Positions 1-64,000 of a stretch of 64,000 nucleotides of DNA are shown here, piece after piece. The first letter of the stretch is position 1, and every line of letters starts with the position of its first letter. This stretch comes from Rhodopirellula sp. SM50 (GTDB lineage: Bacteria; Planctomycetota; Planctomycetia; Pirellulales; Pirellulaceae). The DNA is taken from assembly GCF_002289565.1 (NCBI RefSeq), contig NZ_NTFY01000061.1:1-64000 (forward strand), read 5' to 3'. The position numbers and the translations under genes are program-made. Below the pieces are notes generated by a model. The model made no database searches and was not told where the DNA came from. It was given only the letters and a program-made list of their open reading frames with translations.

Positions 1-316
1 ATGCCACGTCCTGTGGCTCCAAAGGTGCTAGCGGAACGGCGCGAGCCGTCCGGTTGCGCTTCAAAAATACCGTGAAAGACCGGAGGAGCCCCAGCGAATC
101 CGGGCGTAACCCCAGGTCCACGATCCACCGAAAACTCTCCCCCTTTCGATCGGCCGGCGGCTTTGCCGCCGGCCGATCGAAAGGGGGAGAGAGCGGGTTT
201 GGCTTTCTTTCCCTGGGGTGGCGGTCACTCCGCTGCGCTCGTTCCCTGACCCCAGGCTATGTTGTTCATGCCCTTTGGGCAAATGCTGCAGAACGGTTTC
301 CGCCTAAGCGATGGCG
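1..316. repeat. Intergenic repeat block with a perfect 27-bp hairpin
   Basis: No convincing gene lies here. Positions 135-161 and 165-191 are exact reverse complements (27 bp) separated by the 3-nt loop TTT, giving a very stable GC-rich hairpin. It is flanked by CCCCAGG near 113-119 and CCTGGGG near 212-218, a second, outer inverted pair. Positions 29-57 (TAGCGGAACGGCGCGAGCC and following) match the unit seen again at 4832-4858 and, inverted, at 4879-4906. The open frames across it (for example 61-282 minus) are products of the palindrome. Planctomycete genomes carry many such intergenic palindromes of unknown role; transcription termination for the leftward CPBP gene is possible. Confidence 0.8.
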
Positions 317-1012
317 TTACGCCTCCGCCGCCTCGGCCTCGATCTCGCGTTTGGCGATCAAGAACTGCGCCGCGTCGTAGGCCGCGTGCGCGACGATCGG
401 GACCAGCAAGCTATCGGTCGCGATCATCAGCGCCGCAAAATAAACGCCCATCAAGGAAGCGATGAAGACGTAGAGCTTGGTGATCGGATGCAATAAACCG
501 AAACCGATCGAGGAGACCAGGACTGCCGCGGCGAGCACCCCCGGAACCGCCACGCTAAAGCTATCCCCGACTTGGAACGGGTTGTCGATCTGGCCGGTCG
601 CGTCCTGCACCGCGGTCAACCACGGCAACAGGCAACCGCGAAAGGCGAGCTCTTCACCGATGCCCGCACAGATGCTGACCGTCAACAACTCTGCGGGAGA
701 GAGCGACAACAAGGCCTTCATCGTCGGTGCATCGCTGAGTCGCTTGAGGGCGTCGATCGCTTCGTGCCGAATCTTCATCAGCAGCGAAATGGCAATCAAC
801 ATGGGGATCGACGCCAGTGCACCGATCCCCAATTCGATGGCCACGCTTTTCCACGCCAGTTTGTCGATCCGCCCCAAGTACGCTCGCGCATCAACACCGA
901 GCAACCACGCCAGCAGCAGCCCGGCCAGACCGATGGCGAGCTCGAATCCGCAGGCCCAGACGAACAAGAAATCGTCCGGGACGTCTTCAGGGGGTGGCGT
1001 TTCTTCGTTCAA
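317..1012 (-). CDS. CPBP family intramembrane metalloprotease
   Basis: Predicted integral-membrane glutamic/metallo-endopeptidase of the CPBP (CAAX protease and bacteriocin-processing, Abi) family, 231 aa. The three family motifs are present in order: EExxxR at E120-E121-R125 (GEELAFRG), FxxxH at F171-H175, and HxxxD at H209-D213. Several hydrophobic helices span residues 16-40, 58-80, 105-117, 155-175 and 182-200. The start is a TTG lying one base after the stop of the RNase D gene, so translation is probably coupled; no ATG is available nearby. Substrate unknown; bacterial members are variously linked to protein processing, bacteriocin immunity or simply uncharacterised. The motif set makes the family call strong, the substrate unassignable. 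Confidence 0.85.
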   Translation of the reverse strand: MNEETPPPEDVPDDFLFVWACGFELAIGLAGLLLAWLLGVDARAYLGRIDKLAWKSVAIELGIGALASIPMLIAISLLMKIRHEAIDALKRLSDAPTMKALLSLSPAELLTVSICAGIGEELAFRGCLLPWLTAVQDATGQIDNPFQVGDSFSVAVPGVLAAAVLVSSIGFGLLHPITKLYVFIASLMGVYFAALMIATDSLLVPIVAHAAYDAAQFLIAKREIEAEAAEA

Positions 1013-1013
1013 A

Positions 1014-2192
1014 TCAATCCAGCTCGACGAATTCTAGCGGCTGTTCTTTGCGGACGTCCGCGACACGGATGGCCGCGTGCCCGCTGAGCAGCTTTCGAAA
1101 GGTCTTTCCAACAATCTCGCCGCGCCATCCGGTCAGCAACGAGGGTATCTTGTCGCCTTCCTTGGGGTCCAATTCAAAACCGAGCACTTCCTTGACGTCG
1201 TCGGCGTTGCCGACGATCGACGGGGCCAATTTGTTCTGACGACTGATGCAGGCCATGGACGTCGAGAGAAACTGGCTGAGCATCGGAGAGATGACACCGC
1301 GTGATTTCCGGGTCCGCCGCGGGAGTTGATCGTCGGGAACTTCAAGCGCCGCCCGGATCGCTGCGGAGATGTCGTCATAGTGTGCGCTGTAACCGCGCCA
1401 ATCCATGCCGCGGATGTTGCGGATCTTTTTAATCTCGGCCGAGCCGCGTTTGGCCAGTTCGACCATCAGATCGTCACGCATCACCCGTCGCACCGGCCGA
1501 TCGAGCGTCGCGGCGCGCTGGTCGCGCCAACGCCACAGGTGGCGGATGATTTCCAGTTGCCGCGGCGTCATCCCGGCACATCCGCTGACGCGTCGCCAGT
1601 TTTCGCTGGTTTCGTGTTGGATGACTTTCTGTTGGCGGATCTCGGTTTCCTCCTCCAACCAGGCACGGCGGTTCAGTTTCTCGATCGCGTCGCGCTGCAT
1701 CCAATACATCGCTTCCAGGTCTGTCACGTCCTGCAAGGCATAATTCAGTTGATCACGCGAGAGCGGCCGATGCCGCCAATTGGTGCGTGACTCCCCCTTG
1801 GCAAGCGTTTTGCCGGTCAGCCGATTGACCAAATTGCCGAGCGAAATGGGGAATTCCATGCCGCTAAATCCGGCCGCCAGTTGCGTGTCAAAGAGCCCCG
1901 CGATCGGCTGATTGGTGAACTGGTAACAGAACCGACATTCCTCACGCGCCGCGTGGGCGATCACCGTTCGTCCGGGTTGGACCAACAGATCCCAGAATGG
2001 GGCGGTGGTGTGCATCGCCAAGGGATCGATGATCGCCAACCGGTCTCCGGCAGCGACTTGAATCAAACACAACTGGGGTCGATAACGGTCTTCGGAAACA
2101 AACTCGGTGTCGAAGGCAATGATCGGCGCATCAGCCAGTTCATCACAGAATTGACGAAGATCGTCGATCGCACTGATCGATTCGTATTCCAA
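1014..2192 (-). CDS. rnd: Ribonuclease D (DEDDy 3'-5' exonuclease with HRDC domain)
   Basis: Cytoplasmic 3'-5' exoribonuclease, in known bacteria trimming tRNA 3' ends. 392 aa, the usual length. Exo I motif is D28-T-E30 (AFDTEF), the second metal ligand lies in FDTQLA around D102, and Exo III is Y151xxxD155 (YALQD), so the DEDDy active site appears complete. An HRDC nucleic-acid-binding domain follows at about residues 205-290. The start is TTG; an upstream ATG frame is closed by a stop. The CPBP gene follows after 1 nt, and the MfnB-like gene diverges from a 126-bp shared upstream region. Confidence 0.93.
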   Translation of the reverse strand: MEYESISAIDDLRQFCDELADAPIIAFDTEFVSEDRYRPQLCLIQVAAGDRLAIIDPLAMHTTAPFWDLLVQPGRTVIAHAAREECRFCYQFTNQPIAGLFDTQLAAGFSGMEFPISLGNLVNRLTGKTLAKGESRTNWRHRPLSRDQLNYALQDVTDLEAMYWMQRDAIEKLNRRAWLEEETEIRQQKVIQHETSENWRRVSGCAGMTPRQLEIIRHLWRWRDQRAATLDRPVRRVMRDDLMVELAKRGSAEIKKIRNIRGMDWRGYSAHYDDISAAIRAALEVPDDQLPRRTRKSRGVISPMLSQFLSTSMACISRQNKLAPSIVGNADDVKEVLGFELDPKEGDKIPSLLTGWRGEIVGKTFRKLLSGHAAIRVADVRKEQPLEFVELD

Positions 2193-2318
2193 GGGTCGTT
2201 AGACTCTCTGCATCAAAATGGGAGGGACGGTCGCCCCGGGTTGCCCCACTGGCCACCCCCGACGTTCTTTCTATTCGGCCATCACTCTAACCGCCCGGCA
2301 CCCGCGCGACCATCCTGC

Positions 2319-3137
2319 ATGCCACCAAACGCACCACCGCCTGCACCACCGAGCCAACTCCGGGATGCCGCGAAAACGCCCTCCGCGATCGCGAAACCCC
2401 AATGGCTGGTCAGCGTGCGCGACTTGGCCGAGGCGACGCGAGCGGTCGAATTCGATGTCGATATCCTGGACCTCAAAGAACCCGACCGCGGCGCCTTGGC
2501 TCCGGTGGCCTTCCCAATCTGGCAACAGGTCGCCCGCCAAGCTGCAGCCTGGTCGGCCGCCGGCAAGGACGGCCCCTTGCTATCGGCAGCGCTGGGGGAA
2601 TCCGATCAGGCGGTGGGGCTTGCCGATCAGGTCCCGCCCCAATTCGCCTTTGCCAAAGCCGGCCCGAGTGGGTGCAGCACCCCTGACCAGATCAGGGGCA
2701 TGTGGGAGGCCGTCGAAAAACGGATACCCGACCGGGCGGAATTGGTCGCGGTCGCTTATGCCGACCACCGGTCCGCCGACTGCCTGCCCGCCGAAGCGAT
2801 CCTGGAGCTGGCCGCCCGCCATGGGTTTCGACGCATTCTGCTGGATACGTTCGAAAAGAACGGCCGCTCGTCGATCGACCTCATGAATGCCCAGCGGCTA
2901 TTGGATTTTGGCCGCCAAGCCTACCGGCGGCAACTGTGGTGGTCGCTCGCCGGTGCGATCTCATTGGGGCAGGTCACTGGAATCTCCGAGCTGATTCCGC
3001 CCCCCGAATTTCGGCCTGATTGCTTCGCCGTCCGCGGAGACGTCTGTGACGGCAATCGAACCGCAACGCTCAGCCCCGACAAGATGCGACAGTGGATGCG
3101 GGCGCTCGGCGAGTGCCCTGGCTCCGCTCAGCCTTGA
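2319..3137 (+). CDS. mfnB: (5-formylfuran-3-yl)methyl phosphate synthase-like protein (MfnB, DUF556)
   Basis: Matches the MfnB/DUF556 TIM-barrel aldolase that makes the furan phosphate precursor of methanofuran from two triose phosphates in methanogens; methylotrophic bacteria and planctomycetes carry homologues with tetrahydromethanopterin/methanofuran C1 genes. Conserved segments follow the family order: LVSVRD, DILDLKEPDRGAL, LLSAALGE, FAFAKAGPSG, AVAYADH, ILLDTFEKNGRS, SLAGAIS and FAVRGDVC. The lysines expected in the active site are kept in DLKEP, FAKAG and FEKNG. 272 aa from the ATG at 2319; the long frame to 1881 is antisense to rnd and is not used. The N-terminal 35 residues are Pro/Ala-rich and less conserved. 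No other C1 gene is adjacent. Confidence 0.85.
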   Translation: MPPNAPPPAPPSQLRDAAKTPSAIAKPQWLVSVRDLAEATRAVEFDVDILDLKEPDRGALAPVAFPIWQQVARQAAAWSAAGKDGPLLSAALGESDQAVGLADQVPPQFAFAKAGPSGCSTPDQIRGMWEAVEKRIPDRAELVAVAYADHRSADCLPAEAILELAARHGFRRILLDTFEKNGRSSIDLMNAQRLLDFGRQAYRRQLWWSLAGAISLGQVTGISELIPPPEFRPDCFAVRGDVCDGNRTATLSPDKMRQWMRALGECPGSAQP

Positions 3138-3178
3138 CGCAGCACGAGTGCTTCGTCAACTTTTAAACTTGGGGTGCC

Positions 3179-3256
3179 GCGGAAAAGGGGTCAGGTGCCA
3201 AAAATGCGAAGCACCCTGCGGGCCATTTGGTTTTTGGTACCTGACCCCTTTTCCGC
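3179..3256. repeat. Long inverted repeat (GGGGTCAGGTGCC/GGTACCTGACCCC hairpin)
   Basis: Arms at 3179-3204 and 3231-3256 are reverse complements with one mismatch (G/A) over 26 nt, around a loop of 26 nt. It sits between the mfnB stop (3137) and the convergent 75-aa gene stop (3296), where it could act as a bidirectional terminator, or be a REP-like mobile palindrome. The AAAAGGGGTCAGGT type arm resembles ends found near REP-associated transposase (RAYT) genes in many bacteria, but no transposase is present here. Confidence 0.85.
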
Positions 3257-3295
3257 TCGACAAACGCAACCGGAAAATTCAATCTGGATGAAGCA

Positions 3296-3523
3296 CTAGA
3301 CCCAATCCAGCCCCGTCAGCTTCTGAAGACGTTCCTCAAAATTGCCGATTAGCCCCCCCACGAGTGTCCATTCGCCTTTGTTGCGAAGTTCGATTTCACC
3401 GAATCGGTTGATCCGGATGATCGAGTCGCTCGTCACGCCCGCTTGACGCAGTTCGTTGAAATCGACTTCCCCCTCATTGATCACATCAAGCAACGTTTTT
3501 CCGGTCAGTTCAATGAATTCCAT
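3296..3523 (-). CDS. Small acidic protein of unknown function (75 aa)
   Basis: A 75-aa soluble, acidic protein with no signal peptide or Cys pairs. It looks like a true gene: an AAGGAAG Shine-Dalgarno lies just before the ATG at 3523, its codon use is like its neighbours, and the alternation of charged and hydrophobic residues (TLLDVINEGEVDFNELR, IIRINRFGEIELR) suggests a compact alpha/beta fold. It faces mfnB tail to tail across the hairpin at 3179-3256 and diverges from the TraB-like gene. I do not recognise the family. Confidence 0.6.
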   Translation of the reverse strand: MEFIELTGKTLLDVINEGEVDFNELRQAGVTSDSIIRINRFGEIELRNKGEWTLVGGLIGNFEERLQKLTGLDWV

Positions 3524-3826
3524 GACTTCCTTTCTCAGCCCGTGGCTGGACTACATTCGATCGACGCCCGCTCCCTTTCTAAGCGGTTAACGAATCCTCG
3601 GCAACCAGAGTCAACGACGCGATCGGGGCGCGTCTGGGACGCCAAGAATCGGCCGCACACGCCGAATCACTTCTGCTCAACCGGCCAGTTTGCTTGCAAC
3701 GGTGGTGCAGTTCAAGTTGCCGCGATCTGGATTGAGCGCTATGCTACGGTAGGTTCGTCTGTGCTCAACGAGCTTGTCGATTGTGAGAATCGAGCTACAA
3801 ATCGCCTCCAACCCAGGCACCCCCCT
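3524..3826. other. Intergenic region between divergent genes
   Basis: About 300 bp separating the 75-aa gene (minus) from the TraB-like gene (plus). It must contain both promoters, but I see no clear -35/-10 pair, repeat or RNA structure. Frames crossing it lack coding character. Confidence 0.5.
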
Positions 3827-4756
3827 ATGCGTTTGCTCCTCTTCACTCTGCTTGTCGTCCTCGCGTTTGCCAACCTGTTTCTCGAAGCGGCCACCAGTGT
3901 CGCTCAATCGGCAACGGCAGAGTCCCAACCCGAGGCCCAAGCCGACACGTCGGAAACGGATTCACCCGAAGCGGCCTATCTGCGGATCAAGAAAGACGAA
4001 AACGGCCGCAAAGTCGCGTTGCAGACCGCGATCGTTCGCTATCGCGGCAAGCCCGGCACTCGCTACGACGGTGCCATCGTCGACTTGGTGGGCGTCGTCC
4101 ACATCGGCGAAGAAGAGTACTACGTGGACCTGAATCAACGGTTGTCGAAATACGATTCGGTGCTGTACGAGCTGGTTGCCCCCGACGGCACCCGGATCCG
4201 GCCCGAAGATTTGAAGGAACGCCGATCGTTGGTCGCGTCGATGCAAACCGGCATGAAGGACATGCTGAAACTGGAATACCAGCTTGAATTGATCGACTAC
4301 ATGGCGACCAATTTCCGACATGCCGACATGAGCCCGGAAGAGTTCAGCGAGGATCTGCAGCGCCGCGGGGACAGCGTGCTGAAGATGATTGCCCGCATGA
4401 TGGGCGCCGGTTTGGCAACGCAATCGAAAAGCGGTGGCGACCTCGGCGTGCTGATGGCATTGTTCAGCCAAGACCGCTCGACCGCGATGAAAAACGCGAT
4501 GGCCAATCAATTGATCGACATGGAAGCCGTCACGGCGGGGCTCAACGATGCCAACGGTGAGAACACGCTGATCAAGGGGCGCAATGCCAAAGCGTTTCAA
4601 GTGTTGCGTGAAGAACTGGCTGCGGGCAAGCAAACCCTGGCCGTGTTCTACGGTGCCGGTCACCTGGCCGACATGGCCGAACGGTTGGAAAAAGACTTCG
4701 GCATGAAAGCCGAAAAAACAATCTGGCTCGACGCCTGGGATCTGGACGGCAAGTAG
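3827..4756 (+). CDS. TraB/PrgY/GumN family protein, probably exported
   Basis: 309 aa. Residues 1-30 form a signal peptide (MRLLLFTLLVVLAFANLF, then a Ser/Ala cleavage zone), so the protein is predicted to be periplasmic or membrane-anchored. The mature part carries the two GxxH motifs of the TraB/TIKI-like superfamily: GVVHIG near the start of the domain and FYGAGHL near the C-terminus, with the glutamate of YELVAPDG between. Eukaryotic TIKI members are metalloproteases; bacterial members act in pheromone shutdown (PrgY) or are unknown. The ATG at 3827 is chosen because it gives the signal peptide; the frame is open further upstream without coding character. Confidence 0.8.
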   Translation: MRLLLFTLLVVLAFANLFLEAATSVAQSATAESQPEAQADTSETDSPEAAYLRIKKDENGRKVALQTAIVRYRGKPGTRYDGAIVDLVGVVHIGEEEYYVDLNQRLSKYDSVLYELVAPDGTRIRPEDLKERRSLVASMQTGMKDMLKLEYQLELIDYMATNFRHADMSPEEFSEDLQRRGDSVLKMIARMMGAGLATQSKSGGDLGVLMALFSQDRSTAMKNAMANQLIDMEAVTAGLNDANGENTLIKGRNAKAFQVLREELAAGKQTLAVFYGAGHLADMAERLEKDFGMKAEKTIWLDAWDLDGK

Positions 4757-4803
4757 TAGACGCCCCTCGTTCCCGCCCGCCCTCTCGTTGCGTTGTGTTC
4801 CCA

Positions 4804-4954
4804 GGCTCCGCCCTACGCCGTGAACGACTTTTTAGCGGTAGGGCGCGAGCCCTCCGGTGTGTTGACAAAGATGCGCAAGCCGGAGGGCTTGCGCCCTGCC
4901 GCTAAAACCAGGTCAAACACAGGAAATAAATCGTTCACGGCGTAGGGCTCCGCC
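4804..4954. repeat. Nested inverted repeats downstream of the TraB-like gene
   Basis: Outer arms 4811-4827 and 4931-4947 (CCCTACGCCGTGAACGA and its complement) enclose inner arms 4829-4857 and 4879-4907, built on TTTTAGCGGTAGGGCGCGAG and its near-perfect complement. The inner unit recurs at 29-57. This nested cruciform-capable structure lies between convergent genes and is typical of dispersed planctomycete intergenic palindromes. Confidence 0.85.
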
Positions 4955-4964
4955 TTGCAACGAA

Positions 4965-5021
4965 GTGGGATAGGCTTCCAGCCTGTCGATGCCGAAATGA
5001 CAGGTTGGAAGCCTATCCCAC
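4965..5021. repeat. Inverted repeat of the GTGGG-TAGGCTTCCAGC family
   Basis: Arms 4965-4987 and 4999-5021 are complementary with one mismatch around an 11-nt loop. The left arm (GTGGGATAGGCTTCCAGC) resembles that of the hairpin at 38212-38277 (GTGGGGTAAGCTTCCAGC), so both belong to one dispersed palindrome family. It ends 35 nt before the stop of the DUF374 gene and may terminate it. Confidence 0.85.
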
Positions 5022-5055
5022 GCTGATCGATTCGACACTTACTTTCCGCTCGATC

Positions 5056-5751
5056 CTACGCCGCCCGCTTCATCGACTCACGTTTCTCAGCCAACACCTG
5101 CTGCAACGCGGCGTGAGTCTTCGCGGCTTCGGTCGGATCGTAGGTTGCCTCCAAACGCAACAACTCGTCCTGGATTCTGTGGGTGAACTCCTCCACCGAC
5201 TCTCCGTCACGCGGGTACATCGGATCGCCGAAGATTCCGTCGATGCGGCAAAATGGAAGCGGAATTTGGGTGCGATCCCAGGTCTGCGACAAGACGATCC
5301 GCTTGGTGGGAATCAGAGACATCGGAATGACAGGGGCACCGGTTTTTTGCGACAACATCGCGATTCCGGGACTGGCGATCCCGCGTGGCCCTTTCGGCCC
5401 GTCAACGGCCACACACGCCGGCCTGCCGCCGGAGACGTGGGCGACCAGCGCCCGCAACGCCGTGACACCGCCTTTGCGGCTCGCACCGCTGCTGCCGCGA
5501 ATCGCAATCACCCCCGTCTTCTCAAGCGTCCGGGCGATCAAATCCCCGTCTTTGCTGCGTGACACCAACGCGCCCGCGCCCTTTTCGGCGTGGACCACCA
5601 TGGCGATTTGCTGGCCGTGCAAGCCGGCATAGAGATACGGCTGTCCGGCCGCGCGCAGCCGATCTCGAGAATCATTGACCGCGCGGACGCGGCACGTGGT
5701 TCGCAACAGCCAGATAAACCCTGTCACCAAGAAGGGCAGCACTCGATTCAT
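5056..5751 (-). CDS. DUF374 lysophospholipid acyltransferase family protein
   Basis: 231 aa, membrane-anchored by a hydrophobic N-terminus (residues 3-17). The DUF374 hallmarks are present: LHGQQIA (catalytic-type His), RSKDGDLIARTLEKTG, RGSSGASRKGG and the VDGPKGPRG signature, followed by PVIPMSLI. Such proteins resemble lipid A/phospholipid acyltransferases and probably add an acyl chain to an envelope lipid; the acceptor is unknown. It follows the CxxC protein gene on the same strand (114-nt gap), which may be cotranscribed. Confidence 0.85.
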   Translation of the reverse strand: MNRVLPFLVTGFIWLLRTTCRVRAVNDSRDRLRAAGQPYLYAGLHGQQIAMVVHAEKGAGALVSRSKDGDLIARTLEKTGVIAIRGSSGASRKGGVTALRALVAHVSGGRPACVAVDGPKGPRGIASPGIAMLSQKTGAPVIPMSLIPTKRIVLSQTWDRTQIPLPFCRIDGIFGDPMYPRDGESVEEFTHRIQDELLRLEATYDPTEAAKTHAALQQVLAEKRESMKRAA

Positions 5752-5865
5752 TCCCAGATTCCATTCTGTTTGCAGTCAAAACGTTTCGCGTATCGTGAAA
5801 CTCCGCAGCCCCCTAAATAGGCTCGCCAGCCCCGGACGGCAAGATCGATTGCACCAACACGCCGC

Positions 5866-6168
5866 TCACTCGCCGCCGGCAGGGTTTTCAATCCAGACCT
5901 GAAAACAGGGCGAACACAGCAGCAGTCGCCGGCGACAGTGCACTTGGTTCTCCGCATCGACTTGCGGTGTCAATTCGAGCTGCTCGATGACCTTGCCCCA
6001 TTGAGCATCCATCTCCTCACGATCGAGCGTCGAGGGGGAGTCCAGAATCGGAGGCGACGAATCGACCGTGGCCTGGATATCGATTTCGTAAAACTCGCCC
6101 CGACCACCGACCAATTCCCTCAAACAGCGATCACACAGGCTGGGAGTATCCGATTCAAAGACATCCAT
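5866..6168 (-). CDS. Small protein with two CxxC pairs (zinc-ribbon-like)
   Basis: 100 aa. CDRC near the N-terminus and CSPC near the C-terminus, plus a further Cys in HCRRRLLLC, could bind one zinc ion; the centre is acidic and Ser/Pro-rich. The ATG at 6168 is preferred to the GTG one codon upstream. No family recognised; the Cys pairs suggest a structural zinc-binding protein. Same strand and direction as the DUF374 gene downstream. Confidence 0.6.
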   Translation of the reverse strand: MDVFESDTPSLCDRCLRELVGGRGEFYEIDIQATVDSSPPILDSPSTLDREEMDAQWGKVIEQLELTPQVDAENQVHCRRRLLLCSPCFQVWIENPAGGE

Positions 6169-6250
6169 CACGCTGACTCAATGCACGAAAAGGAGGAGAC
6201 GAGAGGGTCACGTCGGAATCACCAGTTTAACGGATCACAGGCGTCACTGT

Positions 6251-6284
6251 TCCGTAAAAGGTGTCCGTCCGTAAAAGGTGTCCG
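6251..6284. repeat. Perfect 17-bp tandem duplication (TCCGTAAAAGGTGTCCG x2)
   Basis: Two exact, abutting copies at 6251-6267 and 6268-6284, followed by the palindromic continuation GGTGTCCGACACC. It lies in the divergent region between the CxxC gene and the TPR gene. Also nearby, GAGAGGGGGGACGCT/GAGAGGGGGACGC is repeated at about 6359-6386. Confidence 0.85.
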
Positions 6285-6413
6285 ACACCGCTTTGGCAAA
6301 CTGGGCAATTGCGAGGGTGTAGCCGACTGTGACCGGCCGGCGGATAGGGTGGTATGCTGAGAGGGGGGACGCTGAGAGGGGGACGCAGTGCATGACAATG
6401 AGGAGGACGAGTG

Positions 6414-7943
6414 ATGACGCAGCAAGTGATCATTGCCCCTGATTTCGAGACTTCGCAAATGCAGCAATTGCCGACGGACTGGCGGCCGGGCGTGCGGGTG
6501 TCGGTCGTCACGACCAACGCATTTCCGCTCGGCGCGGCGTCGGTTGTCATTGCCGTTTTGCTGCTGGGCCTGATCGCCTGTAGTGGCGTCGTGGGCACGA
6601 TCAACGGCGCAGGCATGAAGGGGCTGATCTTCGGTGGCGTCATCGCAGCCGTGCTGGCAGGCTGTTACGCCGCCTTGGTGCTGGCCGCTCGCCTGCTATT
6701 GCCCGAAGTGGAGACGGTGATTGACTGGACCCAAAATAGCATCGTCCATCGCCGAAACCGCTCCCAAGAAACCTTTCCGCTGGATCAACTGACTGAAATT
6801 CGCGTCACACCATGGCCCGATCCGAATCAGGGGATCGTCGAGGTCCAACTGGCTGTCGGCGACCGGTCAATTCCATTGCTGACGACGGACCACTGTGAAA
6901 CGACGGAACAGGCTTGTCGATTGGTCGCCGTCGCCGCCCGGCATCTAGCGACAGTGACCAACACACGCCTTGTCGCTCCGCCAGAGATTCCGCTGAACGA
7001 CATGACGTGCGATGATCGAGCCTGGTCAGATGCCTATGTCAGCACCGGGAGCACCGCAGTGGCGATGATGCGAATGGCAGAAAGGGCCGGCAACTCCGAC
7101 GAAGCCGAACGTCACCGACGCGAAGCGATGGATTACTTTGATATCGCCAACCGCATCGACCCCGGCAACCCCGCACCGCTGTTAAAACTCGGCGAACTTT
7201 CCGGCGATGGCGAGGCCGGCAAGCGAGCGGTCGAACAGGCCTTAGCGGCAGATCCCGATTCGCCAGATGCCTTGATCCAACTCGCGAAAATTCAAGATCG
7301 CGACGGTGACACGGACTTGGCCAAGCAGAACTACGATCGAGCGGTGAGCATCGACCGATGTGTCGAGACGTTGCAGGCGCGAGCTTTGTTCTTCCAAATC
7401 AATGACCGCTTCGACGAGGCGGTGAACGATTTTGATGATGCGATGGAGCGGGCCAGCGACGATGACGAGCGGGCGTCTTTACTGGACATGCGATCGGACT
7501 GTTATCGCGAGTGGTTTGATTCATCCGACGATCGACGCCACCTCGAACGGGCCATCAAGGATGCCCGAAAAGCTGTCTCCTTGGATCCCGATCAGTCCCG
7601 TAATCTCGCCAACCTGCTGATCGACGCGGAGGAATACACAGAAGCCATCGAGATTCTCGATGATTGGATCATGAACGAAGAGGAGGACGCCTATGTGTTC
7701 GGCTTGCTGGGGCGGGCATTTTTGCGGCAAGGCATCGACATGGATTCCGCCATCTTTCATCTCACCCGCGCCATCGAAATCGAAGAGGCCGCTCCACAAA
7801 TCAGCGACCCCGGATGGCAAGACATGCAACGTCGAAGCCTGTCGTATCTGTATTCGCTTCGAAGCGAAGCCCACCAAAAAAACAAAGACTCCGAAGCCTC
7901 ACGCCGCGACATCGAAACGTCGCGAAAACTGGACCCGCAATAG
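6414..7943 (+). CDS. TPR protein with two N-terminal transmembrane helices
   Basis: 509 aa. An AGGAGG Shine-Dalgarno at 6401-6406 sits 7 nt before the ATG at 6414, which decides the start over the GTG at 6411. Two hydrophobic helices (about residues 39-60 and 68-92) are followed by a PH-like segment (VIDWTQNSIVHRRNRSQETF..LTEIRV) and then tetratricopeptide repeats from about residue 220 to the C-terminus (for example PDALIQLAKIQDRDGDTDLA). Likely a membrane-anchored scaffold with cytoplasmic TPRs. Partner unknown. Confidence 0.75.
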   Translation: MTQQVIIAPDFETSQMQQLPTDWRPGVRVSVVTTNAFPLGAASVVIAVLLLGLIACSGVVGTINGAGMKGLIFGGVIAAVLAGCYAALVLAARLLLPEVETVIDWTQNSIVHRRNRSQETFPLDQLTEIRVTPWPDPNQGIVEVQLAVGDRSIPLLTTDHCETTEQACRLVAVAARHLATVTNTRLVAPPEIPLNDMTCDDRAWSDAYVSTGSTAVAMMRMAERAGNSDEAERHRREAMDYFDIANRIDPGNPAPLLKLGELSGDGEAGKRAVEQALAADPDSPDALIQLAKIQDRDGDTDLAKQNYDRAVSIDRCVETLQARALFFQINDRFDEAVNDFDDAMERASDDDERASLLDMRSDCYREWFDSSDDRRHLERAIKDARKAVSLDPDQSRNLANLLIDAEEYTEAIEILDDWIMNEEEDAYVFGLLGRAFLRQGIDMDSAIFHLTRAIEIEEAAPQISDPGWQDMQRRSLSYLYSLRSEAHQKNKDSEASRRDIETSRKLDPQ

Positions 7944-8014
7944 CCGTCGTCGGTGCCCTTCGTCAAGCCGGGGATCGCACGAGGATCTGGGCTTGCGGAA
8001 TGGTGGGCCGGAAG

Positions 8015-8157
8015 GGGTCAAAAAATGGGTTGGTCAAAAAATGAAGACAGCGTGTGAGCGACTGCCCGCGACACTCGCATTTTCTGACCATCCCATTCTT
8101 TGACCATCCCATTCTTTGACCAACCCATTTTTTGACCAACCCATTTTTTGACCAACC
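8015..8157. repeat. 16-bp tandem array (CATTTTTTGACCAACC) with inverted copies
   Basis: Five consecutive 16-bp units at 8078-8157 (variants CATTTTCTGACCATCC, CATTCTTTGACCATCC, CATTCTTTGACCAACC, then CATTTTTTGACCAACC twice). Inverted copies (GGTTGGTCAAAAAATG type) lie at 8015-8043, so the block can fold back on itself. It fills the convergent gap between the TPR gene and the acyltransferase. There are no spacers, so it is not CRISPR. It belongs to the same class of short arrays as 19810-19921, 54536-54577 and 58998-59045. Confidence 0.9.
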
Positions 8158-8179
8158 TGCTTCATCGCCCCCCGATCTG

Positions 8180-9028
8180 TCAGGTCGCCGGGGAAACCGG
8201 CACCGCGTCCGGCTCACCGGCGTTCCATTGGCCCAACTTGGACGTGATAAAGTCGATCACGGCTTGCTGTTGCCGGTCGCCGCGGCCTTCGATGGCGATC
8301 GGTTCTCCGAACGCGAATCGCACTTGTTTTTGTGGATCGATCGGACCGAGGTCCTTGAACCATTTACCGTTGCCCCACGCATCGGTCTGCAATGCGATCG
8401 GCACCACCGGGACCTTGGCCCGAGCCGCCAGTTTGACGCCGATCGAATTAAACGCCCCCGGATCAAAGGTGTCGCTGCGGGTGGTTTGGGGAAACACGAC
8501 GATCGAGATACCTTGGGCAAGTCGCTCGGCCCCCACCGTCATCACCCGCTTGAAGTCTTCACGAGGGTTGTCACGCGAGACAGCGATGGGATCGCGTGTC
8601 CGCAGGATGTGGCGAAACACCGGATAGTCCATCAAGCTCTGCTTGACCACGAACGTCACGTCGCGAATCGGTTGGATAATGGCGGGCAGGACGATCGTCT
8701 CCAGCATGCTCATGTGGTTGCCGACAAACACGCAGGGGGTTGTCAGGTCCTTGACGTGCCTCAGCCCCGTGATTTCGAATCGAACCCCGACCGATTCGAG
8801 CGTTTGCATGACTTCCAAGCTGGTTTCGCTCCAGCGTTGGTTTCCATACTTTCCCTGACGGGCGACGCGACTGGATCGATAGACGTTCCACGCGAACTGG
8901 CGATAGAAGCTGACGGTCGGAAAACTCCCTGCGATCCAGCGTTTCTTGCCATCGGCGGTCCGGTACTGACCATCCTGATCGGAGAGCAATGGATTGCAGT
9001 GTGGAGTCTCTATTCCTGTCATGGTCAT
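8180..9028 (-). CDS. PlsC-like 1-acyl-glycerol-phosphate acyltransferase
   Basis: Member of the PlsC/LPLAT family that acylates lysophospholipids at the membrane. The NHxSxxE-type motif appears as GNHMSMLE (catalytic His), the glycerol-phosphate-binding motif as VFPQTTRS (replacing the usual FPEGTRS), and PVVPIALQTDAWG follows. 282 aa from ATG 9028; a TTG at 9031 and ATG at 9022 are alternatives. It starts 12 nt after the RND pump stop and is probably the last gene of the marR-hlyD-RND operon, which is unusual company for a lipid enzyme. The Q in place of E in the FPEGT motif is notable. Confidence 0.82.
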   Translation of the reverse strand: MTMTGIETPHCNPLLSDQDGQYRTADGKKRWIAGSFPTVSFYRQFAWNVYRSSRVARQGKYGNQRWSETSLEVMQTLESVGVRFEITGLRHVKDLTTPCVFVGNHMSMLETIVLPAIIQPIRDVTFVVKQSLMDYPVFRHILRTRDPIAVSRDNPREDFKRVMTVGAERLAQGISIVVFPQTTRSDTFDPGAFNSIGVKLAARAKVPVVPIALQTDAWGNGKWFKDLGPIDPQKQVRFAFGEPIAIEGRGDRQQQAVIDFITSKLGQWNAGEPDAVPVSPAT

Positions 9029-9040
9029 CAACGCGGGCGG

Positions 9041-12000
9041 CTATCGATCGTCCTGTGAAGCCGGGGCCGATGAAGCGGGCTGGTGAGCCCGGTCTTGGGT
9101 CGGCAGATCACGCGCTGAATCAGCGTCATGCGTCGTCGGTTCCCCTGGCTGCACCAGTTGAACCGTTCGCCGCTGACTTGGCAACGCCGCCGTTTGCGGT
9201 GCCGTCTGCGCTGGGCTGCCAAACAACCGTCGCGCCAAACCGGCCCTGGCTTCCAACAGCAGACTGAACAGTGTCGGCACCAACACCAGCGTGAAGATGG
9301 TGGACACCAACAGCCCGCCGAGCACGACGCTGCCCAGGCCGCGGTACAGTTCGCTGCCTGCACCGGGGAACAAGACCAGAGGAAACAATCCGAGCACGGT
9401 GGTCAACGTCGTCATGAAGATCGGACGAATCCGTGTCCGTACGCTCTCCAGAATCGCCACCCGCGGCGACATGGCGTCCTCACGCATATGATTGAGCGAC
9501 TGGTGCACAATCAGAATCGGATTGTTCACCACCGTACCGACCAGGATCACGAAACCGAGCATCGTCAGGATGTCCAGTTGTTGCGTCAGTTGGCCGGTCA
9601 TCGACAAATAGACGTTCAACAGATTCAACCCCAGGATGCCCCCGACCGCCCCCAGCGGCACCGTCAAGATAATCACCAACGGATACAACCACGATTCGAA
9701 CAATGCCGCCATCAGCAGGTACGTGATTAGGATCACCAAGACGAACTGGCTGGTCAACACGCTGATCAAGCTGTCAAGATTCCAGCCCGACCATTGGCCC
9801 AGGAACGTCGCCTGCATCTTGCTCAGCTTGTCCGCGGTGCCGGCCAAGTTGACTTGATAGCCACCCCCGAGTTGACCGCTTTCGGTCAGCGGCTGCACGA
9901 TCTCGCGTCTGATTTGTGCCATCGCATCTTCCAACGCGATTTCGGGCGGGGGAGACACTTCGATGGTGATCGCACGGACGCGTTCGCGGTGATTGACCTG
10001 CTCGGGACCGCTGGCCAAGTCGACATCGGCGAGAGCCGCCAACGGAATCAATTGCCCTCCCGGCGTCGCGATCGGCAATGCTTCAATTTCTTGCGTCGTG
10101 TCGGCGTATTCCAATTCACCGATGATCGTCAGGTCAATTTTCTTTCCATCCAGGTAGTAGTCGCCGGCATAGGCACCGTCGATCAGACAGTTGGCCGAGA
10201 ACCCCAGGTCACGACTGCTGACACCCATTTGAGCCGCCTGGACCAATTTGGGCGTGATGTGGATTTCTGGGCTGGACAAATCCAGGCTCGGAATCGGCCG
10301 TGCCTGAGCGGTCGGCATGATCTGTTTGACCTTGCCGATCGTCTGTCCTCCCAACGCGACCAACTTGATCAAGTCCGGTCCGGTGATCTCGATCTCGATC
10401 GTTCGCCCGGCGGTCAACCCTTGTTCAAACAGACTCGATTGCTTGGCGACGGCAAAGGTCCCCGGCATCGAAGCACCGACTTGCTGCACCAGCGGAACGA
10501 GTTCACCGGCGCGCTGTCCATCGTAGGCCCGAATGCCCATGAACACCTGCCGTCCACGAGCGACAAAGAAAAAGTCGCCGATGGCGGGAAAGTCCAATGC
10601 GGCGGCTTCGGGACTTTCGGGATCCACATCCCAGTAGGGACGCAGTGCGGTCTCCACGGTCTTGCCGGCTGCGGTCAACTGATCCAGGTTATATCCCGGC
10701 GGCGGCAGCAGGATTCCGAACACCAGGTTGCGGTTTCCGGTCGGCAGATACTCGACCTTGGGCCAAAACGACCAACTGATTCCGAGTGCCAGCAGAACCA
10801 ACGTGGCAGCCACTCCAAGCCGGCGCAACAGGCCGCGTTGGATCCAGTCATTGAATCCGACAGTGCCCCGGACGAAGGTTTCGCCCAACGCATGGACCGG
10901 CCACAAGATGAATTGTGTGATGCGATTGGTGCTTTGCCGCGAGGACTGGTCCGACGGTTCGTCGCGATCAGGTTGGGATTGAAACAGCCGCGAGGCCGCA
11001 GTCGGAATCACCGACATCGAGATCAGCAACGACAACGCGACCGCGGCGCTGATCGCCAGTGCGATGTCGCGGAACAGTTGCCCGGCTTCTTCCTGGACAA
11101 ACACGATCGGCAAGAACACGGCAACCGTCGTGATCGTTGAGGCGGCGATCGCGCCCCAAACCTCTTGGGTTCCCCGCACGGCAGCGGTGACCGCGGAATC
11201 GCCCGATTTGAAATGGCGGTAGACGTTCTCCAGCACGACCACGGCGTTGTCGACCAGCATGCCCACCGCAAACGCCAACCCGGCCAAGCTGATCACGTTC
11301 AATGATCGGCCCAGCACCCCCAGCACCAGGAACGATGCGATAATACTGGTCGGGATCGCCAACGCCACCACCAGCGCACCGCGGGCGAACCAAAACCCGG
11401 CGATCAGAATGATCGCGAGACAGATCAAAAAGAACAAAGGCGACAGATAGGCCGCCGCCAACGAGCTTGCGATGATCAACGGGATCGTCACGATCGTCCG
11501 CACGCCCAGGTGCAAAAACAACATCAACACGATCATCGTCAACGCACCGCCGATGAAGATGTTCTGTTGCACCAACTCGATCGACGAGTAGATGTACTCG
11601 GTTTCGTCGTAGACCTGAGTGAGTTGCAACCCCCGCGGTTTCAAGATATTTTCGTCGATATCGCGATTGGCGGCGCGCAAGCCTTCCATCACGTCCAACA
11701 CGTTGGCATCGGTTTCCCGCAAACAGTTGATCGCGATGCTGGATTCACCGAATCGTCGCACCAGTCCATCGGGCTTTTTGTAACCCAATTCGACCTTGGC
11801 AACATCGCGGACGAAGACAGGTGCCCCGCCTGTGACCGACAACAACTGTTGCTCGACCTGTTCCGGGCTGCGGAATTGGCCCATCGCACGCACGACCCAC
11901 CGCCGTTTGCCCTCCCAGAAATCTCCCGCCGACGTGTCTTTGTTTTGCCCCTGCAAGACGTTCCGGACATCGGCCAACGTCAACTGCCTGGCGGCCAGCT

Positions 12001-12733
12001 TTTCGGGATCGACGATGACTTGCAATTCGTCTTCCAATCCGCCGATCACGTTGGACTGGGAAACGCCGGGAACCCGTTCAAAGCGGGCTTCGATTTCGTC
12101 TTCGGCAAACCGTCTCAGCTTGGTCACGTCCAGCCCCTCTGGCGGCAACAGTTCCTTGACCTCGGGGTGCTCCTTGGCCAACAACCGTAGTCTCAGCATG
12201 ACCAGCCCCACGTTGTGGGCGTGGCGTGCCGGCGCGAGTTCTTCGACCAGTTCGGGATGCCGGGCTTCAAATGCCTGGAACTGTTCGTCGGTCGGGCGAC
12301 GCGTGCTGAAGATGAACCAGGCGATCGGTCGGTCGGAGGCATTGGCCGTCGTGATCACCGGTTCGTCGGAATCCTCGGGATACTCGGGCACCTGTTGCAG
12401 TCGGCTATTGACCTTCAACAAGGCCTCTTCCATGTTGGTGCCGACCAAGAATTCGAGCGTGATCGTGCCTTTGGAATCCGCGCTCTCGGACGTCATCTTC
12501 GTGACACCCTCGACGCTCTTGAGCTGTTCCTCCTGCTCCATCGTGATTTCTTGCTCCACCTCCTGTGGGCTCGCCCCCGGCCAAGTCGTCTCGATGGTGA
12601 TCGTGGGGATCTGGACTTCCGGCGTCAATTGCATCGGCATCCGCGTCAGTGCGACGATGCCGAACAGGGAGACCAGCAATACGGCGACGCTGACTTTGAC
12701 CGGGTTTTTGACGAAGGCTTCAATCAGTGCCAT
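9041..12733 (-). CDS. RND efflux transporter, HAE/AcrB-like inner-membrane pump
   Basis: Proton-driven tripartite efflux pump subunit, 1230 aa. N-terminal helix (residues 12-30) followed by the pore domain (TIETTWPGASPQEVEQE), helices 2-6 with GMLVDNAVVVLENVYRH, and the second repeat with VVLVGTVVNNPILIVH-type helix 10. The ATG at 12733 has a GGAGG 8 nt upstream, so the first 17 codons of the longer frame are not used; it overlaps the hlyD 3' end by 14 nt. Compared with typical pumps of about 1040 aa it is long: an extra charged stretch around residues 147-205 lies in the periplasmic porter domain, and the C-terminus has a Pro/Asp/Gln-rich tail. No outer-membrane TolC gene is present in the window. 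Probably controlled by the upstream MarR regulator. Confidence 0.93.
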   Translation of the reverse strand: MALIEAFVKNPVKVSVAVLLVSLFGIVALTRMPMQLTPEVQIPTITIETTWPGASPQEVEQEITMEQEEQLKSVEGVTKMTSESADSKGTITLEFLVGTNMEEALLKVNSRLQQVPEYPEDSDEPVITTANASDRPIAWFIFSTRRPTDEQFQAFEARHPELVEELAPARHAHNVGLVMLRLRLLAKEHPEVKELLPPEGLDVTKLRRFAEDEIEARFERVPGVSQSNVIGGLEDELQVIVDPEKLAARQLTLADVRNVLQGQNKDTSAGDFWEGKRRWVVRAMGQFRSPEQVEQQLLSVTGGAPVFVRDVAKVELGYKKPDGLVRRFGESSIAINCLRETDANVLDVMEGLRAANRDIDENILKPRGLQLTQVYDETEYIYSSIELVQQNIFIGGALTMIVLMLFLHLGVRTIVTIPLIIASSLAAAYLSPLFFLICLAIILIAGFWFARGALVVALAIPTSIIASFLVLGVLGRSLNVISLAGLAFAVGMLVDNAVVVLENVYRHFKSGDSAVTAAVRGTQEVWGAIAASTITTVAVFLPIVFVQEEAGQLFRDIALAISAAVALSLLISMSVIPTAASRLFQSQPDRDEPSDQSSRQSTNRITQFILWPVHALGETFVRGTVGFNDWIQRGLLRRLGVAATLVLLALGISWSFWPKVEYLPTGNRNLVFGILLPPPGYNLDQLTAAGKTVETALRPYWDVDPESPEAAALDFPAIGDFFFVARGRQVFMGIRAYDGQRAGELVPLVQQVGASMPGTFAVAKQSSLFEQGLTAGRTIEIEITGPDLIKLVALGGQTIGKVKQIMPTAQARPIPSLDLSSPEIHITPKLVQAAQMGVSSRDLGFSANCLIDGAYAGDYYLDGKKIDLTIIGELEYADTTQEIEALPIATPGGQLIPLAALADVDLASGPEQVNHRERVRAITIEVSPPPEIALEDAMAQIRREIVQPLTESGQLGGGYQVNLAGTADKLSKMQATFLGQWSGWNLDSLISVLTSQFVLVILITYLLMAALFESWLYPLVIILTVPLGAVGGILGLNLLNVYLSMTGQLTQQLDILTMLGFVILVGTVVNNPILIVHQSLNHMREDAMSPRVAILESVRTRIRPIFMTTLTTVLGLFPLVLFPGAGSELYRGLGSVVLGGLLVSTIFTLVLVPTLFSLLLEARAGLARRLFGSPAQTAPQTAALPSQRRTVQLVQPGEPTTHDADSARDLPTQDRAHQPASSAPASQDDR

Positions 12734-14036
12734 GTTGGTTGCCTCCGTTTGATCCGACTCGAGCGGGCTGAGAAGGAGACTCAACGACGCGTGAGATCAC
12801 GACGCTTTGCCCCGGCCGCAGGCGTTCGTTCCCTTCCACGACGACCCGCTGCCCCGCTTGGAGCGGCCCTTTGGCTTGGATCAGATTCGGCATCGCGACG
12901 CCCACCTCGATCGGGACCGGCCGCACGCTGCCGCCACGTTGATCGCCATCGACGACATAAACCAGCGGCTGCGGGCCGCCCAAGACCAGCGCGTTCTTGG
13001 GAACCATGATCGCACTCTGTTTCGGGCCGATCGGCAATTCGACGCGGGCATACATCCCGGCCTTGAGCATCGGCCCGTCGTCTTTGATCGTATTGTTGAC
13101 GCGAATCTTGACGGGAAAGGTTCTGGACTTCGCGTCGGCTTGGGGAATGACGGTGGTGATCTCGCCGGTGAAGACCTCGTCGGGAAGCGCGGGCACATCG
13201 ACGCGGACGGTCGTCCCCGGTTTGATGTGTGCGGCATGCTGTTCGACGACGTAAGCGACGACTTCGACTTCGTCCAACGCGACCACCTCCATCACCGGGT
13301 CGCCACTGGTGACCCATGTGCCTTCATCGACGTGCTCGACGACCACGTAACCGTCGAACCGCGACATGACGGTGTATTTTTTGATTCGGTCCTTGATGCG
13401 ATCCACCATCGCTTGCTGAAAAGCGACCTGTGCCCGCGCCTGGGCGATCCGCTCCGGACGCGGCCCTTCGACGATCAGATCGTAGGCAGCCTCGAGCTCC
13501 TGGTAGACCTGTTCGGACTGGCTGGCCCGAGCCTTGACCTGTTCATATTCTTCCGGCGATGCGGAATTCGATGTCCGCAGTTGTTGCAAGCGAGTCAATT
13601 GCGCCCGGCCGAACTCCATGTCCGCTTTGGCTCCCAACATCTTTGCCTTGGCTTGTTCAATCTCGTTGGGTCGCGACCCGGCCTCCAATTCGGCAAGCTC
13701 TTGATTTCGCAAATCCAGTTCGGCTTCGGCGGCGGCGAGTTCCAATTCGATCGTCGCGGTCAGCAATTTGGCCAGTGGCGCGCCCTCCGCGACGCGTTCC
13801 CCTTCGTGAACGACCAGTTCGACCACGCGTCCGTCGACGGCGCTGCCCACGACGGCACGCTTGAGCGGCATCACGGTGGCAACGAACGCTTGGCCGGCGG
13901 CGACTTCCATCTGCACCACTTCGGCGACGGCCACCGGTGCGGGCGGTGGCTGTTGCGCGTGCGCGCCGTGAATGCCGACAGTCACCGCGAACAAGAAAAG
14001 TGCAATTGGAAAGACACGAGAGCGTTTCATTTTCAT
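12720..14036 (-). CDS. HlyD/AcrA-type periplasmic adaptor of the RND pump
   Basis: Membrane-fusion protein linking the RND pump to an outer-membrane channel. 438 aa from ATG 14036 (ATG 14030 also possible); residues 1-28 form a signal peptide ending near GIHGAHAQ. Lipoyl half (VGSAVDGRVVELVVHEGERV), a long alpha-helical hairpin around residues 85-190 (rich in Ala/Glu/Gln), the second lipoyl half (MSRFDGYVVVEHVDEGTWV) and beta-barrel domain follow. Located 76 nt after marR and overlapping the pump gene by 14 nt, so it is part of one operon. Confidence 0.92.
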   Translation of the reverse strand: MKMKRSRVFPIALFLFAVTVGIHGAHAQQPPPAPVAVAEVVQMEVAAGQAFVATVMPLKRAVVGSAVDGRVVELVVHEGERVAEGAPLAKLLTATIELELAAAEAELDLRNQELAELEAGSRPNEIEQAKAKMLGAKADMEFGRAQLTRLQQLRTSNSASPEEYEQVKARASQSEQVYQELEAAYDLIVEGPRPERIAQARAQVAFQQAMVDRIKDRIKKYTVMSRFDGYVVVEHVDEGTWVTSGDPVMEVVALDEVEVVAYVVEQHAAHIKPGTTVRVDVPALPDEVFTGEITTVIPQADAKSRTFPVKIRVNNTIKDDGPMLKAGMYARVELPIGPKQSAIMVPKNALVLGGPQPLVYVVDGDQRGGSVRPVPIEVGVAMPNLIQAKGPLQAGQRVVVEGNERLRPGQSVVISRVVESPSQPARVGSNGGNQHGTD

Positions 14037-14112
14037 CAGCTCGGACAATTCGGATGCGTCATGGCACATGGAAACATGCCGACGCCATGGGTGAGGGGGA
14101 ACTCGTAGCCAG

Positions 14113-14571
14113 CTATCGGTCGGACAACTCCGTCGGCGGTGTCAGCAATAGGTTTTGGTGGACCCGGCCGAGTAGTTTCTTGAGCGTGGCTTGCTGTCGA
14201 TCGGTCAATCCATCGGTGGCCCGCGCGCGAATGCCTTTTGCACACTCGACGATCTTGGCCCAAACCGGTTTCGCTTTCGCCGTCACGCCGATCAACTTGC
14301 GGCGACGATCGGTCGGGCAGGGGCGCCGCCTGATCAATCCGTCGCGTTCCATCCGATCGAGAATGCGTACCAACGTCGGCGGCTCGATCATCATCTTGCC
14401 GGCCAACTCGGCCTGCGAAAGCTCGCCTTCCAATGCCAGCCAACCGAGCACTTGCGACTGGCGGAACGTGATTCCGTAGGGCACCAAGGCGTCATTGAAC
14501 GCGCGGTGGTAACGCTGCGTCGTCACGGTCAGCCAGTAACCGATGCTCTCGTCAAAATCATAGTCCAACAC
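14113..14571 (-). CDS. MarR family transcriptional regulator
   Basis: Winged-helix dimeric repressor, 152 aa from the GTG at 14571, which has a GGAG 8 nt upstream. The longer frame to 14643 would run through the palindromic SlyA-like site at 14600-14620 and is less likely. The wHTH is FRQSQVLGWLALEGELSQAELAGKM followed by the wing segment MERDGLIRRRPCPTDRRRK, with the conserved DxRxxx loop as TDRRRK. Head of the efflux operon; expected to repress itself and the pump until a ligand binds. The ligand cannot be told from sequence. Confidence 0.9.
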   Translation of the reverse strand: MLDYDFDESIGYWLTVTTQRYHRAFNDALVPYGITFRQSQVLGWLALEGELSQAELAGKMMIEPPTLVRILDRMERDGLIRRRPCPTDRRRKLIGVTAKAKPVWAKIVECAKGIRARATDGLTDRQQATLKKLLGRVHQNLLLTPPTELSDR

Positions 14572-14599
14572 GGGCCGAACTCCGGAGCCGAGACAATTC

Positions 14600-14620
14600 G
14601 TTAGCCTGCTAACTATTAGC
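14600..14620. promoter_or_regulatory. SlyA/MarR-like operator palindromes
   Basis: TTAGCCTGCTAA at 14601-14612 (TTAGCAGGCTAA on the other strand) differs by one base from the SlyA consensus TTAGCAAGCTAA, and extends to the perfect 6-2-6 palindrome GTTAGC-CT-GCTAAC at 14600-14613. A second palindrome, GCTAA-CTA-TTAGC, overlaps it at 14608-14620. The site is about 30-50 nt upstream of the proposed marR start, in promoter position, so autoregulation is likely. Binding is inferred. Confidence 0.65.
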
Positions 14621-14778
14621 GTTGCGGCACAATGGCTTGTCAAGTCATCGCGTCCCGCTTTGGAGGGATTCCAGTCGGTCCGTGGGAGCGTCTTGGAACG
14701 AGTGCCGTCATCTGATTTGCCACGGTAGGCTACAATCCGGCCCCGAACGACACCCCACCGTCATCCAGGAGTACGACC

Positions 14779-15858
14779 ATGAGCGAGCGTTTAAAAGTTG
14801 TTGGAATCAATTTTGATCATTTTCACATGGGTGACCTGTTGCGAATGGCGCACGAGCATCCGGGGGTGGAACTGGTGGGGATCTGCGATGAACATCCCGA
14901 ACGCATGCGGGATGCGATGAAGACCTTTCAGATACCGCAGGACCGGGTGCATACCGATCCGCAAACGTTGTTTGATTCGACGCCGGCTGACTTGGCGATC
15001 CTGTGTCCGGCCGCTTCGAAACACGGTGATTGGGTGGAACGGATCGCGCCGTTCGGCTGCGACCTGTTGGTCGAAAAACCCTTTGCCGGATCACTGGCCG
15101 AGGCCGATCGGATGATCGCCGCATGCCAGTCGGCCGACGTCCGCCTGGCGATCAATTGGCCCTTGGCCTGGGTCGCGTCTCACCGGATGGCCAAACGCTT
15201 GATCGACGAAGGGCGAATCGGTCAGTGCATTGAGGTGCACTACTATGGGGGCAACCGCGGCCCGCTTTGGCACGTGGCCGACAAAGTCGAACGGACGGCC
15301 GAGCAGGTCCAGCAAGCCAAACCGACCAGCTGGTTTTACAAGCAGAGTCACGGCGGAGGATCGTTGCTTGATTACCTCGGTTACGGCACCACGCTGGGAA
15401 CCTGGTACATGGATGGGCGGCGACCGATCGAAGTCACCGCGATGGTCGACCGGCCCGCCGGATTGGAAGTCGACGAACACAGCGTGGTCGTCGCTCGCTA
15501 TGAAACCGGGCTCTCCAAATTCGAGACCCGCTGGGGAACCTTCACCGACCCCTGGACGCATCAGCCCCAACCCAAGTGCGGCTTTGTCCTGGTCGGCACC
15601 GAAGGGACGATTTCCAGCTACGACTATGAAACGTCGATGCGGGTGCAAACGCGCGATTGCCCCGAAGGTCGGTTGATCCAGCCAGATCGGTTGGTGCCGC
15701 CCCAGCAAAATCCGATTCAGTACATGGCGGACGTGATTGAGAACAACCGCCAAATCGACGGCCCCTTGTCCACCCGGATCAGTCGCATCGGCCAGCAGAT
15801 CGTCGACGCCGCCGTGCTCAGCGCCCGAGAACAACGCACGGTTCCCTTGGCCGAGTGA
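14779..15858 (+). CDS. Gfo/Idh/MocA family oxidoreductase
   Basis: NAD(P)-dependent sugar or polyol dehydrogenase-like enzyme, 359 aa. Rossmann fold at the N-terminus (VVGINFDHFHMGDLLRMA), the EKP motif as LVEKPFAG (lysine for catalysis), and a C-terminal alpha/beta substrate domain (SHGGGSLLDYLGYGTT). AGGAG lies 7 nt before ATG 14779. The usual N-terminal GxGxxG is degenerate (GINFDHFHMG), so cofactor binding may differ. Planctomycetes have many paralogues; the substrate is unknown. Diverges from marR with about 200 bp between. Confidence 0.88.
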   Translation: MSERLKVVGINFDHFHMGDLLRMAHEHPGVELVGICDEHPERMRDAMKTFQIPQDRVHTDPQTLFDSTPADLAILCPAASKHGDWVERIAPFGCDLLVEKPFAGSLAEADRMIAACQSADVRLAINWPLAWVASHRMAKRLIDEGRIGQCIEVHYYGGNRGPLWHVADKVERTAEQVQQAKPTSWFYKQSHGGGSLLDYLGYGTTLGTWYMDGRRPIEVTAMVDRPAGLEVDEHSVVVARYETGLSKFETRWGTFTDPWTHQPQPKCGFVLVGTEGTISSYDYETSMRVQTRDCPEGRLIQPDRLVPPQQNPIQYMADVIENNRQIDGPLSTRISRIGQQIVDAAVLSAREQRTVPLAE

Positions 15859-16208
15859 GCCGAACCTCGCCGGCTTCGCCCACGGGTGGTTTGGCCCTCG
15901 CGAGTGCCATTTCTTGTGTTGCACGAGGCGCTCCTTTCACAGGCCGCTCGCGGCGTTCCACTCACACCTTGGACACTTTGGAAGCGGAGTCGATTTGCAC
16001 GCAAAATCTTCACATCGGAGAAGTTCTCGATTTCGGCATCAGCCCACAACCCGCAACAAGAGAACGATGGCGTTTATTCCGCCAGTCTCTGAAACGGCAT
16101 GAATGACGCATTGTTTTGATCGACCAACGCGATTTAAATCGTCCTGATCGCTAATCAATCGATTGACGTGGCGGAGTCAATTTTCAAACGTGAGAAAAGA
16201 CGAAAGCA
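15859..16208. other. Intergenic region with planctomycete-type repeat sequence
   Basis: About 350 bp without a supported gene. The first 60 bases (CCTCGCCGGCTTCGCCCACG and onward to about 15918) look like a dispersed intergenic element: translated frames on both strands give repeat-like nonsense. The remainder is AT-richer and probably holds the promoter of the following gene pair. No terminator with a T-run was seen. Confidence 0.45.
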
Positions 16209-16616
16209 ATGGAATTACTCATGCCGAAACGCCGGTACGCCAACCGGCTCCCCGTGAAATCCAGTTCGCGGTCCCGAGTGGTCGCCTCACTGATTTGGCG
16301 ATTGCTGGAATCCGGTCCCCTGTCACTGGGGATCTGTTGCCTGCTGATCGCGTTTGTCTCGGTGCACGATGCAGCGTTGATCGTCACGAATCATGAAGTG
16401 ATCTATGAGATGGAACAGAACCCGATCGGGGTCTGGTTGCTCGATCTGCAAGACGGCCAGGTGTGGTTGTTTGTGACGGTCAAGTTGATCTGCACGGCGC
16501 TCGTTTGTGCCGTACTGATCACGCTGTACAAACACCAGCGGCGAATGGCGATGACCGTTGCCGCAAGCTTGGTTTGTTTTCAGCTGTCTCTGCTCTGTTA
16601 CTTGTCGGTTGCCTGA
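16209..16616 (+). CDS. Small membrane protein, DUF5658-like
   Basis: 135 aa with a basic N-terminus and three predicted transmembrane helices at about residues 34-56, 77-102 and 110-133. The middle carries EQNPIGVWLL followed by VKLICTALVC, the pattern (E-x-NP...K) seen in small DUF5658-type membrane proteins; I make this assignment tentatively. It is 14 nt upstream of the WD40 protein gene and likely cotranscribed. ATG at 16221 is an alternative start. Confidence 0.6.
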   Translation: MELLMPKRRYANRLPVKSSSRSRVVASLIWRLLESGPLSLGICCLLIAFVSVHDAALIVTNHEVIYEMEQNPIGVWLLDLQDGQVWLFVTVKLICTALVCAVLITLYKHQRRMAMTVAASLVCFQLSLLCYLSVA

Positions 16617-16630
16617 GGGTGTTGAAACCG

Positions 16631-17788
16631 ATGCGATTTCAGAGAACGTGGATGACTTGGAAACACGTGACGGACTTCGTCGCGTTGTGGGGTCTGCTGC
16701 TCGGCGGAGTACTCGTGCTCGCCGGTGCCGAAGCCATCGTGATTTGGGGGACCGGCTTTCGATATCAGCCCGTCACCGAAACTCGGTCGGTGTGGTTCGA
16801 GGACCTGTCCTTCAACCGGTCTACCGGCATGGCTGCGGTCGTCGTTCGTTCCAAACTGAACGCACAGACAGAAGGGATCAAGTCGGATATCGTCTTGATG
16901 AACCTTCAAACGCACGAAGCCATTTCACTCAACACGCATCATCTGCAACCTTACGCAGTCGCTCTGTCCCCCGACGCATCAACGATCGCGGTGGTCGGCG
17001 CCGACGCGAAGGTTCGGTTGTTGACCGGCGTGACGCCGATGGCCGATGCCAAGATGATGGCGGAAATCGAAACCATCGAAGGGGCAACGTTTCACGACCC
17101 CATCGAGTTGCTGTTCTCACCCGACGGCGAAAAACTGGCGGCCGTCAACGACAATGACGTCTGGGTTTGGAGCTTGACCGAAAACCGTCTGCTTCATCAG
17201 TACTCACATCACCCCGTGCCGCGAAACGGAACTCAAAAGGCACTGGCCTTCTCCGCCGATTCCCAACGCATCCTCTCAGGGAATGTCGACGGAGGCATTT
17301 CGATTCGCGACCTCAAATCGGGCAAAACCTTGAAACGGATCGCATCGAGCGAACGTGCGATCTTTGACGCCGCGTTCTATGAACAAGGTCGATTGCTGGT
17401 GGTGATGAACAATGGCGCACCGCACGAAATCTTACTCTATCCCGTTGATTCCGGGCCCGGCAATTGCGACACCTACCGTTGGACCTGTAGAGCATCGGCA
17501 CCGATCGTGGCGATCGACGAGCGGGGAGACTGGGCGGCAATCGCATCGTACCGGCACGGCAAACACCTGATTTGCATCCTTGATCTGCAGACGGGAACCG
17601 AACAATGCGTTCTGCCAGGGCACACCACGCCGATCATGGGATTGGCAACGAGCGACCGAACGCTGTATTCCTGGGATTCAGGTGGGACCATCCTGGAATG
17701 GGACATGGATGCCAAGACTCGCACACGCTCCTTCTCGATGCTCGAGTGGGTGTTGAATCCGATCGAAAACGATCCGGCCACGCTGTGA
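16631..17788 (+). CDS. Membrane-anchored WD40-repeat protein
   Basis: 385 aa. One N-terminal transmembrane helix (about residues 17-38, LWGLLLGGVLVLAGAEAIVI) followed by an extracytoplasmic beta-propeller of WD40-like repeats: LSPDASTIAVVGADAKVRLL, FSPDGEKLAAVNDNDVWVW, FSADSQRILSGNVDGGISI, and the last blade TIMG..LEWDMD. The ATG at 16631, with GAGGGTG upstream, is chosen; the longer frame overlaps the previous gene without coding character. Probably a protein-interaction scaffold; partner unknown, perhaps the small membrane protein encoded just upstream. Confidence 0.78.
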   Translation: MRFQRTWMTWKHVTDFVALWGLLLGGVLVLAGAEAIVIWGTGFRYQPVTETRSVWFEDLSFNRSTGMAAVVVRSKLNAQTEGIKSDIVLMNLQTHEAISLNTHHLQPYAVALSPDASTIAVVGADAKVRLLTGVTPMADAKMMAEIETIEGATFHDPIELLFSPDGEKLAAVNDNDVWVWSLTENRLLHQYSHHPVPRNGTQKALAFSADSQRILSGNVDGGISIRDLKSGKTLKRIASSERAIFDAAFYEQGRLLVVMNNGAPHEILLYPVDSGPGNCDTYRWTCRASAPIVAIDERGDWAAIASYRHGKHLICILDLQTGTEQCVLPGHTTPIMGLATSDRTLYSWDSGGTILEWDMDAKTRTRSFSMLEWVLNPIENDPATL

Positions 17789-17901
17789 ATTCCTGCAACC
17801 GGTTCATCCATAAGCACTGAACTCCTGCTCCGTCACCGAGCGAGTCCCTCCTGGACTACAATCGCCATCCAAAGACTTCGTCGATCACGAGGAGATTGAG
17901 A

Positions 17902-19656
17902 ATGGCGCAGAGGGATCGCAGCGGGATGAAATGGTTGATCAATGGGCTGCCCATCGATTGGCGGGTGCGATCACCGGGCCGTCCCCTCGTTGTGACCCCG
18001 CGACGACGCCGACTCGCCGGCGAAACATTGGAACCGCGACATCTGCTTGCGACCCTGGCCGTTGCACCGGGCGATGACGCCATGCCGGGGCTGCCATCCG
18101 AACCGGCCTGCGATGCGGCGCCGATCACCGCCACGGGGATCGCTGCGACCGCAAACACGACGACTCCGTTGGTGGAGTACTTTTTGACCGCACGGGATGC
18201 CGAAGATCAATTGCTTCCCGTGGTCAACGGCGAAGTCGAAGTGGGGGTCGGTATCGAGAACTCCTTCTTTCTGGAAGTCGCGTATTCTGACCTCCGCACC
18301 TTCGGCGATGACACGGGAGCCTTTGGCGTCCACGTGAATCTGGATGTCAGCCAACCCGGCCTGCTGCGACCTGTCCTGCGCGAAACCCAACGCATCGTTT
18401 TCGGTGAAGAGATTTTTAGTGCTTCATCGGGTTCGGTTGCGTTCACGATGGAGGGAGCGTCGCAATCCTACGTCGCCAACTTGGCGGACCTGTCCAACGA
18501 ACCATTCGCTGAAGTCAAGGCGGCGCTCCAATTCTTGGGATATCAACCGTCGCAGTATCAAGTGACGGGACTGTCGTCGGGTGACTTGTTGATCGAAATT
18601 CGATTCGTCGATCCCGCCTTTGCCAACATGGACCTTCCCAACTTGATCGTCACGAGCGATTTCGATGTCGCGGTCCCGACGTCCGTCGAAGAGTTCAGCC
18701 CCCTGTTGGCCGATGGCGTTACGCCCAACCCTGAAGCAATGCGTTTCAATCTCGACACGCGGAGCCGAACATTCAACCACAATCAGCGATTCTACACTCT
18801 GCTCAATCGCGGCCGTTTTGACTTGGCATCGGGGTTCATCGATGTTGGCGGTACCGGATTGATTCCGGGTGCGTCTGGCGGGATTCGAAGCCTGACCCAA
18901 GACGGGCAATTCATCGAGCCGTTTGACGTCTTTCGCATTGAAGTGTTCCTGGCCGAACCACTCCGTTCACCCCTGGTCATCGACACGGCGCCCAGCCAAG
19001 GCCCCGACTCGCTGCTGCTGTTTGGCGAAGACGTGGTCATTCCTGCGGAAGCCATTCTGCTGGACGCCGATGCGAGCGTCACACTGGTGACGGCCGAACC
19101 AACGGTCCAACAGATCCTGATCAACGATGGTGCGGACAGTCGGTCGCAAGTCACGTCCGTCACCGTGACGTTCGGAGAGGAATTGGAGCCCGCTCTCTTG
19201 CCCTCCGCATTTTCGCTCGTCAACACGTCCACGGCGACTTCCGTCGGCATCGTCCATGTGACTGCCAGCGTGATGGACGGGATGACCACAGCGACGCTTA
19301 CCTTTGCCGGCGAAAGCACGGTCGATCGGGATGGCACCGGGGCACAGGGAAATTCGCTGGCCGACGGAAATTACCGGCTTCACATCGACGCATCCGGCAT
19401 CCGCTCCACCGGCGGCTTGGAAATGTTCAACGATGTTATTTTCGGCCAGCAGCCGGTCGATGGCTTCTTTCGGCTCTACGGCGATAGCGACGGAGACCGC
19501 GATGTCGATGGCCAGGACTACGGACGCTTCGGATTGACGTTTCTGACGGCCGCCGGCCAATCGCGATTCAACGCTCAACTGGATTCAGATGGCGACGGCG
19601 ATGTCGACGGTCAAGACTACGGCAGGTTCGGACTGAATTTTCTGAAACGAATCTGA
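17902..19656 (+). CDS. Exported surface protein with LExRxLLA motif and dockerin-like C-terminus
   Basis: 584 aa. The basic N-terminus ends in LEPRHLLATLAV, the planctomycete LExRxLLA-type targeting motif found on large exported proteins. The middle is beta-rich, Ser/Thr/Asp-rich and lacks Cys. The last 60 residues hold two copies of DSDGDxDVDGQDYGRFG, calcium-binding loops of the type I dockerin kind, ending in FLKRI. GGAG at 17891 fits ATG 17902; ATG 17926 is possible. Predicted cell-surface or matrix protein; dockerin loops suggest a calcium-dependent partner. The giant protein at 42216-54404 has the same N- and C-terminal architecture. Confidence 0.78.
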   Translation: MAQRDRSGMKWLINGLPIDWRVRSPGRPLVVTPRRRRLAGETLEPRHLLATLAVAPGDDAMPGLPSEPACDAAPITATGIAATANTTTPLVEYFLTARDAEDQLLPVVNGEVEVGVGIENSFFLEVAYSDLRTFGDDTGAFGVHVNLDVSQPGLLRPVLRETQRIVFGEEIFSASSGSVAFTMEGASQSYVANLADLSNEPFAEVKAALQFLGYQPSQYQVTGLSSGDLLIEIRFVDPAFANMDLPNLIVTSDFDVAVPTSVEEFSPLLADGVTPNPEAMRFNLDTRSRTFNHNQRFYTLLNRGRFDLASGFIDVGGTGLIPGASGGIRSLTQDGQFIEPFDVFRIEVFLAEPLRSPLVIDTAPSQGPDSLLLFGEDVVIPAEAILLDADASVTLVTAEPTVQQILINDGADSRSQVTSVTVTFGEELEPALLPSAFSLVNTSTATSVGIVHVTASVMDGMTTATLTFAGESTVDRDGTGAQGNSLADGNYRLHIDASGIRSTGGLEMFNDVIFGQQPVDGFFRLYGDSDGDRDVDGQDYGRFGLTFLTAAGQSRFNAQLDSDGDGDVDGQDYGRFGLNFLKRI

Positions 19657-19809
19657 TCCACCCTCTTCATCGCCCGCGGGAGCACCGAACAGGGCATCGA
19701 AACTCGTGTCATTGGAGGTCGGAATACATCCCGAATCGATGGGCAAGACAATGGCGGCAAAACAATGAACGGCGAGGCACGCTCCCGTACCCCACCATTC
19801 CGCTACCCC

Positions 19810-19921
19810 ATCGTTTTGCCCCTATCGTTTTGCCCCCATCGTTTTGCCCCCATCGTTTTGCCCCCATCGTTTTGCCCCCATCGTTTTGCCCCTATCGTTT
19901 TGCCCCTATCGTTCTGCCCCC
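19810..19921. repeat. 14-bp tandem array (ATCGTTTTGCCCCC) x8
   Basis: Eight abutting 14-bp units from 19810 to 19921 with only C/T changes at the last base and one T/C inside. Imperfect inverted copies (GGGCAAGACAATGGCGGCAA) lie just upstream at 19741-19760, and a related short set occurs at 59236-59302. The array ends 2 nt before the stop codon of the cytochrome gene. No spacers, so not CRISPR. Confidence 0.92.
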
Positions 19922-19922
19922 A

Positions 19923-21707
19923 TCACTCCTGCGTCTTCTCCTGCAAACGCTGCAACCGCATCGCATGCTGACCGGCGAGCTTCGAGTGACGAGCCGCCAG
20001 AAGGTCACGCCCGCGAGACTGATAGATGGCGGCCAGAAAACGGTGCGCGTTGACGTGTTGCGGAGCCAGCTCAATCGTCTTGCTCAACGCTTCAATCGCC
20101 TGCTCGGTGTTTCCCGAGTTCTGCTCCGAAACCCCCAGCTGAAAATAGTCAAACGGCTCGCTCTGCAGCTCCGTGACTTCGCGATAGTACTTCGCCGCTT
20201 CGGCGAATTCGCGGCGCTGGTAGGCGAGATTGGCGAGCAAACGCAGCGATTCCAATCGCGGACGCGAGGGCACTCGCTCATTGGCCACCACTTCCCTGGC
20301 CAGATCTTGGGCGATCGCTGATTGCCCCTGCGAACGAGCCAGCATGGCCAGGATGGTGGTCGCATCGGCGTCCGCATGGCCCGCGTTCTTGACTTCAATC
20401 AGGGCTTTGGCGGCTTCGATTCCATAGTCTCGGAAATTGGGATTGCCGGGATCTTCTTGGGCGACCTGGAACTTGGCGAGCGCTTCGCAACGTTTGCGAA
20501 CCATGACCGGCAACTCGGCGACATCCAAAACCGGGCTCAACCCCACCGCCGGTTCGACACTCGCTGCTTGACCGCTGTGAATGCCGATGCGGTGGTGATG
20601 AAACGCGGTGTGGGGGACCTCGGTACCCTGGGCGGGCATGTGACATTGGCTGCAGTCGTTCTGTGCCTTTTCGACCCGTTTGGCATGCGGCTCGCCACAA
20701 GATTGATCGGTGTGGCATGACAAACAGATCTTTCGATAGTGCTCGATCGTCGCTTCGGCCGAAACGGTTTGGTGCGGATTGTGACAGGTGATACAGGTCA
20801 GCGATTCGGTTTGCTGATAACACTTGCTCATGTGCAACTGCTCCACATGTCCCACGACGCGCATCGTGTCATCGCCGAGTCGATATTGGTAATCGATCCG
20901 AAAGTCGGTCAACGGCAGCCCGGGTCGATAGTCCCATTCATCTTTGTTGGCCAACATCGCTTTGCCGGCGGCCTGCAAATGGCATTGTTGACAGATGGCT
21001 TCGGAAAGCTCGCGGGAGAGTTTGGACGGATTGACGATCGTGTTGTCAGCCCCCACAAACTTCGGGTTCTCGCGGTATCGGGCGACGTGCTTTTCACCCG
21101 GTCCGTGACATCGCTCGCATCCGATTTTCTCTTCCAGAATCGAAAACTCATTCGGGTTGCCGTTCTTGCGATCGATATCGCCGACGTGGCAAAAGAAACA
21201 CTCCGAACTCAGCTTGCGTCCGAATCCGGGATGAAAGGGCACATCATAGCCGGGAGACATGGCCCATTTCCCCGTGTCCTGGTACCAAGACAGCGGAGAT
21301 TGGCCGAAATGCGATCCGTCATGATAGACATAGCTTTTTCCGTGCGTTCCCGAGCCGAGCGTGAAGACGATCGGGTGTTCGGTTCGGGCCAATTCCTCGC
21401 CGTCGGGACCACGAAGGATCTCGCGATGAATCAGGTCGTCGCCGCGACGCAACACCCGATAGTCGTTGCCGGACGCTTCGTGATGAAACGTCGCCGAGGA
21501 AACCTCGTTGTCCGGATCGACTCGCTCCATCGATTCACTGTGCTTGGTATCCAGATACGTTAAATGTTCCGCCTCATGGCACTGCGCGCACGTCTTTGTC
21601 CCCACGTACCCGACCGTCGGATCCGTGTTGGTCGGCGTTTCCGCAATGCTGCGGCTAGAAATGCCAATGGTGACGATGAGCAAGCCGGCGATCAATCGGA
21701 CAATCAA
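19923..21707 (-). CDS. Heptaheme cytochrome c with C-terminal TPR domain
   Basis: 594 aa. A signal peptide (residues 1-23) is followed by seven CxxCH heme c sites: CAQCH (C40), CFFCH, CERCH, CQQCH, CITCH, CLSCH and CSQCH, plus His-rich stretches (TAFHHHRIGIHSG) able to supply distal ligands. The C-terminal 200 residues are TPR repeats (FDYFQLGVSEQNSGNTEQAI). This cytochrome c554-like plus TPR layout is common in planctomycetes and Verrucomicrobia; periplasmic electron transfer is expected, partner unknown. Start is TTG (no ATG before residue 56). Ends next to the 14-bp tandem array. Confidence 0.88.
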   Translation of the reverse strand: MIVRLIAGLLIVTIGISSRSIAETPTNTDPTVGYVGTKTCAQCHEAEHLTYLDTKHSESMERVDPDNEVSSATFHHEASGNDYRVLRRGDDLIHREILRGPDGEELARTEHPIVFTLGSGTHGKSYVYHDGSHFGQSPLSWYQDTGKWAMSPGYDVPFHPGFGRKLSSECFFCHVGDIDRKNGNPNEFSILEEKIGCERCHGPGEKHVARYRENPKFVGADNTIVNPSKLSRELSEAICQQCHLQAAGKAMLANKDEWDYRPGLPLTDFRIDYQYRLGDDTMRVVGHVEQLHMSKCYQQTESLTCITCHNPHQTVSAEATIEHYRKICLSCHTDQSCGEPHAKRVEKAQNDCSQCHMPAQGTEVPHTAFHHHRIGIHSGQAASVEPAVGLSPVLDVAELPVMVRKRCEALAKFQVAQEDPGNPNFRDYGIEAAKALIEVKNAGHADADATTILAMLARSQGQSAIAQDLAREVVANERVPSRPRLESLRLLANLAYQRREFAEAAKYYREVTELQSEPFDYFQLGVSEQNSGNTEQAIEALSKTIELAPQHVNAHRFLAAIYQSRGRDLLAARHSKLAGQHAMRLQRLQEKTQE

Positions 21708-21920
21708 GGGTATCGATCCGCAGAAGAATGAAGAACGAGAGGAAAAGGGACCCGCAAGTCTAACAGGACGGAATTCAACCTCTCAAGCTTTTTGTCGCAA
21801 ACTTCGGTGCAGCCGGCGGCCGCTCGGCCGGAATCTTGGCTTCAACGCCTGTGCGAAAACAAGGCATGCGACAAGACGGATTGCGGCGACCATCCACTTT
21901 TTCTCCAGCTACTGTTTGCT

Positions 21921-23462
21921 TCACTCGCGGATCGGGGCGGCCTTGCGGATCTTGCCGTTTCGATTGACTCCGGTTGCTTCCTCGGGGTCGAACAGCGGGT
22001 TTGTCGTTGGCATTTGCGCCCCGACAGAATTCCTCCAGGCCACCAGTTTGGCGTGAAGCTCTGTTGCCTTTTCCTGCCGCGCATCGACCAGATTGTTGTT
22101 CTCGCCGAGATCGCCTTGGAGATCGTAGAGTTCCAACGTCTCCTGCCCGAACACTTCGATCAGTTTCCAGTTTCCCGAGCGGATCGCGCTGTAGGGCTGG
22201 GCTCCCATCGAATGGTAATGGGGGTAGTGCCAAAACAGATCCTCACGAACCGATGGGGCCTGCGGATCTTTCAGGTAAGGCAGTAACGAAAGCCCGTCTT
22301 GCACCTCTGCGGCGGCGCTGGGCAACTCGATCTCCAGCACCTCACCAATGGTCGGCAGAATGTCCATCGTGATGGCCGGCTGGTGGCAAATCGCACCGGC
22401 AGCTCCCTGACCCGGCAATCGGATGATCAGCGGGACGCGAACGCCGCCTTCATAGATCCCCCCCTTGCCTTGACGGAGCGGGGCATTGTCCGTCGCCACC
22501 GGTTTGAGCCCGCCATTGTCACTGGTAAAGATGACCAATGTGTCGTCCCACAGGTCGTGTTCTTGCAGCTTCTCGACGACGCGGCCGACGGCTTCATCGA
22601 CGCTTTCGACCATCGCCGCGTATCGAACGTTGGAATGCCGTCGCTGCGGATTCTGCCTGAGCTTCGCCTCGTATTTCTTCACCAGATCGGGACGTCCCAT
22701 CAGGGGCGTGTGCACGTTATAAAACGAAAAGTTCATGAAGAACGGCTGCTGCCGGGCCGCGAACTGATCGATCAAATGCACCGCTTCCACGGCCAGTCGA
22801 TCGGTCAAGTATTCGCCTTCTCGTTCTCCATCGGAAAGGTCCCCTCCGGGAAGCGTTTTGAAAATCGTGTTGTCTTTGCGTTGTTCCAAGCTGCGACCTT
22901 TTCCGTAGGGCCAGAAATAACTCGGGGGCGCGCCCTTCTCGCAGCCACCAATATTGATATCGAATCCGTGTGCTTGCGGGTAAAAATCAGGATCCGCGCT
23001 ATCCTCTCGCCCCGTGACGTAGCCGTCGCGATGAGCAAGGTGCCACTTTCCCAGATGAACACAGGTGTAACCCCGGGGCTTGAGTAGCTCGGGCAAGGTG
23101 AGATGCTGTTTCTCCAAGACTTGGGTCCAACGCGGCATCGTCAGGGGCGTGTTGACGAAGGGATGACCGGGAATGAAATCAGTCACGTGAAGACGAGCAG
23201 GCGACTGACCGGTCATCAGTGCGGCGCGACTCGGAGAACAAACGGTGCACGCCGCATAGCCGTTGGTGAAACGGACTCCGCTTTCGGCAAGCGCATCAAT
23301 GTTGGGCGTTTCGTAGAAATCGCTGCCGGTGCAACCGAGGTCGGTCCATCCCATGTCGTCGACGAAAAACACCACCACATTTTTCGGTGCAGCTTCCGCA
23401 GAGAGGGGGACCAGAAACGCGACGACGAAGAACAGGAGGCACGCTCGGCTTGTGAGTTTCAT
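21921..23462 (-). CDS. Secreted arylsulfatase (formylglycine type)
   Basis: 513 aa. Signal peptide residues 1-25 (ending AEA), then the sulfatase fold: NVVVFFVDDMGW (metal-binding Asp pair), and C75-S-P-S-R79 within TVCSPSRAALMTG, the CxPSR site whose Cys is oxidised to formylglycine. Later TSDNGGLKP gives the second metal site. ATG 23462 with AGGA 8 nt upstream gives the signal peptide; the longer frame to 23507 is rejected. Removes sulfate esters, probably from algal polysaccharides; specificity unknown. Diverges from a second sulfatase. Confidence 0.93.
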   Translation of the reverse strand: MKLTSRACLLFFVVAFLVPLSAEAAPKNVVVFFVDDMGWTDLGCTGSDFYETPNIDALAESGVRFTNGYAACTVCSPSRAALMTGQSPARLHVTDFIPGHPFVNTPLTMPRWTQVLEKQHLTLPELLKPRGYTCVHLGKWHLAHRDGYVTGREDSADPDFYPQAHGFDINIGGCEKGAPPSYFWPYGKGRSLEQRKDNTIFKTLPGGDLSDGEREGEYLTDRLAVEAVHLIDQFAARQQPFFMNFSFYNVHTPLMGRPDLVKKYEAKLRQNPQRRHSNVRYAAMVESVDEAVGRVVEKLQEHDLWDDTLVIFTSDNGGLKPVATDNAPLRQGKGGIYEGGVRVPLIIRLPGQGAAGAICHQPAITMDILPTIGEVLEIELPSAAAEVQDGLSLLPYLKDPQAPSVREDLFWHYPHYHSMGAQPYSAIRSGNWKLIEVFGQETLELYDLQGDLGENNNLVDARQEKATELHAKLVAWRNSVGAQMPTTNPLFDPEEATGVNRNGKIRKAAPIRE

Positions 23463-23733
23463 GAAGATGTCCTTTGATCCGGCAGCAAATGGGCGGTGCG
23501 ATCCCAAAGTCTATAGCTTTCAATAAAGAACGCAATCGCTCCGTCGACCGCAGGCACCGCGTCTACCGGAGCAAGCTGCAGCCGGAAAACGCCGCGCAGG
23601 TCCCATGCCGCGTAGGAGGAACACCGCATAGGATAAACACCGCGCGCTAGAAACGGCCGGCAGTATAATCGGCTCGTCCGCGTCGTGACTTCCCGCCAGT
23701 GATCAGCCTGCCGCTCAAGATAGGGATCTTTCA

Positions 23734-25071
23734 GTGAACGTATTCACTCATGCACTTTGTTTCGCACTCGTCATTCTGATCGCTTTGCCCGGCACGGGAA
23801 AAACCGCGGAGCCTCCCCAACCGTCGATTCCTGACCATCGTCGCGCCGCCCCGCCTGCCAACATTTTGCTGCTCTTCGCCGATGACCTCGGTTACGAAGC
23901 CCTCGGCTGCTACGGCGGGAAAGATTTCAACACGCCGCATCTCGATCGACTCGCCGCACAGGGAATGCGTTTCAGCCGCGCCTACACGAGCCCCGTTTGC
24001 ACTCCGTCGCGGATGAGCCTCTACACCGGCGCGTACGTGTCGCGTCACGGTTATTTCAATGTGCTGCCCGTCCACCTGGGAACGAAGCAGGCGGTCGATT
24101 TCCGCCGACGCTGGACGACGTATCCGCAATTGCTGCGCAACGCAGGCTATCTGACGTCGGTGACCGGCAAGTGGCAACTCGCGACGTTGGAATTCCATCC
24201 TGAGCACTGTCGCGATGCCGGTTTCGACTCATGGTGTGTTTGGCAGATCTGGCGTCAAGGAGCCAAAACGACGCGTTATTGGAAGCCGTGCTTCAATCAC
24301 GACGGGCGTGTTCGTGAAGACATCGCCGACCGTTTCGGCCCCGACGTGTTGGCCGACTACGTGATTGACCAGATGCGTACGGCGGCCCAAGCCAAGCGTC
24401 CGTTCTACATCCACCACAACATGTTGCTGCCGCACTGGCCGATCATCCAGACGCCCGACGACAAAGCGGAGTCCAAACCAGCATCACTGAGCGGCATGAT
24501 CGCCTACATGGACAAACTGTGCGGGCGAATCCTCGACGAGGTCGACCGGCTGGGAATCGCCGAAAACACGATGGTGATTTTCATGGGTGACAACGGCACG
24601 GACTCGAAGACGCGGCGAACAACGACTGCCGGCGAAGTCCTTGGCGGCAAAACGGATCTGAACGACGCCGGCACCCACGTTCCGATGATCTGCCGACAGC
24701 CGGGCAGAATCGAGGCAGGGGCTGTGGCCGACGACCTGATCGACATGGTCGACTTGTTCCCGACCCTGTGCGAACTCGCCGGCGTGAAAGTTCCCGCCGA
24801 TCTCCCGCTGGACGGAGTGTCCTTTGCAAGTCGACTGCAGGGCGGACAGACATCGACGCGCCGTTGGGTGACAGGCGGTATTCGCGGCACCGTCAGCTTG
24901 TTCGACGGCCAATGGCGAGTGAGCACGGGCTCCAGCGGCATCCTGGACGCCCGCCGTCTTCCCCGCGAAACGATCGTGGAAACCGCACCCGATGGCTCCG
25001 CCGACGCCATCTCTCGACTGCGCGCCGCACAAAAAGACCTCGAGGGTTTTGAAGGGAACCAACGGCCCTGA
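23734..25071 (+). CDS. Secreted sulfatase (formylglycine type)
   Basis: 445 aa from a GTG at 23734; no in-frame ATG precedes the signal peptide (residues 1-25). Catalytic site C89-T-P-S-R93 in SPVCTPSRMSLYTG, metal-binding NILLLFADDLGYE, and second metal site FMGDNGTDSK. Shorter than the neighbouring sulfatase and only distantly like it, so they are probably different families rather than a recent duplication. Hydrolyses sulfate esters in the periplasm or outside the cell. The 271-bp divergent gap holds both promoters. Confidence 0.92.
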   Translation: MNVFTHALCFALVILIALPGTGKTAEPPQPSIPDHRRAAPPANILLLFADDLGYEALGCYGGKDFNTPHLDRLAAQGMRFSRAYTSPVCTPSRMSLYTGAYVSRHGYFNVLPVHLGTKQAVDFRRRWTTYPQLLRNAGYLTSVTGKWQLATLEFHPEHCRDAGFDSWCVWQIWRQGAKTTRYWKPCFNHDGRVREDIADRFGPDVLADYVIDQMRTAAQAKRPFYIHHNMLLPHWPIIQTPDDKAESKPASLSGMIAYMDKLCGRILDEVDRLGIAENTMVIFMGDNGTDSKTRRTTTAGEVLGGKTDLNDAGTHVPMICRQPGRIEAGAVADDLIDMVDLFPTLCELAGVKVPADLPLDGVSFASRLQGGQTSTRRWVTGGIRGTVSLFDGQWRVSTGSSGILDARRLPRETIVETAPDGSADAISRLRAAQKDLEGFEGNQRP

Positions 25072-25216
25072 TGACGCTCAAACGGGAAGGATCGGCAGAA
25101 CAGGACGACACATCAGCGCATGGGCGGCGGGCGAAGGATCGGTAGGGGGCAACGCACGGTCGGGGCGACGCGATTCGCCCGAATGTCGACGAACGCGAGT
25201 TTTGTACGGGGAATCC

Positions 25217-25888
25217 TTATGACGACAGTGGCTTGAATGCTTCCGGCGCGATCGCATACAGCCGATCCATGTCCACCCATCCCATGATGCCTGCATCGTG
25301 ACCTCCTTCGCCCGTGATCACGCCGCCGCCTTGGGGGACGCGTTCGACGAACCCGCACCCATAGCTTTTCTTCCCGTGCTTTTGCCCGCCGTCGGCCGTG
25401 ATCCATCGATCGCCCATCTTCTTGTAGAAAAACCCGATGTGTCGGGTCATTCCCTTCTTGATATTGCCTTCGTCTTTGATCGCCTTGGGGCCGGCGGATG
25501 GGTCCAGAATCCAAATGACGCCGTTGGACTGCAGTTGAAACGGGCCGGAAGTCCCCCGGAACACGCGTTTCCAGAATGGGTCTTTGGTCTCAATGGACCA
25601 TTTCTTCGCTTGGTAATCCAAGTTGATTCGCCCAGCGTTTTTTTCAACGAAACAGAGAGTGAAAGCATCATCGTTCTCCGGGAAAGATTGGCTCGGTCGG
25701 CCAATCGGCGGCTGTTGACTGCACCATCGGACCGTTCGCGGAGTCGTTCCCCTGAGTTGGATTGTCGTCCCTGCAGCAGAAATATTACGGGAAAAGTGAC
25801 AGAAAACCAAACAATTTGGATGTCGAAAAGACGTTGTTGCCTGACGTTGCGTTGCCCTTTGTGTGCCGATGCTTGGGGCCGCTTCCAC
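25217..25888 (-). CDS. Hypothetical protein; C-terminal half resembles an amidase/NlpC-like domain
   Basis: 223-aa frame. Residues from about 85 look real: WILDPSAGPKAIK, then RHIGFFYKKMGDRWITADGG, and a C-terminal MGWVDMDRLYA, a pattern seen in peptidoglycan amidase-like (C40/CHAP-like) proteins where HxGF supplies the catalytic His. The N-terminal 80 residues have poor coding character and no clear start with RBS; the expected catalytic Cys segment is not visible, so it may be a 5'-truncated or decayed gene. It follows the APH-HopA1 gene after 30 nt on the same strand and could be the last gene of that unit. Confidence 0.45.
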   Translation of the reverse strand: MEAAPSIGTQRATQRQATTSFRHPNCLVFCHFSRNISAAGTTIQLRGTTPRTVRWCSQQPPIGRPSQSFPENDDAFTLCFVEKNAGRINLDYQAKKWSIETKDPFWKRVFRGTSGPFQLQSNGVIWILDPSAGPKAIKDEGNIKKGMTRHIGFFYKKMGDRWITADGGQKHGKKSYGCGFVERVPQGGGVITGEGGHDAGIMGWVDMDRLYAIAPEAFKPLSS

Positions 25889-25918
25889 GTCGGCGGACTC
25901 GGCCCACGTCAGGATGAC

Positions 25919-27994
25919 TTACTTGAGCGTCTCCTCCCGGTCCGCGACATCACTTCGGCCCGCCGATCCAGGCCGTAGGTGTGCCTGTTCCAGATCGATG
26001 CCTGCGCACCGAAAATGTTTTTCGATGTGGTCCAACACCTTGGGGCCGTGTAGATCATTCGACCCATCGGCGATGATCAACGCCTCGGCCAGCAGCCGGC
26101 TGACTCTTTGGCCAAAGCTTTGACCGTCGCCAGGGTCTTCCGCAATCCCGATTCCGGGACGGATCGCGTTGGTGAACAATGGAGTTCCCGACGAAAGACG
26201 AAACGCGGATCGGTCGACCAGATCTTTGACACGGCGAATCACCCAATCGACATCGCGTTTTTCAACATACAACACCAACGCATCGCGTCGCCCGAACAAC
26301 CTGGGGTGATTCATGCATTTGATTCGGAACGGAACACGGCAGCGATTGAGACAAAGCGTTAACGCCTGGATGACATCGAACACCGAGTGCTGATCACAAT
26401 GGAAATAAACGCGAACATGATTTCCACCCTCGCATTCTCTCGGCAACGTCTCGCTGAATGCAAAATAATAGTACGGCAGCCCCGTGCGATCTTCACGCTT
26501 GAGACCGATCACGTCCAACGGATGCATCTGCCATTCGTTTAAGCCCTGCCTGACCGGTAAGCCCTGCCAGGTCGGCCCCCATGCCGGTCCCGACGTTCCG
26601 CGGGTCTGATTGGCCCTCGACAATTGCTCGACGAACCACGGGTCGGGCATCAAATCGGCCGGGACGCTATAGGGTGCTTCGTCGGGGTCGCGACAATAGG
26701 CGGAAAAGTAAACCACCAGCGTCAGCGCATCGATCAGTTTCTCGCGCGGCGTCGCCGGGGAACCCTGCAAAGGCGAGGCAACAGCCGGATCGACCTGATG
26801 AACTTTCCCTGAGAACGCGAAGGTACAGTCGGAGACGATTTCGAGACGCTTCGCGATCGCAAGCAATCGATCTCGCAGGCAAGGCTGGGCCTCTTCGTCT
26901 TGACTCTTCGAGCGAGCCGTTGACCTGTGAAGCCCAGGTCTGGCAAAGGGCTGACATAGCATGTTGCGACTCTTTTCAATCAACCGCAACGAAAAGACCC
27001 CCGGGGTGTTTACCGAAAAGACCCCGGGGGTGTTTAACTGGAAATCGCGTTCCATGGCGGTCTGAATCAATCGTGACGCACAAAACCGGTGGACGCGTTC
27101 GGCAAAGACGGTGTCACACCGGACGCGGCAGTGCTGGGTATACGATTCGAAAAAAACGTCCGCGGCTTCACGTAGATCGGGTGCGCGATCGGATGCCGAC
27201 ACCAGTGATCGCTCAATGGAGCACGCGATGTATGACTGCAGCATGCCGGCAACATCCCAGGCGGGATCCCCCGATGCGGCGAGTTCCCAATCGACGAGGG
27301 TGACGCGTGAATCCGAATCGGGTTCCACCATCACGTTGGCCCACTTTAGATCACCATGGATGATCGTTGCGTCGCGCCACAGAGTTTGATTGCGCTGCAA
27401 TTCCTCAAACAACGAGGTGTCTTGTCGGATCGTCCGGACGATTGCAGCGTAGGCGGGGCCGGCTTGAGACGCATAGCCCACGGGAGCCTGTAGACGAATC
27501 GCAACCGGTAACGTCGCGCGAAGACGTCTCCGCTGGGCGTCGTTGGCCGGATCGCGTCCACCATTGTGGAGTTGTGCCAAGGCCTTGCCCACGGTCGATG
27601 ACCAAGCGATCAATCGTTGAGCCCGGCGGTTGATCGGTCCAGTCGTGGACAGGTCAAACAAGTTTTCCCCGTCGATGGACTCCATGACCAGAACATGGTG
27701 TGAGCGATCGACGTCGACCAACCGCGGGACGAATTCCCGTAGTGAAGACCAGCTCTGCCGGCGATGAAACGAATCCAGGACCGATGCTTCGACTTCCTGG
27801 TCGGCGATCAGGGTTGGGTCGAGCGAACGAATCTGCTTGACGAACAATCCCGATCCATTCTGGTTTCGAACGATGAAATTGCGGTTTCGCCCCACGGTTG
27901 GTGAGATGACATCCCTCGCTTCGAACCCATCGCGGTCTTCCAGATGCCCCCGGCGATGCAGGTACGCCGGAAGGTTGGAGGGCGAAAGCAACAA
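25919..27994 (-). CDS. APH-type kinase fused to HopA1-type lyase domain (RiPP dehydratase candidate)
   Basis: 691 aa, two domains. Residues about 30-310: aminoglycoside phosphotransferase-like kinase with K53 (GLFVKQI), Brenner motif H213-G-D215-LKWA-N220 and metal-binding D235-W-E237. Residues about 375-670: HopA1 family, recognisable by HVRVYFHCD, PFRIKCMNHP, DALVLYVEKRDV, GIGIAEDPGDGQSFGQ and LLAEAL. In thioviridamide (TvaC/TvaD) and class V lanthipeptide (LxmK/LxmY) pathways these are separate proteins that phosphorylate and eliminate Ser/Thr; a fusion would be a one-chain dehydratase. A 24-bp tandem duplication in the linker gives NTPGVFSVNTPGVFSL. TTG start 4 nt after the 76-aa peptide gene stop, with GGTGA overlapping that stop, so translation is coupled. 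Confidence 0.8.
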   Translation of the reverse strand: MLLSPSNLPAYLHRRGHLEDRDGFEARDVISPTVGRNRNFIVRNQNGSGLFVKQIRSLDPTLIADQEVEASVLDSFHRRQSWSSLREFVPRLVDVDRSHHVLVMESIDGENLFDLSTTGPINRRAQRLIAWSSTVGKALAQLHNGGRDPANDAQRRRLRATLPVAIRLQAPVGYASQAGPAYAAIVRTIRQDTSLFEELQRNQTLWRDATIIHGDLKWANVMVEPDSDSRVTLVDWELAASGDPAWDVAGMLQSYIACSIERSLVSASDRAPDLREAADVFFESYTQHCRVRCDTVFAERVHRFCASRLIQTAMERDFQLNTPGVFSVNTPGVFSLRLIEKSRNMLCQPFARPGLHRSTARSKSQDEEAQPCLRDRLLAIAKRLEIVSDCTFAFSGKVHQVDPAVASPLQGSPATPREKLIDALTLVVYFSAYCRDPDEAPYSVPADLMPDPWFVEQLSRANQTRGTSGPAWGPTWQGLPVRQGLNEWQMHPLDVIGLKREDRTGLPYYYFAFSETLPRECEGGNHVRVYFHCDQHSVFDVIQALTLCLNRCRVPFRIKCMNHPRLFGRRDALVLYVEKRDVDWVIRRVKDLVDRSAFRLSSGTPLFTNAIRPGIGIAEDPGDGQSFGQRVSRLLAEALIIADGSNDLHGPKVLDHIEKHFRCAGIDLEQAHLRPGSAGRSDVADREETLK
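26991..27038. repeat. In-frame 24-bp tandem duplication in the domain linker
   Basis: Copies at 26991-27014 and 27015-27038 (GAAAAGACCCCCGGGGTGTT type) differ by two bases and encode two NTPGVFS(V/L) octapeptides on the minus strand, exactly between the kinase and HopA1 domains. The unit is itself palindromic around CCCCCGGGG. Confidence 0.88.
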
Positions 27995-27998
27995 GGGA

Positions 27999-28229
27999 TC
28001 ACCAAACGGTCATCGGGTGCGGTCCCGGTTGCTGCTGCGTGTAGGGGTTTTGACCAGGATATTGGTAGCCCATGGGAGGCCCCTGCATTTGCCCCGGTCC
28101 GCCTCCGGTCCCTTGCTGTGGTGCCCCGGCAGCGATTGCCGCACATTGGGCGGCCATGGCAGCGTGATGAGCGGCCATCGCGGCGTGTTGCGCCGCATGC
28201 AACGCCGCCTGGGCTCGTTCGTCGGTCAT
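27999..28229 (-). CDS. Candidate RiPP precursor peptide (76 aa)
   Basis: Very biased small protein. Residues 1-34 are Ala/His/Gln-rich with a 7-residue period (HAAQHAA, MAAHHAA, MAAQCAA, IAAG), suggesting an amphipathic helix suited to be a leader. Residues 35-76 are Gly/Pro/Gln/Tyr-rich (GTGGGPGQMQGPP, YPGQNPYTQQQ) and end in MTVW. It has one Cys (C29), Thr at 41, 64 and 74, and no Ser. Its stop is 4 nt before the APH-HopA1 start and the S53 peptidase ends 78 nt upstream. Position, size and composition fit a substrate of the encoded enzymes; no known precursor family recognised. It could instead be an unrelated low-complexity protein. Confidence 0.6.
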   Translation of the reverse strand: MTDERAQAALHAAQHAAMAAHHAAMAAQCAAIAAGAPQQGTGGGPGQMQGPPMGYQYPGQNPYTQQQPGPHPMTVW

Positions 28230-28307
28230 AACTCACTCTCTCGATTTGGTGGAAGGGAATTGAAACCAATCAAAAACGGTTTCGATAAACCATGGGGCTG
28301 CCGTATT

Positions 28308-30440
28308 CTAGCTCGGCCATTGCCACTTTGGGGGGGACAGTGGAGAAATTGCAAATTGTGCGAAGTGGGCTGCTTGCTGGGCGAGACGGGCTGATTGCTG
28401 GGCTTGCTCGGCGATGTCCGTCGTCTCCGTGGAGGGACCCTTTGGATTGCGATCCGGACGCTTGGCCAACTCTTTTTTCACTCCCTCGAACAAGGCTCGG
28501 CCGACGGGAACACCGTGGCCGGTGCAGGCGTCCCAGCCGATGCCGGATTTAAAATAACCGTTGCTGCCTTCGGTGATATCACGGAAGGCATCGGTGCCGG
28601 CCAGACCATACAAGATCGGATGAATGAATCCGACGCGTCGTCCCAGCCCCTGATTGATTCTCGCAATCAACGCCGCCCAAAGTGGTGCCGCGGCGCTCGT
28701 GCCGCCGCTGTAATCCCACCTGCCGGCAAGCAGCGTGTGGTAACCGCTGGCCAGCGACGCATTGGCAGCAACATCGGGCAAGCCTCGCCCATCAAAGTCG
28801 TTGTGCTGGCTGGGCATCCCGGGAAGCTGGATCTTACTTTGATAGCCGGGGCGCTCGAACTCTTGACTGCGGCCTCCGGCGGTGGCCAGACGGCATTGGT
28901 CCAGATCGTTCCAGGCGTATTCCCTCACAATCTTGCCATCGGCGGTTTCGATTTCCGTCCCTCCACAAGCCAGGACGTACGGTGAGCTGGCGGGAAAATT
29001 GACGTGGGGGCTGGTCGGCCGTGTTCGGATCACGTCGAAATCACGCGATGCGGAACCGGCATCACCGGATGCCGCACAGATCGTGATCCCCATCAATGAA
29101 GCTCGTGCAAACAGCGCGTTGGCCAACTGCATCGGGCGAGACGCGAGGGTGGCTTCTGCCGATCCATAGCTGATCGAAACCACCGACGGACGGTTCCGCG
29201 AATGCAACGCGTGGGTCAACGCCGTCAGGTAGGGTTGTCTGGCATTGGGGTGCAATCGAAAAACGACCAGTTTTGCGCCCGGTGCGATACTACCGGCGAC
29301 CTGCAGATCAAGCGTCAATTCGAGATCATTGGCGTACTCGGCGATTTGCTGGGCGTTCCAAGTCTTGTCCGGTGGGCCGGGCGGAGAAGCGGCACGTGGG
29401 TACTGCGGCCCGATCGGCTCCACGACGATCTCCGGAGGCTGGATGCCTTGCAGCCGGAAGTACGTGTCCATGTCGGATGAATGGAATTGTCCGCCCAGCG
29501 AGATGATGCCGATCGTTTCGCCGGATCCATCGAACTGTTCTGGAAAGTCATACAGCCGCGCGATCTTTGACGGAAAGTAGATGTGATAGCCGGGTGGAAT
29601 CGGCTCGTCGTTGGAGCTGCGTGGCGGGGCATAGTCGGGTCCGAAGGGGTCGTCACCAGCTTTCTCCTCTGATCGGTATTTCGGACGCACTTCGGCGCAG
29701 ACCCGCGGGGTCTCACCGTCTTCCTCAGTCCCCGTCATTGTCGCGTCGGAATCCACGCTCACGCTTTGGCTGGCGACTGGTGAAATGCCGGACGGATCGA
29801 CCCAGGCCAACATCTCGGACCGAACGAGGTCCGGCGGCGCGTCATCGGGTTCGGGCCACGCCGCCGGCAGTGCGTCCGGCGGCAGGTCAGGCTCGTCGAG
29901 TTCGATTTCCTTGATGTTCTCTTCGATGCGAATTCGCCCGAGGTTTCCGATGCTGTCCAGCCCACCGACGGCCTCGATGATCCCGCCCAACGCGCGGGGG
30001 ACGCAAACTTCGCCGTGATGCCCAAAAAACTTTCCGCGGCGACAATCAAACCGCTTCAGCGTGACCTGAAAGGCTTCGCTACACTGCGCGACCGTGCCCT
30101 GGGCATGAACCACGCAGCGTCCGGCATAGGGTTCGATCAAATCAAAGCCGACGTCTTGGCAGAACTCCACGACGGCATCCATGTCCTCGTCGCTGGAACC
30201 AAATTGTTCTTCGAACTGCTCCAACGAAAGCACTTCGTCGGTGAGCGTCTGCGCCCGGTCCTCACTCAGCGAGGGTGCATCCGTTCGAGGACGAACATAA
30301 ATGGTGATCACCAGGGAGCGATTCGGATCGGCGTCACCCAATTCGCGGACGTCCTGTGGCATCGGCACGGCGCTTCCTTCCAGCGGCACCCAATCCGATT
30401 CGGCGTCAGTTGAATTCGGAGGCTCGTCGGAGGTGGTCAC
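28308..30440 (-). CDS. S53 family serine-carboxyl peptidase (sedolisin/kumamolisin type)
   Basis: 710 aa from a GTG at 30440 with GAGGA 8 nt upstream; the longer frame to 30563 is not supported. Pro-domain of the kumamolisin kind at about residues 40-190, catalytic domain from about 275. Catalytic triad E374 and D378 (ELTLD in DLELTLDLQ) and S582 in SGGTSAAAPLW, with ASGDAGS supplying the oxyanion Asp. No signal peptide, which is unusual for a family of mostly secreted acid proteases. The last 40 residues (AEQAQQSARLAQQAAHFAQ and on to KWQWPS) resemble the leader of the adjacent 76-aa peptide. In this cluster it is a candidate leader peptidase. Confidence 0.85.
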   Translation of the reverse strand: MTTSDEPPNSTDAESDWVPLEGSAVPMPQDVRELGDADPNRSLVITIYVRPRTDAPSLSEDRAQTLTDEVLSLEQFEEQFGSSDEDMDAVVEFCQDVGFDLIEPYAGRCVVHAQGTVAQCSEAFQVTLKRFDCRRGKFFGHHGEVCVPRALGGIIEAVGGLDSIGNLGRIRIEENIKEIELDEPDLPPDALPAAWPEPDDAPPDLVRSEMLAWVDPSGISPVASQSVSVDSDATMTGTEEDGETPRVCAEVRPKYRSEEKAGDDPFGPDYAPPRSSNDEPIPPGYHIYFPSKIARLYDFPEQFDGSGETIGIISLGGQFHSSDMDTYFRLQGIQPPEIVVEPIGPQYPRAASPPGPPDKTWNAQQIAEYANDLELTLDLQVAGSIAPGAKLVVFRLHPNARQPYLTALTHALHSRNRPSVVSISYGSAEATLASRPMQLANALFARASLMGITICAASGDAGSASRDFDVIRTRPTSPHVNFPASSPYVLACGGTEIETADGKIVREYAWNDLDQCRLATAGGRSQEFERPGYQSKIQLPGMPSQHNDFDGRGLPDVAANASLASGYHTLLAGRWDYSGGTSAAAPLWAALIARINQGLGRRVGFIHPILYGLAGTDAFRDITEGSNGYFKSGIGWDACTGHGVPVGRALFEGVKKELAKRPDRNPKGPSTETTDIAEQAQQSARLAQQAAHFAQFAISPLSPPKWQWPS

Positions 30441-30606
30441 AATGGGATTCCTCGTCCTGGAGGTGAGACGCTGATCAAGGCTGCGTGAAAACCAATTCCG
30501 GAGAACCGCCCGCCGTGCTGAACGATTTGACGCACTATAGTAGAGCAAGACTCTGAATTCCAACGTTTAACAGAGCACGCCAACGCTTCCAGAAAGGTTT
30601 TCCAGA

Positions 30607-32112
30607 GTGAACGAATCCATCGATGCGGCGGTCGCTGCCTGGCGTGAGGCACTGGGACAGGAGCACGTCGTGACGTCGGTCGAATCGCTCGAGCGGGCAT
30701 CGACGGCCACGTTTCCGACCAACGCGTCGGTTGTTGCGATTCTGCGTCCCGGCACTCATGACGACGTTCAAGCTGCGTTGCGGATCGCAAACCGATTTGA
30801 GCTGCCGGTCTACCCGACGAGTCGCGGTTGCAATTGGGGACTCGGCTCCTCCGTCCCCACACGCGACGCCGTGCTGTTGGATCTGTCCCGGATGAACCGG
30901 ATCGTTGACTTCGATCCGCGTTTGGGATTCTTGGTGGTTGAACCCGGCGTGACGTTCCAACAGGCAAGTCAATTCCTGCGTGATCAGCAATCAACGTTCT
31001 TCCTGCCGGTCCCCGGAGGCCCGCCCCAGGGAAGTCTGATCGGGAACATCGCCGAACGGGGAGAAGCCGCCGGACCCTATGGCCAGCGAGCCGACTTCGT
31101 TGCCAACTTGCAGGCGGTGCTTGCCAGCGGGGACTGCGTTCACACCGGTTTCGGACGCTTTCCCAAGGCGAGTGCAAAACACCTTCATCGCCACGGTGTC
31201 GGCCCAAACCTGGAGGGGTTGTTCACACAGTCCAACCTGGCAGTGATCACTCAACTGACGGTTTGGTTGACGCCCTCTCCCCAGGTTCTCAAACCGTTCA
31301 TGGCACGCATCGGCCGGCCGGATCAACTGAATCAGGCAATCGACACGTCTCGCGAATTGTTACTCCATCGAGTCGTCGAGACCAACGGAATCGGTTTGTG
31401 GAACAGCCATAAGATGGCGTCGACGATGGGCGGTTACCCGTGGCAGGCCATGGACGGAAAAACCCCCGTGGACATCGAGAGGTTCCCGAGCGAACCCTGG
31501 CTGATCGGCGGCGCGATTTATGCTGCCAGCCCCGAAATCGCCGATGCGACCGCCGCGCTTGTGCAGCAGAAGCTCAATGCGGTCACGACCGATTGGCAAT
31601 GGGGCGATTCGAATGATTCGCAGAACGTCTATCTGGGTGTGCCCACCGAACACAACATTCGCTCGGCGTACTGGCGAAAGAAAGGCGGATTGCCGACGCA
31701 CATCAATCCGGATCGTGACCGATGCGGTTTGATCTGGATGTGCTTTGCCATCCCACTGATAGGCCAAGAATTGGTCGACGTCATCAATGCCGTGCAACCC
31801 ATCGTTCTGCAACATGGCTTTGAACCTAATCTCGGAATAAACTGCGTCAACGGACGTTGCGCCCATTTGTACCTCTCCATCATCTACGATCGCGAGATTG
31901 CCGGCGAAGATGAACGTGCGGTCGCTTGCCATGACCAGGTCATGATACTGCTGCGTGACCTCGGGCATCTGCCGTATCGCTTGACGCTCTTGTCGATGGA
32001 TTCCCTGCCCCCGTCTGGAGATGATCACCAGCGCTGCTTGCAGTCGATCAAGCGGGCGTTGGACCCCAAATCGATCCTCGCCCCGGGACGCTACGACGTC
32101 GTCCAAGACTGA
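30607..32112 (+). CDS. FAD-linked oxidase of the VAO/PCMH family
   Basis: 501 aa. FAD_binding_4 domain with PVYPTSRGCNWGLGSS and DLSRMNRIVDFDP, then LVVEPGVTFQQASQFL, resembling the 4-cresol dehydrogenase/vanillyl-alcohol oxidase branch. The C-terminal substrate-binding cap follows (GINCVNGRCAHLYLSIIYD; SILAPGRYD). GTG start at 30607 with AAAGG upstream; a divergent 166-bp region separates it from the S53 gene. Stops 1 nt from the convergent methyltransferase. No signal peptide, so cytoplasmic. In this context it could oxidise a peptide side chain; a catabolic role cannot be excluded. Confidence 0.82.
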   Translation: MNESIDAAVAAWREALGQEHVVTSVESLERASTATFPTNASVVAILRPGTHDDVQAALRIANRFELPVYPTSRGCNWGLGSSVPTRDAVLLDLSRMNRIVDFDPRLGFLVVEPGVTFQQASQFLRDQQSTFFLPVPGGPPQGSLIGNIAERGEAAGPYGQRADFVANLQAVLASGDCVHTGFGRFPKASAKHLHRHGVGPNLEGLFTQSNLAVITQLTVWLTPSPQVLKPFMARIGRPDQLNQAIDTSRELLLHRVVETNGIGLWNSHKMASTMGGYPWQAMDGKTPVDIERFPSEPWLIGGAIYAASPEIADATAALVQQKLNAVTTDWQWGDSNDSQNVYLGVPTEHNIRSAYWRKKGGLPTHINPDRDRCGLIWMCFAIPLIGQELVDVINAVQPIVLQHGFEPNLGINCVNGRCAHLYLSIIYDREIAGEDERAVACHDQVMILLRDLGHLPYRLTLLSMDSLPPSGDDHQRCLQSIKRALDPKSILAPGRYDVVQD

Positions 32113-32113
32113 A

Positions 32114-33130
32114 TCAGGTCGACGTCGTATCGGTTTTGGCGGAAATCAGTAACGACCCCAAAATCTCGGGATCTTCGCCATCGCGAAATTGCACGTGACG
32201 AGGCGGTTGGAACCCGGCTTGGACCAACAGCCGAGTCGTTTGGTGCACCGAGTAGGCATCGCCTTCGTTCCACATATGGAATGCGACCAGCGAGCCCAAC
32301 GCCGGTTGCGTGCAGCCACCGTCGGTGAACAGGTCACGCACCACCAAACGTCCGCCCGCCCCCAGCGCGGCGTGACAGGCGGAGAAGATTGACTGGACGG
32401 ACGATTCGTCGAACAGATGGATCGTGTGGGACAGCAAGATCACGTCGTAGGGTCCGCCGTAGCATCCATCGGTGACCGAACCCGGACGCAACTTGATTCG
32501 ATCGGCCAGTTGAGCATCGCTGACGTTCCGATGGGCGAAATGCAATGCATCATCCAGATCCAAAATCGTCGCGTTCAAGTGCGGGTAGCGTTTGCAGGCC
32601 GCGATCGCATAGCACCCCGGGCCGCCGCCCAAATCGAGCAGTGTCTGATCTCGATCAAGTTGCATGACTTCGGCGATTCGGTCGGCCGACAGATGTGCCA
32701 TCCGATGCATGGCCGCCATGTAGTTTCGCCATTGGTCCGCAGTGGTCGCCGGTCGCACAGGCCCACCAAACCGCAAATGATTCAATAACAACGAAATCGG
32801 TTTGCTTTCGAATTGGTCGGTGAAAAAATCGACGAATTCTCCGAAGTACTGGGCATTTCTTCCGAGTAAGCTTTGGCGTGCGATCTCGGTCAACTCATAA
32901 TCGTCGCCCAGACGCCGGACCAAATCCATCGTTTCCAACGTGACGAGCAGCTTGCGCAGACCGGTTGCTTGGACGCCGAGCGTGTTCGACAAGCCCGTCA
33001 CATCACAGGTTCTGTCAGCCAAGGCGGCAAACAATCCCGATCGGTGAGCGATCGCCAGGCTGCGTGCACGCATCTGACCGGCAAGCAGGTCTTCGATGTA
33101 GCGACTCGGCGAAAGGGACTCGTCAGACAT
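32114..33130 (-). CDS. SAM-dependent O-methyltransferase (acetylserotonin/hydroxyneurosporene type)
   Basis: 338 aa. N-terminal winged-helix dimerisation domain (residues 15-90, SGLFAALADRTCDVTGLSNT), then the Rossmann SAM domain with motif I LLDLGGGPGCYAIAAC, the acidic ATILDLDDAL and PYDVILLSHTIHLFD, and post-motif GGRLVVRDLFTDGG. This family methylates hydroxyl groups of small molecules in secondary metabolism. Its stop is 1 nt from the FAD oxidase stop, and it diverges from the radical SAM gene with 123 bp between. Likely tailoring enzyme of the cluster; substrate unknown. Confidence 0.85.
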   Translation of the reverse strand: MSDESLSPSRYIEDLLAGQMRARSLAIAHRSGLFAALADRTCDVTGLSNTLGVQATGLRKLLVTLETMDLVRRLGDDYELTEIARQSLLGRNAQYFGEFVDFFTDQFESKPISLLLNHLRFGGPVRPATTADQWRNYMAAMHRMAHLSADRIAEVMQLDRDQTLLDLGGGPGCYAIAACKRYPHLNATILDLDDALHFAHRNVSDAQLADRIKLRPGSVTDGCYGGPYDVILLSHTIHLFDESSVQSIFSACHAALGAGGRLVVRDLFTDGGCTQPALGSLVAFHMWNEGDAYSVHQTTRLLVQAGFQPPRHVQFRDGEDPEILGSLLISAKTDTTST

Positions 33131-33253
33131 AATCCATCCTGGGCAAGAAAAGCGATCGGATGTTTGGCGAACGGTAAAGTAGAATCATAGGTCGCCGATC
33201 GACGTTCCCGTGGCCATTCACAAAACTTCTGCCCCGCTTTCGAGATTCAGAGC

Positions 33254-35173
33254 ATGTTGAATCCTCGCGTCGCTCTGGTGTCGATGCCGTGGCACAGCAC
33301 CAACATGCCGTCGATTCAATTGGGAATCAACCAGGCCTTGTTGTCTGCCCACGACATCGAAACGACGAGTTACTCGTTTTACCTGGAATGGTCCCGGTTC
33401 CTCGCCCAACGCGTCTATCATCGCGAAGAAATGCTGGCCGGAATCGAGTCGGTCAGCGACACCTTTCACGGTGTCGGATTGGGAGAGTGGATCTTCGGCG
33501 TGCCGCCACTGTTTCCCAGCGACCCACCATTCGACGCAGAGTATTACCGTTTTCTTGTCCAGAAACGGATCCCGGCGAGTGTCATCGACAGCGCCTTTGC
33601 GGTGCGGAATTGGGTGCCGGAGTTCCTCAATCAATGCGTCTCAGAGATCCTGGCCCAGTCGCCGGGCGTGGTAGGCTTCACCACGATGTTCAGCCAAAAC
33701 ATCGCCTCGCTCGTTTTGGCCCTAAAACTCAAGATGCAGGACAGCGATTTGAAAGTTGTCTTCGGTGGGGCCAATTGCCAGGGTGAGATGGGAGTGGAAC
33801 TGTTTCGACGCTTTCCGTTCATCGATGCCGTCGTCCGGGGCGAATCAGAAGGCGTTTTCCCTGAATTGATCAAACAATGGCAATCCGGCAACAGCACGTC
33901 AGAGCTGCCGGGAATCTGTCTGCGGGAATCGGATATCCAGCGAATCAACCCGACCGCTGCGAACGCGTCCTTCACCATGGCCGACGTGCCTCAACCGGAC
34001 TATGACGAGTATTTCCAGCGACTGAGCCGACACCCACTGCAACCGATCATCGACCCGCAGATTCAGTTACCGGTCGAATCGTCACGCGGATGTTGGTGGG
34101 GCGAAAAATCTCACTGTACATTCTGCGGGCTCAACGGCGCCACGATGTCCTTTCGATCCAAACCGGCGGAACAATTCCATGACCAACTGATGGATCTTTC
34201 GCAACGCTATCGTCGACTCCGGTTCTTCTCCGTCGACAATATCTTGGACATGAACTACCACCGTGAACTGCTGCCACGGTTGGCGGAGGCACCGATCGAT
34301 TTCCAATTATTCTTCGAAGTCAAAGCGAACCTGCGTAAGTCACAACTGCGGTTGATGCGTGACGCAGGCATTCGAACCATTCAGCCGGGAATCGAAAGTT
34401 TCAGCACGCCGATTTTAAAACTGATCCGCAAGGGAACGACGGCCCTGCAGAACATCCGGCTGCTGAAGTACTGTGCCGAACTGGGTATCGATGTGGTCTG
34501 GAATGTGATCTACGGATTCCCGAACGAACCGATCGCGGAATACGAATCGATGGCCGCCGCCGCACCCTCGCTTGTGCATTTGCAGCCACCGCGAATGGTG
34601 CGGTTGGTGATCGACCGCTACAGCCCTTACCACACGGATCCGAGTTCGCAAGGTTTACAAATCACCGGCCCGGCAGAATTCTATGCGTACATCTATCGCG
34701 AACCGGCATCCGAACTGAGCGATCTGGCGTATCATTTCGAAGCGGTGCATTCCGATGGTCGCGATCCGGAACAGTACACGCATGCGTTGAAAGCGGCGAT
34801 CGAAAACTGGAGCCACCGATACGCGACGAATCCCGGTCGACTAACCCTGCAACTCGGCCCCGGATTCGTTCGGATCCACGACCATCGATTCGAACGCCCC
34901 TCGGAAATCATCTTGGAGGGAATCGAGGCGGCTGTGTATCAGGCGATCCGGCACGGCGGCAACGCCGAGTCCGTGCGTCGACACCTGCACGAACGCCACG
35001 ATGTTCGCGTTTCCGCAACACAGGTGCGCGACGTGTTGGAACGATTCAAGGCCCAGTCACTCGCCTTTGTCGACGACGATCGATTCCTCGCGTTGGCCGT
35101 CAACGTTCATGACACGGGCGCCGACGAATCCGATGCCGGGTCGGCCGAGCAACCGTTGGTGTTTAGCCTTTAG
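33254..35173 (+). CDS. Cobalamin-binding radical SAM protein, RiPP-maturation family (TIGR03975-like)
   Basis: 639 aa. N-terminal B12-binding-like domain (about residues 60-210: VVGFTTMFSQNIASL, KVVFGGANCQG, FIDAVVRGESE), then a radical SAM core with C280-x7-C288-x2-C291 in ESSRGCWWGEKSHCTFCG. The WWGEKSHCTFCGLNG signature is that of the family annotated as RiPP maturation radical SAM protein 1, found beside diverse ribosomal peptide precursors. Members are predicted C-methyltransferases or other peptide modifiers. The C-terminal 150 residues (EGIEAAVYQAIRHGG) form a helical domain. The strongest family evidence that this region makes a modified peptide. Confidence 0.9.
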   Translation: MLNPRVALVSMPWHSTNMPSIQLGINQALLSAHDIETTSYSFYLEWSRFLAQRVYHREEMLAGIESVSDTFHGVGLGEWIFGVPPLFPSDPPFDAEYYRFLVQKRIPASVIDSAFAVRNWVPEFLNQCVSEILAQSPGVVGFTTMFSQNIASLVLALKLKMQDSDLKVVFGGANCQGEMGVELFRRFPFIDAVVRGESEGVFPELIKQWQSGNSTSELPGICLRESDIQRINPTAANASFTMADVPQPDYDEYFQRLSRHPLQPIIDPQIQLPVESSRGCWWGEKSHCTFCGLNGATMSFRSKPAEQFHDQLMDLSQRYRRLRFFSVDNILDMNYHRELLPRLAEAPIDFQLFFEVKANLRKSQLRLMRDAGIRTIQPGIESFSTPILKLIRKGTTALQNIRLLKYCAELGIDVVWNVIYGFPNEPIAEYESMAAAAPSLVHLQPPRMVRLVIDRYSPYHTDPSSQGLQITGPAEFYAYIYREPASELSDLAYHFEAVHSDGRDPEQYTHALKAAIENWSHRYATNPGRLTLQLGPGFVRIHDHRFERPSEIILEGIEAAVYQAIRHGGNAESVRRHLHERHDVRVSATQVRDVLERFKAQSLAFVDDDRFLALAVNVHDTGADESDAGSAEQPLVFSL

Positions 35174-35300
35174 GCGATTCCCGGTCGCGGCATCGCAGCG
35201 ACAATGGGCGGCTAAAGCCCAATACCGCTAAGTAAACATCAATGTGGGGCCCGGACGCTGGCGCGAACCGGCTGATATCAAACGAATACCAGCCGAGTAG

Positions 35301-35317
35301 GGCATGCTGTGCATGCC
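35301..35317. repeat. Short hairpin GGCATGC-TGT-GCATGCC
   Basis: A perfect 7-bp stem with 3-nt loop between the convergent radical SAM and TonB-receptor genes. No T-run follows, so a classic intrinsic terminator is not demonstrated; it may still help separate the two transcripts. Confidence 0.5.
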
Positions 35318-35366
35318 AACCGCCTCTCGTTCTCGTTCGAGCCGGCACTGATTTACCGCTCGTCGC

Positions 35367-38015
35367 TCAGTACGTGAACTCCGTCGCAAGATAGAAGTTT
35401 GCTCCGGGTTGGTTCACGCGGCCGATCGAGGTTGCAGTGTTCGATGGTAATCCTGGCAAGAACGTCAATTCTCGTCCGGCCGGATCGAGATGGGTCCGGT
35501 ACTGATTGTCCCCGAAGTTTTCCACTCCCGCGTGCAGCGTGACCGCATCCGTCGGCCGCCAATAGCCACGCAGGTCAAAAATGCTGTAGCCGGGGGTTCG
35601 CACTTCACCGAGCGAGTTGGCGACGAGATCTTGACCGGCGACAAACAGTGCGGAGACTTCAAGGCCCCACGGAGAATGCTGGTCGCACCCGTTGTTCAGG
35701 CGAAGTCCGACTCGGGCCTGCAAAGGCAGCATGTTCGGCAACGCTTCACTTTCGGTGCCGGCCAACAAACTGCGCAATTCTGATCCCGGAGGATCAAAGG
35801 CACTGGCGGCCGCATTTGACGTCCGTGTCCGATCCCGCCCCTGGGTGTAGGACGCCGTGACAAACCCGTTCGTTCGCTTGGTCAAATCCATTTCTCCTTC
35901 GTAGTCAAAGCCGACCAGCGTTGCCAGATCCGTGTTGACGGTTTGAAAGGCATAGAAATCCGGCGACAACGCATCGAAGGTGATGTAGTTTTCAATCCAA
36001 GCGGCAAACCCACTGACCCGAGCGCGATACCAGCCTTTGTCGGTCGCCAGCGACGCGTTGATCTGGTACCGGCGTTCCGGCTCGAGATTCGGATTGCCGA
36101 ACAAGATGGAGAACGTTTGCTGGGGGAAAATGGTGGAGATGTGCTGGAACGAATACAGTTCTGTCATCGTCGGCGCTCGCATGCCATAACCGAACCCGAT
36201 GCCGGTGGTCCACTCGGAATTGAGCTGGTAGTCGGCGTCCACGTAAGCGGATCCCAGCCCGAACGAACGGTCAAAGTCTCCCAATAACAAGTCGTCCAAT
36301 TCCGCCTGCACGCCCGGAAACGTCAGGACGTTGCCGGTGCCGGGGTCGATCACGTTGACGGGATCACCGTTGGGGTTGTAAACGAACGGAAACTCTCCGT
36401 TGGGCCCGTTGAGAACCAATGGACCTGACAATCCCCCGACTTGATCGACGACGGTTTTGGCGTTCGTTTCGACAACGTCAACACGCCCTCCGACGCTGAC
36501 GGTCAATCGATCCGTCACGCGGCGAATGCGTTCCATGAACAATCCCGGGTTGGCCCAATACGCTTCGGGCACGGGGCCGTTCACCTCCGCTGATGCGTCG
36601 TTACCATTGATAAACGGTGGAGAAAGAAGCGGCAGTTCCGAAAACTGATTCACTTCCTGAGTCAAATAGCGAAGGTCACTTCCCACAGTCGTCACGCTGT
36701 CCTCGGAAATCCAATCACCCGAGAGCGAGTATCCGGTGGACATATTGCGGGCGTTGGATCGGATCGGACCGATGTTCGTCCCGAGGAACGGGATCGCTTC
36801 ACGCTTGGCCTCGGAATTAGCGTTCCCATTCAAGCTGGTTTCGTTGTACCAAGTATTGAACGTCAGAACGTCGAAGATTCCGGAATCCTCCACCACGTAA
36901 TTGGCGTCGATCCCGTGAGTCCGCAGGTGGCCGATATCCAACAGTTGCGTCGGCACCTCAACGTCGTTGAGTTCCAACCAGATGTAGCTGATTTCCAGGT
37001 GCCGATACGGTGTCAGGTCGCAACCAAACGCGATGTCGACGTCTTGTGATTGATAGCTGGATAGATATTCATCGCCGTTTCCGTCGTGGTAATCGCTTCC
37101 CGAACGCTTGCCGTAGCCGATGCGGAAACCGTAATCTTGGTTGCCACCCCAAACGGACTGACGTCCATACCATTGTTCGCCGTTACTTTTGTATTCGGCC
37201 GTCGAACTGCCGTGAGACTCGAATCCGTTTTCATAGCGCGGCGACTGCATCACTTGAAAGTCGATGAAATCAAAACCGGGGCCGTAGCGAGCCGCGAACG
37301 GTCCCTTGATGATGATCACGTCCTCCAGAATGCGTGAATCAATTTTGTTCAAAACCGTGTCCAAATCCTGTCGGGCGGGAAACCAATAGGATCCCGATGC
37401 GATCAGCTGACCGACCGTGCTGCCGTGCACCTTGGTGTCGGTGATGATCGGAGAACGACTCTTGGCTTGGACGCCCGGTGCCGTGATGGACTTTCCAAGC
37501 AGGTTGCCCGCGTCCGTGGAGACTCGGAACTTGGCTTCAGATCCGAACACGACATCCGAACGCGACCGCGAGTAGCGGCGTCGACGCGAGGAAAGCAAAC
37601 TGGTGTCGCGCGAGGCAAGAATCGTGTCGGCGAATTCCCTCGCCTGGGGCGTCAACCCGATCGGACTTTCAAAGGTCTGGGGCGCGGGGACCAACGGAGT
37701 CGTCTGGTCGACTTGAAACAGAACCTGGTCAACCAGAGTGTCCGCTGGCTCGGCTGGTTCAATCGTGCGGTCGGAGAAAGCAGTGGTCGTCCCAGACGCA
37801 TTCGCATCCGCGTCACCGATCTCGCCCACGATCACGTCGACGAGCTCCCCTCGTTGCTCTCCGGGCGTGGTCGCTGAAAGCGGCGGTCCTGCCACCGCAG
37901 CGGTGCCGGCCGTCACCGTGGCAATGGCGAGGACGATCGCCCCGGCATCGGTGAAGGACAGGCGGAACAAACCTGAAGCAATCCATTTGCGGCAGGAAAT
38001 ACGTTGTCTCGGCAT
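35367..38015 (-). CDS. TonB-dependent outer-membrane receptor
   Basis: 882 aa. An N-terminal export region (hydrophobic residues 22-42), a plug domain at about residues 190-290 (ITDTKVHGSTVGQLIASG, then VLNKIDSRILEDVIIIKGPFAARYGPG), and a long beta-barrel with alternating aromatic strands ending in YLATEFTY, the usual C-terminal aromatic residue for barrel assembly. Imports a large nutrient such as a siderophore, cobalamin or glycan using TonB energy; ligand unknown. It is convergent with the RiPP radical SAM gene; a link to product uptake or export is speculative. No TonB box clearly seen. Confidence 0.9.
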   Translation of the reverse strand: MPRQRISCRKWIASGLFRLSFTDAGAIVLAIATVTAGTAAVAGPPLSATTPGEQRGELVDVIVGEIGDADANASGTTTAFSDRTIEPAEPADTLVDQVLFQVDQTTPLVPAPQTFESPIGLTPQAREFADTILASRDTSLLSSRRRRYSRSRSDVVFGSEAKFRVSTDAGNLLGKSITAPGVQAKSRSPIITDTKVHGSTVGQLIASGSYWFPARQDLDTVLNKIDSRILEDVIIIKGPFAARYGPGFDFIDFQVMQSPRYENGFESHGSSTAEYKSNGEQWYGRQSVWGGNQDYGFRIGYGKRSGSDYHDGNGDEYLSSYQSQDVDIAFGCDLTPYRHLEISYIWLELNDVEVPTQLLDIGHLRTHGIDANYVVEDSGIFDVLTFNTWYNETSLNGNANSEAKREAIPFLGTNIGPIRSNARNMSTGYSLSGDWISEDSVTTVGSDLRYLTQEVNQFSELPLLSPPFINGNDASAEVNGPVPEAYWANPGLFMERIRRVTDRLTVSVGGRVDVVETNAKTVVDQVGGLSGPLVLNGPNGEFPFVYNPNGDPVNVIDPGTGNVLTFPGVQAELDDLLLGDFDRSFGLGSAYVDADYQLNSEWTTGIGFGYGMRAPTMTELYSFQHISTIFPQQTFSILFGNPNLEPERRYQINASLATDKGWYRARVSGFAAWIENYITFDALSPDFYAFQTVNTDLATLVGFDYEGEMDLTKRTNGFVTASYTQGRDRTRTSNAAASAFDPPGSELRSLLAGTESEALPNMLPLQARVGLRLNNGCDQHSPWGLEVSALFVAGQDLVANSLGEVRTPGYSIFDLRGYWRPTDAVTLHAGVENFGDNQYRTHLDPAGRELTFLPGLPSNTATSIGRVNQPGANFYLATEFTY

Positions 38016-38335
38016 CAGGTTTCTTCGAGATGAGTCGGCAAGTCACGCATGGTGGTCGCTGCCAAACCGCCGCCGGCCGCGTACGGTGGTAACGGTTAGG
38101 ACGCTTGTCCCTCATCTTCGGCCTGGGGAACCTCAAATGCGACTCTTTCCCGTGCAGTCGCTTTTAACGGGCTAGCTTGCCTGGATTCGCAGTTGCTAGC
38201 AATCTTAAGAAGTGGGGTAAGCTTCCAGCTTGCCGTCTCGTTTCGCTCGTGAAACGCAAGCTGTAAGCTAACGCCACTCGGTTGCCGGCCGTCAAAGCTT
38301 CGATCGCCCGACCTGCCGGGAGGGCAACACAGTGT
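38016..38335. other. Intergenic region upstream of the TonB receptor
   Basis: Besides the palindrome at 38212-38277, it holds a small hairpin (GCGACT at 38139-38144 pairing with AGTCGC at 38156-38161) and two copies of GCTAGC. I looked for a cobalamin riboswitch because the gene is a TonB receptor and did not find the conserved box. Promoter not identified. Confidence 0.5.
38212..38277. repeat. Palindrome of the GTGGGGTAAGCTTCCAGC family
   Basis: Arms 38212-38233 and 38256-38277 match in 19 of 22 positions, with an inner stem GTTTC (38240-38244)/GAAAC (38251-38255). Same family as the repeat at 4965-5021. Located between the TonB receptor promoter side and the stop of the kinase gene. Confidence 0.85.
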
Positions 38336-41300
38336 TCAGCGCGGCGGCGCGGCTTGGTCGTCGGGACCGGTGATCGCTTGTTCGGCGCGTCGACGCAGCG
38401 TCAACAACTCGATGCGCCCCGGGCACTGTGACTCCATCAATTCGATGGCCTTGCCAAGCGTTACCGATGCCCGTTCGGTGTTGGCGGTCTGTTGCAGCGC
38501 GATGGCGAGCACAAACAAGTCGAAGGGAGACGGCTGGACTCGCAACTGGACCGCCGCTTCGGCTTCGTCCAACGCCTGGTTGGCGTCGCCATCGGCCAGG
38601 TACGCGACAGCCAACGAATAACGGAAATCGGGATTCAGTTCGTCTTGATCACGAAGCTCACGGGCCAATTGGATGGCGCGTTGGGGGTCGCGAATCTGCT
38701 CGGCCGAGCACTCCGTCAGCACGCGGATCAACGCCCGTCGGTACTTGGGCGAATCGGGCAACTGCTCGCGGAGACGAAGCGTTTGTCGATAATGTGGCAA
38801 CGCCGCGATCAGTTTGTCTTCGGCGGCGAGCAGTTCGGCAAGATAAAAATGACACCATGCGAGGGCATCGCGGTAGCGAACCTGCGTTTTGCCGGCGTCA
38901 ACGACATCCGTCAACTCGTCGATGACCTCGCTCAACAGCGCGCGTGCTTCTGCCGTTTTGCCTTGCAAGCTCTTCGTCTTGGCCAGTCCCATGCGACTGA
39001 TCGCAACGTCACCCCGATATCGAATCAGTTCGGGGAAGTCTTCGCTCAACCAAGTGAATTCTTCGATCCCGCCGGTGAACGCCGTTTCCGCCATGCCGTG
39101 CTCATTGAGATCTCTCAAAACCATCGCCAACATCACCAAACACTGCGCCTTGGCTTCGCGATAGACAGCGACTTGGGGGTAGGTCTGCGACAGCGAAATC
39201 AGTTCTGACACCGCTTGGTCCAAATGCACTTTCGCATCGCGACTGCGAGAGGAAAGGTGAAGCATCTGGGCGATATTCACCCGCCCGGTGGCCACACTTT
39301 GCCGGTACTTGGGCATCCCCGGACGCTGATTGAGCAGGACAAGATAATCCTCCACCGACGACTGATAGGCGTCCAGCGGCCCGTCATCATCGCCCGACAG
39401 CCGCAATGAATTCCCCAGCAGCACGCGGGTGAGCGCCAAGCCTTCTCGATAGGAGATTTGATCGGGGGCTTGGGCGATCAGTCGCTTGAACTCGGATTCC
39501 GCGTCGCGCAGTCGCTCGACGGCTTGCTGATCGTCACCGGTGACTTGCAACAGTTGTCCGATTTCGCGGCCGCACATCGCCAGCCCTTCGCGAGCACGAA
39601 GGTTGTCCGGTGCTTCGTCACGGACCCGAGCAAAGCCTGCTTCCGCGGCGGCGAACATCTCGGCGGCTTCACCGATTCGATCGACCTGCACCAACAGTTC
39701 GGCGTAATTGTACTGGGCACCGGCAAGATCGATCTGGGCGTCGCGTTGCAAATCCGGATCGGAATGCGGTAGATCGAAAGCGCTGACGGCTTGTTGGAAG
39801 TACTGTTCCGCTTTCCCGGCGTCGCCGATCGACATCGACAACAGTGCTCGGCGAACCCAGACATTTGCCAGGTCGATGTTCCAACTCGTGTCATCGGGAT
39901 GTTGTTGTTTCAGTAGTTCCAAGTTTTTCTCGGCAATCTGATAATGCCCGTCGGCTGCATCATGTTCGTGCATCGTCCGGCGCAGGTCAGCCAATCGGAT
40001 CCGCGTGCGTGCCGCTTCGCGACGCAGTTGCGGATCGTCTGCATCGATTTGCAACAGCTCTTCGTAATCCTCCGCCGCGGATTGCAATAGGCCTGCCCGC
40101 ACCGCGCTGGTCGCCGGAAAGACGGCCAGCACCTCGCTCACGCCGGACAGCGAGCGGTCGATCGCATCTTGGGCACGGCGGAATTGTTGCAGCGCGAGTT
40201 TTTTTGCGGCTTGCTCTGCCTCCAAGGACTCGGTCGCCAGCACACGTGCTTGTTGTTCCTTCCACAACGACTCGGCGACATGATTCTTGGCGTTCGTTGT
40301 CACCGCAGCGATCGTGAAACCGGCCACGGACGCGACCAGCAAGACGCCTGCCATCGCAAGGCTCAAGGTTCGATGATGGCGGAACCACCGCGACGCTCTT
40401 TCGAGTGCCGTGTCTTGATAAGCCGAAACCGGTTCATCGGCCAGCCAACATTGGATGTCGCCGGCAAGTGCTTCGGCTGATTGGTAGCGTTCACTTCGCG
40501 ATCGAGCCATCGCTTTGGCGCAGATCGCATCGAGCGCCCGGGGCGCGGTCGGAACGACCGAACGGACCGTCGGCGTGGGGAACACACGAATGCGACGCAA
40601 CAAGTCGTGGGCGGTGTCTTTGGTGTCGGCCGGGCGAGTTGTTTCGTGCGGCGATTTTCCGGTCAGCATCGCGAACAGGATCGCCCCCAATCCATAAATG
40701 TCCGTCAACTCGTCGTTCAAACTCACCCGACCGGAAGCTTGCTCGGGCGACATGTAGGCGGGGGTTCCCAGCGCTTGGCCTTCTCGTGTGAAGCTGACGG
40801 AGTGTTCGTCGTCAAACACGACCGCGTCCATGTCCACGTCTTCTCGGGGTGCCTCATCAAGCTTCTTGGCCAACCCCCAATCGACCACAATCACTTCGCC
40901 AAAGTCGCCCAACATGATGTTGCTGGGTTTAAGGTCGCGGTGGATGATGCGACGGGAGTGGGCGTAGCCGATCCCATGACAAATCGACACAAAGATGCCC
41001 AGCAGAGTCCGCAACTCCAGCGCATCGATTTCCGCGGGCGGCCGACGGCGGTTGGCGCTCCGCAGGTGGTCGCCGAGTGTTTTGCCACGCAAGAAACGCA
41101 TGGTGTAAAACGGCTGGTCTTCCTGATTGGGCGAAAGTTCGTAGACCGGAACTATGTTCGGGTGCTCGAGCTGGCCGGTGATCTGAGCTTCGCGGATCAG
41201 CTTCTTGTATCGATTCTTTGTCTGACGCTTGCCGGGCAAGACCTCTTTGAGTGCGACTTCTCGATTGAGGATTGAATCGCGTGCCAGCCAGACACACCCC

Positions 41301-41752
41301 AGGCCACCGCGCCCGTGTTCTCGCGTCAACCTGTATCGGTTGCGGGTGCGGGGCAGCGACTCGAGCGTCTCGAACAAGTCAGAATCCTCGCCTCCCTCGC
41401 CGATGGCTCCCTCAGAGGGTCGAGTCGCATCGTCAGATTCCTCCATCGTGCCCGGCGAAGGAGTATCGATGGTTTCCTCGTTGCTTCCCCGTTGCGTCTT
41501 GGAAGGGACCGCCGTGTCTTTGCCAACCGAAGTGGAATCGGCGAGCAGGAGCCGATCGATTTCACGCTCGATGTCTGCTTGCTGCTGCGCCGTCAGAATC
41601 GACTGCTCACGCAACATCTCAATCAACCGCTGGCCGGAACTCTCATCCAGCTGTCGGGCCAGTTCTTCCAGACGCTCCGTGTCGATCACCCCCATTCGCA
41701 CGGCGAGGACAACGAACAAGAACTCACGTTTCACGTTCACGGGAAGCACCAA
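38336..41752 (-). CDS. Ser/Thr protein kinase with transmembrane helix and TPR sensor/scaffold region
   Basis: 1138 aa. Kinase domain about residues 138-440: glycine loop HGRGGLGCVWLA, VALKEVLPG lysine, catalytic HRDLKPSN and VVDWGLAK (DWG in place of DFG, as in several planctomycete kinases), APE region TPAYMSPEQASG. A transmembrane helix at about 460-484 is followed by an extracytoplasmic stretch of TPR-like helices to the C-terminus. Phosphorylates unknown proteins; the TPRs probably bind partners. Start uncertain: TTG 41752 or GTG codons at 41749, 41740 and 41734. No sigma gene adjoins it, unlike the second kinase. Confidence 0.9.
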   Translation of the reverse strand: MVLPVNVKREFLFVVLAVRMGVIDTERLEELARQLDESSGQRLIEMLREQSILTAQQQADIEREIDRLLLADSTSVGKDTAVPSKTQRGSNEETIDTPSPGTMEESDDATRPSEGAIGEGGEDSDLFETLESLPRTRNRYRLTREHGRGGLGCVWLARDSILNREVALKEVLPGKRQTKNRYKKLIREAQITGQLEHPNIVPVYELSPNQEDQPFYTMRFLRGKTLGDHLRSANRRRPPAEIDALELRTLLGIFVSICHGIGYAHSRRIIHRDLKPSNIMLGDFGEVIVVDWGLAKKLDEAPREDVDMDAVVFDDEHSVSFTREGQALGTPAYMSPEQASGRVSLNDELTDIYGLGAILFAMLTGKSPHETTRPADTKDTAHDLLRRIRVFPTPTVRSVVPTAPRALDAICAKAMARSRSERYQSAEALAGDIQCWLADEPVSAYQDTALERASRWFRHHRTLSLAMAGVLLVASVAGFTIAAVTTNAKNHVAESLWKEQQARVLATESLEAEQAAKKLALQQFRRAQDAIDRSLSGVSEVLAVFPATSAVRAGLLQSAAEDYEELLQIDADDPQLRREAARTRIRLADLRRTMHEHDAADGHYQIAEKNLELLKQQHPDDTSWNIDLANVWVRRALLSMSIGDAGKAEQYFQQAVSAFDLPHSDPDLQRDAQIDLAGAQYNYAELLVQVDRIGEAAEMFAAAEAGFARVRDEAPDNLRAREGLAMCGREIGQLLQVTGDDQQAVERLRDAESEFKRLIAQAPDQISYREGLALTRVLLGNSLRLSGDDDGPLDAYQSSVEDYLVLLNQRPGMPKYRQSVATGRVNIAQMLHLSSRSRDAKVHLDQAVSELISLSQTYPQVAVYREAKAQCLVMLAMVLRDLNEHGMAETAFTGGIEEFTWLSEDFPELIRYRGDVAISRMGLAKTKSLQGKTAEARALLSEVIDELTDVVDAGKTQVRYRDALAWCHFYLAELLAAEDKLIAALPHYRQTLRLREQLPDSPKYRRALIRVLTECSAEQIRDPQRAIQLARELRDQDELNPDFRYSLAVAYLADGDANQALDEAEAAVQLRVQPSPFDLFVLAIALQQTANTERASVTLGKAIELMESQCPGRIELLTLRRRAEQAITGPDDQAAPPR

Positions 41753-42215
41753 ACCGTACGAAAATTCCGACGAAACCGGCCCTGGGAGTATAGCGGCCGT
41801 TCCCCCAAGTGGGTATCCGCCGCCCGACTCGGAAAGCTCGTTCTGGCCACCGACGTGTCATCGCCCTAAAACCCTGGGGACGAGTTCTTCTGGAATTCCG
41901 GGCGGTGGCGTCGGAGCCATGAGGAAGGATGGCAGAAAAATGATGGGCAGAAACATAACAGCACACCGGTCAGCTTCCTCCGATCATCCGGCTCATTTTC
42001 TTGTCACCCGTTGCATGGCCCCCTGTGGAGCGTCGATACTTCGGCGACCATGAAGAACTAATCGGGGGGGCCGCGTTATCAAATTCCTTCGCGGTCACCT
42101 CCATGTCGGCGTTGAAGTTGTAGGCCAGCGAGACGTTGCGGATCTGCAACAAATAACCGATGGAAGCTGAAAGCTTGATTTCGATGGAGGATTCTCTACG
42201 AATGATTTTGAGGAC
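41753..42215. other. Intergenic region with dispersed repeat and a coding-like fragment
   Basis: 460 bp between the kinase start and the giant gene's stop. It includes tandem motifs (GGCAGAAAAATGATGGGCAG at 41930-41949), the dispersed repeat at 41991-42069, and on the minus strand an open stretch that continues in frame from the giant gene's TAA (42216-42218) down to 41970; its first part (SIEIKLSASIGYLLQ, VSLAYNFNADMEV) looks like real protein. That part may be a remnant of a longer C-terminus or of another gene. Confidence 0.5.
41991..42069. repeat. Dispersed repeat, copy 1 (TTCTTGTCACCC...CGTCGATACTTCGGCGA)
   Basis: Positions 42005-42068 align without gaps to 59563-59626 at about 84 percent identity, including the exact core CGTCGATACTTCGGCGA and CTAATCGGGGG. 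Both copies also have GCTCATTTTCTTGTCACCC upstream (41991-42009 here; 59419-59437 in copy 2). The second copy abuts the start codon of the YifB gene. Confidence 0.8.
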
Positions 42216-45200
42216 TTAGAACAAACTGCCCGGCTCGTCCCACTGCGGCTCTTCGTCGTCATACCCGCCCGCCAAAGCTCGGTCGACACTGTCGATCCGA
42301 GCCGCATCGACCGCGAGCTGTTTTGCGTACGGTGTTGCTCGGGACGAATTGCCATAGGCGATTCGATTGATGATCATCAGGGCATCGCTAGGAGTAATGA
42401 GACCGTCCCCGTTGACGTCGAATTGATCGTCACCTTCGATCCCCGTCCACTCGGCGTCGTGTCCGATGAGGCTGAGGCGGTTGATGATCATTAAAGCATC
42501 GAGCGCCGATCCGCTCCCGTCACCGTTGACGTCGATCCACCACACCCATTGGGGCTGGTAACCGCCTTCGATGAACTCATTTTCCCCTTTCTTGTCGAGA
42601 AGCTTGTCTTGCTCGTTGTCATCTTTGATGCCTTCGAGTGCGAGAATCGTCTCCGGCAGAGCTTTGTCGTTCCACGAAGTCAGCGCGTTATCCACTTTGT
42701 CGACGATGGAGACGAGGGACTCATCGGCAACCATGTGATCGCCGATCAACAAATCGTCATCAAGACCTCCATGGATCACATCACGGTCGAATCCGCCGAT
42801 CAACAGGTCGTTGCCCGCACGTCCCTGAACATTGTCCTTTCCTTCGCCTCCGATCAGGGCATCGCCTGCGTCGCCGCCGTGGATTTGATCGCGCCCCGCA
42901 CCTGCAAAGACGATCTGCCGGATCGCAACCGACGTCTGGGAATACCTGTTTCCACTTCCACCAAACTCGCCTTGATAGTGGTCGTTTCCGTCACAGAGGA
43001 AGGCGACGATTCGATCAATCGAGGAGGCGGTAAAGGTCTCCATGATTCTCGATTTGTCCGATGAATCTTGGTTCAGTTTAACGTCGACGGTCAATGCATC
43101 GGTGCGATCGTCGTATTTGAATGCAACCTTGTCTCGTCCATCGGTCCCGATGATGAACAACGTTCCGTCGACCAGCCCAACGCCTTGGATGACCGCGGCG
43201 GTCGTTGCCACTTCCGACTCGCCGGTGTCGTCGTCCGTCACGGTGAAGGTGATTTCGTAGATTCCGCCGCTGGCGTATTCGTGGCGGCTTTCAAACGTAC
43301 GATCAGTTGGGTCAACATCGACGATTTCAGAATCGCTTCCGTCCCCCCAGTCGATGACGGCTCTGTGCGTGTCTTCGGTGCCAACATCGGCGACCGTACC
43401 AGAGACCGAAACAACGTTGTCATCGCTCTTGGCCTTCAGCGAGCTTGCGTCGCTGGTGAAAGCGGCCACTTCGGGGTTGACGTTAAAGACGTCGACGCCA
43501 GTCTCTGCGCTGTCATCGGCCGCGGAGTTGGCAACGGTGACAGAGATGTTGTAGGGATCCAGGGGTGTATTGGTGGGATTGTCATCGAGATACGTGTGCG
43601 GAATCTCCACCTCTCTTTCGCCGCCCGCCAAGAACACCTCGCTGGAGTTTCCGTCGCCCCAAAGCACGGTTACGGTGTGGGTCTGATTCGGGTCAACATC
43701 TTCGAACAGCACCGTCAATGTGAACTCCTGATTCTCCAGGATCGGTTCGGTTGGCAGGACGAGGTCGGTGATCTCGGGAATGGACAGATACCGAACGGTG
43801 GTGGAAACCACATCGCTGACGCCACCATCATCATCGGTGACGCGAAGCGCGACGTCGAAAATTTGTCCGGGGAATGCACCGGCCGCGTCAAAGATCGGCG
43901 TCGGTCCAGTCGCGTCGTCGAATACGCCGTCATCGTTGAAATCCCATTCAAATGTGAAGGTGTCTTCGAAGCTTTGATCCGTTGCGGTACCTGACAATTG
44001 GATCTGTGTCGCGGGAATCAAAATTTGATACGGGCCTCCGGCTTCAGCGATCGGGGGAATGTTGACGATGCGCACGGTCGTCGATCCTGCATTCTGGGTG
44101 AGCCCGTCTTCGTCGATCAGGTCGACGTTTATGACCGTGTCAACAACGCCGGGGAAGGGAGGGTCATCGACGTAGGTGTGCGAGACGACACGTGAAAGGT
44201 CGGCGACCTGTTGTGCGGTCAATTCCGTCGACGTGCCGTCACCCCAGCGGATGATGTAGGTGGACACCGTATCGGTGATGGCGGGATCAATGACCGACCC
44301 CAATGTCAACGAGTATTCGGTGTTCTCCTCGATCGCTGGTGGGCCGTCGATTTCGATCGAAGGCGGCTGATTGATCACAGTGATGGTCAAGGAAGCGGGG
44401 TACTCTTGATTCGCGTCGTCGATGGCGAACGCTTCGACTGTCAATTCGCTTCCATCCCCGTCCCGGAATACATGCGGAACGGTCACGACGGTCGATGCTT
44501 GGTCGAGGACCACCGTTTCAGCCTCGCTACCGTCATTCCACTCGATCCGCCAGCGGACGATGCTGCTGTTGGTACCCTCGACACCCGGGTCGAGCGTGAC
44601 AAAGAATGGAGTTCCTTCGATGGCCGTCTTCGTACCGCCGCTGATTCGTGGAGTCGGGGCGGTGTTGGTGACTTCACCGATCAGCACATTGGTCGGATGC
44701 TCGCCATCTTCATCGATCATCACCGCGGTGATCTCCAAAGGAGCGATTTCCGCGTTGTAGACGAACCGAACATTGCGGAGTGGGTTTTCCGGATCGTTGG
44801 GATACGAGACGGGCGTCATTGGTCCGTTTCCATCCCAATCGATAATCCACTCGGTTGTGGTGTCTTCGCCCGGGTCGTGGTTGGTGAGAATCAGCTGCAA
44901 CGGTTGACCTTCGGCGACCGAGAAAAGGTCTGAACCAGGCGAAACCAGTAACTCAGGTGGCACCGAAATCATCGGTGCGGCGATATTGCTCACTTCGACC
45001 GGGATGGATGCGGTACCCGGATAGGTTCCGTCTTCATCGGTCGCACTGACGGTGACCTGGTAAAAGCCGCCCGGCTCGGTGGCGCTGTCATCGACATATC
45101 GGTGGGCTGCCGAACGGATGTCGCCGATGATCGTTTCAACGTTCCCGTCCCCCCAGTCGATCGTCCACTCGGTGATGGTGTCGTCTCCGGGATCGTTGAT

Positions 45201-48200
45201 CGCGTCGACGCCGAGCGTATAAACATGGCCCTCGTCGATCGGTGACGTTCCGGCTGTCGTGACGATGGTCGGGTCGACCGGATTGACGGTGACCGTCAAC
45301 GTTTCGGTCGCGGAAAGGCTGCTGCCGTCATCTTCCAAAACGATGGCGCTGATGGTGTAGGTTCCGTCGTCTTTGTACGTGTGGGTGAACTGCGTTGATG
45401 TGATCTCCTGAATCGTTCCGTCGCCGAAATCAACCAGCCACGAAACCGGAGTGGTCGTTCCACCGGACGCCACCAGCGTGTAATTCCCCGTCGCACCTTC
45501 ATCTAAGATTGTGTTGCCTTCGATCTTTCTTTCACGCGGCGGAATCTCGTTGACGATGACGTTTGTCGTCACCGCCGCATAGGGTCCGCCGTCCTCGTCG
45601 AAAGCGGTCGCCGTGATGGTCTTGGTGCCGAAACTGTCATAGACATGCGTGACGACGCCGGCATCGATGAAGTAGATGTCATCGACGGTGCCGTCGCTTT
45701 CCCAATCGATTTCCCAACGCTCAATCGTGTCGTCGCCGGGATCGGCTGATCCGAGCGTCAGGCTGACCGAATCGAATTGGTCGATCGTGCCAGGGCTGAC
45801 GCTGGCCGACAGGACAGGATCCGCATTGGTGACCACGATCGATTCAATCGCAATCGTGCGAAGTCCGGACGTGACCACTTCGACCGCGACCGGGTAGACG
45901 CCGTCGTCGTCGATTCCGAGTTCTTGCAATTCGGACCAGTCCAGTGCGAAAGAGCTTCCGATTCGATCGCCAAAGACCCCATCGCCATCGAGGTCCCATT
46001 GATAATCGCTTTCGGCAAACGTCACGCCCTCAGCGGATGCGGTGGTGGACAAATCCACCGAGTTCCCTTCCTCGATGCTTTCGGGAGTCACCGTGATCGA
46101 CGCGGACAAATCGGCAAGTTCCCCCAGGTCCTCGATCTCTTCCCACTTCACGAGTACTTGACCATCGACACTGATCTGACCGCTCGGAGTGGTCAGATTC
46201 GTCGCGGGACTTGGATCGAAGCTGAGATCACCGACGACGTATGTCAACGTATCTCCGATCGGCGGTGCATCTTCAGACAATGGGCTCGCGCCGTTGATCG
46301 AGACGGTCGCATTGTCATTTGTGATTTGTAATCCTGGCAAATTGACGTCGATTGCGTCGTCGCCCTCACCGAGTTCGATGGACGTCGTTGCTCCTGAAAC
46401 CGAACGCAGGCTGACGAAGTCGTTCCCGTCACCGGTGTCGAGCGTCAATGAACTCGGTTGGCTGGCAATCGAGATTTCGTCATTTCCCCCAAAGGTCCGG
46501 ATCGTCAACGGGATGTTGCCGGTCCCAGAAGATCTGACAATGTCGGTGAAATCGCCAGCTGGGGTCGATTCGTTCGAAGCAACTTCCAGGGAGCCGAAGT
46601 TTCCGTCAAACCCGACGCGGTAACTGGATGTGTTGGTGGCGAAACCAGGCAAAACTTGAATTGCCGTCCATCCGTTGGGACTGGTAACGTACAGCAAGTC
46701 AGCAATGTAGTCTTGTTCGGACAAGTCAAAGGTCAACGAGGTCATTTCCTCGATTCCCTTGGCATCGTCAAAGCTTCCGATGCCCTGGGTGATCCGCTGC
46801 GCGAATGCCAAGCGACCGCTGGAGGGATCACGTGAGTAGGCGATGATGGTTCCGTCAGAGGAACCGGCAAACACGAATCGGTCGCCTCTGCTGGAGACGA
46901 TGTCGACGACGTCCGACAGCGAGCCGGCCCCGCCCGAGCCACCCGAAGCGGTTTGCAGGAGCGTCAATTTCCCCTCGGCATCGATGCTGTAGACGTTCAG
47001 CACACCGTCGCGTGTGCCTGCATACAATCGATTGCCAATCCGCTTGACGCTGGTCGCATTGGGTAGTGGTGTGAATTGAGCGGCGGTGCCGACAGCGCTT
47101 TGCAATCGCGTGGCGATTCCGCCGCTAGAACCATCGAGTGCCACGAAGAGAAAATCAGAGTTCGGATCGACGAAGATTTCTGTCGACTGCGAAAGTGATG
47201 CGGATCCCGAATTGGCCGTCAGAAAACCTGTCGTGGTGTCCCGGCTCCACGATTTGACGGTATCGTGCGAACCGGCCCAGAGCGTTGTGCCGTCGGGGCT
47301 CAGTTGGAGTGTACGAGCGCCGCTGAAGTCAGCAAACGCTTCGAATGTCGTCTGAAAGTCGAGGTCGCCCGTGTTTCGGTCACGCTGGAAAAGTTGGATT
47401 CCGCTATCCACTGCGACATACAAGTGCTTGTCGTCTGCCAGCACGAGGTCCACCGCGGAGTCGAGCTGCTTGTCACGCAAAAGGTTGGATTCCCAATCGT
47501 CGGGAGTCAGAATGCTTCGCGGATTGAATTCTCCCGCGGTCTTCTTCGACCTTGTAAATTCGACCAGGTAGCCCCCTTGGGGCCCCGTGGCAATGCCGTA
47601 GGCGCTGCCCCGTCCGGGACGTGACGTGGTGAATACCAATTTCTTCAGCGAGTTGGCTTCAAAGGTCGGCGGCTCACCATCAGTGATAACCTGAATGGCT
47701 TCTAACGCGGATGAAAAGACGGTGATCTCATTGTCGGCCGTCGGCGCGATGAATCGGCGTGTTCGAGGGTCTCGGGCAAGCGAGTCGGCGTCGATGGAGT
47801 TCAGAACATTGACGTTTGAAGTCGCGATCGGCAGAGGGGAATCCGTTACGTCTCCATTTGCATCCACAAATCGTCCATCTTTGTCTCCGCCTGCGACCAG
47901 TTGATAAGTCTTGATTGTCGCATTGTCGTTGATGTAAATCTCCGACCCGTCGGCGTTGAACTCCACATCCTTGGACTCGAATTGTGTGTCGGTGCTGGGC
48001 AAACTCACCTTTTGGATCAATTGCAAGTCGCCGCCTCCGCCCACTCGCTGAGTGACGTAGATGGTCTCAGGTTCGACGAGATAAACTTTTCGAGGTTGGT
48101 TATTTCGAACGGGCTGGATCTCGATTTTAGCGTCTGGCCCGCTGCTGCGTGTTTCAAAGCTTTTAAAGGGGCCATCGACGATCGAATCGTCTCCCCCCGA

Positions 48201-51200
48201 CCTGATCGAATACCGATAGACCTCCAGATGAGGTCCGACGAGGGTGAGGACAAACAGGTCGTCACTGTCGTCCGTATCCATAACAGAATCGATCGGTGTC
48301 CCTTGAATCCGACCTCCCACATATCGGCCCTGGGTTAATTTCCCGGGTTCCGAGCCATGGGGGTCCCGATCGAAACGATACACACGCGTGTCACCACCGG
48401 ATAGTACGTCGATATCTTCAATGGTGAGGAAGACCCATTCTTCGGCGACTTGAATGTCTACAATCTCGATCCTTCCAGCTGGTGCCGCTTGAGTTCCTGC
48501 TGGAAACGAGTCGATTGTCTCGACGAGGCTTAGTACCCCTGTCGACACGTTTCGTTCAAAGATCGCAATCTGGTTGATGCTCGACTTGCTGTCGCTGGGG
48601 TCTAATGAATTTCCGGTGACGTACAGAAAACGTCCGCTAGGATCGAAAACCGCATCGGCGTTCACATTGAAAGGTACGTTCGTCGAACCTGACGGGAGCA
48701 ATAGATTGGGGCTGCTAACGACGTCAAAGGTTGTGATTTGACTACCCTCGACGACATAGGCGTGTCTGTCCGGATTGCCGGTAGCGATTGGAGCTCGCGG
48801 GAACAAGACATGGAATGGTCCATCGAGTGTCGGTGTGACCGGATACTCCAGGGTGATGACGGGATCTTCCTGGCTGATGTCCGAGGACGCCGCTTCGAAT
48901 ACGAGAACATCGCTTCCCTGTAAAACTTCGACCAGATCGTCTTCGATCCGAAACGTCTTCGTCGACTCGGAGGTGTCAATCACCTTGAGCGTATCTTGGG
49001 ACGCGGCTGCGGTGGAGCCCAGGAACTCGACTCGACCGATACCGGATATGTTTTCAATCAACGAACCGTCAAGCCCCGAGATCGTGACATCTCGATCCTT
49101 GACGGAAAAGTCCAAGGCGTTCTCATTGTCTCGGTTATCAATCCACAGACTATCGGCGGTGACTCGAAGCAAACCGACCTCGCCAAATTCGGTTCGGATT
49201 GCAGCCGCGGCACTGTCGATGTCCATGTACACCTGCTCGGCAGTGATCGTTGACGTGGCCTTCAGTCTGTCAACAATGATGGTGTCATCGTCTCCGTTGC
49301 CGCCAATGATTCTTGTTTCTGGTGACGGGGCGTCGACACGCAATCGATCGTCGCCATCGCCTAAAGTTATCGTGATTGTTTCCAGGCTGTTGCCGAACAG
49401 CGTCACATCAGCGGCGCCGAAGCCGCTGAGCCGGTTTGCCCGGAGCAAGGCGTCCATTGGGGCGATCCGACCGCTGCGGTCGATCACCAACTCGTCGTCG
49501 TCACCACCCGCATTCAGCTCCACCTCGGCCGCAGTGGCAATCAAATGGAAGATGTCTTCTCCGGCACCTGCGGAGATCGAAACGGGAACGTTGACACCGT
49601 CGATGATGATCGAGTCGTCACCCTCGCCCAGGCGGTAGTCAGCGATCGTCTCGATGCCGGCAAAGGACGTACTCTCAGTTGGAAATTCGCTCGATTCGAT
49701 CAGTGACGCGGCGGAGTAGTTGCCCAAGCCGAGAGTTGTTGTGATGCCGTCGATTCCCAGTCCGAAAATCTCAACGCCCAAATCGACCGTCAACTCATCG
49801 TCTCCGTCTCCACCGCTGACCAGGGTGTCTCCATAGCCGGAGATCAATTTGTCGTCGTCGTCACCACCGAGCAGGGAATCGGCACCGCCTCCGCCGATGA
49901 GGGTGTCTTCGCCGGGGCCGCCGACGAGTGTTTCATCGCCGTCGCCGCCGGTGATTTCGTCGTCGTCTTCGCCACCGTCGAGTGTCCCTCCGTCGCCGGC
50001 TCCAGTGATGGTGTCATCGCCATCTCCGCCGTCCACATTGGTCCCAACCAAATAATCGGCGTGGATCGAACCGATGACGGTGTCTCCTTCGTTACGATCT
50101 GGTTGCGGGATGAGATCGCCCTGGTCGGTAACTTGGAGGCGGCCCACCTCGTCAAGTTCATAGCCGTAAATGAACCCTCCGGAGTCGGTGTTTGCACCTG
50201 CGTCGATCGTATCGGCCCCGGGGCTCGAGATGACCAGATTGGAACCCGTGCCCGTGACAACGAGGTCTTCGCCGGCGCCGGGGTCAATGAAGTCGCCGCC
50301 ATCGCCCCCGTAAATCTCATCGCCCTTGTCGCCGCCGAACAGCGTGTCGCCGCCGCCTGCCCCCTCGATCCGAACCGGCAGCGAATCGACACCCGAGAGG
50401 TCAAAGACATCGGCGTTGGGGCCACCGGTAATGACGATTCGTGAGGCCTTGCCAATCGGCAGGGAGGTTTCCGCTCCAAATCCGGTCACAACAATCCAAT
50501 CCCCGTCTTCTTCGACGCTGATTACCGCCGGGCCATCTTCATCGCTGACATCACCGTCGCGACGATCGGAGGCATAGGGCCCGGTGTGAATCCGAATCAC
50601 ATCCTCGCCATTCTCGAATCGCGGACTCGCCAGGATCGGGTTGAGATCGTCCAGGCAATCGAGATCGAATCCGACGCCTTCCAACAGATCTTTGAAAAGC
50701 CCCTTTTTGATGTTCAGGTTGATGTCGGCAACGTCGCTGATGTTCAGATCGACTTCGCCTTCGAGGCCAAAGAACTCCACCTCGACCTTGATCCCGGCAT
50801 CCAGGCTGGCCGACGCGTCGACCAGGCAGAAGACCTTCGATGCATCTCCATCGGTTTGGCTTTGTATTTCGTCCAGTCGCAGCGCGCCGTCTTCGTTCGG
50901 ATCGAGCAAATCCAATTGAACGCCTCCGCTCAGATTGGCCTTCACGCTGCCGGACGCCAGCTCGACATCGATCTTTGCCGTGGCACTGGCATCGATATCG
51001 ATTTCGACTTCGTTCCCGTCTCGATTTCGAATGTAGATTCCGTCGAGGAGGTCATCCCACACGGGATCATCACCGCGGCGAATGGCGTCCACCATTTTGC
51101 TTAATCCGACTGTGTCGTAGACCAGTCCCAGTTGCGTGAAGACGCTGGCATCGACGTCGCCATTCAGGTCAGCGACCCCGACGTCGATATTGATGTCCTT

Positions 51201-54200
51201 ACCAAAGGTGACGTCGAGGGTCGGGACATTCAAGCTGACCAGATCCGCGGGATCATCGGCGGTGACACCGCTGAGCAGTTTCACAAAGTTGGTGGGTCGA
51301 ATGAAATCAAACCTTAACCCACCGGACGTCTCCGTGATTGCTTCGTAAGTGTTGATGAATTGGCTCGCCTCGGTGGCGGTGGCCGAGTCGATGGCGGAAA
51401 CAACGGAGCAGGGCGCGAGGGTACGAGAGGAGGCGCCCTGCGGCTGGAAATATTCAAAGCATCCCAGTGCAAGCACGGGTTTTTCGCCCAAATCGGCCAG
51501 GATGCGTCCAAGGGGCGAATTCGGGTCCAACAAATCGACCACGTTGCCCAACGCTCTTCGGAAATGGCGGATGAGGTCCTCGTTCGCGCCACCGGCCAAG
51601 TCAAAAATCGTCTCGGGAAAGGATGCTCCGCGAATGTTATTCAGGTCGCTGAGAATTGGCAACGACGTGCCCAGTAAGTTACTACCACCGAGTCCACCGA
51701 CAAACACAGAAATCGGGCCCAAGGCGGTCTCGGCGAATTGCGCGATCGGTTTGATGAACGTTTCGATCAGTCCCCCCGAGTCGATCGTGACGTTTTCAAA
51801 ACGCAGGTTCTCGAGTTCGTTGGTGAAGCGTTTTTCCCCCGCTTCGTCATCGTTCGGATCGGGATTGGTCGGGTTTTGGAACTTTGCCGAAGCGGTTGCG
51901 TCGAGCACAAAGTCGAATTCGATTTTGGGGAGCAAGAACCCTTCGCCGATCAATGGGATACTGGGAATCGAGCCGCCGGCCTGGTCAATCAACCCATTCA
52001 GGTCAGCCGTCGTATGCAGTTTCAAGGCTACCGATGCTTCCGCTTCGGGCTGGAAACGGTCCGTGATTTTTTTGGCAGCTTGGATTTCCGCCCTCGTCAC
52101 GCGGTCGAGTGCGCGTTGGTCGGTTGGATTGGCCCTCTGGTTGGGCAACGTCCAGTTCGGGTCGTCGATGTCGACGGTGAATGCGATGGAAATTTTGGAC
52201 TGGTCGGTTGACGCATAGTCGATATCCAATGTTGGTCCCGGGTTGTTCGCGTCTCCACGCGAGGTCAAAACGAAAAACCCGTCATCATCGATTTCGACGT
52301 CGATCGTACCGTAGGTTCCCTGTTGGCTGATCGCTTGGTTGACGGAGTCCCGGAACAGGGTTTCCAAGCTGTTCTGGTTCAGCTGATCACGCAGGGTGTC
52401 GAGGTTTCGATTTTGTTCTTCGCCGATCGAAATCAGGATCCGTTCTTCGGGCATGCCGTCCGGACTGCCGTTGTTGAGCACCAGCACGAACTCGGTGTCT
52501 TGCCTCAACACACCGCTCGCCGGTGCAGCCGCTCCGGCTATCAACTGGTAGCGACCGGGTGTGGTTTCGCTGCTGGCGGTCGTGAATCCTTCCTCATCAA
52601 ATGACGAAGCGTCAAACCCAAGCGCCGCGCTTCGCCCGTCGTCGAACTGTCCGAACGGGCCGGGGCTGGACAGGCTGCCGAGGTTGCTTTCGGAAAAACC
52701 AAGTTCACCACCGCCGATAATCGTCATGGAGGAGATCTGCGGAAGCTCGGCGCTGAGCACGATCGATGGCGTCGTGGGCTGGTCCGGATTGGTAAAGCCA
52801 TTGATCCGTCCGAAGTCAAGTGAGACCGTGACGGGCGCGAACGCGTTCTGCCCGTCACCGCCTGTGGTTTCCGCGTTGAATTTACCGTCCAATTGACTGA
52901 TCAGCTCGGATTGCAGTTCGGCGAGCAAAGTGGCCGGATTACTGAAAGTCCTGCTGATGACTGCCTCGATCGGCTGGGTCCCGCCCGCGTCGATGACCAG
53001 CGTGAAGTCCACCTCCGTCTCCACGCCGGTGAATTCAAATCCTTCCTCAGCAGTGATGTCGACGGCGAAGGGGATTCCGTCTTCGACCTTCGCCGCAAGC
53101 AAACCGATCGTCGCGTCAGCTTTCAGTCCCGCGTCAGTACTGAGCACATCGTTACCATCACCATCTTTTGCCGGGGCCGATTTGATGTCGATCGATGCGC
53201 GAAACTCTTCGACCGGTGAGCCCGTCACGTCGACTGCGCCTGAGTTGACGTAGAAGTAGTCCAGGTCAAAAGCTGGATCGGTTCCGTAGAGCTGGCTCAG
53301 ACCGAAGCCGTAACGCAAGTCCCAGCGTAGATCGAAACGCAATCCGTCCGACGCATCGACGCTTAGCCCCAGTGCCTCCAAACCGGGCAACGCAGCCGCG
53401 GAACCGAGATCGAGTTCGAAGGGCAGATCCTGGATCGTGCGTTGGCCGAGGTGAAAATCGAACTGCACCCAACTGGTGCCCGAGTCGGGAATGCCATCGC
53501 CATTGCCGTCCGGACCATCAAGGTCATCGGCGCCATAACTGAGCAGAATGTCACTGGCCGAAATATCGGTCCCCGCGTCCGGACTGTCGATCAAGATTGG
53601 TTCCAGAATGGTGAACATCGCGTTCTGAAAGTCTGCGACCAAATTCTCGCTGGTCGATGTAAAAACCGTTTCGACCAAATCGGAAAGCCCCGTTTGAATG
53701 TCCTCGATTTCGCTCAGCGACGGCTCGACAGCGTCGGTCAGTTGTCCTCCCACGATCGGTACGCCCGAGATCTCATCAACGGCGGTCTGAATGCCGGTAA
53801 TGATTTCGCTGAAGGTGTCGTCAAATCCGTCTTTGATTTGGCCGACTAAACGATCCCGCTCTTCATTGTCGATGTTTTGCAAGAACTCCAACAGCTCATT
53901 CGGCGGATCGTCGTTGACGATCGTCCCGGTCGCCCGGGTATCTTCCTCGCTGGCAAAGGTCACCTCACCAATCACCGAGGTGAACCGAACCTCCAATCGC
54001 TCGTCGCCTTCGATTTCAACATCGTTGTTGACCGTGATCGTTAACGTTTCATTCAGTGAACCGGAGGGAATCGTGATGGTGCTGAACGCTGGAACGACGA
54101 AATCTTCCCCAGCGGTGGCCAGGCCCCGCTGTCCCGCCGAAAGCTCGTCCTCGCCGGCCGCAAAGATCTCGAAACCGATGGTCAGCTCTTCGCTGGTGTC

Positions 54201-54404
54201 GCCTCCCCGGATAATCTCAAACTGAAGTTCGGCCGGTGCCCCACCCGGATTGCCCTCGTCGACCATCGCGTTACCGATCGACAGCGAGGCGGCGAGCAGG
54301 TTTCGGGCCTCCAAACGTTCGGATTGTGGACGAAACCGTCGGGATTTCTTGGCAGAACGTGCCTTCGGAGGCGAAGGGCGACGGCGAAGTTTGCGTGAAC
54401 GCAT
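42216..54404 (-). CDS. Giant surface protein: Calx-beta, RTX repeats, beta-propeller, PKD array, dockerin
   Basis: About 4,062 aa from ATG 54404 (4,096 if the ATG at 54506 is used). Order: basic N-terminus with LEARNLLAA; Calx-beta domain (first 150 residues after it); a long beta-rich region to about 1,300; RTX-type calcium repeats (GGDGDDTITGAG, GGPGEDTLIGGGG) encoded at about 49800-50350; a YncE/lactonase-like propeller at 46740-48800; eight or more PKD-like domains (WxIDWGDG, HxYxD) at 43040-46150; a second short RTX block (GGEGKDNVQGRAG) at 42720-42920; and a two-loop dockerin (DVNGDGSGSALDALMIINRL) at 42240-42545. Predicted calcium-loaded, exported adhesin or matrix protein. One of the largest genes expected in the genome. 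Cys is nearly absent. Confidence 0.88.
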   Translation of the reverse strand: MRSRKLRRRPSPPKARSAKKSRRFRPQSERLEARNLLAASLSIGNAMVDEGNPGGAPAELQFEIIRGGDTSEELTIGFEIFAAGEDELSAGQRGLATAGEDFVVPAFSTITIPSGSLNETLTITVNNDVEIEGDERLEVRFTSVIGEVTFASEEDTRATGTIVNDDPPNELLEFLQNIDNEERDRLVGQIKDGFDDTFSEIITGIQTAVDEISGVPIVGGQLTDAVEPSLSEIEDIQTGLSDLVETVFTSTSENLVADFQNAMFTILEPILIDSPDAGTDISASDILLSYGADDLDGPDGNGDGIPDSGTSWVQFDFHLGQRTIQDLPFELDLGSAAALPGLEALGLSVDASDGLRFDLRWDLRYGFGLSQLYGTDPAFDLDYFYVNSGAVDVTGSPVEEFRASIDIKSAPAKDGDGNDVLSTDAGLKADATIGLLAAKVEDGIPFAVDITAEEGFEFTGVETEVDFTLVIDAGGTQPIEAVISRTFSNPATLLAELQSELISQLDGKFNAETTGGDGQNAFAPVTVSLDFGRINGFTNPDQPTTPSIVLSAELPQISSMTIIGGGELGFSESNLGSLSSPGPFGQFDDGRSAALGFDASSFDEEGFTTASSETTPGRYQLIAGAAAPASGVLRQDTEFVLVLNNGSPDGMPEERILISIGEEQNRNLDTLRDQLNQNSLETLFRDSVNQAISQQGTYGTIDVEIDDDGFFVLTSRGDANNPGPTLDIDYASTDQSKISIAFTVDIDDPNWTLPNQRANPTDQRALDRVTRAEIQAAKKITDRFQPEAEASVALKLHTTADLNGLIDQAGGSIPSIPLIGEGFLLPKIEFDFVLDATASAKFQNPTNPDPNDDEAGEKRFTNELENLRFENVTIDSGGLIETFIKPIAQFAETALGPISVFVGGLGGSNLLGTSLPILSDLNNIRGASFPETIFDLAGGANEDLIRHFRRALGNVVDLLDPNSPLGRILADLGEKPVLALGCFEYFQPQGASSRTLAPCSVVSAIDSATATEASQFINTYEAITETSGGLRFDFIRPTNFVKLLSGVTADDPADLVSLNVPTLDVTFGKDINIDVGVADLNGDVDASVFTQLGLVYDTVGLSKMVDAIRRGDDPVWDDLLDGIYIRNRDGNEVEIDIDASATAKIDVELASGSVKANLSGGVQLDLLDPNEDGALRLDEIQSQTDGDASKVFCLVDASASLDAGIKVEVEFFGLEGEVDLNISDVADINLNIKKGLFKDLLEGVGFDLDCLDDLNPILASPRFENGEDVIRIHTGPYASDRRDGDVSDEDGPAVISVEEDGDWIVVTGFGAETSLPIGKASRIVITGGPNADVFDLSGVDSLPVRIEGAGGGDTLFGGDKGDEIYGGDGGDFIDPGAGEDLVVTGTGSNLVISSPGADTIDAGANTDSGGFIYGYELDEVGRLQVTDQGDLIPQPDRNEGDTVIGSIHADYLVGTNVDGGDGDDTITGAGDGGTLDGGEDDDEITGGDGDETLVGGPGEDTLIGGGGADSLLGGDDDDKLISGYGDTLVSGGDGDDELTVDLGVEIFGLGIDGITTTLGLGNYSAASLIESSEFPTESTSFAGIETIADYRLGEGDDSIIIDGVNVPVSISAGAGEDIFHLIATAAEVELNAGGDDDELVIDRSGRIAPMDALLRANRLSGFGAADVTLFGNSLETITITLGDGDDRLRVDAPSPETRIIGGNGDDDTIIVDRLKATSTITAEQVYMDIDSAAAAIRTEFGEVGLLRVTADSLWIDNRDNENALDFSVKDRDVTISGLDGSLIENISGIGRVEFLGSTAAASQDTLKVIDTSESTKTFRIEDDLVEVLQGSDVLVFEAASSDISQEDPVITLEYPVTPTLDGPFHVLFPRAPIATGNPDRHAYVVEGSQITTFDVVSSPNLLLPSGSTNVPFNVNADAVFDPSGRFLYVTGNSLDPSDSKSSINQIAIFERNVSTGVLSLVETIDSFPAGTQAAPAGRIEIVDIQVAEEWVFLTIEDIDVLSGGDTRVYRFDRDPHGSEPGKLTQGRYVGGRIQGTPIDSVMDTDDSDDLFVLTLVGPHLEVYRYSIRSGGDDSIVDGPFKSFETRSSGPDAKIEIQPVRNNQPRKVYLVEPETIYVTQRVGGGGDLQLIQKVSLPSTDTQFESKDVEFNADGSEIYINDNATIKTYQLVAGGDKDGRFVDANGDVTDSPLPIATSNVNVLNSIDADSLARDPRTRRFIAPTADNEITVFSSALEAIQVITDGEPPTFEANSLKKLVFTTSRPGRGSAYGIATGPQGGYLVEFTRSKKTAGEFNPRSILTPDDWESNLLRDKQLDSAVDLVLADDKHLYVAVDSGIQLFQRDRNTGDLDFQTTFEAFADFSGARTLQLSPDGTTLWAGSHDTVKSWSRDTTTGFLTANSGSASLSQSTEIFVDPNSDFLFVALDGSSGGIATRLQSAVGTAAQFTPLPNATSVKRIGNRLYAGTRDGVLNVYSIDAEGKLTLLQTASGGSGGAGSLSDVVDIVSSRGDRFVFAGSSDGTIIAYSRDPSSGRLAFAQRITQGIGSFDDAKGIEEMTSLTFDLSEQDYIADLLYVTSPNGWTAIQVLPGFATNTSSYRVGFDGNFGSLEVASNESTPAGDFTDIVRSSGTGNIPLTIRTFGGNDEISIASQPSSLTLDTGDGNDFVSLRSVSGATTSIELGEGDDAIDVNLPGLQITNDNATVSINGASPLSEDAPPIGDTLTYVVGDLSFDPSPATNLTTPSGQISVDGQVLVKWEEIEDLGELADLSASITVTPESIEEGNSVDLSTTASAEGVTFAESDYQWDLDGDGVFGDRIGSSFALDWSELQELGIDDDGVYPVAVEVVTSGLRTIAIESIVVTNADPVLSASVSPGTIDQFDSVSLTLGSADPGDDTIERWEIDWESDGTVDDIYFIDAGVVTHVYDSFGTKTITATAFDEDGGPYAAVTTNVIVNEIPPRERKIEGNTILDEGATGNYTLVASGGTTTPVSWLVDFGDGTIQEITSTQFTHTYKDDGTYTISAIVLEDDGSSLSATETLTVTVNPVDPTIVTTAGTSPIDEGHVYTLGVDAINDPGDDTITEWTIDWGDGNVETIIGDIRSAAHRYVDDSATEPGGFYQVTVSATDEDGTYPGTASIPVEVSNIAAPMISVPPELLVSPGSDLFSVAEGQPLQLILTNHDPGEDTTTEWIIDWDGNGPMTPVSYPNDPENPLRNVRFVYNAEIAPLEITAVMIDEDGEHPTNVLIGEVTNTAPTPRISGGTKTAIEGTPFFVTLDPGVEGTNSSIVRWRIEWNDGSEAETVVLDQASTVVTVPHVFRDGDGSELTVEAFAIDDANQEYPASLTITVINQPPSIEIDGPPAIEENTEYSLTLGSVIDPAITDTVSTYIIRWGDGTSTELTAQQVADLSRVVSHTYVDDPPFPGVVDTVINVDLIDEDGLTQNAGSTTVRIVNIPPIAEAGGPYQILIPATQIQLSGTATDQSFEDTFTFEWDFNDDGVFDDATGPTPIFDAAGAFPGQIFDVALRVTDDDGGVSDVVSTTVRYLSIPEITDLVLPTEPILENQEFTLTVLFEDVDPNQTHTVTVLWGDGNSSEVFLAGGEREVEIPHTYLDDNPTNTPLDPYNISVTVANSAADDSAETGVDVFNVNPEVAAFTSDASSLKAKSDDNVVSVSGTVADVGTEDTHRAVIDWGDGSDSEIVDVDPTDRTFESRHEYASGGIYEITFTVTDDDTGESEVATTAAVIQGVGLVDGTLFIIGTDGRDKVAFKYDDRTDALTVDVKLNQDSSDKSRIMETFTASSIDRIVAFLCDGNDHYQGEFGGSGNRYSQTSVAIRQIVFAGAGRDQIHGGDAGDALIGGEGKDNVQGRAGNDLLIGGFDRDVIHGGLDDDLLIGDHMVADESLVSIVDKVDNALTSWNDKALPETILALEGIKDDNEQDKLLDKKGENEFIEGGYQPQWVWWIDVNGDGSGSALDALMIINRLSLIGHDAEWTGIEGDDQFDVNGDGLITPSDALMIINRIAYGNSSRATPYAKQLAVDAARIDSVDRALAGGYDDEEPQWDEPGSLF

Positions 54405-54535
54405 GTTACAGGACCGGCGGTTTTTCGGTGTGGATCTAAAGTCGCTATTAATCCACACGCGGACTGATGCTCCACATTCACCCCCTGGATAGGTGTCGCG
54501 CATCATTTTTTTAGAAACAATGAAAACGGTGAAAA

Positions 54536-54577
54536 GCAGTTGCTCAAGCGCAGTTGCTCAAGCGCAGTTGCTCAAGC
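54536..54577. repeat. 14-bp tandem array (GCAGTTGCTCAAGC) x3
   Basis: Three exact abutting copies at 54536-54549, 54550-54563 and 54564-54577, in the short gap between the giant gene and the kinase-WD40 stop. The unit length equals that of the array at 19810-19921, but the sequence differs. Confidence 0.93.
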
Positions 54578-54624
54578 GCTGAGCATTCCGTTTTCTTCAG
54601 GTCCAGGGACCGGCCGAGGTGGCG

Positions 54625-57600
54625 TCATTTTGTCGAGCGAGACGCTTCGGTCGCATAGCCCTTGCTCGCATCCCAGATCACGACGCGTTTGCCAGAGCTG
54701 GCAATGATTTTCGAACCGTCTTCGCTCCATTGGGCTGCCCGGACGTTTCCCCGTCCGGCACTCATTCTGAGCGTGGGATGCTGGCTGATCGGATCCCAAA
54801 GGAGGAAGGTTCCGCGGGCATCAATGGTCAACAAACGACGGTCGCTCGGTCCCCAGTTGACTGTTGTGACGGCCTCTAATTGTGCCGGTAATTCAAAGAT
54901 CGGTTGAAGCGTCGTCGCGTCGATCACCATGACGAGGTTGCCACTGGTTGAGACGGCGATCTGCTCTCCCGAACGGCTCCAAGCGATCGTGTAGATCAAC
55001 TCCGTGGTACCTGGCCAATAGCGCAGCTGTCCGGTCGTTGCATCCCACACACCGAGTCCGCCTCCGAGACCCGCGATGGCGAGCCGTCCTCCGTCGGCCG
55101 ACCAACTCAGCGATTGGATCGATGTGAAACGCGTCGCGGTCGGACCCTCGATGGGGTTCAACTCGTGATCGAACAGATCGATTGCCCCATCGGATCCTCC
55201 CGCCGCAATGCTGTGCCCGCCAGGATGAAACGCCACGTCGTTGATTTTGGATTCGGTCGTCTGCTCAAAGAGCAATTGACGGTTCTCGGTGTCCCAGAGG
55301 CACACTTTACCCGGGTCATCGGGACGCCCGACTCCGCCTGCAGCGACCAACCGTGTTCCGCAGGGCGAGTAATCGACGCCATTCCACAGCGTGTTTGCCT
55401 TTCGGATTCGGTGGACCACCTTTCCGTCGACGGCGTCGACCAAGAAGACGCGTCGATTTCCCGCCGCACAGGCAATCAGTCCACCATCCGGACTGACCGC
55501 GAGATCGTTCAACCAATTCGCGTTGAGGGTGAACTCGCGGCGGCAGTGTGAACCCTCTGGTTGCCAACACTTGATCGCGCCATCCATCCCCGCCGAAAAG
55601 ATCCGGTCTCTGCGGTGGTCCCATACGACCTTAAACACATGTCGGGAGTGACCATGAACTGTGCGTCGCAACGATCCTGTCTCAGTATCCCAGATTCGAA
55701 TCGTTCCGTCCCATGATGCCGTCGCCAAACGGTTTCCATTTGCATCGGCGGTCAGCGAGGCGATCGCATGCGTGTGCTCGGCTAACTCCATGTTGATTTC
55801 TTCGGACTTCAAATCCCAAATCCGCGCCGTGCCGCCGCGACCGCAGGCAATGATTTGATCAGGATTGGTCGGATGGAATCGCACGCTCCTTAAATCGCTG
55901 AACGCCGTGGAACTTTGGAACTGTTGGGAATCGTTCGCAAGGTCCCAAACCATTGCGGCTTTCCCTGACGGATAGGCAACGCGACGACTATCCGCCGACC
56001 AGCCCATCTCCATCGCGAACTGGTCAGCATATCCCGGCCAGCCGTGTAGCGTTGAAGCGACTTGAAAGCGGTCGGTTTCAAGCAGGCAGAAGTCGCCCGA
56101 TTCTTCGGCGTTGGAAACGGCGGACCATCGACCGCGCCTTGCGATGTAGCGTCCGTCGGGGCTCCACTGCAGCGCGAAAACAGTCAGCGGCTTCTCCGAT
56201 CGATAAAGAACCTCCCACGTCTCGGTATCGAAAACCGCCATCCCCTTCCGACCTCCGACCGCCAGGCGTGCCGGCCCGACCGGCTCCCACGTGACGCAGT
56301 TGAGTGGACCGACCGGTGAAACAATGCGTTTGACGATCGTTCGGCTGTCGATCTCCCAAATGTTGATCCATCCATCGGTACCGGCAGACGCCAAGTAGGA
56401 TTGGTCCCCATTCAGAGCCAATCCGTGGAGTGCACCCCGATGACTTTCCAGTGAGTATTCTTGCTGATTGCAAAATGCTTGGGCGTAGTACCATTCCCAG
56501 TCGCGTCGGTCGATGTCGGATTCGCTCGCGGGACGCCACTGGTCCAGCAGGTTTTGCGCCCGGGCATATCCGCGATGTTCGTCCATCGAGTCGATCGCGT
56601 TGAGCATGCTGGCCGAATAAAGGCTCCGCCGAGTGAGTTCGGATTGCTGTTCGGCTCGACGCCGCGCCCGTTCCGCAGATGCGGTTGCCGCAGTCGATTG
56701 CTCCAGCGCCGATTGGAGTTCTCCCAACAGTCGCTCGTTGGCCGTCGCCATCGACTGAGTTTGCTGATTGAGCTTTCGCTGAACGTCTTGTTGTTCGAAA
56801 AAATAGTAGGCCGACGAGAATCCGATGATGGTCAAGACAACCAGCATGATGATGGTTGCGGCAATCGAAGCGGCGAAACCGCGGTTCTGTCTCGCCCAAC
56901 GTCCGCAGCGTTCGGCGAGCGAGGCACGCCGGGCCAAAATGGGTTCGTCGGCCAGAAACCGGCGCAGGTCTTCGTGCATCGCCTCGGCCGTCTGGTACCG
57001 ATCCTTCGGTGCGCGTTCGATCGCTTTTTCAACGATGGTCGCCAGATCCCGGGGGACTCCGGTCGAGTTTCGATCCAACAGGACGGGGCGTGAGGAGACG
57101 ACGCGCTGAATCAATTCGCGGCGATCGCTTTCGTCGAACGCCGGCTTCAGCGTCACTAATTCGTACAGCGTGATGCCCAACGAGTAGACATCGCCGCGAG
57201 CGTCCGTTTCGCTCGTAAAAGCCTCCGGAGGCATATAGCGGATCGTCCCGAGGATGTCACCTGAGCGAGTGATATTTGCGTCGTCTTCCGATTTGGCGAG
57301 CCCGAAGTCGGCAACCCACACATCGTTATGAACGTCCAGCAGCAGATTACTCGGTTTGATATCGCGATGTGTGATGCCTTGTGCATGGGCATAGGCCAGC
57401 GCGTCACTGACTTGCAGTCCGATCTGAGCGACGTTGATCCAATAGGGATGGATTGACGAACTGGATACCGACGAATCCACGGTCGAACGCGTGACGCGAT
57501 CGGATCGATCGCTTCGGTACATTGCACCCGATTGCGCCGAAGCACTCGGGTGGTCGGGGAGCGATTCGAGTTCACGTAAGACTTCGTCAAGGCCCTGGCC

Positions 57601-58185
57601 TCGGATGAACTGCATCACGTAGTAGCTGATCCCGTCGTCTTCTCCGACACCAAAGACCGGCACGATGTTGGTATGGTGCAACTTGGCAGCCGCTTTGGCT
57701 TCGCGCTCAAATCGCAGTTTTTGATTCGCGCTAAAGCCCGCATTGGGCGGTAAGACCTTGATCGCGACCCGACGGCCGAGCGAGATCTGCTCCGCTTCGT
57801 AAACGATTCCCATGCCTCCTTGACCGAGTTCGCGAACCAGCTGGTAATCGCCCAGCGTCTTTCCGCTCAAGGACTGCGCGGCCGATCGGGACGAAATCGT
57901 CGCATCATCCTGCTCGGGCAGTTTGACCTGTTCGACCAACGCCAGCGTTGGCAACAGTTCGCGCAGTTCGTCGGCCCATTCCGGATGGCGTTCGACGAAT
58001 GGTTCGATCGGACAAGCATTGCCGGCGCGACAGTCCGCCAGATAGGAATCGGCAATCTTTCCGATGATCTCGTCTTGCCGATCGGCACTCTGCTGATCGG
58101 CACTCTGCTGATCGGCACTCTGCTGATCGGCACTCTGCTGATCGGCACTCTGCTGATCGGCACTCTGCTGATCGGTGCCGCTCAC
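54625..58185 (-). CDS. Ser/Thr protein kinase with transmembrane helix and WD40 propeller
   Basis: 1186 aa. N-terminus has six exact DQQSA pentapeptides (from the 15-bp array), then an ECF-coupled kinase N-domain (CPIEPFVERHPEWADELREL). Kinase about 110-400: GQGGMGIVYEA, VAIKVLPP, HRDIKPSNLLL, ADFGLAK, GTIRYMPPEA. Transmembrane helix about 432-462, a coiled coil with QSMATANERLLGE, then WD40 blades from about 585 to the end (LATASWDGTIRIWD). GTG start at 58185 overlaps the sigma gene stop (GTGA), so synthesis of kinase and sigma factor is coupled; the kinase may phosphorylate that sigma factor, as shown for some planctomycete-type ECF groups. Confidence 0.92.
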   Translation of the reverse strand: MSGTDQQSADQQSADQQSADQQSADQQSADQQSADRQDEIIGKIADSYLADCRAGNACPIEPFVERHPEWADELRELLPTLALVEQVKLPEQDDATISSRSAAQSLSGKTLGDYQLVRELGQGGMGIVYEAEQISLGRRVAIKVLPPNAGFSANQKLRFEREAKAAAKLHHTNIVPVFGVGEDDGISYYVMQFIRGQGLDEVLRELESLPDHPSASAQSGAMYRSDRSDRVTRSTVDSSVSSSSIHPYWINVAQIGLQVSDALAYAHAQGITHRDIKPSNLLLDVHNDVWVADFGLAKSEDDANITRSGDILGTIRYMPPEAFTSETDARGDVYSLGITLYELVTLKPAFDESDRRELIQRVVSSRPVLLDRNSTGVPRDLATIVEKAIERAPKDRYQTAEAMHEDLRRFLADEPILARRASLAERCGRWARQNRGFAASIAATIIMLVVLTIIGFSSAYYFFEQQDVQRKLNQQTQSMATANERLLGELQSALEQSTAATASAERARRRAEQQSELTRRSLYSASMLNAIDSMDEHRGYARAQNLLDQWRPASESDIDRRDWEWYYAQAFCNQQEYSLESHRGALHGLALNGDQSYLASAGTDGWINIWEIDSRTIVKRIVSPVGPLNCVTWEPVGPARLAVGGRKGMAVFDTETWEVLYRSEKPLTVFALQWSPDGRYIARRGRWSAVSNAEESGDFCLLETDRFQVASTLHGWPGYADQFAMEMGWSADSRRVAYPSGKAAMVWDLANDSQQFQSSTAFSDLRSVRFHPTNPDQIIACGRGGTARIWDLKSEEINMELAEHTHAIASLTADANGNRLATASWDGTIRIWDTETGSLRRTVHGHSRHVFKVVWDHRRDRIFSAGMDGAIKCWQPEGSHCRREFTLNANWLNDLAVSPDGGLIACAAGNRRVFLVDAVDGKVVHRIRKANTLWNGVDYSPCGTRLVAAGGVGRPDDPGKVCLWDTENRQLLFEQTTESKINDVAFHPGGHSIAAGGSDGAIDLFDHELNPIEGPTATRFTSIQSLSWSADGGRLAIAGLGGGLGVWDATTGQLRYWPGTTELIYTIAWSRSGEQIAVSTSGNLVMVIDATTLQPIFELPAQLEAVTTVNWGPSDRRLLTIDARGTFLLWDPISQHPTLRMSAGRGNVRAAQWSEDGSKIIASSGKRVVIWDASKGYATEASRSTK
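58081..58170. repeat. In-frame 15-bp tandem array, six perfect copies (DQQSA codons)
   Basis: Six identical units ATCGGCACTCTGCTG (plus strand) from 58081 to 58170 at the very 5' end of the kinase gene. Perfect identity at nucleotide level indicates recent expansion or active slippage; copy number probably varies between strains. Confidence 0.95.
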
Positions 58186-58829
58186 GACACGAGCGCCTCG
58201 ACACCACCGGGCAGGTCTTCCAGAATATTGCGGAGGCGGCGGACGGCTCGCAAATAGCGACCATAAGCGGCTGTCGGACTGATGCCCAACACCTGTGCCG
58301 CCTCGCTGTTGGTGAGTTCCTCGAAATGCCGCAACACCAGCAACTCGCGTGCGGCGGGATCCATCTCATTGATCGCGTCGTTGACTCGCTGCCGCTGTTC
58401 GGATCGCATCGCCGCGTGGCTGGCTGACGTCAATCGACCGAGCAGCCGCTCGGCAAGTGCGATCGATTCCGCCGACGAAAACGGATGAGGTTCGATCGAA
58501 ATCTCGCGACCGATGTCTCTCGCCTGAACACCCAGGTGATACCGGTGGGTGTCGGTCAGCTTCTGCATCGTCTCCAATCGCAGCCAGAGAAAGAACGGGA
58601 TTGCCGGGCTCGCACAGTAAGCCGGGAATTTCCTCTGAATCGTCAGGTAGGTTTCTTGCAGGACATCATTCGGGTCGACTCGCCGTCTCAGTCGCGGATC
58701 GAGGCGGACTCGGACCAACGCCATCAATCGGTCACGATGTTCGTCGAACAAGTCCGCCAACACTTTTTGATCACCCCGTGCAGCGGCCGCGAGCCGTGTC
58801 CGGTCCATCCCGTTTTCAAGTTCGGTCAT
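58182..58829 (-). CDS. ECF-like RNA polymerase sigma factor (planctomycete type)
   Basis: 215 aa from ATG 58829 (longer frame to 58937 possible; ATG 58889 alternative). Region 2: VLADLFDEHRDRLMALVRVR, RVDPNDVLQETYL; region 4: MDPAARELLVLRHFEELTNS followed by EAAQVLGISPTAAYGRYLRA, the helix-turn-helix that reads the -35. It belongs to the sigma-70 family group common in planctomycetes. The 4-nt overlap with the kinase gene points to kinase-controlled activity in place of an anti-sigma factor. Region 3 absent, as expected. Confidence 0.9.
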   Translation of the reverse strand: MTELENGMDRTRLAAAARGDQKVLADLFDEHRDRLMALVRVRLDPRLRRRVDPNDVLQETYLTIQRKFPAYCASPAIPFFLWLRLETMQKLTDTHRYHLGVQARDIGREISIEPHPFSSAESIALAERLLGRLTSASHAAMRSEQRQRVNDAINEMDPAARELLVLRHFEELTNSEAAQVLGISPTAAYGRYLRAVRRLRNILEDLPGGVEALVS

Positions 58830-58997
58830 GACAATCTCAATGGAATTGGAAACCTCGTAGGAAAACTTGGCGGCTGCGGAGAATTCCATCTTAACCCATC
58901 TCACGTGCCATGCCAGCAAAATGCCCCCACGCTCCACTTGCCGATCCGGCCCCGCAAGGGACCGAAATCGATGCAGTCACGCAATCGAATAGCTGGC

Positions 58998-59045
58998 GAA
59001 TAGTTGGGGGACAGAATAGCTGGGGGACAGAATAGCTGGGGGACA
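58998..59045. repeat. 16-bp tandem array (GAATAGCTGGGGGACA) x3
   Basis: Units at 58998-59013 (one base different), 59014-59029 and 59030-59045, with a partial copy GAATAGCTGG before them at 58986-58996. Same size class as the array at 8078-8157. Its reverse complement TGTCCCCCAGCTATTC shares the pyrimidine-rich CCCC block with the other arrays. Confidence 0.92.
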
Positions 59046-59418
59046 TGGCATGAATGGCTTGAAAGCATTTGAAAGTGCCGTGTCCCCGTCATTCTTGTTT
59101 GCTGATCGCAATCGCTGGACGGCGCATGCGATGGATGGCACCAATTGGAAGAGGCGATTAGGACAGATGGGACCTATCAGTCACATCAGTCCTATTGGTC
59201 CCGTTGCACGATTGTTGTCCGATCCTCGAAGCAACGGCAAAACAATGGGGGCAAAACCATTTTAGGCTGTGATCGTTTTGCCCCCATCGTCTTGCCCATC
59301 GTTCGTTATCCAATCGAAGCAGCACAGACTGAAAACTGACTTCGCGTCGGTTGCATCGACTTGGGCACCTGCCAAGAGTTGAATGCAACTGAAACACTCC
59401 TGCCATGTCCCCGGGTTT

Positions 59419-59626
59419 GCTCATTTTCTTGTCACCCATTTTCCCGTCTTCCGTCTCCCAGCACCCTTTCCCACCTCCCCATCATTCTGCCCCGAATGAT
59501 TCTGCCCACCCTCTGGCGACGTCCGCTGATCGACTGCCGGGCTCCGTGGGGCATTTCCACGCCACCCGTTGCGTGAACCCGTGTTGATCGTCGATACTTC
59601 GGCGATCATCACGATCTAATCGGGGG
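59419..59626. repeat. Dispersed repeat, copy 2, ending at the YifB ribosome-binding site
   Basis: 59563-59626 aligns with 42005-42068 at about 84 percent identity; GCTCATTTTCTTGTCACCC at 59419-59437 matches 41991-42009. In this copy an extra stretch of about 125 bp separates the two parts. The terminal CGGGGG lies 6 nt before the ATG at 59633, so the repeat supplies the Shine-Dalgarno-like sequence of the YifB gene. Confidence 0.75.
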
Positions 59627-59632
59627 AACGTA

Positions 59633-61180
59633 ATGCTGGCACGACTGAAGACGTTTACTTTGTTGGGCATTGAGGCGATGCCGGTCGACGTCGAAGTCGA
59701 CATCTCTCCGGCGGCGATGCCGAAAACGATTCTGGTCGGGTTGCCGGACACGGCGGTCAAGGAATCCACGCACCGCGTCGAACGGGCGATCGTCAACAGC
59801 GGCTTCACCCGGCCGCATGACCGCGTCGTGATCAATCTGGCCCCCGGTGATTTGCCCAAGCAGGCGGCTTCGTTTGACTTGCCGGTCGCACTCGGAGTCC
59901 TGGCCGGCAGCGGGCAGTTGATCCCGGACCGGTTGGACCACTACGCGATCATCGGAGAATTGGCACTCGAAGGGCATACCCGGCCGGTCAAGGGCGGACT
60001 GTCGATCGCGATCGAAACGGCCAAAAACGAGGGGCTGCGCGGGATCGTGCTGCCGGCCGAAAACGCCGGTGAAGCGGCGGTGGTGGAAGGGCTGGAAGTG
60101 ATCCCGGTGGAGAGCCTTTCGCAAGCCGTGGCGTTTTTCGCCGGAGAGATCGACATCGCCCCGGCGCCGAGTCGCTTGGAACAGCTGTTCGAAGAGTACA
60201 GTGCTTACGACGTCGACTTTGGAGACGTCCGCGGCCAGGAAGCGGCCAAGCGCGCCGTCACGCTCGCCGCGGCGGGGCGGCATAATTTAATCATGATCGG
60301 TCCGCCGGGTTCAGGTAAGACCATGCTGGCCAAGCGTGTGCCGACGGTGTTGCCACAGCTGAGTGCCCCCGAATCGATCGAGACGACTCGGATCTACAGT
60401 GCACTCGGTCAACTGCCCACCGGACAACCGTTGCTGGCCCGGCGACCGTTCCGTTCGCCCCATCATACGATCAGCGATGCCGGACTGGTCGGCGGCGGCA
60501 GTCCCCCGTCACCCGGCGAAATCAGCAAAGCGCATAACGGGATCTTGTTCTTGGACGAATTACCCGAGTTCAATCGCAAGACACTCGAAGTGATGCGTCA
60601 ACCGCTCGAAGACGGCATCGTCACCATTTCGCGTGCCCTTCGCAGCACCACGTTCCCGGCAGATTTCATGCTGATCGCGGCGGCCAACCCGTGTCCCTGT
60701 GGCTACCGCAGCGACCCGCGACGCAATTGCAACTGCACGCCGCCACAAGTCGAAAAATACATGTCAAAAATTTCGGGGCCGCTCATGGACCGTATTGACA
60801 TTCATATCGAAGTCCCCTCGGTGCCCTTTGAAGAACTCTCCTCATCGTCGGTGACCGGAACGTCCAGCGAAGCGATGCGCGCGGATGTCGAACGTGCTCG
60901 TTGTGTTCAAGCGGAACGATTTGCCGATGGTCCCTCGGACGTCCGCTACAACGCGCAAATGACCAGCCGCCAAGTCCGGGAGCACTGCAAACTGGACAAG
61001 TCCTGCCAACAGATGCTGCGTCATAGCGTCGAAGAGAACGGGCTCTCCGCACGCGCCCACGACAAAATCTTACGCGTCTGCCGAACGATCGCCGACATTG
61101 CCGGTGACAAAGACATCAACGAGAACCATCTCGCCGAAGCGATCAACTACCGCAACCTGGACCGCGATTTGTGGATTTGA
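59633..61180 (+). CDS. comM: YifB/ComM family Mg-chelatase-like AAA+ ATPase
   Basis: 515 aa, full length. N-terminal ChlI-like domain with VEVDISPAAMPKTILVGLPD and DFGDVRGQEAAKRAV, Walker A GPPGSGKT (223-230), Walker B ILFLDELPEF, sensor and the Cys-rich AANPCPCGYRSD...CNCTP loop, then the C-terminal lid QVREHCKLD..ARAHDKILRV. ComM is a hexameric DNA helicase that promotes branch migration in natural transformation of Gram-negatives; YifB proteins are widespread and may serve recombination generally. Starts at ATG 59633 with GGGGG 6 nt upstream, supplied by a dispersed repeat. Confidence 0.93.
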   Translation: MLARLKTFTLLGIEAMPVDVEVDISPAAMPKTILVGLPDTAVKESTHRVERAIVNSGFTRPHDRVVINLAPGDLPKQAASFDLPVALGVLAGSGQLIPDRLDHYAIIGELALEGHTRPVKGGLSIAIETAKNEGLRGIVLPAENAGEAAVVEGLEVIPVESLSQAVAFFAGEIDIAPAPSRLEQLFEEYSAYDVDFGDVRGQEAAKRAVTLAAAGRHNLIMIGPPGSGKTMLAKRVPTVLPQLSAPESIETTRIYSALGQLPTGQPLLARRPFRSPHHTISDAGLVGGGSPPSPGEISKAHNGILFLDELPEFNRKTLEVMRQPLEDGIVTISRALRSTTFPADFMLIAAANPCPCGYRSDPRRNCNCTPPQVEKYMSKISGPLMDRIDIHIEVPSVPFEELSSSSVTGTSSEAMRADVERARCVQAERFADGPSDVRYNAQMTSRQVREHCKLDKSCQQMLRHSVEENGLSARAHDKILRVCRTIADIAGDKDINENHLAEAINYRNLDRDLWI

Positions 61181-61297
61181 AACGGTTTGGGGGGAAAGAT
61201 TGGCAGAATGATTCGGGGCAGAATGGTGCGTGGGGGATGCGGGGATTTTTTTTTAGATTCTTGTTAACCTGCGGGCCGCGGGCGGCATTTATCTATC

Positions 61298-61852
61298 ATG
61301 GAGCCCGTGAACCAACCCCGCACCGACGATTCCGCTGATTCCGCCTTCGTGGGACTGCTGACCGAATGCCAGCTCCCGCTGCGGTTGTACGTCCGCGCCT
61401 TGCTACCGGGCGACCCCGCCGCCGGCGATGTGATCCAGCAAGCCAACGCGAAGATCTGGGAAAAACGCGGTGATTTTGAACCGGGGACCAATTTCAAGGC
61501 TTGGACGATGGCGATCGCCCGGTTCGAAGTCTTGAACCATCGAAAACGCCAAGCCCGTGACGCCCGGCTGCATTTCTCCGACGAATTGGAAGAAACCGTC
61601 GCCACCGAGTTGGCTCAGGTCACCGACGACTTGGCCGAGCGGCAAGCGGCGCTTCGCGAGTGCATGCAGGCGCTGAAACCGGCCAGTCGCGAACTACTGA
61701 TGCGGCGCTACGCCACGCAGCAGCCGTTGGCAGAATTTGCCAGCCAGCTCGGACGCTCCGTCGGTGGAGTCAAAGTCACGCTGCATCGACTGCGGACCGC
61801 GCTGGCCGAATGTATCGAACGACGCCTGCTTGCCACGGGAGAAACGGAATGA
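61298..61852 (+). CDS. ECF-like sigma factor (Rhodopirellula/Verrucomicrobium family)
   Basis: 184 aa, of the planctomycete-verrucomicrobial sigma-70 family. Region 2: LPLRLYVRALLPGDPAAGDV, IQQANAKIWEKRGDF, NFKAWTMAIARFEVLNHRK; region 4: LKPASRELLMRRYATQQPLA then EFASQLGRSVGGVKVTLHRL. ATG 61298; the 117-bp region before it contains CAGAATGATTCGGGGCAGAA repeats and a run of nine T. Its stop overlaps the start of the FecR/LamG gene by ATGA, so the two are translationally coupled; that protein is probably its regulator. Confidence 0.9.
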   Translation: MEPVNQPRTDDSADSAFVGLLTECQLPLRLYVRALLPGDPAAGDVIQQANAKIWEKRGDFEPGTNFKAWTMAIARFEVLNHRKRQARDARLHFSDELEETVATELAQVTDDLAERQAALRECMQALKPASRELLMRRYATQQPLAEFASQLGRSVGGVKVTLHRLRTALAECIERRLLATGETE

Positions 61853-63495
61853 CCCCCGACGAACAAGCGACACTGCTCGATGCGCTGTTGGACGGCGATA
61901 TCAACGAAGCCGACTTCCTGAGACTGGAGGCGGAGCTGAGCGTCGATGCCGAAGTCCGAAAGGCTTACTATCGACGGCTGGAGATGGATCTGTTGCTGGA
62001 AGAAGTGGCCGCGGAGGAAGTTCACCGCTTGCCTCCCCTTGCCGAACCGATCTTGCAGCGCACGCCGAAGCGTGGGCTGTGGTGGGCCGGCCTGTTGGCC
62101 GCGATCGCCGCCGGGTTGGTTTTGTTCGTGACGATGTTTGCCGGCCCCGCCGATCAAAACGATCGCCCCCAGGTGGCACAAACCATCCAGGAAAACGAAC
62201 CCTCGGCGACGGGCTTCGGCGTCTTGAGCGGACAGTCCGATGCGGTTTGGGAAGGCGAGGCGATCGAAAACGGCGGGTTATTGCCGCAGGGCGAATTGCA
62301 CCTTGTGTCCGGTTTGGTCCACGTCGAGCTGTTTAGCGGCGTGCAGATGGTGATTCGCGGCGAGGCGATGTTTTCGATCGATTCGCCGATGCAGGTCAGC
62401 CTGCGGAAAGGCAGCGCGAGGGCTCACGTGCCCGAACCCGCTCACGGGTTTCGTCTGAAAACCGGAGCCGGAGAAGTCATCGATTTGGGCACTGAATTCA
62501 CCGTCGATGTGGACGAGACGCGCTCGAGCGTGAAGGTGGTCGACGGCGAAGTCGAGTTGCGAACGCGCGAAGCCGAGACGCGGCGACTGCGCGACGGCGA
62601 AGGGGTCGAATTGGCTGCCGACGGAACGTTGGCGAAGGAGTCGGCTGACGACATCGCATTGATCGGACCGGCCGCCTTTCAAGATGTATTGGCCGAGCGT
62701 CAGTCGGATCAGTACCGTCGCTGGCAGCTCGCCACACAATTGCTGCGCAACGACCCGCGGCTGATGGCACACTATTTGGTCGACCCGACGCAAGGCTGGT
62801 CGCGAACGCTGGTCAATCGGGCGTCGGCGGCAAGCCGGGTCAATGGCACAGCGATCGCCGGTGACGGGGCGGTCGTCGCCGCGACACCGACGCAAGACCG
62901 CTGGGGTCGCGACGGCGGTGCGTTGGATTTCAGCCGCATGGGCAGCCGCGTCCGAGTGGTGGTTCCCGGAGAGCATCGCGGGTTGACGCTGATGTGCTGG
63001 GTGAAAATCAACAGTCTGGATCGATGGTACAATTCACTGTTCCTGACCGACGGCCACGAAGATCGCGAGCCGCATTGGCAGCTCATGAATGACGGCCGAA
63101 TGTTCTTCTCCGTCAAACCACCCGACATCGACCACCTGCCGCCAGCCGAACGGGAGCGACAAGTGTTTTACTCCCCGCCGTTTTGGGAAACCTCAATGAG
63201 TGGCCAGTGGATCATGCTGGCGACGGTTTATGATGTCGATCAGAAACTGGTGACCCACTACGTCAACGGCACACCGATCAGTCGCGAATCGATTCCGGAG
63301 ACGTTTTTGGTCGAATCGATCAAGATCGGTGCCGCATCGATTTGCAATTGGAGCGAGCCGATGTACCGCAGCGATGCAACGTTTGTGGTTCGAAATTTAA
63401 ATGGTTGTGTGGACGAGTTTGCGCTTTTCTCCGGCGCACTTTCGCACGAAGAAATCTCTAATCTCTATCACGCTGGAAACCCGAATGAGCGATAG
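61849..63495 (+). CDS. FecR/LamG-type membrane protein, probable regulator of the upstream sigma factor
   Basis: 548 aa. Residues 1-72 form a cytoplasmic anti-sigma-like segment (DEQATLLDALLDGDINEADF), one transmembrane helix at 78-98, a FecR-type periplasmic domain at about 135-250 (VSLRKGSARAHVPEPAHGF, VIDLGTEFTVDVDE, VVDGEVELRTRE), and a LamG/concanavalin-like beta-sandwich at about 360-545 (LTLMCWVKINSLDRWYNSLF). The ATGA overlap with the sigma gene and 110-nt gap to the PSCyt1 gene give the standard planctomycete sigma-FecR-PSCyt1 module, likely sensing extracellular polysaccharide or its degradation. Confidence 0.85.
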   Translation: MTPDEQATLLDALLDGDINEADFLRLEAELSVDAEVRKAYYRRLEMDLLLEEVAAEEVHRLPPLAEPILQRTPKRGLWWAGLLAAIAAGLVLFVTMFAGPADQNDRPQVAQTIQENEPSATGFGVLSGQSDAVWEGEAIENGGLLPQGELHLVSGLVHVELFSGVQMVIRGEAMFSIDSPMQVSLRKGSARAHVPEPAHGFRLKTGAGEVIDLGTEFTVDVDETRSSVKVVDGEVELRTREAETRRLRDGEGVELAADGTLAKESADDIALIGPAAFQDVLAERQSDQYRRWQLATQLLRNDPRLMAHYLVDPTQGWSRTLVNRASAASRVNGTAIAGDGAVVAATPTQDRWGRDGGALDFSRMGSRVRVVVPGEHRGLTLMCWVKINSLDRWYNSLFLTDGHEDREPHWQLMNDGRMFFSVKPPDIDHLPPAERERQVFYSPPFWETSMSGQWIMLATVYDVDQKLVTHYVNGTPISRESIPETFLVESIKIGAASICNWSEPMYRSDATFVVRNLNGCVDEFALFSGALSHEEISNLYHAGNPNER

Positions 63496-63604
63496 ACCCA
63501 CCGGAATGCAATCAAGTTACTCCCGACGACGATCGAGCGCATCCCAGACGTGTTCACGCGGTTCGGCCGACAGGCCAACACGTGGCGTTAGCCGGTGGCG
63601 CGTG

Positions 63605-64000
63605 ATGGATGATGTTTCCGGCGCCGCTCGCTCACGCTTCCCGCTGGGACCGGCCGCTCGCTCACGCTTCCCGCTGGGACCGGCCGCTCGCTCACGCTTC
63701 CCGCTGGCGGTGGTGGCGGTGGTGTTGCTGGCCGGGATGGCTCGGGCGGACGAATCGGCCGAAGGCGATTGGGAGGCGGATTCGGTCCAGGCGGCGGAAC
63801 GCGATTTCACGCTCAAGGTCTTGCCACTGTTGAAGGACAAGTGCCTGGGGTGCCACGGTGGGGACGAAGAGGACATCAAGGGTGAATTCAGCGTGGTCAG
63901 CCGTGACGACTTGTTGCGCGGCGGTGAATCGGAAGAGCCGTCGATCGTCCCAGGCCATCCCGACGAGGGCACATTGATCGAGGCGATCGCTTGGGAAGGC
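63605..64000 (+). CDS. PSCyt1 (planctomycete cytochrome c) domain protein, 5' part only
   Basis: 132 codons without a stop, cut by the window end. N-terminus has an ARSRFPLGP repeat from the 30-bp array, then a signal-like helix (LAVVAVVLLAGMARADE) and the PSCyt1 domain: DFTLKVLPLLKDKCLGCHGG with heme-binding C80-x2-C83-H84, then GEFSVVSRDDLLRGGESEEP and IVPGHPDEGTLIEAI. Such proteins usually continue with DUF1549/DUF1553 domains and sit next to a DUF1501 gene. ATG 63605 chosen; GTG 63602 is adjacent. The repeat in front of the signal helix is unusual and may mean the true start lies further in. Confidence 0.82.
   Translation, partial: MDDVSGAARSRFPLGPAARSRFPLGPAARSRFPLAVVAVVLLAGMARADESAEGDWEADSVQAAERDFTLKVLPLLKDKCLGCHGGDEEDIKGEFSVVSRDDLLRGGESEEPSIVPGHPDEGTLIEAIAWEG
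63626..63706. repeat. In-frame 30-bp tandem repeat, 2.7 copies (ARSRFPLGPA codons)
   Basis: GCTCGCTCACGCTTCCCGCT plus GGGACCGGCC repeats at 63626-63655, 63656-63685 and partly 63686-63706, exact in sequence, directly before the hydrophobic signal segment of the PSCyt1 gene. Confidence 0.93.

What the first reader, a model, noticed from the sequence alone, without database searches (positions are those of the whole stretch)
25919..35173. Probable new type of RiPP biosynthetic cluster in a planctomycete
Six adjacent genes fit together: an APH-HopA1 fusion (Ser/Thr dehydration chemistry known as separate proteins in thioamitide and class V lanthipeptide pathways), a biased 76-aa peptide touching it, an S53 peptidase, a VAO-type FAD oxidoreductase, a small-molecule-type O-methyltransferase and a B12-radical SAM protein with the RiPP-maturation signature. 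No YcaO, TfuA, LanC or class V cyclase is visible, so the combination matches no described class I know. Gene families are seen; the pathway is inferred.
Basis: partly seen in the sequence, partly recalled or inferred. Interest (0 to 1): 0.88.

Follow-up and report, generated by a model that had tools for sequence, protein, structure and literature searches.

The report
Stieleria RiPP locus with fused dehydratase
In a few species of the aquatic bacterium Stieleria, a short, almost unchanging peptide sits beside a set of enzymes that look built to dehydrate, methylate, oxidise and cut it, probably yielding an unusual modified peptide whose enzyme combination we did not find elsewhere.

Summary
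All six genes are real and family models name each enzyme. The 76-aa peptide is the most constrained of the six (dN/dS 0.02-0.06 against 0.12-0.34 for the enzymes). The block, plus a TonB receptor and a TPR-Ser/Thr kinase outside the finding's coordinates, is conserved in 4 of 14 Stieleria genomes.

The RiPP reading is well supported; "new type" only partly. In all 5 other planctomycete HopA1 loci found, the APH/HopA1 pair is two genes beside a LanC cyclase and a Thr/Cys-rich, repetitive candidate precursor. In Stieleria the pair is one protein, no genus genome searched has LanC, and this peptide has no Ser, one Cys and two or three conserved Thr. It looks like a lanthipeptide-type ancestor that kept the dehydratase, lost the cyclase and gained a B12-radical SAM methyltransferase, a 4-alkylphenol-oxidase-type flavoenzyme and a methyltransferase. 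None of 22 other TIGR03975 regions read shares this set.

antiSMASH already labelled what is very probably the S. sedimenti copy "class V lanthipeptide" (2022, no analysis); that label fails the cyclase test. Homologous TonB receptors, mostly with the kinase, lie beside some other planctomycete RiPP-like loci. The chemistry is inferred; nothing is biochemically shown.

The parts
25919..27994 (-). Single-chain APH kinase - HopA1 lyase (Thr/Ser dehydratase)
   Evidence: Pfam/NCBIfam; PDB 9dk1 'Lyase' 1e-7 and 'Kinase' 4e-3; motifs HGDLKWxN, DWE, R528, K559, R569, Y576
27999..28229 (-). Candidate precursor peptide, 76 aa; Ala-rich helix-like half, then Gly/Gln/Pro/Tyr-rich half ending MTVW
   Evidence: dN/dS 0.02-0.06; 34 synonymous vs 4 non-synonymous codon differences in two pairs
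28308..30440 (-). S53 (kumamolisin-type) peptidase with C-terminal Ala/Gln-rich tail; start revised from 30563
   Evidence: start revised
30607..32112 (+). VAO/PCMH-type FAD oxidoreductase (4-alkylphenol-oxidising subfamily)
   Evidence: PF01565; 4-cresol dehydrogenase 4e-50 over 6-497
32114..33130 (-). Methyltransf_2 family SAM methyltransferase
   Evidence: PF00891; PDB relatives include DSYB, DtpM, MfnG
33254..35173 (+). B12-binding radical SAM, TIGR03975, motif CX7CX2C
   Evidence: 602 bits against cut-off 282; motif read from sequence
35367..38015 (-). TonB-dependent receptor (only the barrel is recognised by Pfam)
   Evidence: PF00593 4e-28; ortholog only in the 4 block-bearing Stieleria of 14
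38336..41752 (-). Ser/Thr protein kinase with TPR repeats
   Evidence: PF00069 2e-35 and TPR; ortholog only in the same 4 genomes of 14

Best explanation
A RiPP biosynthetic locus. The 76-aa peptide is the precursor: the Ala-rich amphipathic half (about 1-36) acts as leader and the Gly/Gln/Pro/Tyr-rich half is modified. The fused kinase-lyase phosphorylates conserved Thr (T41, T74; perhaps T2) and eliminates phosphate to give dehydrobutyrine. With no cyclase, most Dhb stays open or is used by another enzyme. The B12-radical SAM enzyme C-methylates a residue. The VAO/PCMH-type flavoenzyme oxidises a para-phenol side chain, most likely one of the invariant Tyr55/57/63, at the benzylic carbon. 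The methyltransferase caps a hydroxyl or the N-terminus. The S53 peptidase removes the leader, and the TonB receptor with its kinase handles uptake or sensing of the product. Shown: families, catalytic motifs, conservation, co-inheritance. Inferred: substrate, every reaction and its order, and the role of the receptor.
For: Families and intact motifs. Spacing K559-R569 (10) and K559-Y576 (17) equals Lys219-Arg229-Tyr236 of the tested lyase CaoY (PMC9486802 passages). Six genes collinear in 4 species, TonB and kinase orthologs in the same 4. Peptide the most constrained of the six genes. Five of 5 other planctomycete HopA1 loci have APH, HopA1 and LanC adjacent, each with a Thr/Cys-rich candidate precursor nearby. 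TonB receptor homologs lie beside APH/HopA1/LanC in 2 and beside PatA/PatG proteases in 3 of 10 non-orthologous regions read; a TPR-kinase homolog is adjacent in 4 of these 5.
Against: The peptide has no Ser, one Cys and 2-3 conserved Thr, poor substrate content for a dehydratase. It matches no known precursor family. No RRE-type domain came up in the Pfam/NCBIfam scans of the block genes (no dedicated RRE search), and there is no exporter gene in the block. The block is known from one genus only; four related species are one event. The PCMH tyrosine in the GxNxGYG motif is Leu here, so the phenol substrate is uncertain. The lyase Tyr is Phe in one species. AlphaFold on the fusion failed. Five of 10 TonB regions read show no RiPP gene beside the receptor (L088, L094, L097 are at contig edges or on short contigs; L095 and L096 are not).
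Confidence: 0.65

Rival explanations
1. An ordinary class V lanthipeptide cluster, as antiSMASH labels it: the fusion dehydrates, and Cys29 closes a methyllanthionine ring spontaneously or with an unrecognised cyclase.
For: APH + HopA1 signature; published antiSMASH 6 call for S. sedimenti, whose genome G212 holds one HopA1 match; one conserved Cys and conserved Thr.
Against: No LanC in 14 genus genomes; no second APH gene (LanX type) among the block genes scanned; Cys29 lies in the Ala-rich leader-like half, 12 residues before the nearest conserved Thr; no Ser; none of the repetitive Thr/Cys architecture seen in LanC-bearing relatives.
Confidence: 0.13
2. The enzymes form a pathway but the 76-aa peptide is not their substrate; it is an accessory protein (for example a His/Met/Cys metal-binding helix), and the real substrate is another peptide such as the S53 C-terminal tail.
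For: Very strong conservation over the whole length, unlike a diversifying core; H11, H15, M18, H21, H22, M25, C29 lie on one helical face (p 0.001 over all positions 5-34); the S53 tail is also Ala/Gln-rich with Ser residues.
Against: Direct 4-nt coupling to the dehydratase gene; the His/Met/Cys stripe is not significant among non-Ala residues (p 0.10); tail similarity is only nominal (65 of 2000 shuffles reach it); no other conserved small ORF was convincing.
Confidence: 0.12
3. The flavoenzyme and methyltransferase serve stieleriacine (N-acyl dehydrotyrosine) biosynthesis and only the rest is RiPP-related.
For: S. neptunia makes O-methylated stieleriacines, and PMC12479983 (passages) proposes an MfnG-like O-methyltransferase, Enr13x_12160; the block's enzyme at 1.626 Mb is the only PF00891 match in G210 below 3.5 Mb, so it may be that gene.
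Against: The tag-position match is a guess; the paper proposes a nitroreductase-family protein elsewhere for the desaturation and finds the main nasY gene elsewhere; both genes are embedded in the block in all 4 species.
Confidence: 0.08

Closest known systems
Class V lanthipeptide dehydratase CaoK/CaoY, LxmK/LxmY, SprPT/SprH3
   Same: APH-type kinase plus HopA1-type lyase; catalytic residues kept; the spr cluster also has a PF00891 methyltransferase (PMC7794033, passages)
   Different: One polypeptide here; no AviCys decarboxylase, F420 or luciferase-like reductase, or cyclase among the block genes; 14 genus genomes lack LanC
Thioamitide TsaC/TsaD (TvaC/TvaD)
   Same: Same dehydratase pair acting on few residues, one of them a Thr (PMC8153245, passages)
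   Different: No YcaO, TfuA or cysteine decarboxylase among the block genes
HopA1-LanC RiPP-like families (PMC8153245, passages)
   Same: APH/HopA1 pair; planctomycete relatives in L016-L018, L091, L092 are of this kind
   Different: Stieleria lacks LanC and has the kinase-lyase fusion instead; the fusions named in the passages seen are HopA1-LanC
TIGR03975 RiPP maturation radical SAM C-methyltransferases
   Same: Full-length match well over cut-off
   Different: None of the 22 other planctomycete regions read carries S53, VAO, this methyltransferase or HopA1 homologs
ApyD / ApyS of aminopyruvatide-type RiPPs (ApyD and ApyS as named by NCBIfam; 'aminopyruvatide' recalled)
   Same: Weak matches of the radical SAM (3e-23) and the methyltransferase (3e-7)
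   Different: Both far below cut-off; the rest of that pathway was not compared
Vanillyl-alcohol oxidase / p-cresol methylhydroxylase flavoenzymes
   Same: Full-length homology; Tyr-Arg pair near the C-terminus kept
   Different: Next to a RiPP-like peptide; the GxNxGYG Tyr is Leu

Membership tests
Class V lanthipeptide | LanK-type APH and LanY-type HopA1 proteins | tested here: met
   as a fusion, and far below the LxmK equivalog cut-off (78 of 315 bits)
Class V lanthipeptide | cyclisation to lanthionine: cyclase gene and Ser/Thr...Cys core | tested here: not met
   no LanC in 14 genus genomes, no second APH among the block genes scanned, one Cys, in the leader-like half; an unrecognised cyclase cannot be excluded
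Class V lanthipeptide | (methyl)lanthionine in the product | not testable with these tools
   needs mass spectrometry
Thioamitide | YcaO/TfuA pair and thioamides | tested here: not met
   no such match among the block genes scanned; the rest of the genome was not searched for YcaO
TIGR03975 RiPP radical SAM C-methyltransferase | match over curated cut-off, radical SAM cysteines | tested here: met
   601.8 bits vs 281.85; CWWGEKSHCTFC
TIGR03975 RiPP radical SAM C-methyltransferase | C-methylation of a ribosomal peptide | not testable with these tools
   enzymology needed
4-alkylphenol oxidase (VAO/PCMH) | full-length homology with phenolate-binding residues | tested here: inconclusive
   homology 4e-50; Tyr-Arg pair kept, one Tyr replaced by Leu; residue roles recalled
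S53 peptidase | prodomain plus Glu/Asp/Ser catalytic set (roles recalled) | tested here: met
   aligned ELTLD, SGDAGS, GGTSAAAP to kumamolisin

The most novel reading that the evidence does not exclude
A new RiPP class: a near-invariant peptide whose product works as a dedicated metabolite (metallophore, cofactor or signal) rather than an antibiotic, built by a single-chain kinase-lyase without cyclisation, by B12-radical SAM methylation, and by flavin (VAO-type) oxidation of peptidyl tyrosine, and recognised by its own TonB receptor; this receptor type, usually with its TPR-kinase, would be a recurrent partner of planctomycete RiPPs.
Probability: 0.25. Interest if true: 0.85.

Novelty: new variant of a known kind. 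Interest (0 to 1): 0.6.

Why it matters
It would add a lanthipeptide-style dehydratase used without a cyclase, a possible flavin route to oxidised tyrosines in ribosomal peptides, and a tractable case: G210 has the genome size that I read as S. neptunia Enr13's, a strain in which gene deletions have been published. The five LanC-bearing relatives give a natural before/after comparison of how a lanthipeptide pathway turns into something else. The TonB receptor beside different RiPP-like machineries would be a handle for genome mining in a phylum from which, by the papers seen, very few products are known.

Tried and rejected
S53 tail as a second copy of the leader: BLAST and shuffles gave 65 of 2000, too weak. 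G040 peptide-like hit: lies in another frame inside a 730-aa gene, rejected. The other peptide hits outside the 4 genomes (E 0.004-1) were taken as composition noise and not followed up. Other conserved small ORFs in the gaps: overlaps or upstream regions, not convincing. Tandem repeats in window 19000-60000 (11 rows): none that looks like a repetitive precursor. AlphaFold of the fusion (2-row alignment): pLDDT 31, unusable. LanC in trans: none in the genus. Fusion on plasmids: 15 records; 6 match in two pieces, of which 5 lie in two annotated genes (4 of them a phosphotransferase and a LanC-family protein, so probably HopA1-LanC fusions) and 1 record has no annotation; 9 are partial. The genome-contig scan found only S. 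sedimenti. Paper searches: no held paper has the phrases 'vanillyl alcohol oxidase', 'RiPP' and 'precursor peptide' together, and I saw no APH-HopA1 fusion in the listings or the passages read; most subscription papers are not held. A review of planctomycete metabolites (PMC12078418) held none of five RiPP terms. An earlier count said that G066 (L090) has the TonB-kinase pair; that is wrong, its neighbour is not a kinase.
Full report
Observation. The window lies in a 9.8-Mb genome; the one named relative found by the genome-contig scan is Stieleria sedimenti. Pfam and NCBIfam name all five enzymes of the finding at the stated coordinates; the peptide matches no family of note (best: NifM, E 0.034). 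The fusion holds an APH kinase domain (residues 37-254) and a HopA1 lyase domain (509-673). PDB relatives are chains of entry 9dk1 called 'Lyase' (1e-7) and 'Kinase' (0.004). The kinase keeps K53, HGDLKWxN and DWE. The lyase keeps R528, K559, R569 and Y576, with the spacing of Lys219, Arg229 and Tyr236 in the tested enzyme CaoY (PMC9486802, passages; our positions); in L015 the Tyr is Phe. The S53 start at 30563 is doubtful because L013 has a stop at codon 26; the next shared start is near 30440.

Conservation. In 241 genomes of the family, a match to the fusion (E 1e-10) is found in 7: four Stieleria with the fusion (G000, G207, G210, G212) and three genomes with two separate genes. The six genes are collinear in the four Stieleria. 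G210's length, 10,975,817, stands in a table of PMC12254169 (passage) whose column heads I did not see; that the column is S. neptunia Enr13 is my reading. Of 14 genus genomes, the 4 with the block are the only ones with the fusion, the radical SAM, the peptide, and orthologs of the TonB receptor (93-97%) and the TPR-kinase (91-96%). The other 10 have only distant receptor and kinase matches (at most 47% identity), and three of them no receptor match at the threshold. The S53, FAD and methyltransferase genes were not searched for singly in those 10, apart from PF00891 in G208. So the unit runs at least from 25919 to 41752.

The peptide. It is 93-97% identical between species. dN/dS is 0.018-0.059, against 0.117-0.338 for the five enzymes (the L013 S53 row there covers only 25 codons, redone with 699 codons: 0.052/0.331). 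In the two pairs counted codon by codon 22+12 codons differ synonymously and 2+2 non-synonymously. T41, T74, C29, Y55, Y57, Y63 and W76 are invariant, T2 is T or S, T64 is M in the other three, and there is no Ser apart from S2 in two species (window numbering as, L013 has one residue inserted after 39). Non-Ala/Gly residues of the first half fall on one helical face (p 0.0001); His/Met/Cys do too (p 0.001), but not beyond the other non-Ala residues (p 0.10). A peptide this constrained argues for one fixed product rather than a diversifying antibiotic; that is inference.

Relatives. HopA1 in the planctomycete genomes searched: 7 of 241 in the family and 3 of 392 drawn from the phylum, G000 included. 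All 5 non-Stieleria loci (L016, L017, L018, L091, L092) hold APH, HopA1 and LanC as neighbours; four of the LanC were checked for WCHG and CHG motifs and have them. Each has a Thr/Cys-rich ORF nearby. L016, L017 and L018 have repeats of TTGGRC or FTR[RK]GEGQCGG upstream of the kinase gene (tandem repeats run on L016 and L018). L092 has a 400-aa ORF with long repeats, and L091 a 332-aa ORF rich in CPT repeats. That these are precursors is inference. None of 14 Stieleria genomes has LanC (E 0.001). PMC8153245 (passages) reports 1,340 HopA1 proteins, 96% beside a phosphotransferase and 20% near or fused to LanC; PMC7794033 section 9 mentions distant pair homologs in Planctomycetes. The pair with LanC is therefore known in kind; the kinase-lyase fusion without LanC was not seen in what I read.

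The radical SAM partner. TIGR03975 occurs in 6 of 241 family genomes and 17 of 392 phylum genomes, 24 matches. I fetched 20 regions around the phylum matches, which cover 22 of the 23 matches outside G000 (not G300:C189:2968-4764), plus L051 and L052 from the family. Flanks are about 6-9 kb in most, less at contig ends. None carries homologs of the S53, FAD, methyltransferase, peptide, fusion or TonB genes (tblastn E 1e-3); kinase matches in four of them and sulfatase matches in two or three are of common kinds. So the association is real within one lineage, but four related species are one evolutionary event, not four.

The flavoenzyme falls with 4-cresol dehydrogenase, eugenol oxidase and vanillyl-alcohol oxidase. 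Its C-terminal Tyr-Arg pair aligns with that of 4-cresol dehydrogenase; the Tyr of GxNxGYG is Leu. That these residues bind the phenolate is recalled. The conserved Tyr-rich stretch GYQYPGQNPY of the peptide is the obvious candidate substrate; this is inference.

TonB receptor and kinase. Outside the genus 40 family genomes have a TonB match; the three HopA1 genomes rank 2nd, 4th and 5th by E-value (by hand: 10 of 9880 triples lie within the top five). I read ten non-orthologous TonB regions (L016, L018, L088-L090, L094-L098). Two lie beside APH/HopA1/LanC, and three beside PatA/PatG-type proteases (L089, L090, L098; L089's is below the cut-off and split over two ORFs). A TPR-kinase homolog is adjacent in L016, L018, L089 and L098 but not in L090. 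L094 has receptor and kinase at a contig edge in a HopA1 genome. Four show no RiPP gene (L088 and L097 on short contigs; L095, the window genome's own paralog; L096). So the link is frequent, not universal. The fetched regions were mostly the best-scoring ones, so this is no random sample.

Known label. PMC9692418 section 14 lists one class V lanthipeptide by antiSMASH 6 in S. sedimenti; with one HopA1 match in that genome this is very probably the present locus, though the text gives no coordinates or analysis.

Verdict. A real, co-inherited RiPP-type locus with a class V-type dehydratase in one chain, no recognised cyclase and a tailoring set not met elsewhere in the searches. RiPP nature about 0.85; Thr dehydration about 0.65; Tyr oxidation about 0.35; these are judgements.

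Noticed in passing
L089 (G054), L098 (G197), L090 (G066): TonB receptor homologs lie beside PatA/PatG cyanobactin-type proteases in family genomes, with the TPR-kinase in L089 and L098 but not L090; small Cys-containing ORFs lie near them in L089 and L090.
   Followed up: partly
L016 7437-7697, L017 249-536, L018 10450-10731, L091 7583-8581, L092 12481-13683: Candidate lanthipeptide precursors with repeated Thr/Cys stretches beside split APH/HopA1/LanC genes in planctomycetes.
   Followed up: partly
window 32114-33130; G210:C1:1625743-1626282: The methyltransferase may be Enr13x_12160, proposed in PMC12479983 as stieleriacine O-methyltransferase; position fits roughly, not verified.
   Followed up: partly
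window 25072-25918: About 850 bp between the sulfatase and the fusion; in the three relatives the aligned ends are only about 20-220 bp apart, so most of this stretch is specific to this genome.
   Followed up: no
window 42216-54506: 4096-aa giant protein with PKD, dockerin and RTX-type repeats next to the block; no DNA match to it at this place in G207.
   Followed up: no
window 35367-38015: Pfam recognises only the barrel of the TonB receptor, no plug domain.
   Followed up: no
window 26990-27036: A 24-bp tandem duplication in the linker of the fusion gene (NTPGVFSV twice), absent in the three relatives.
   Followed up: no
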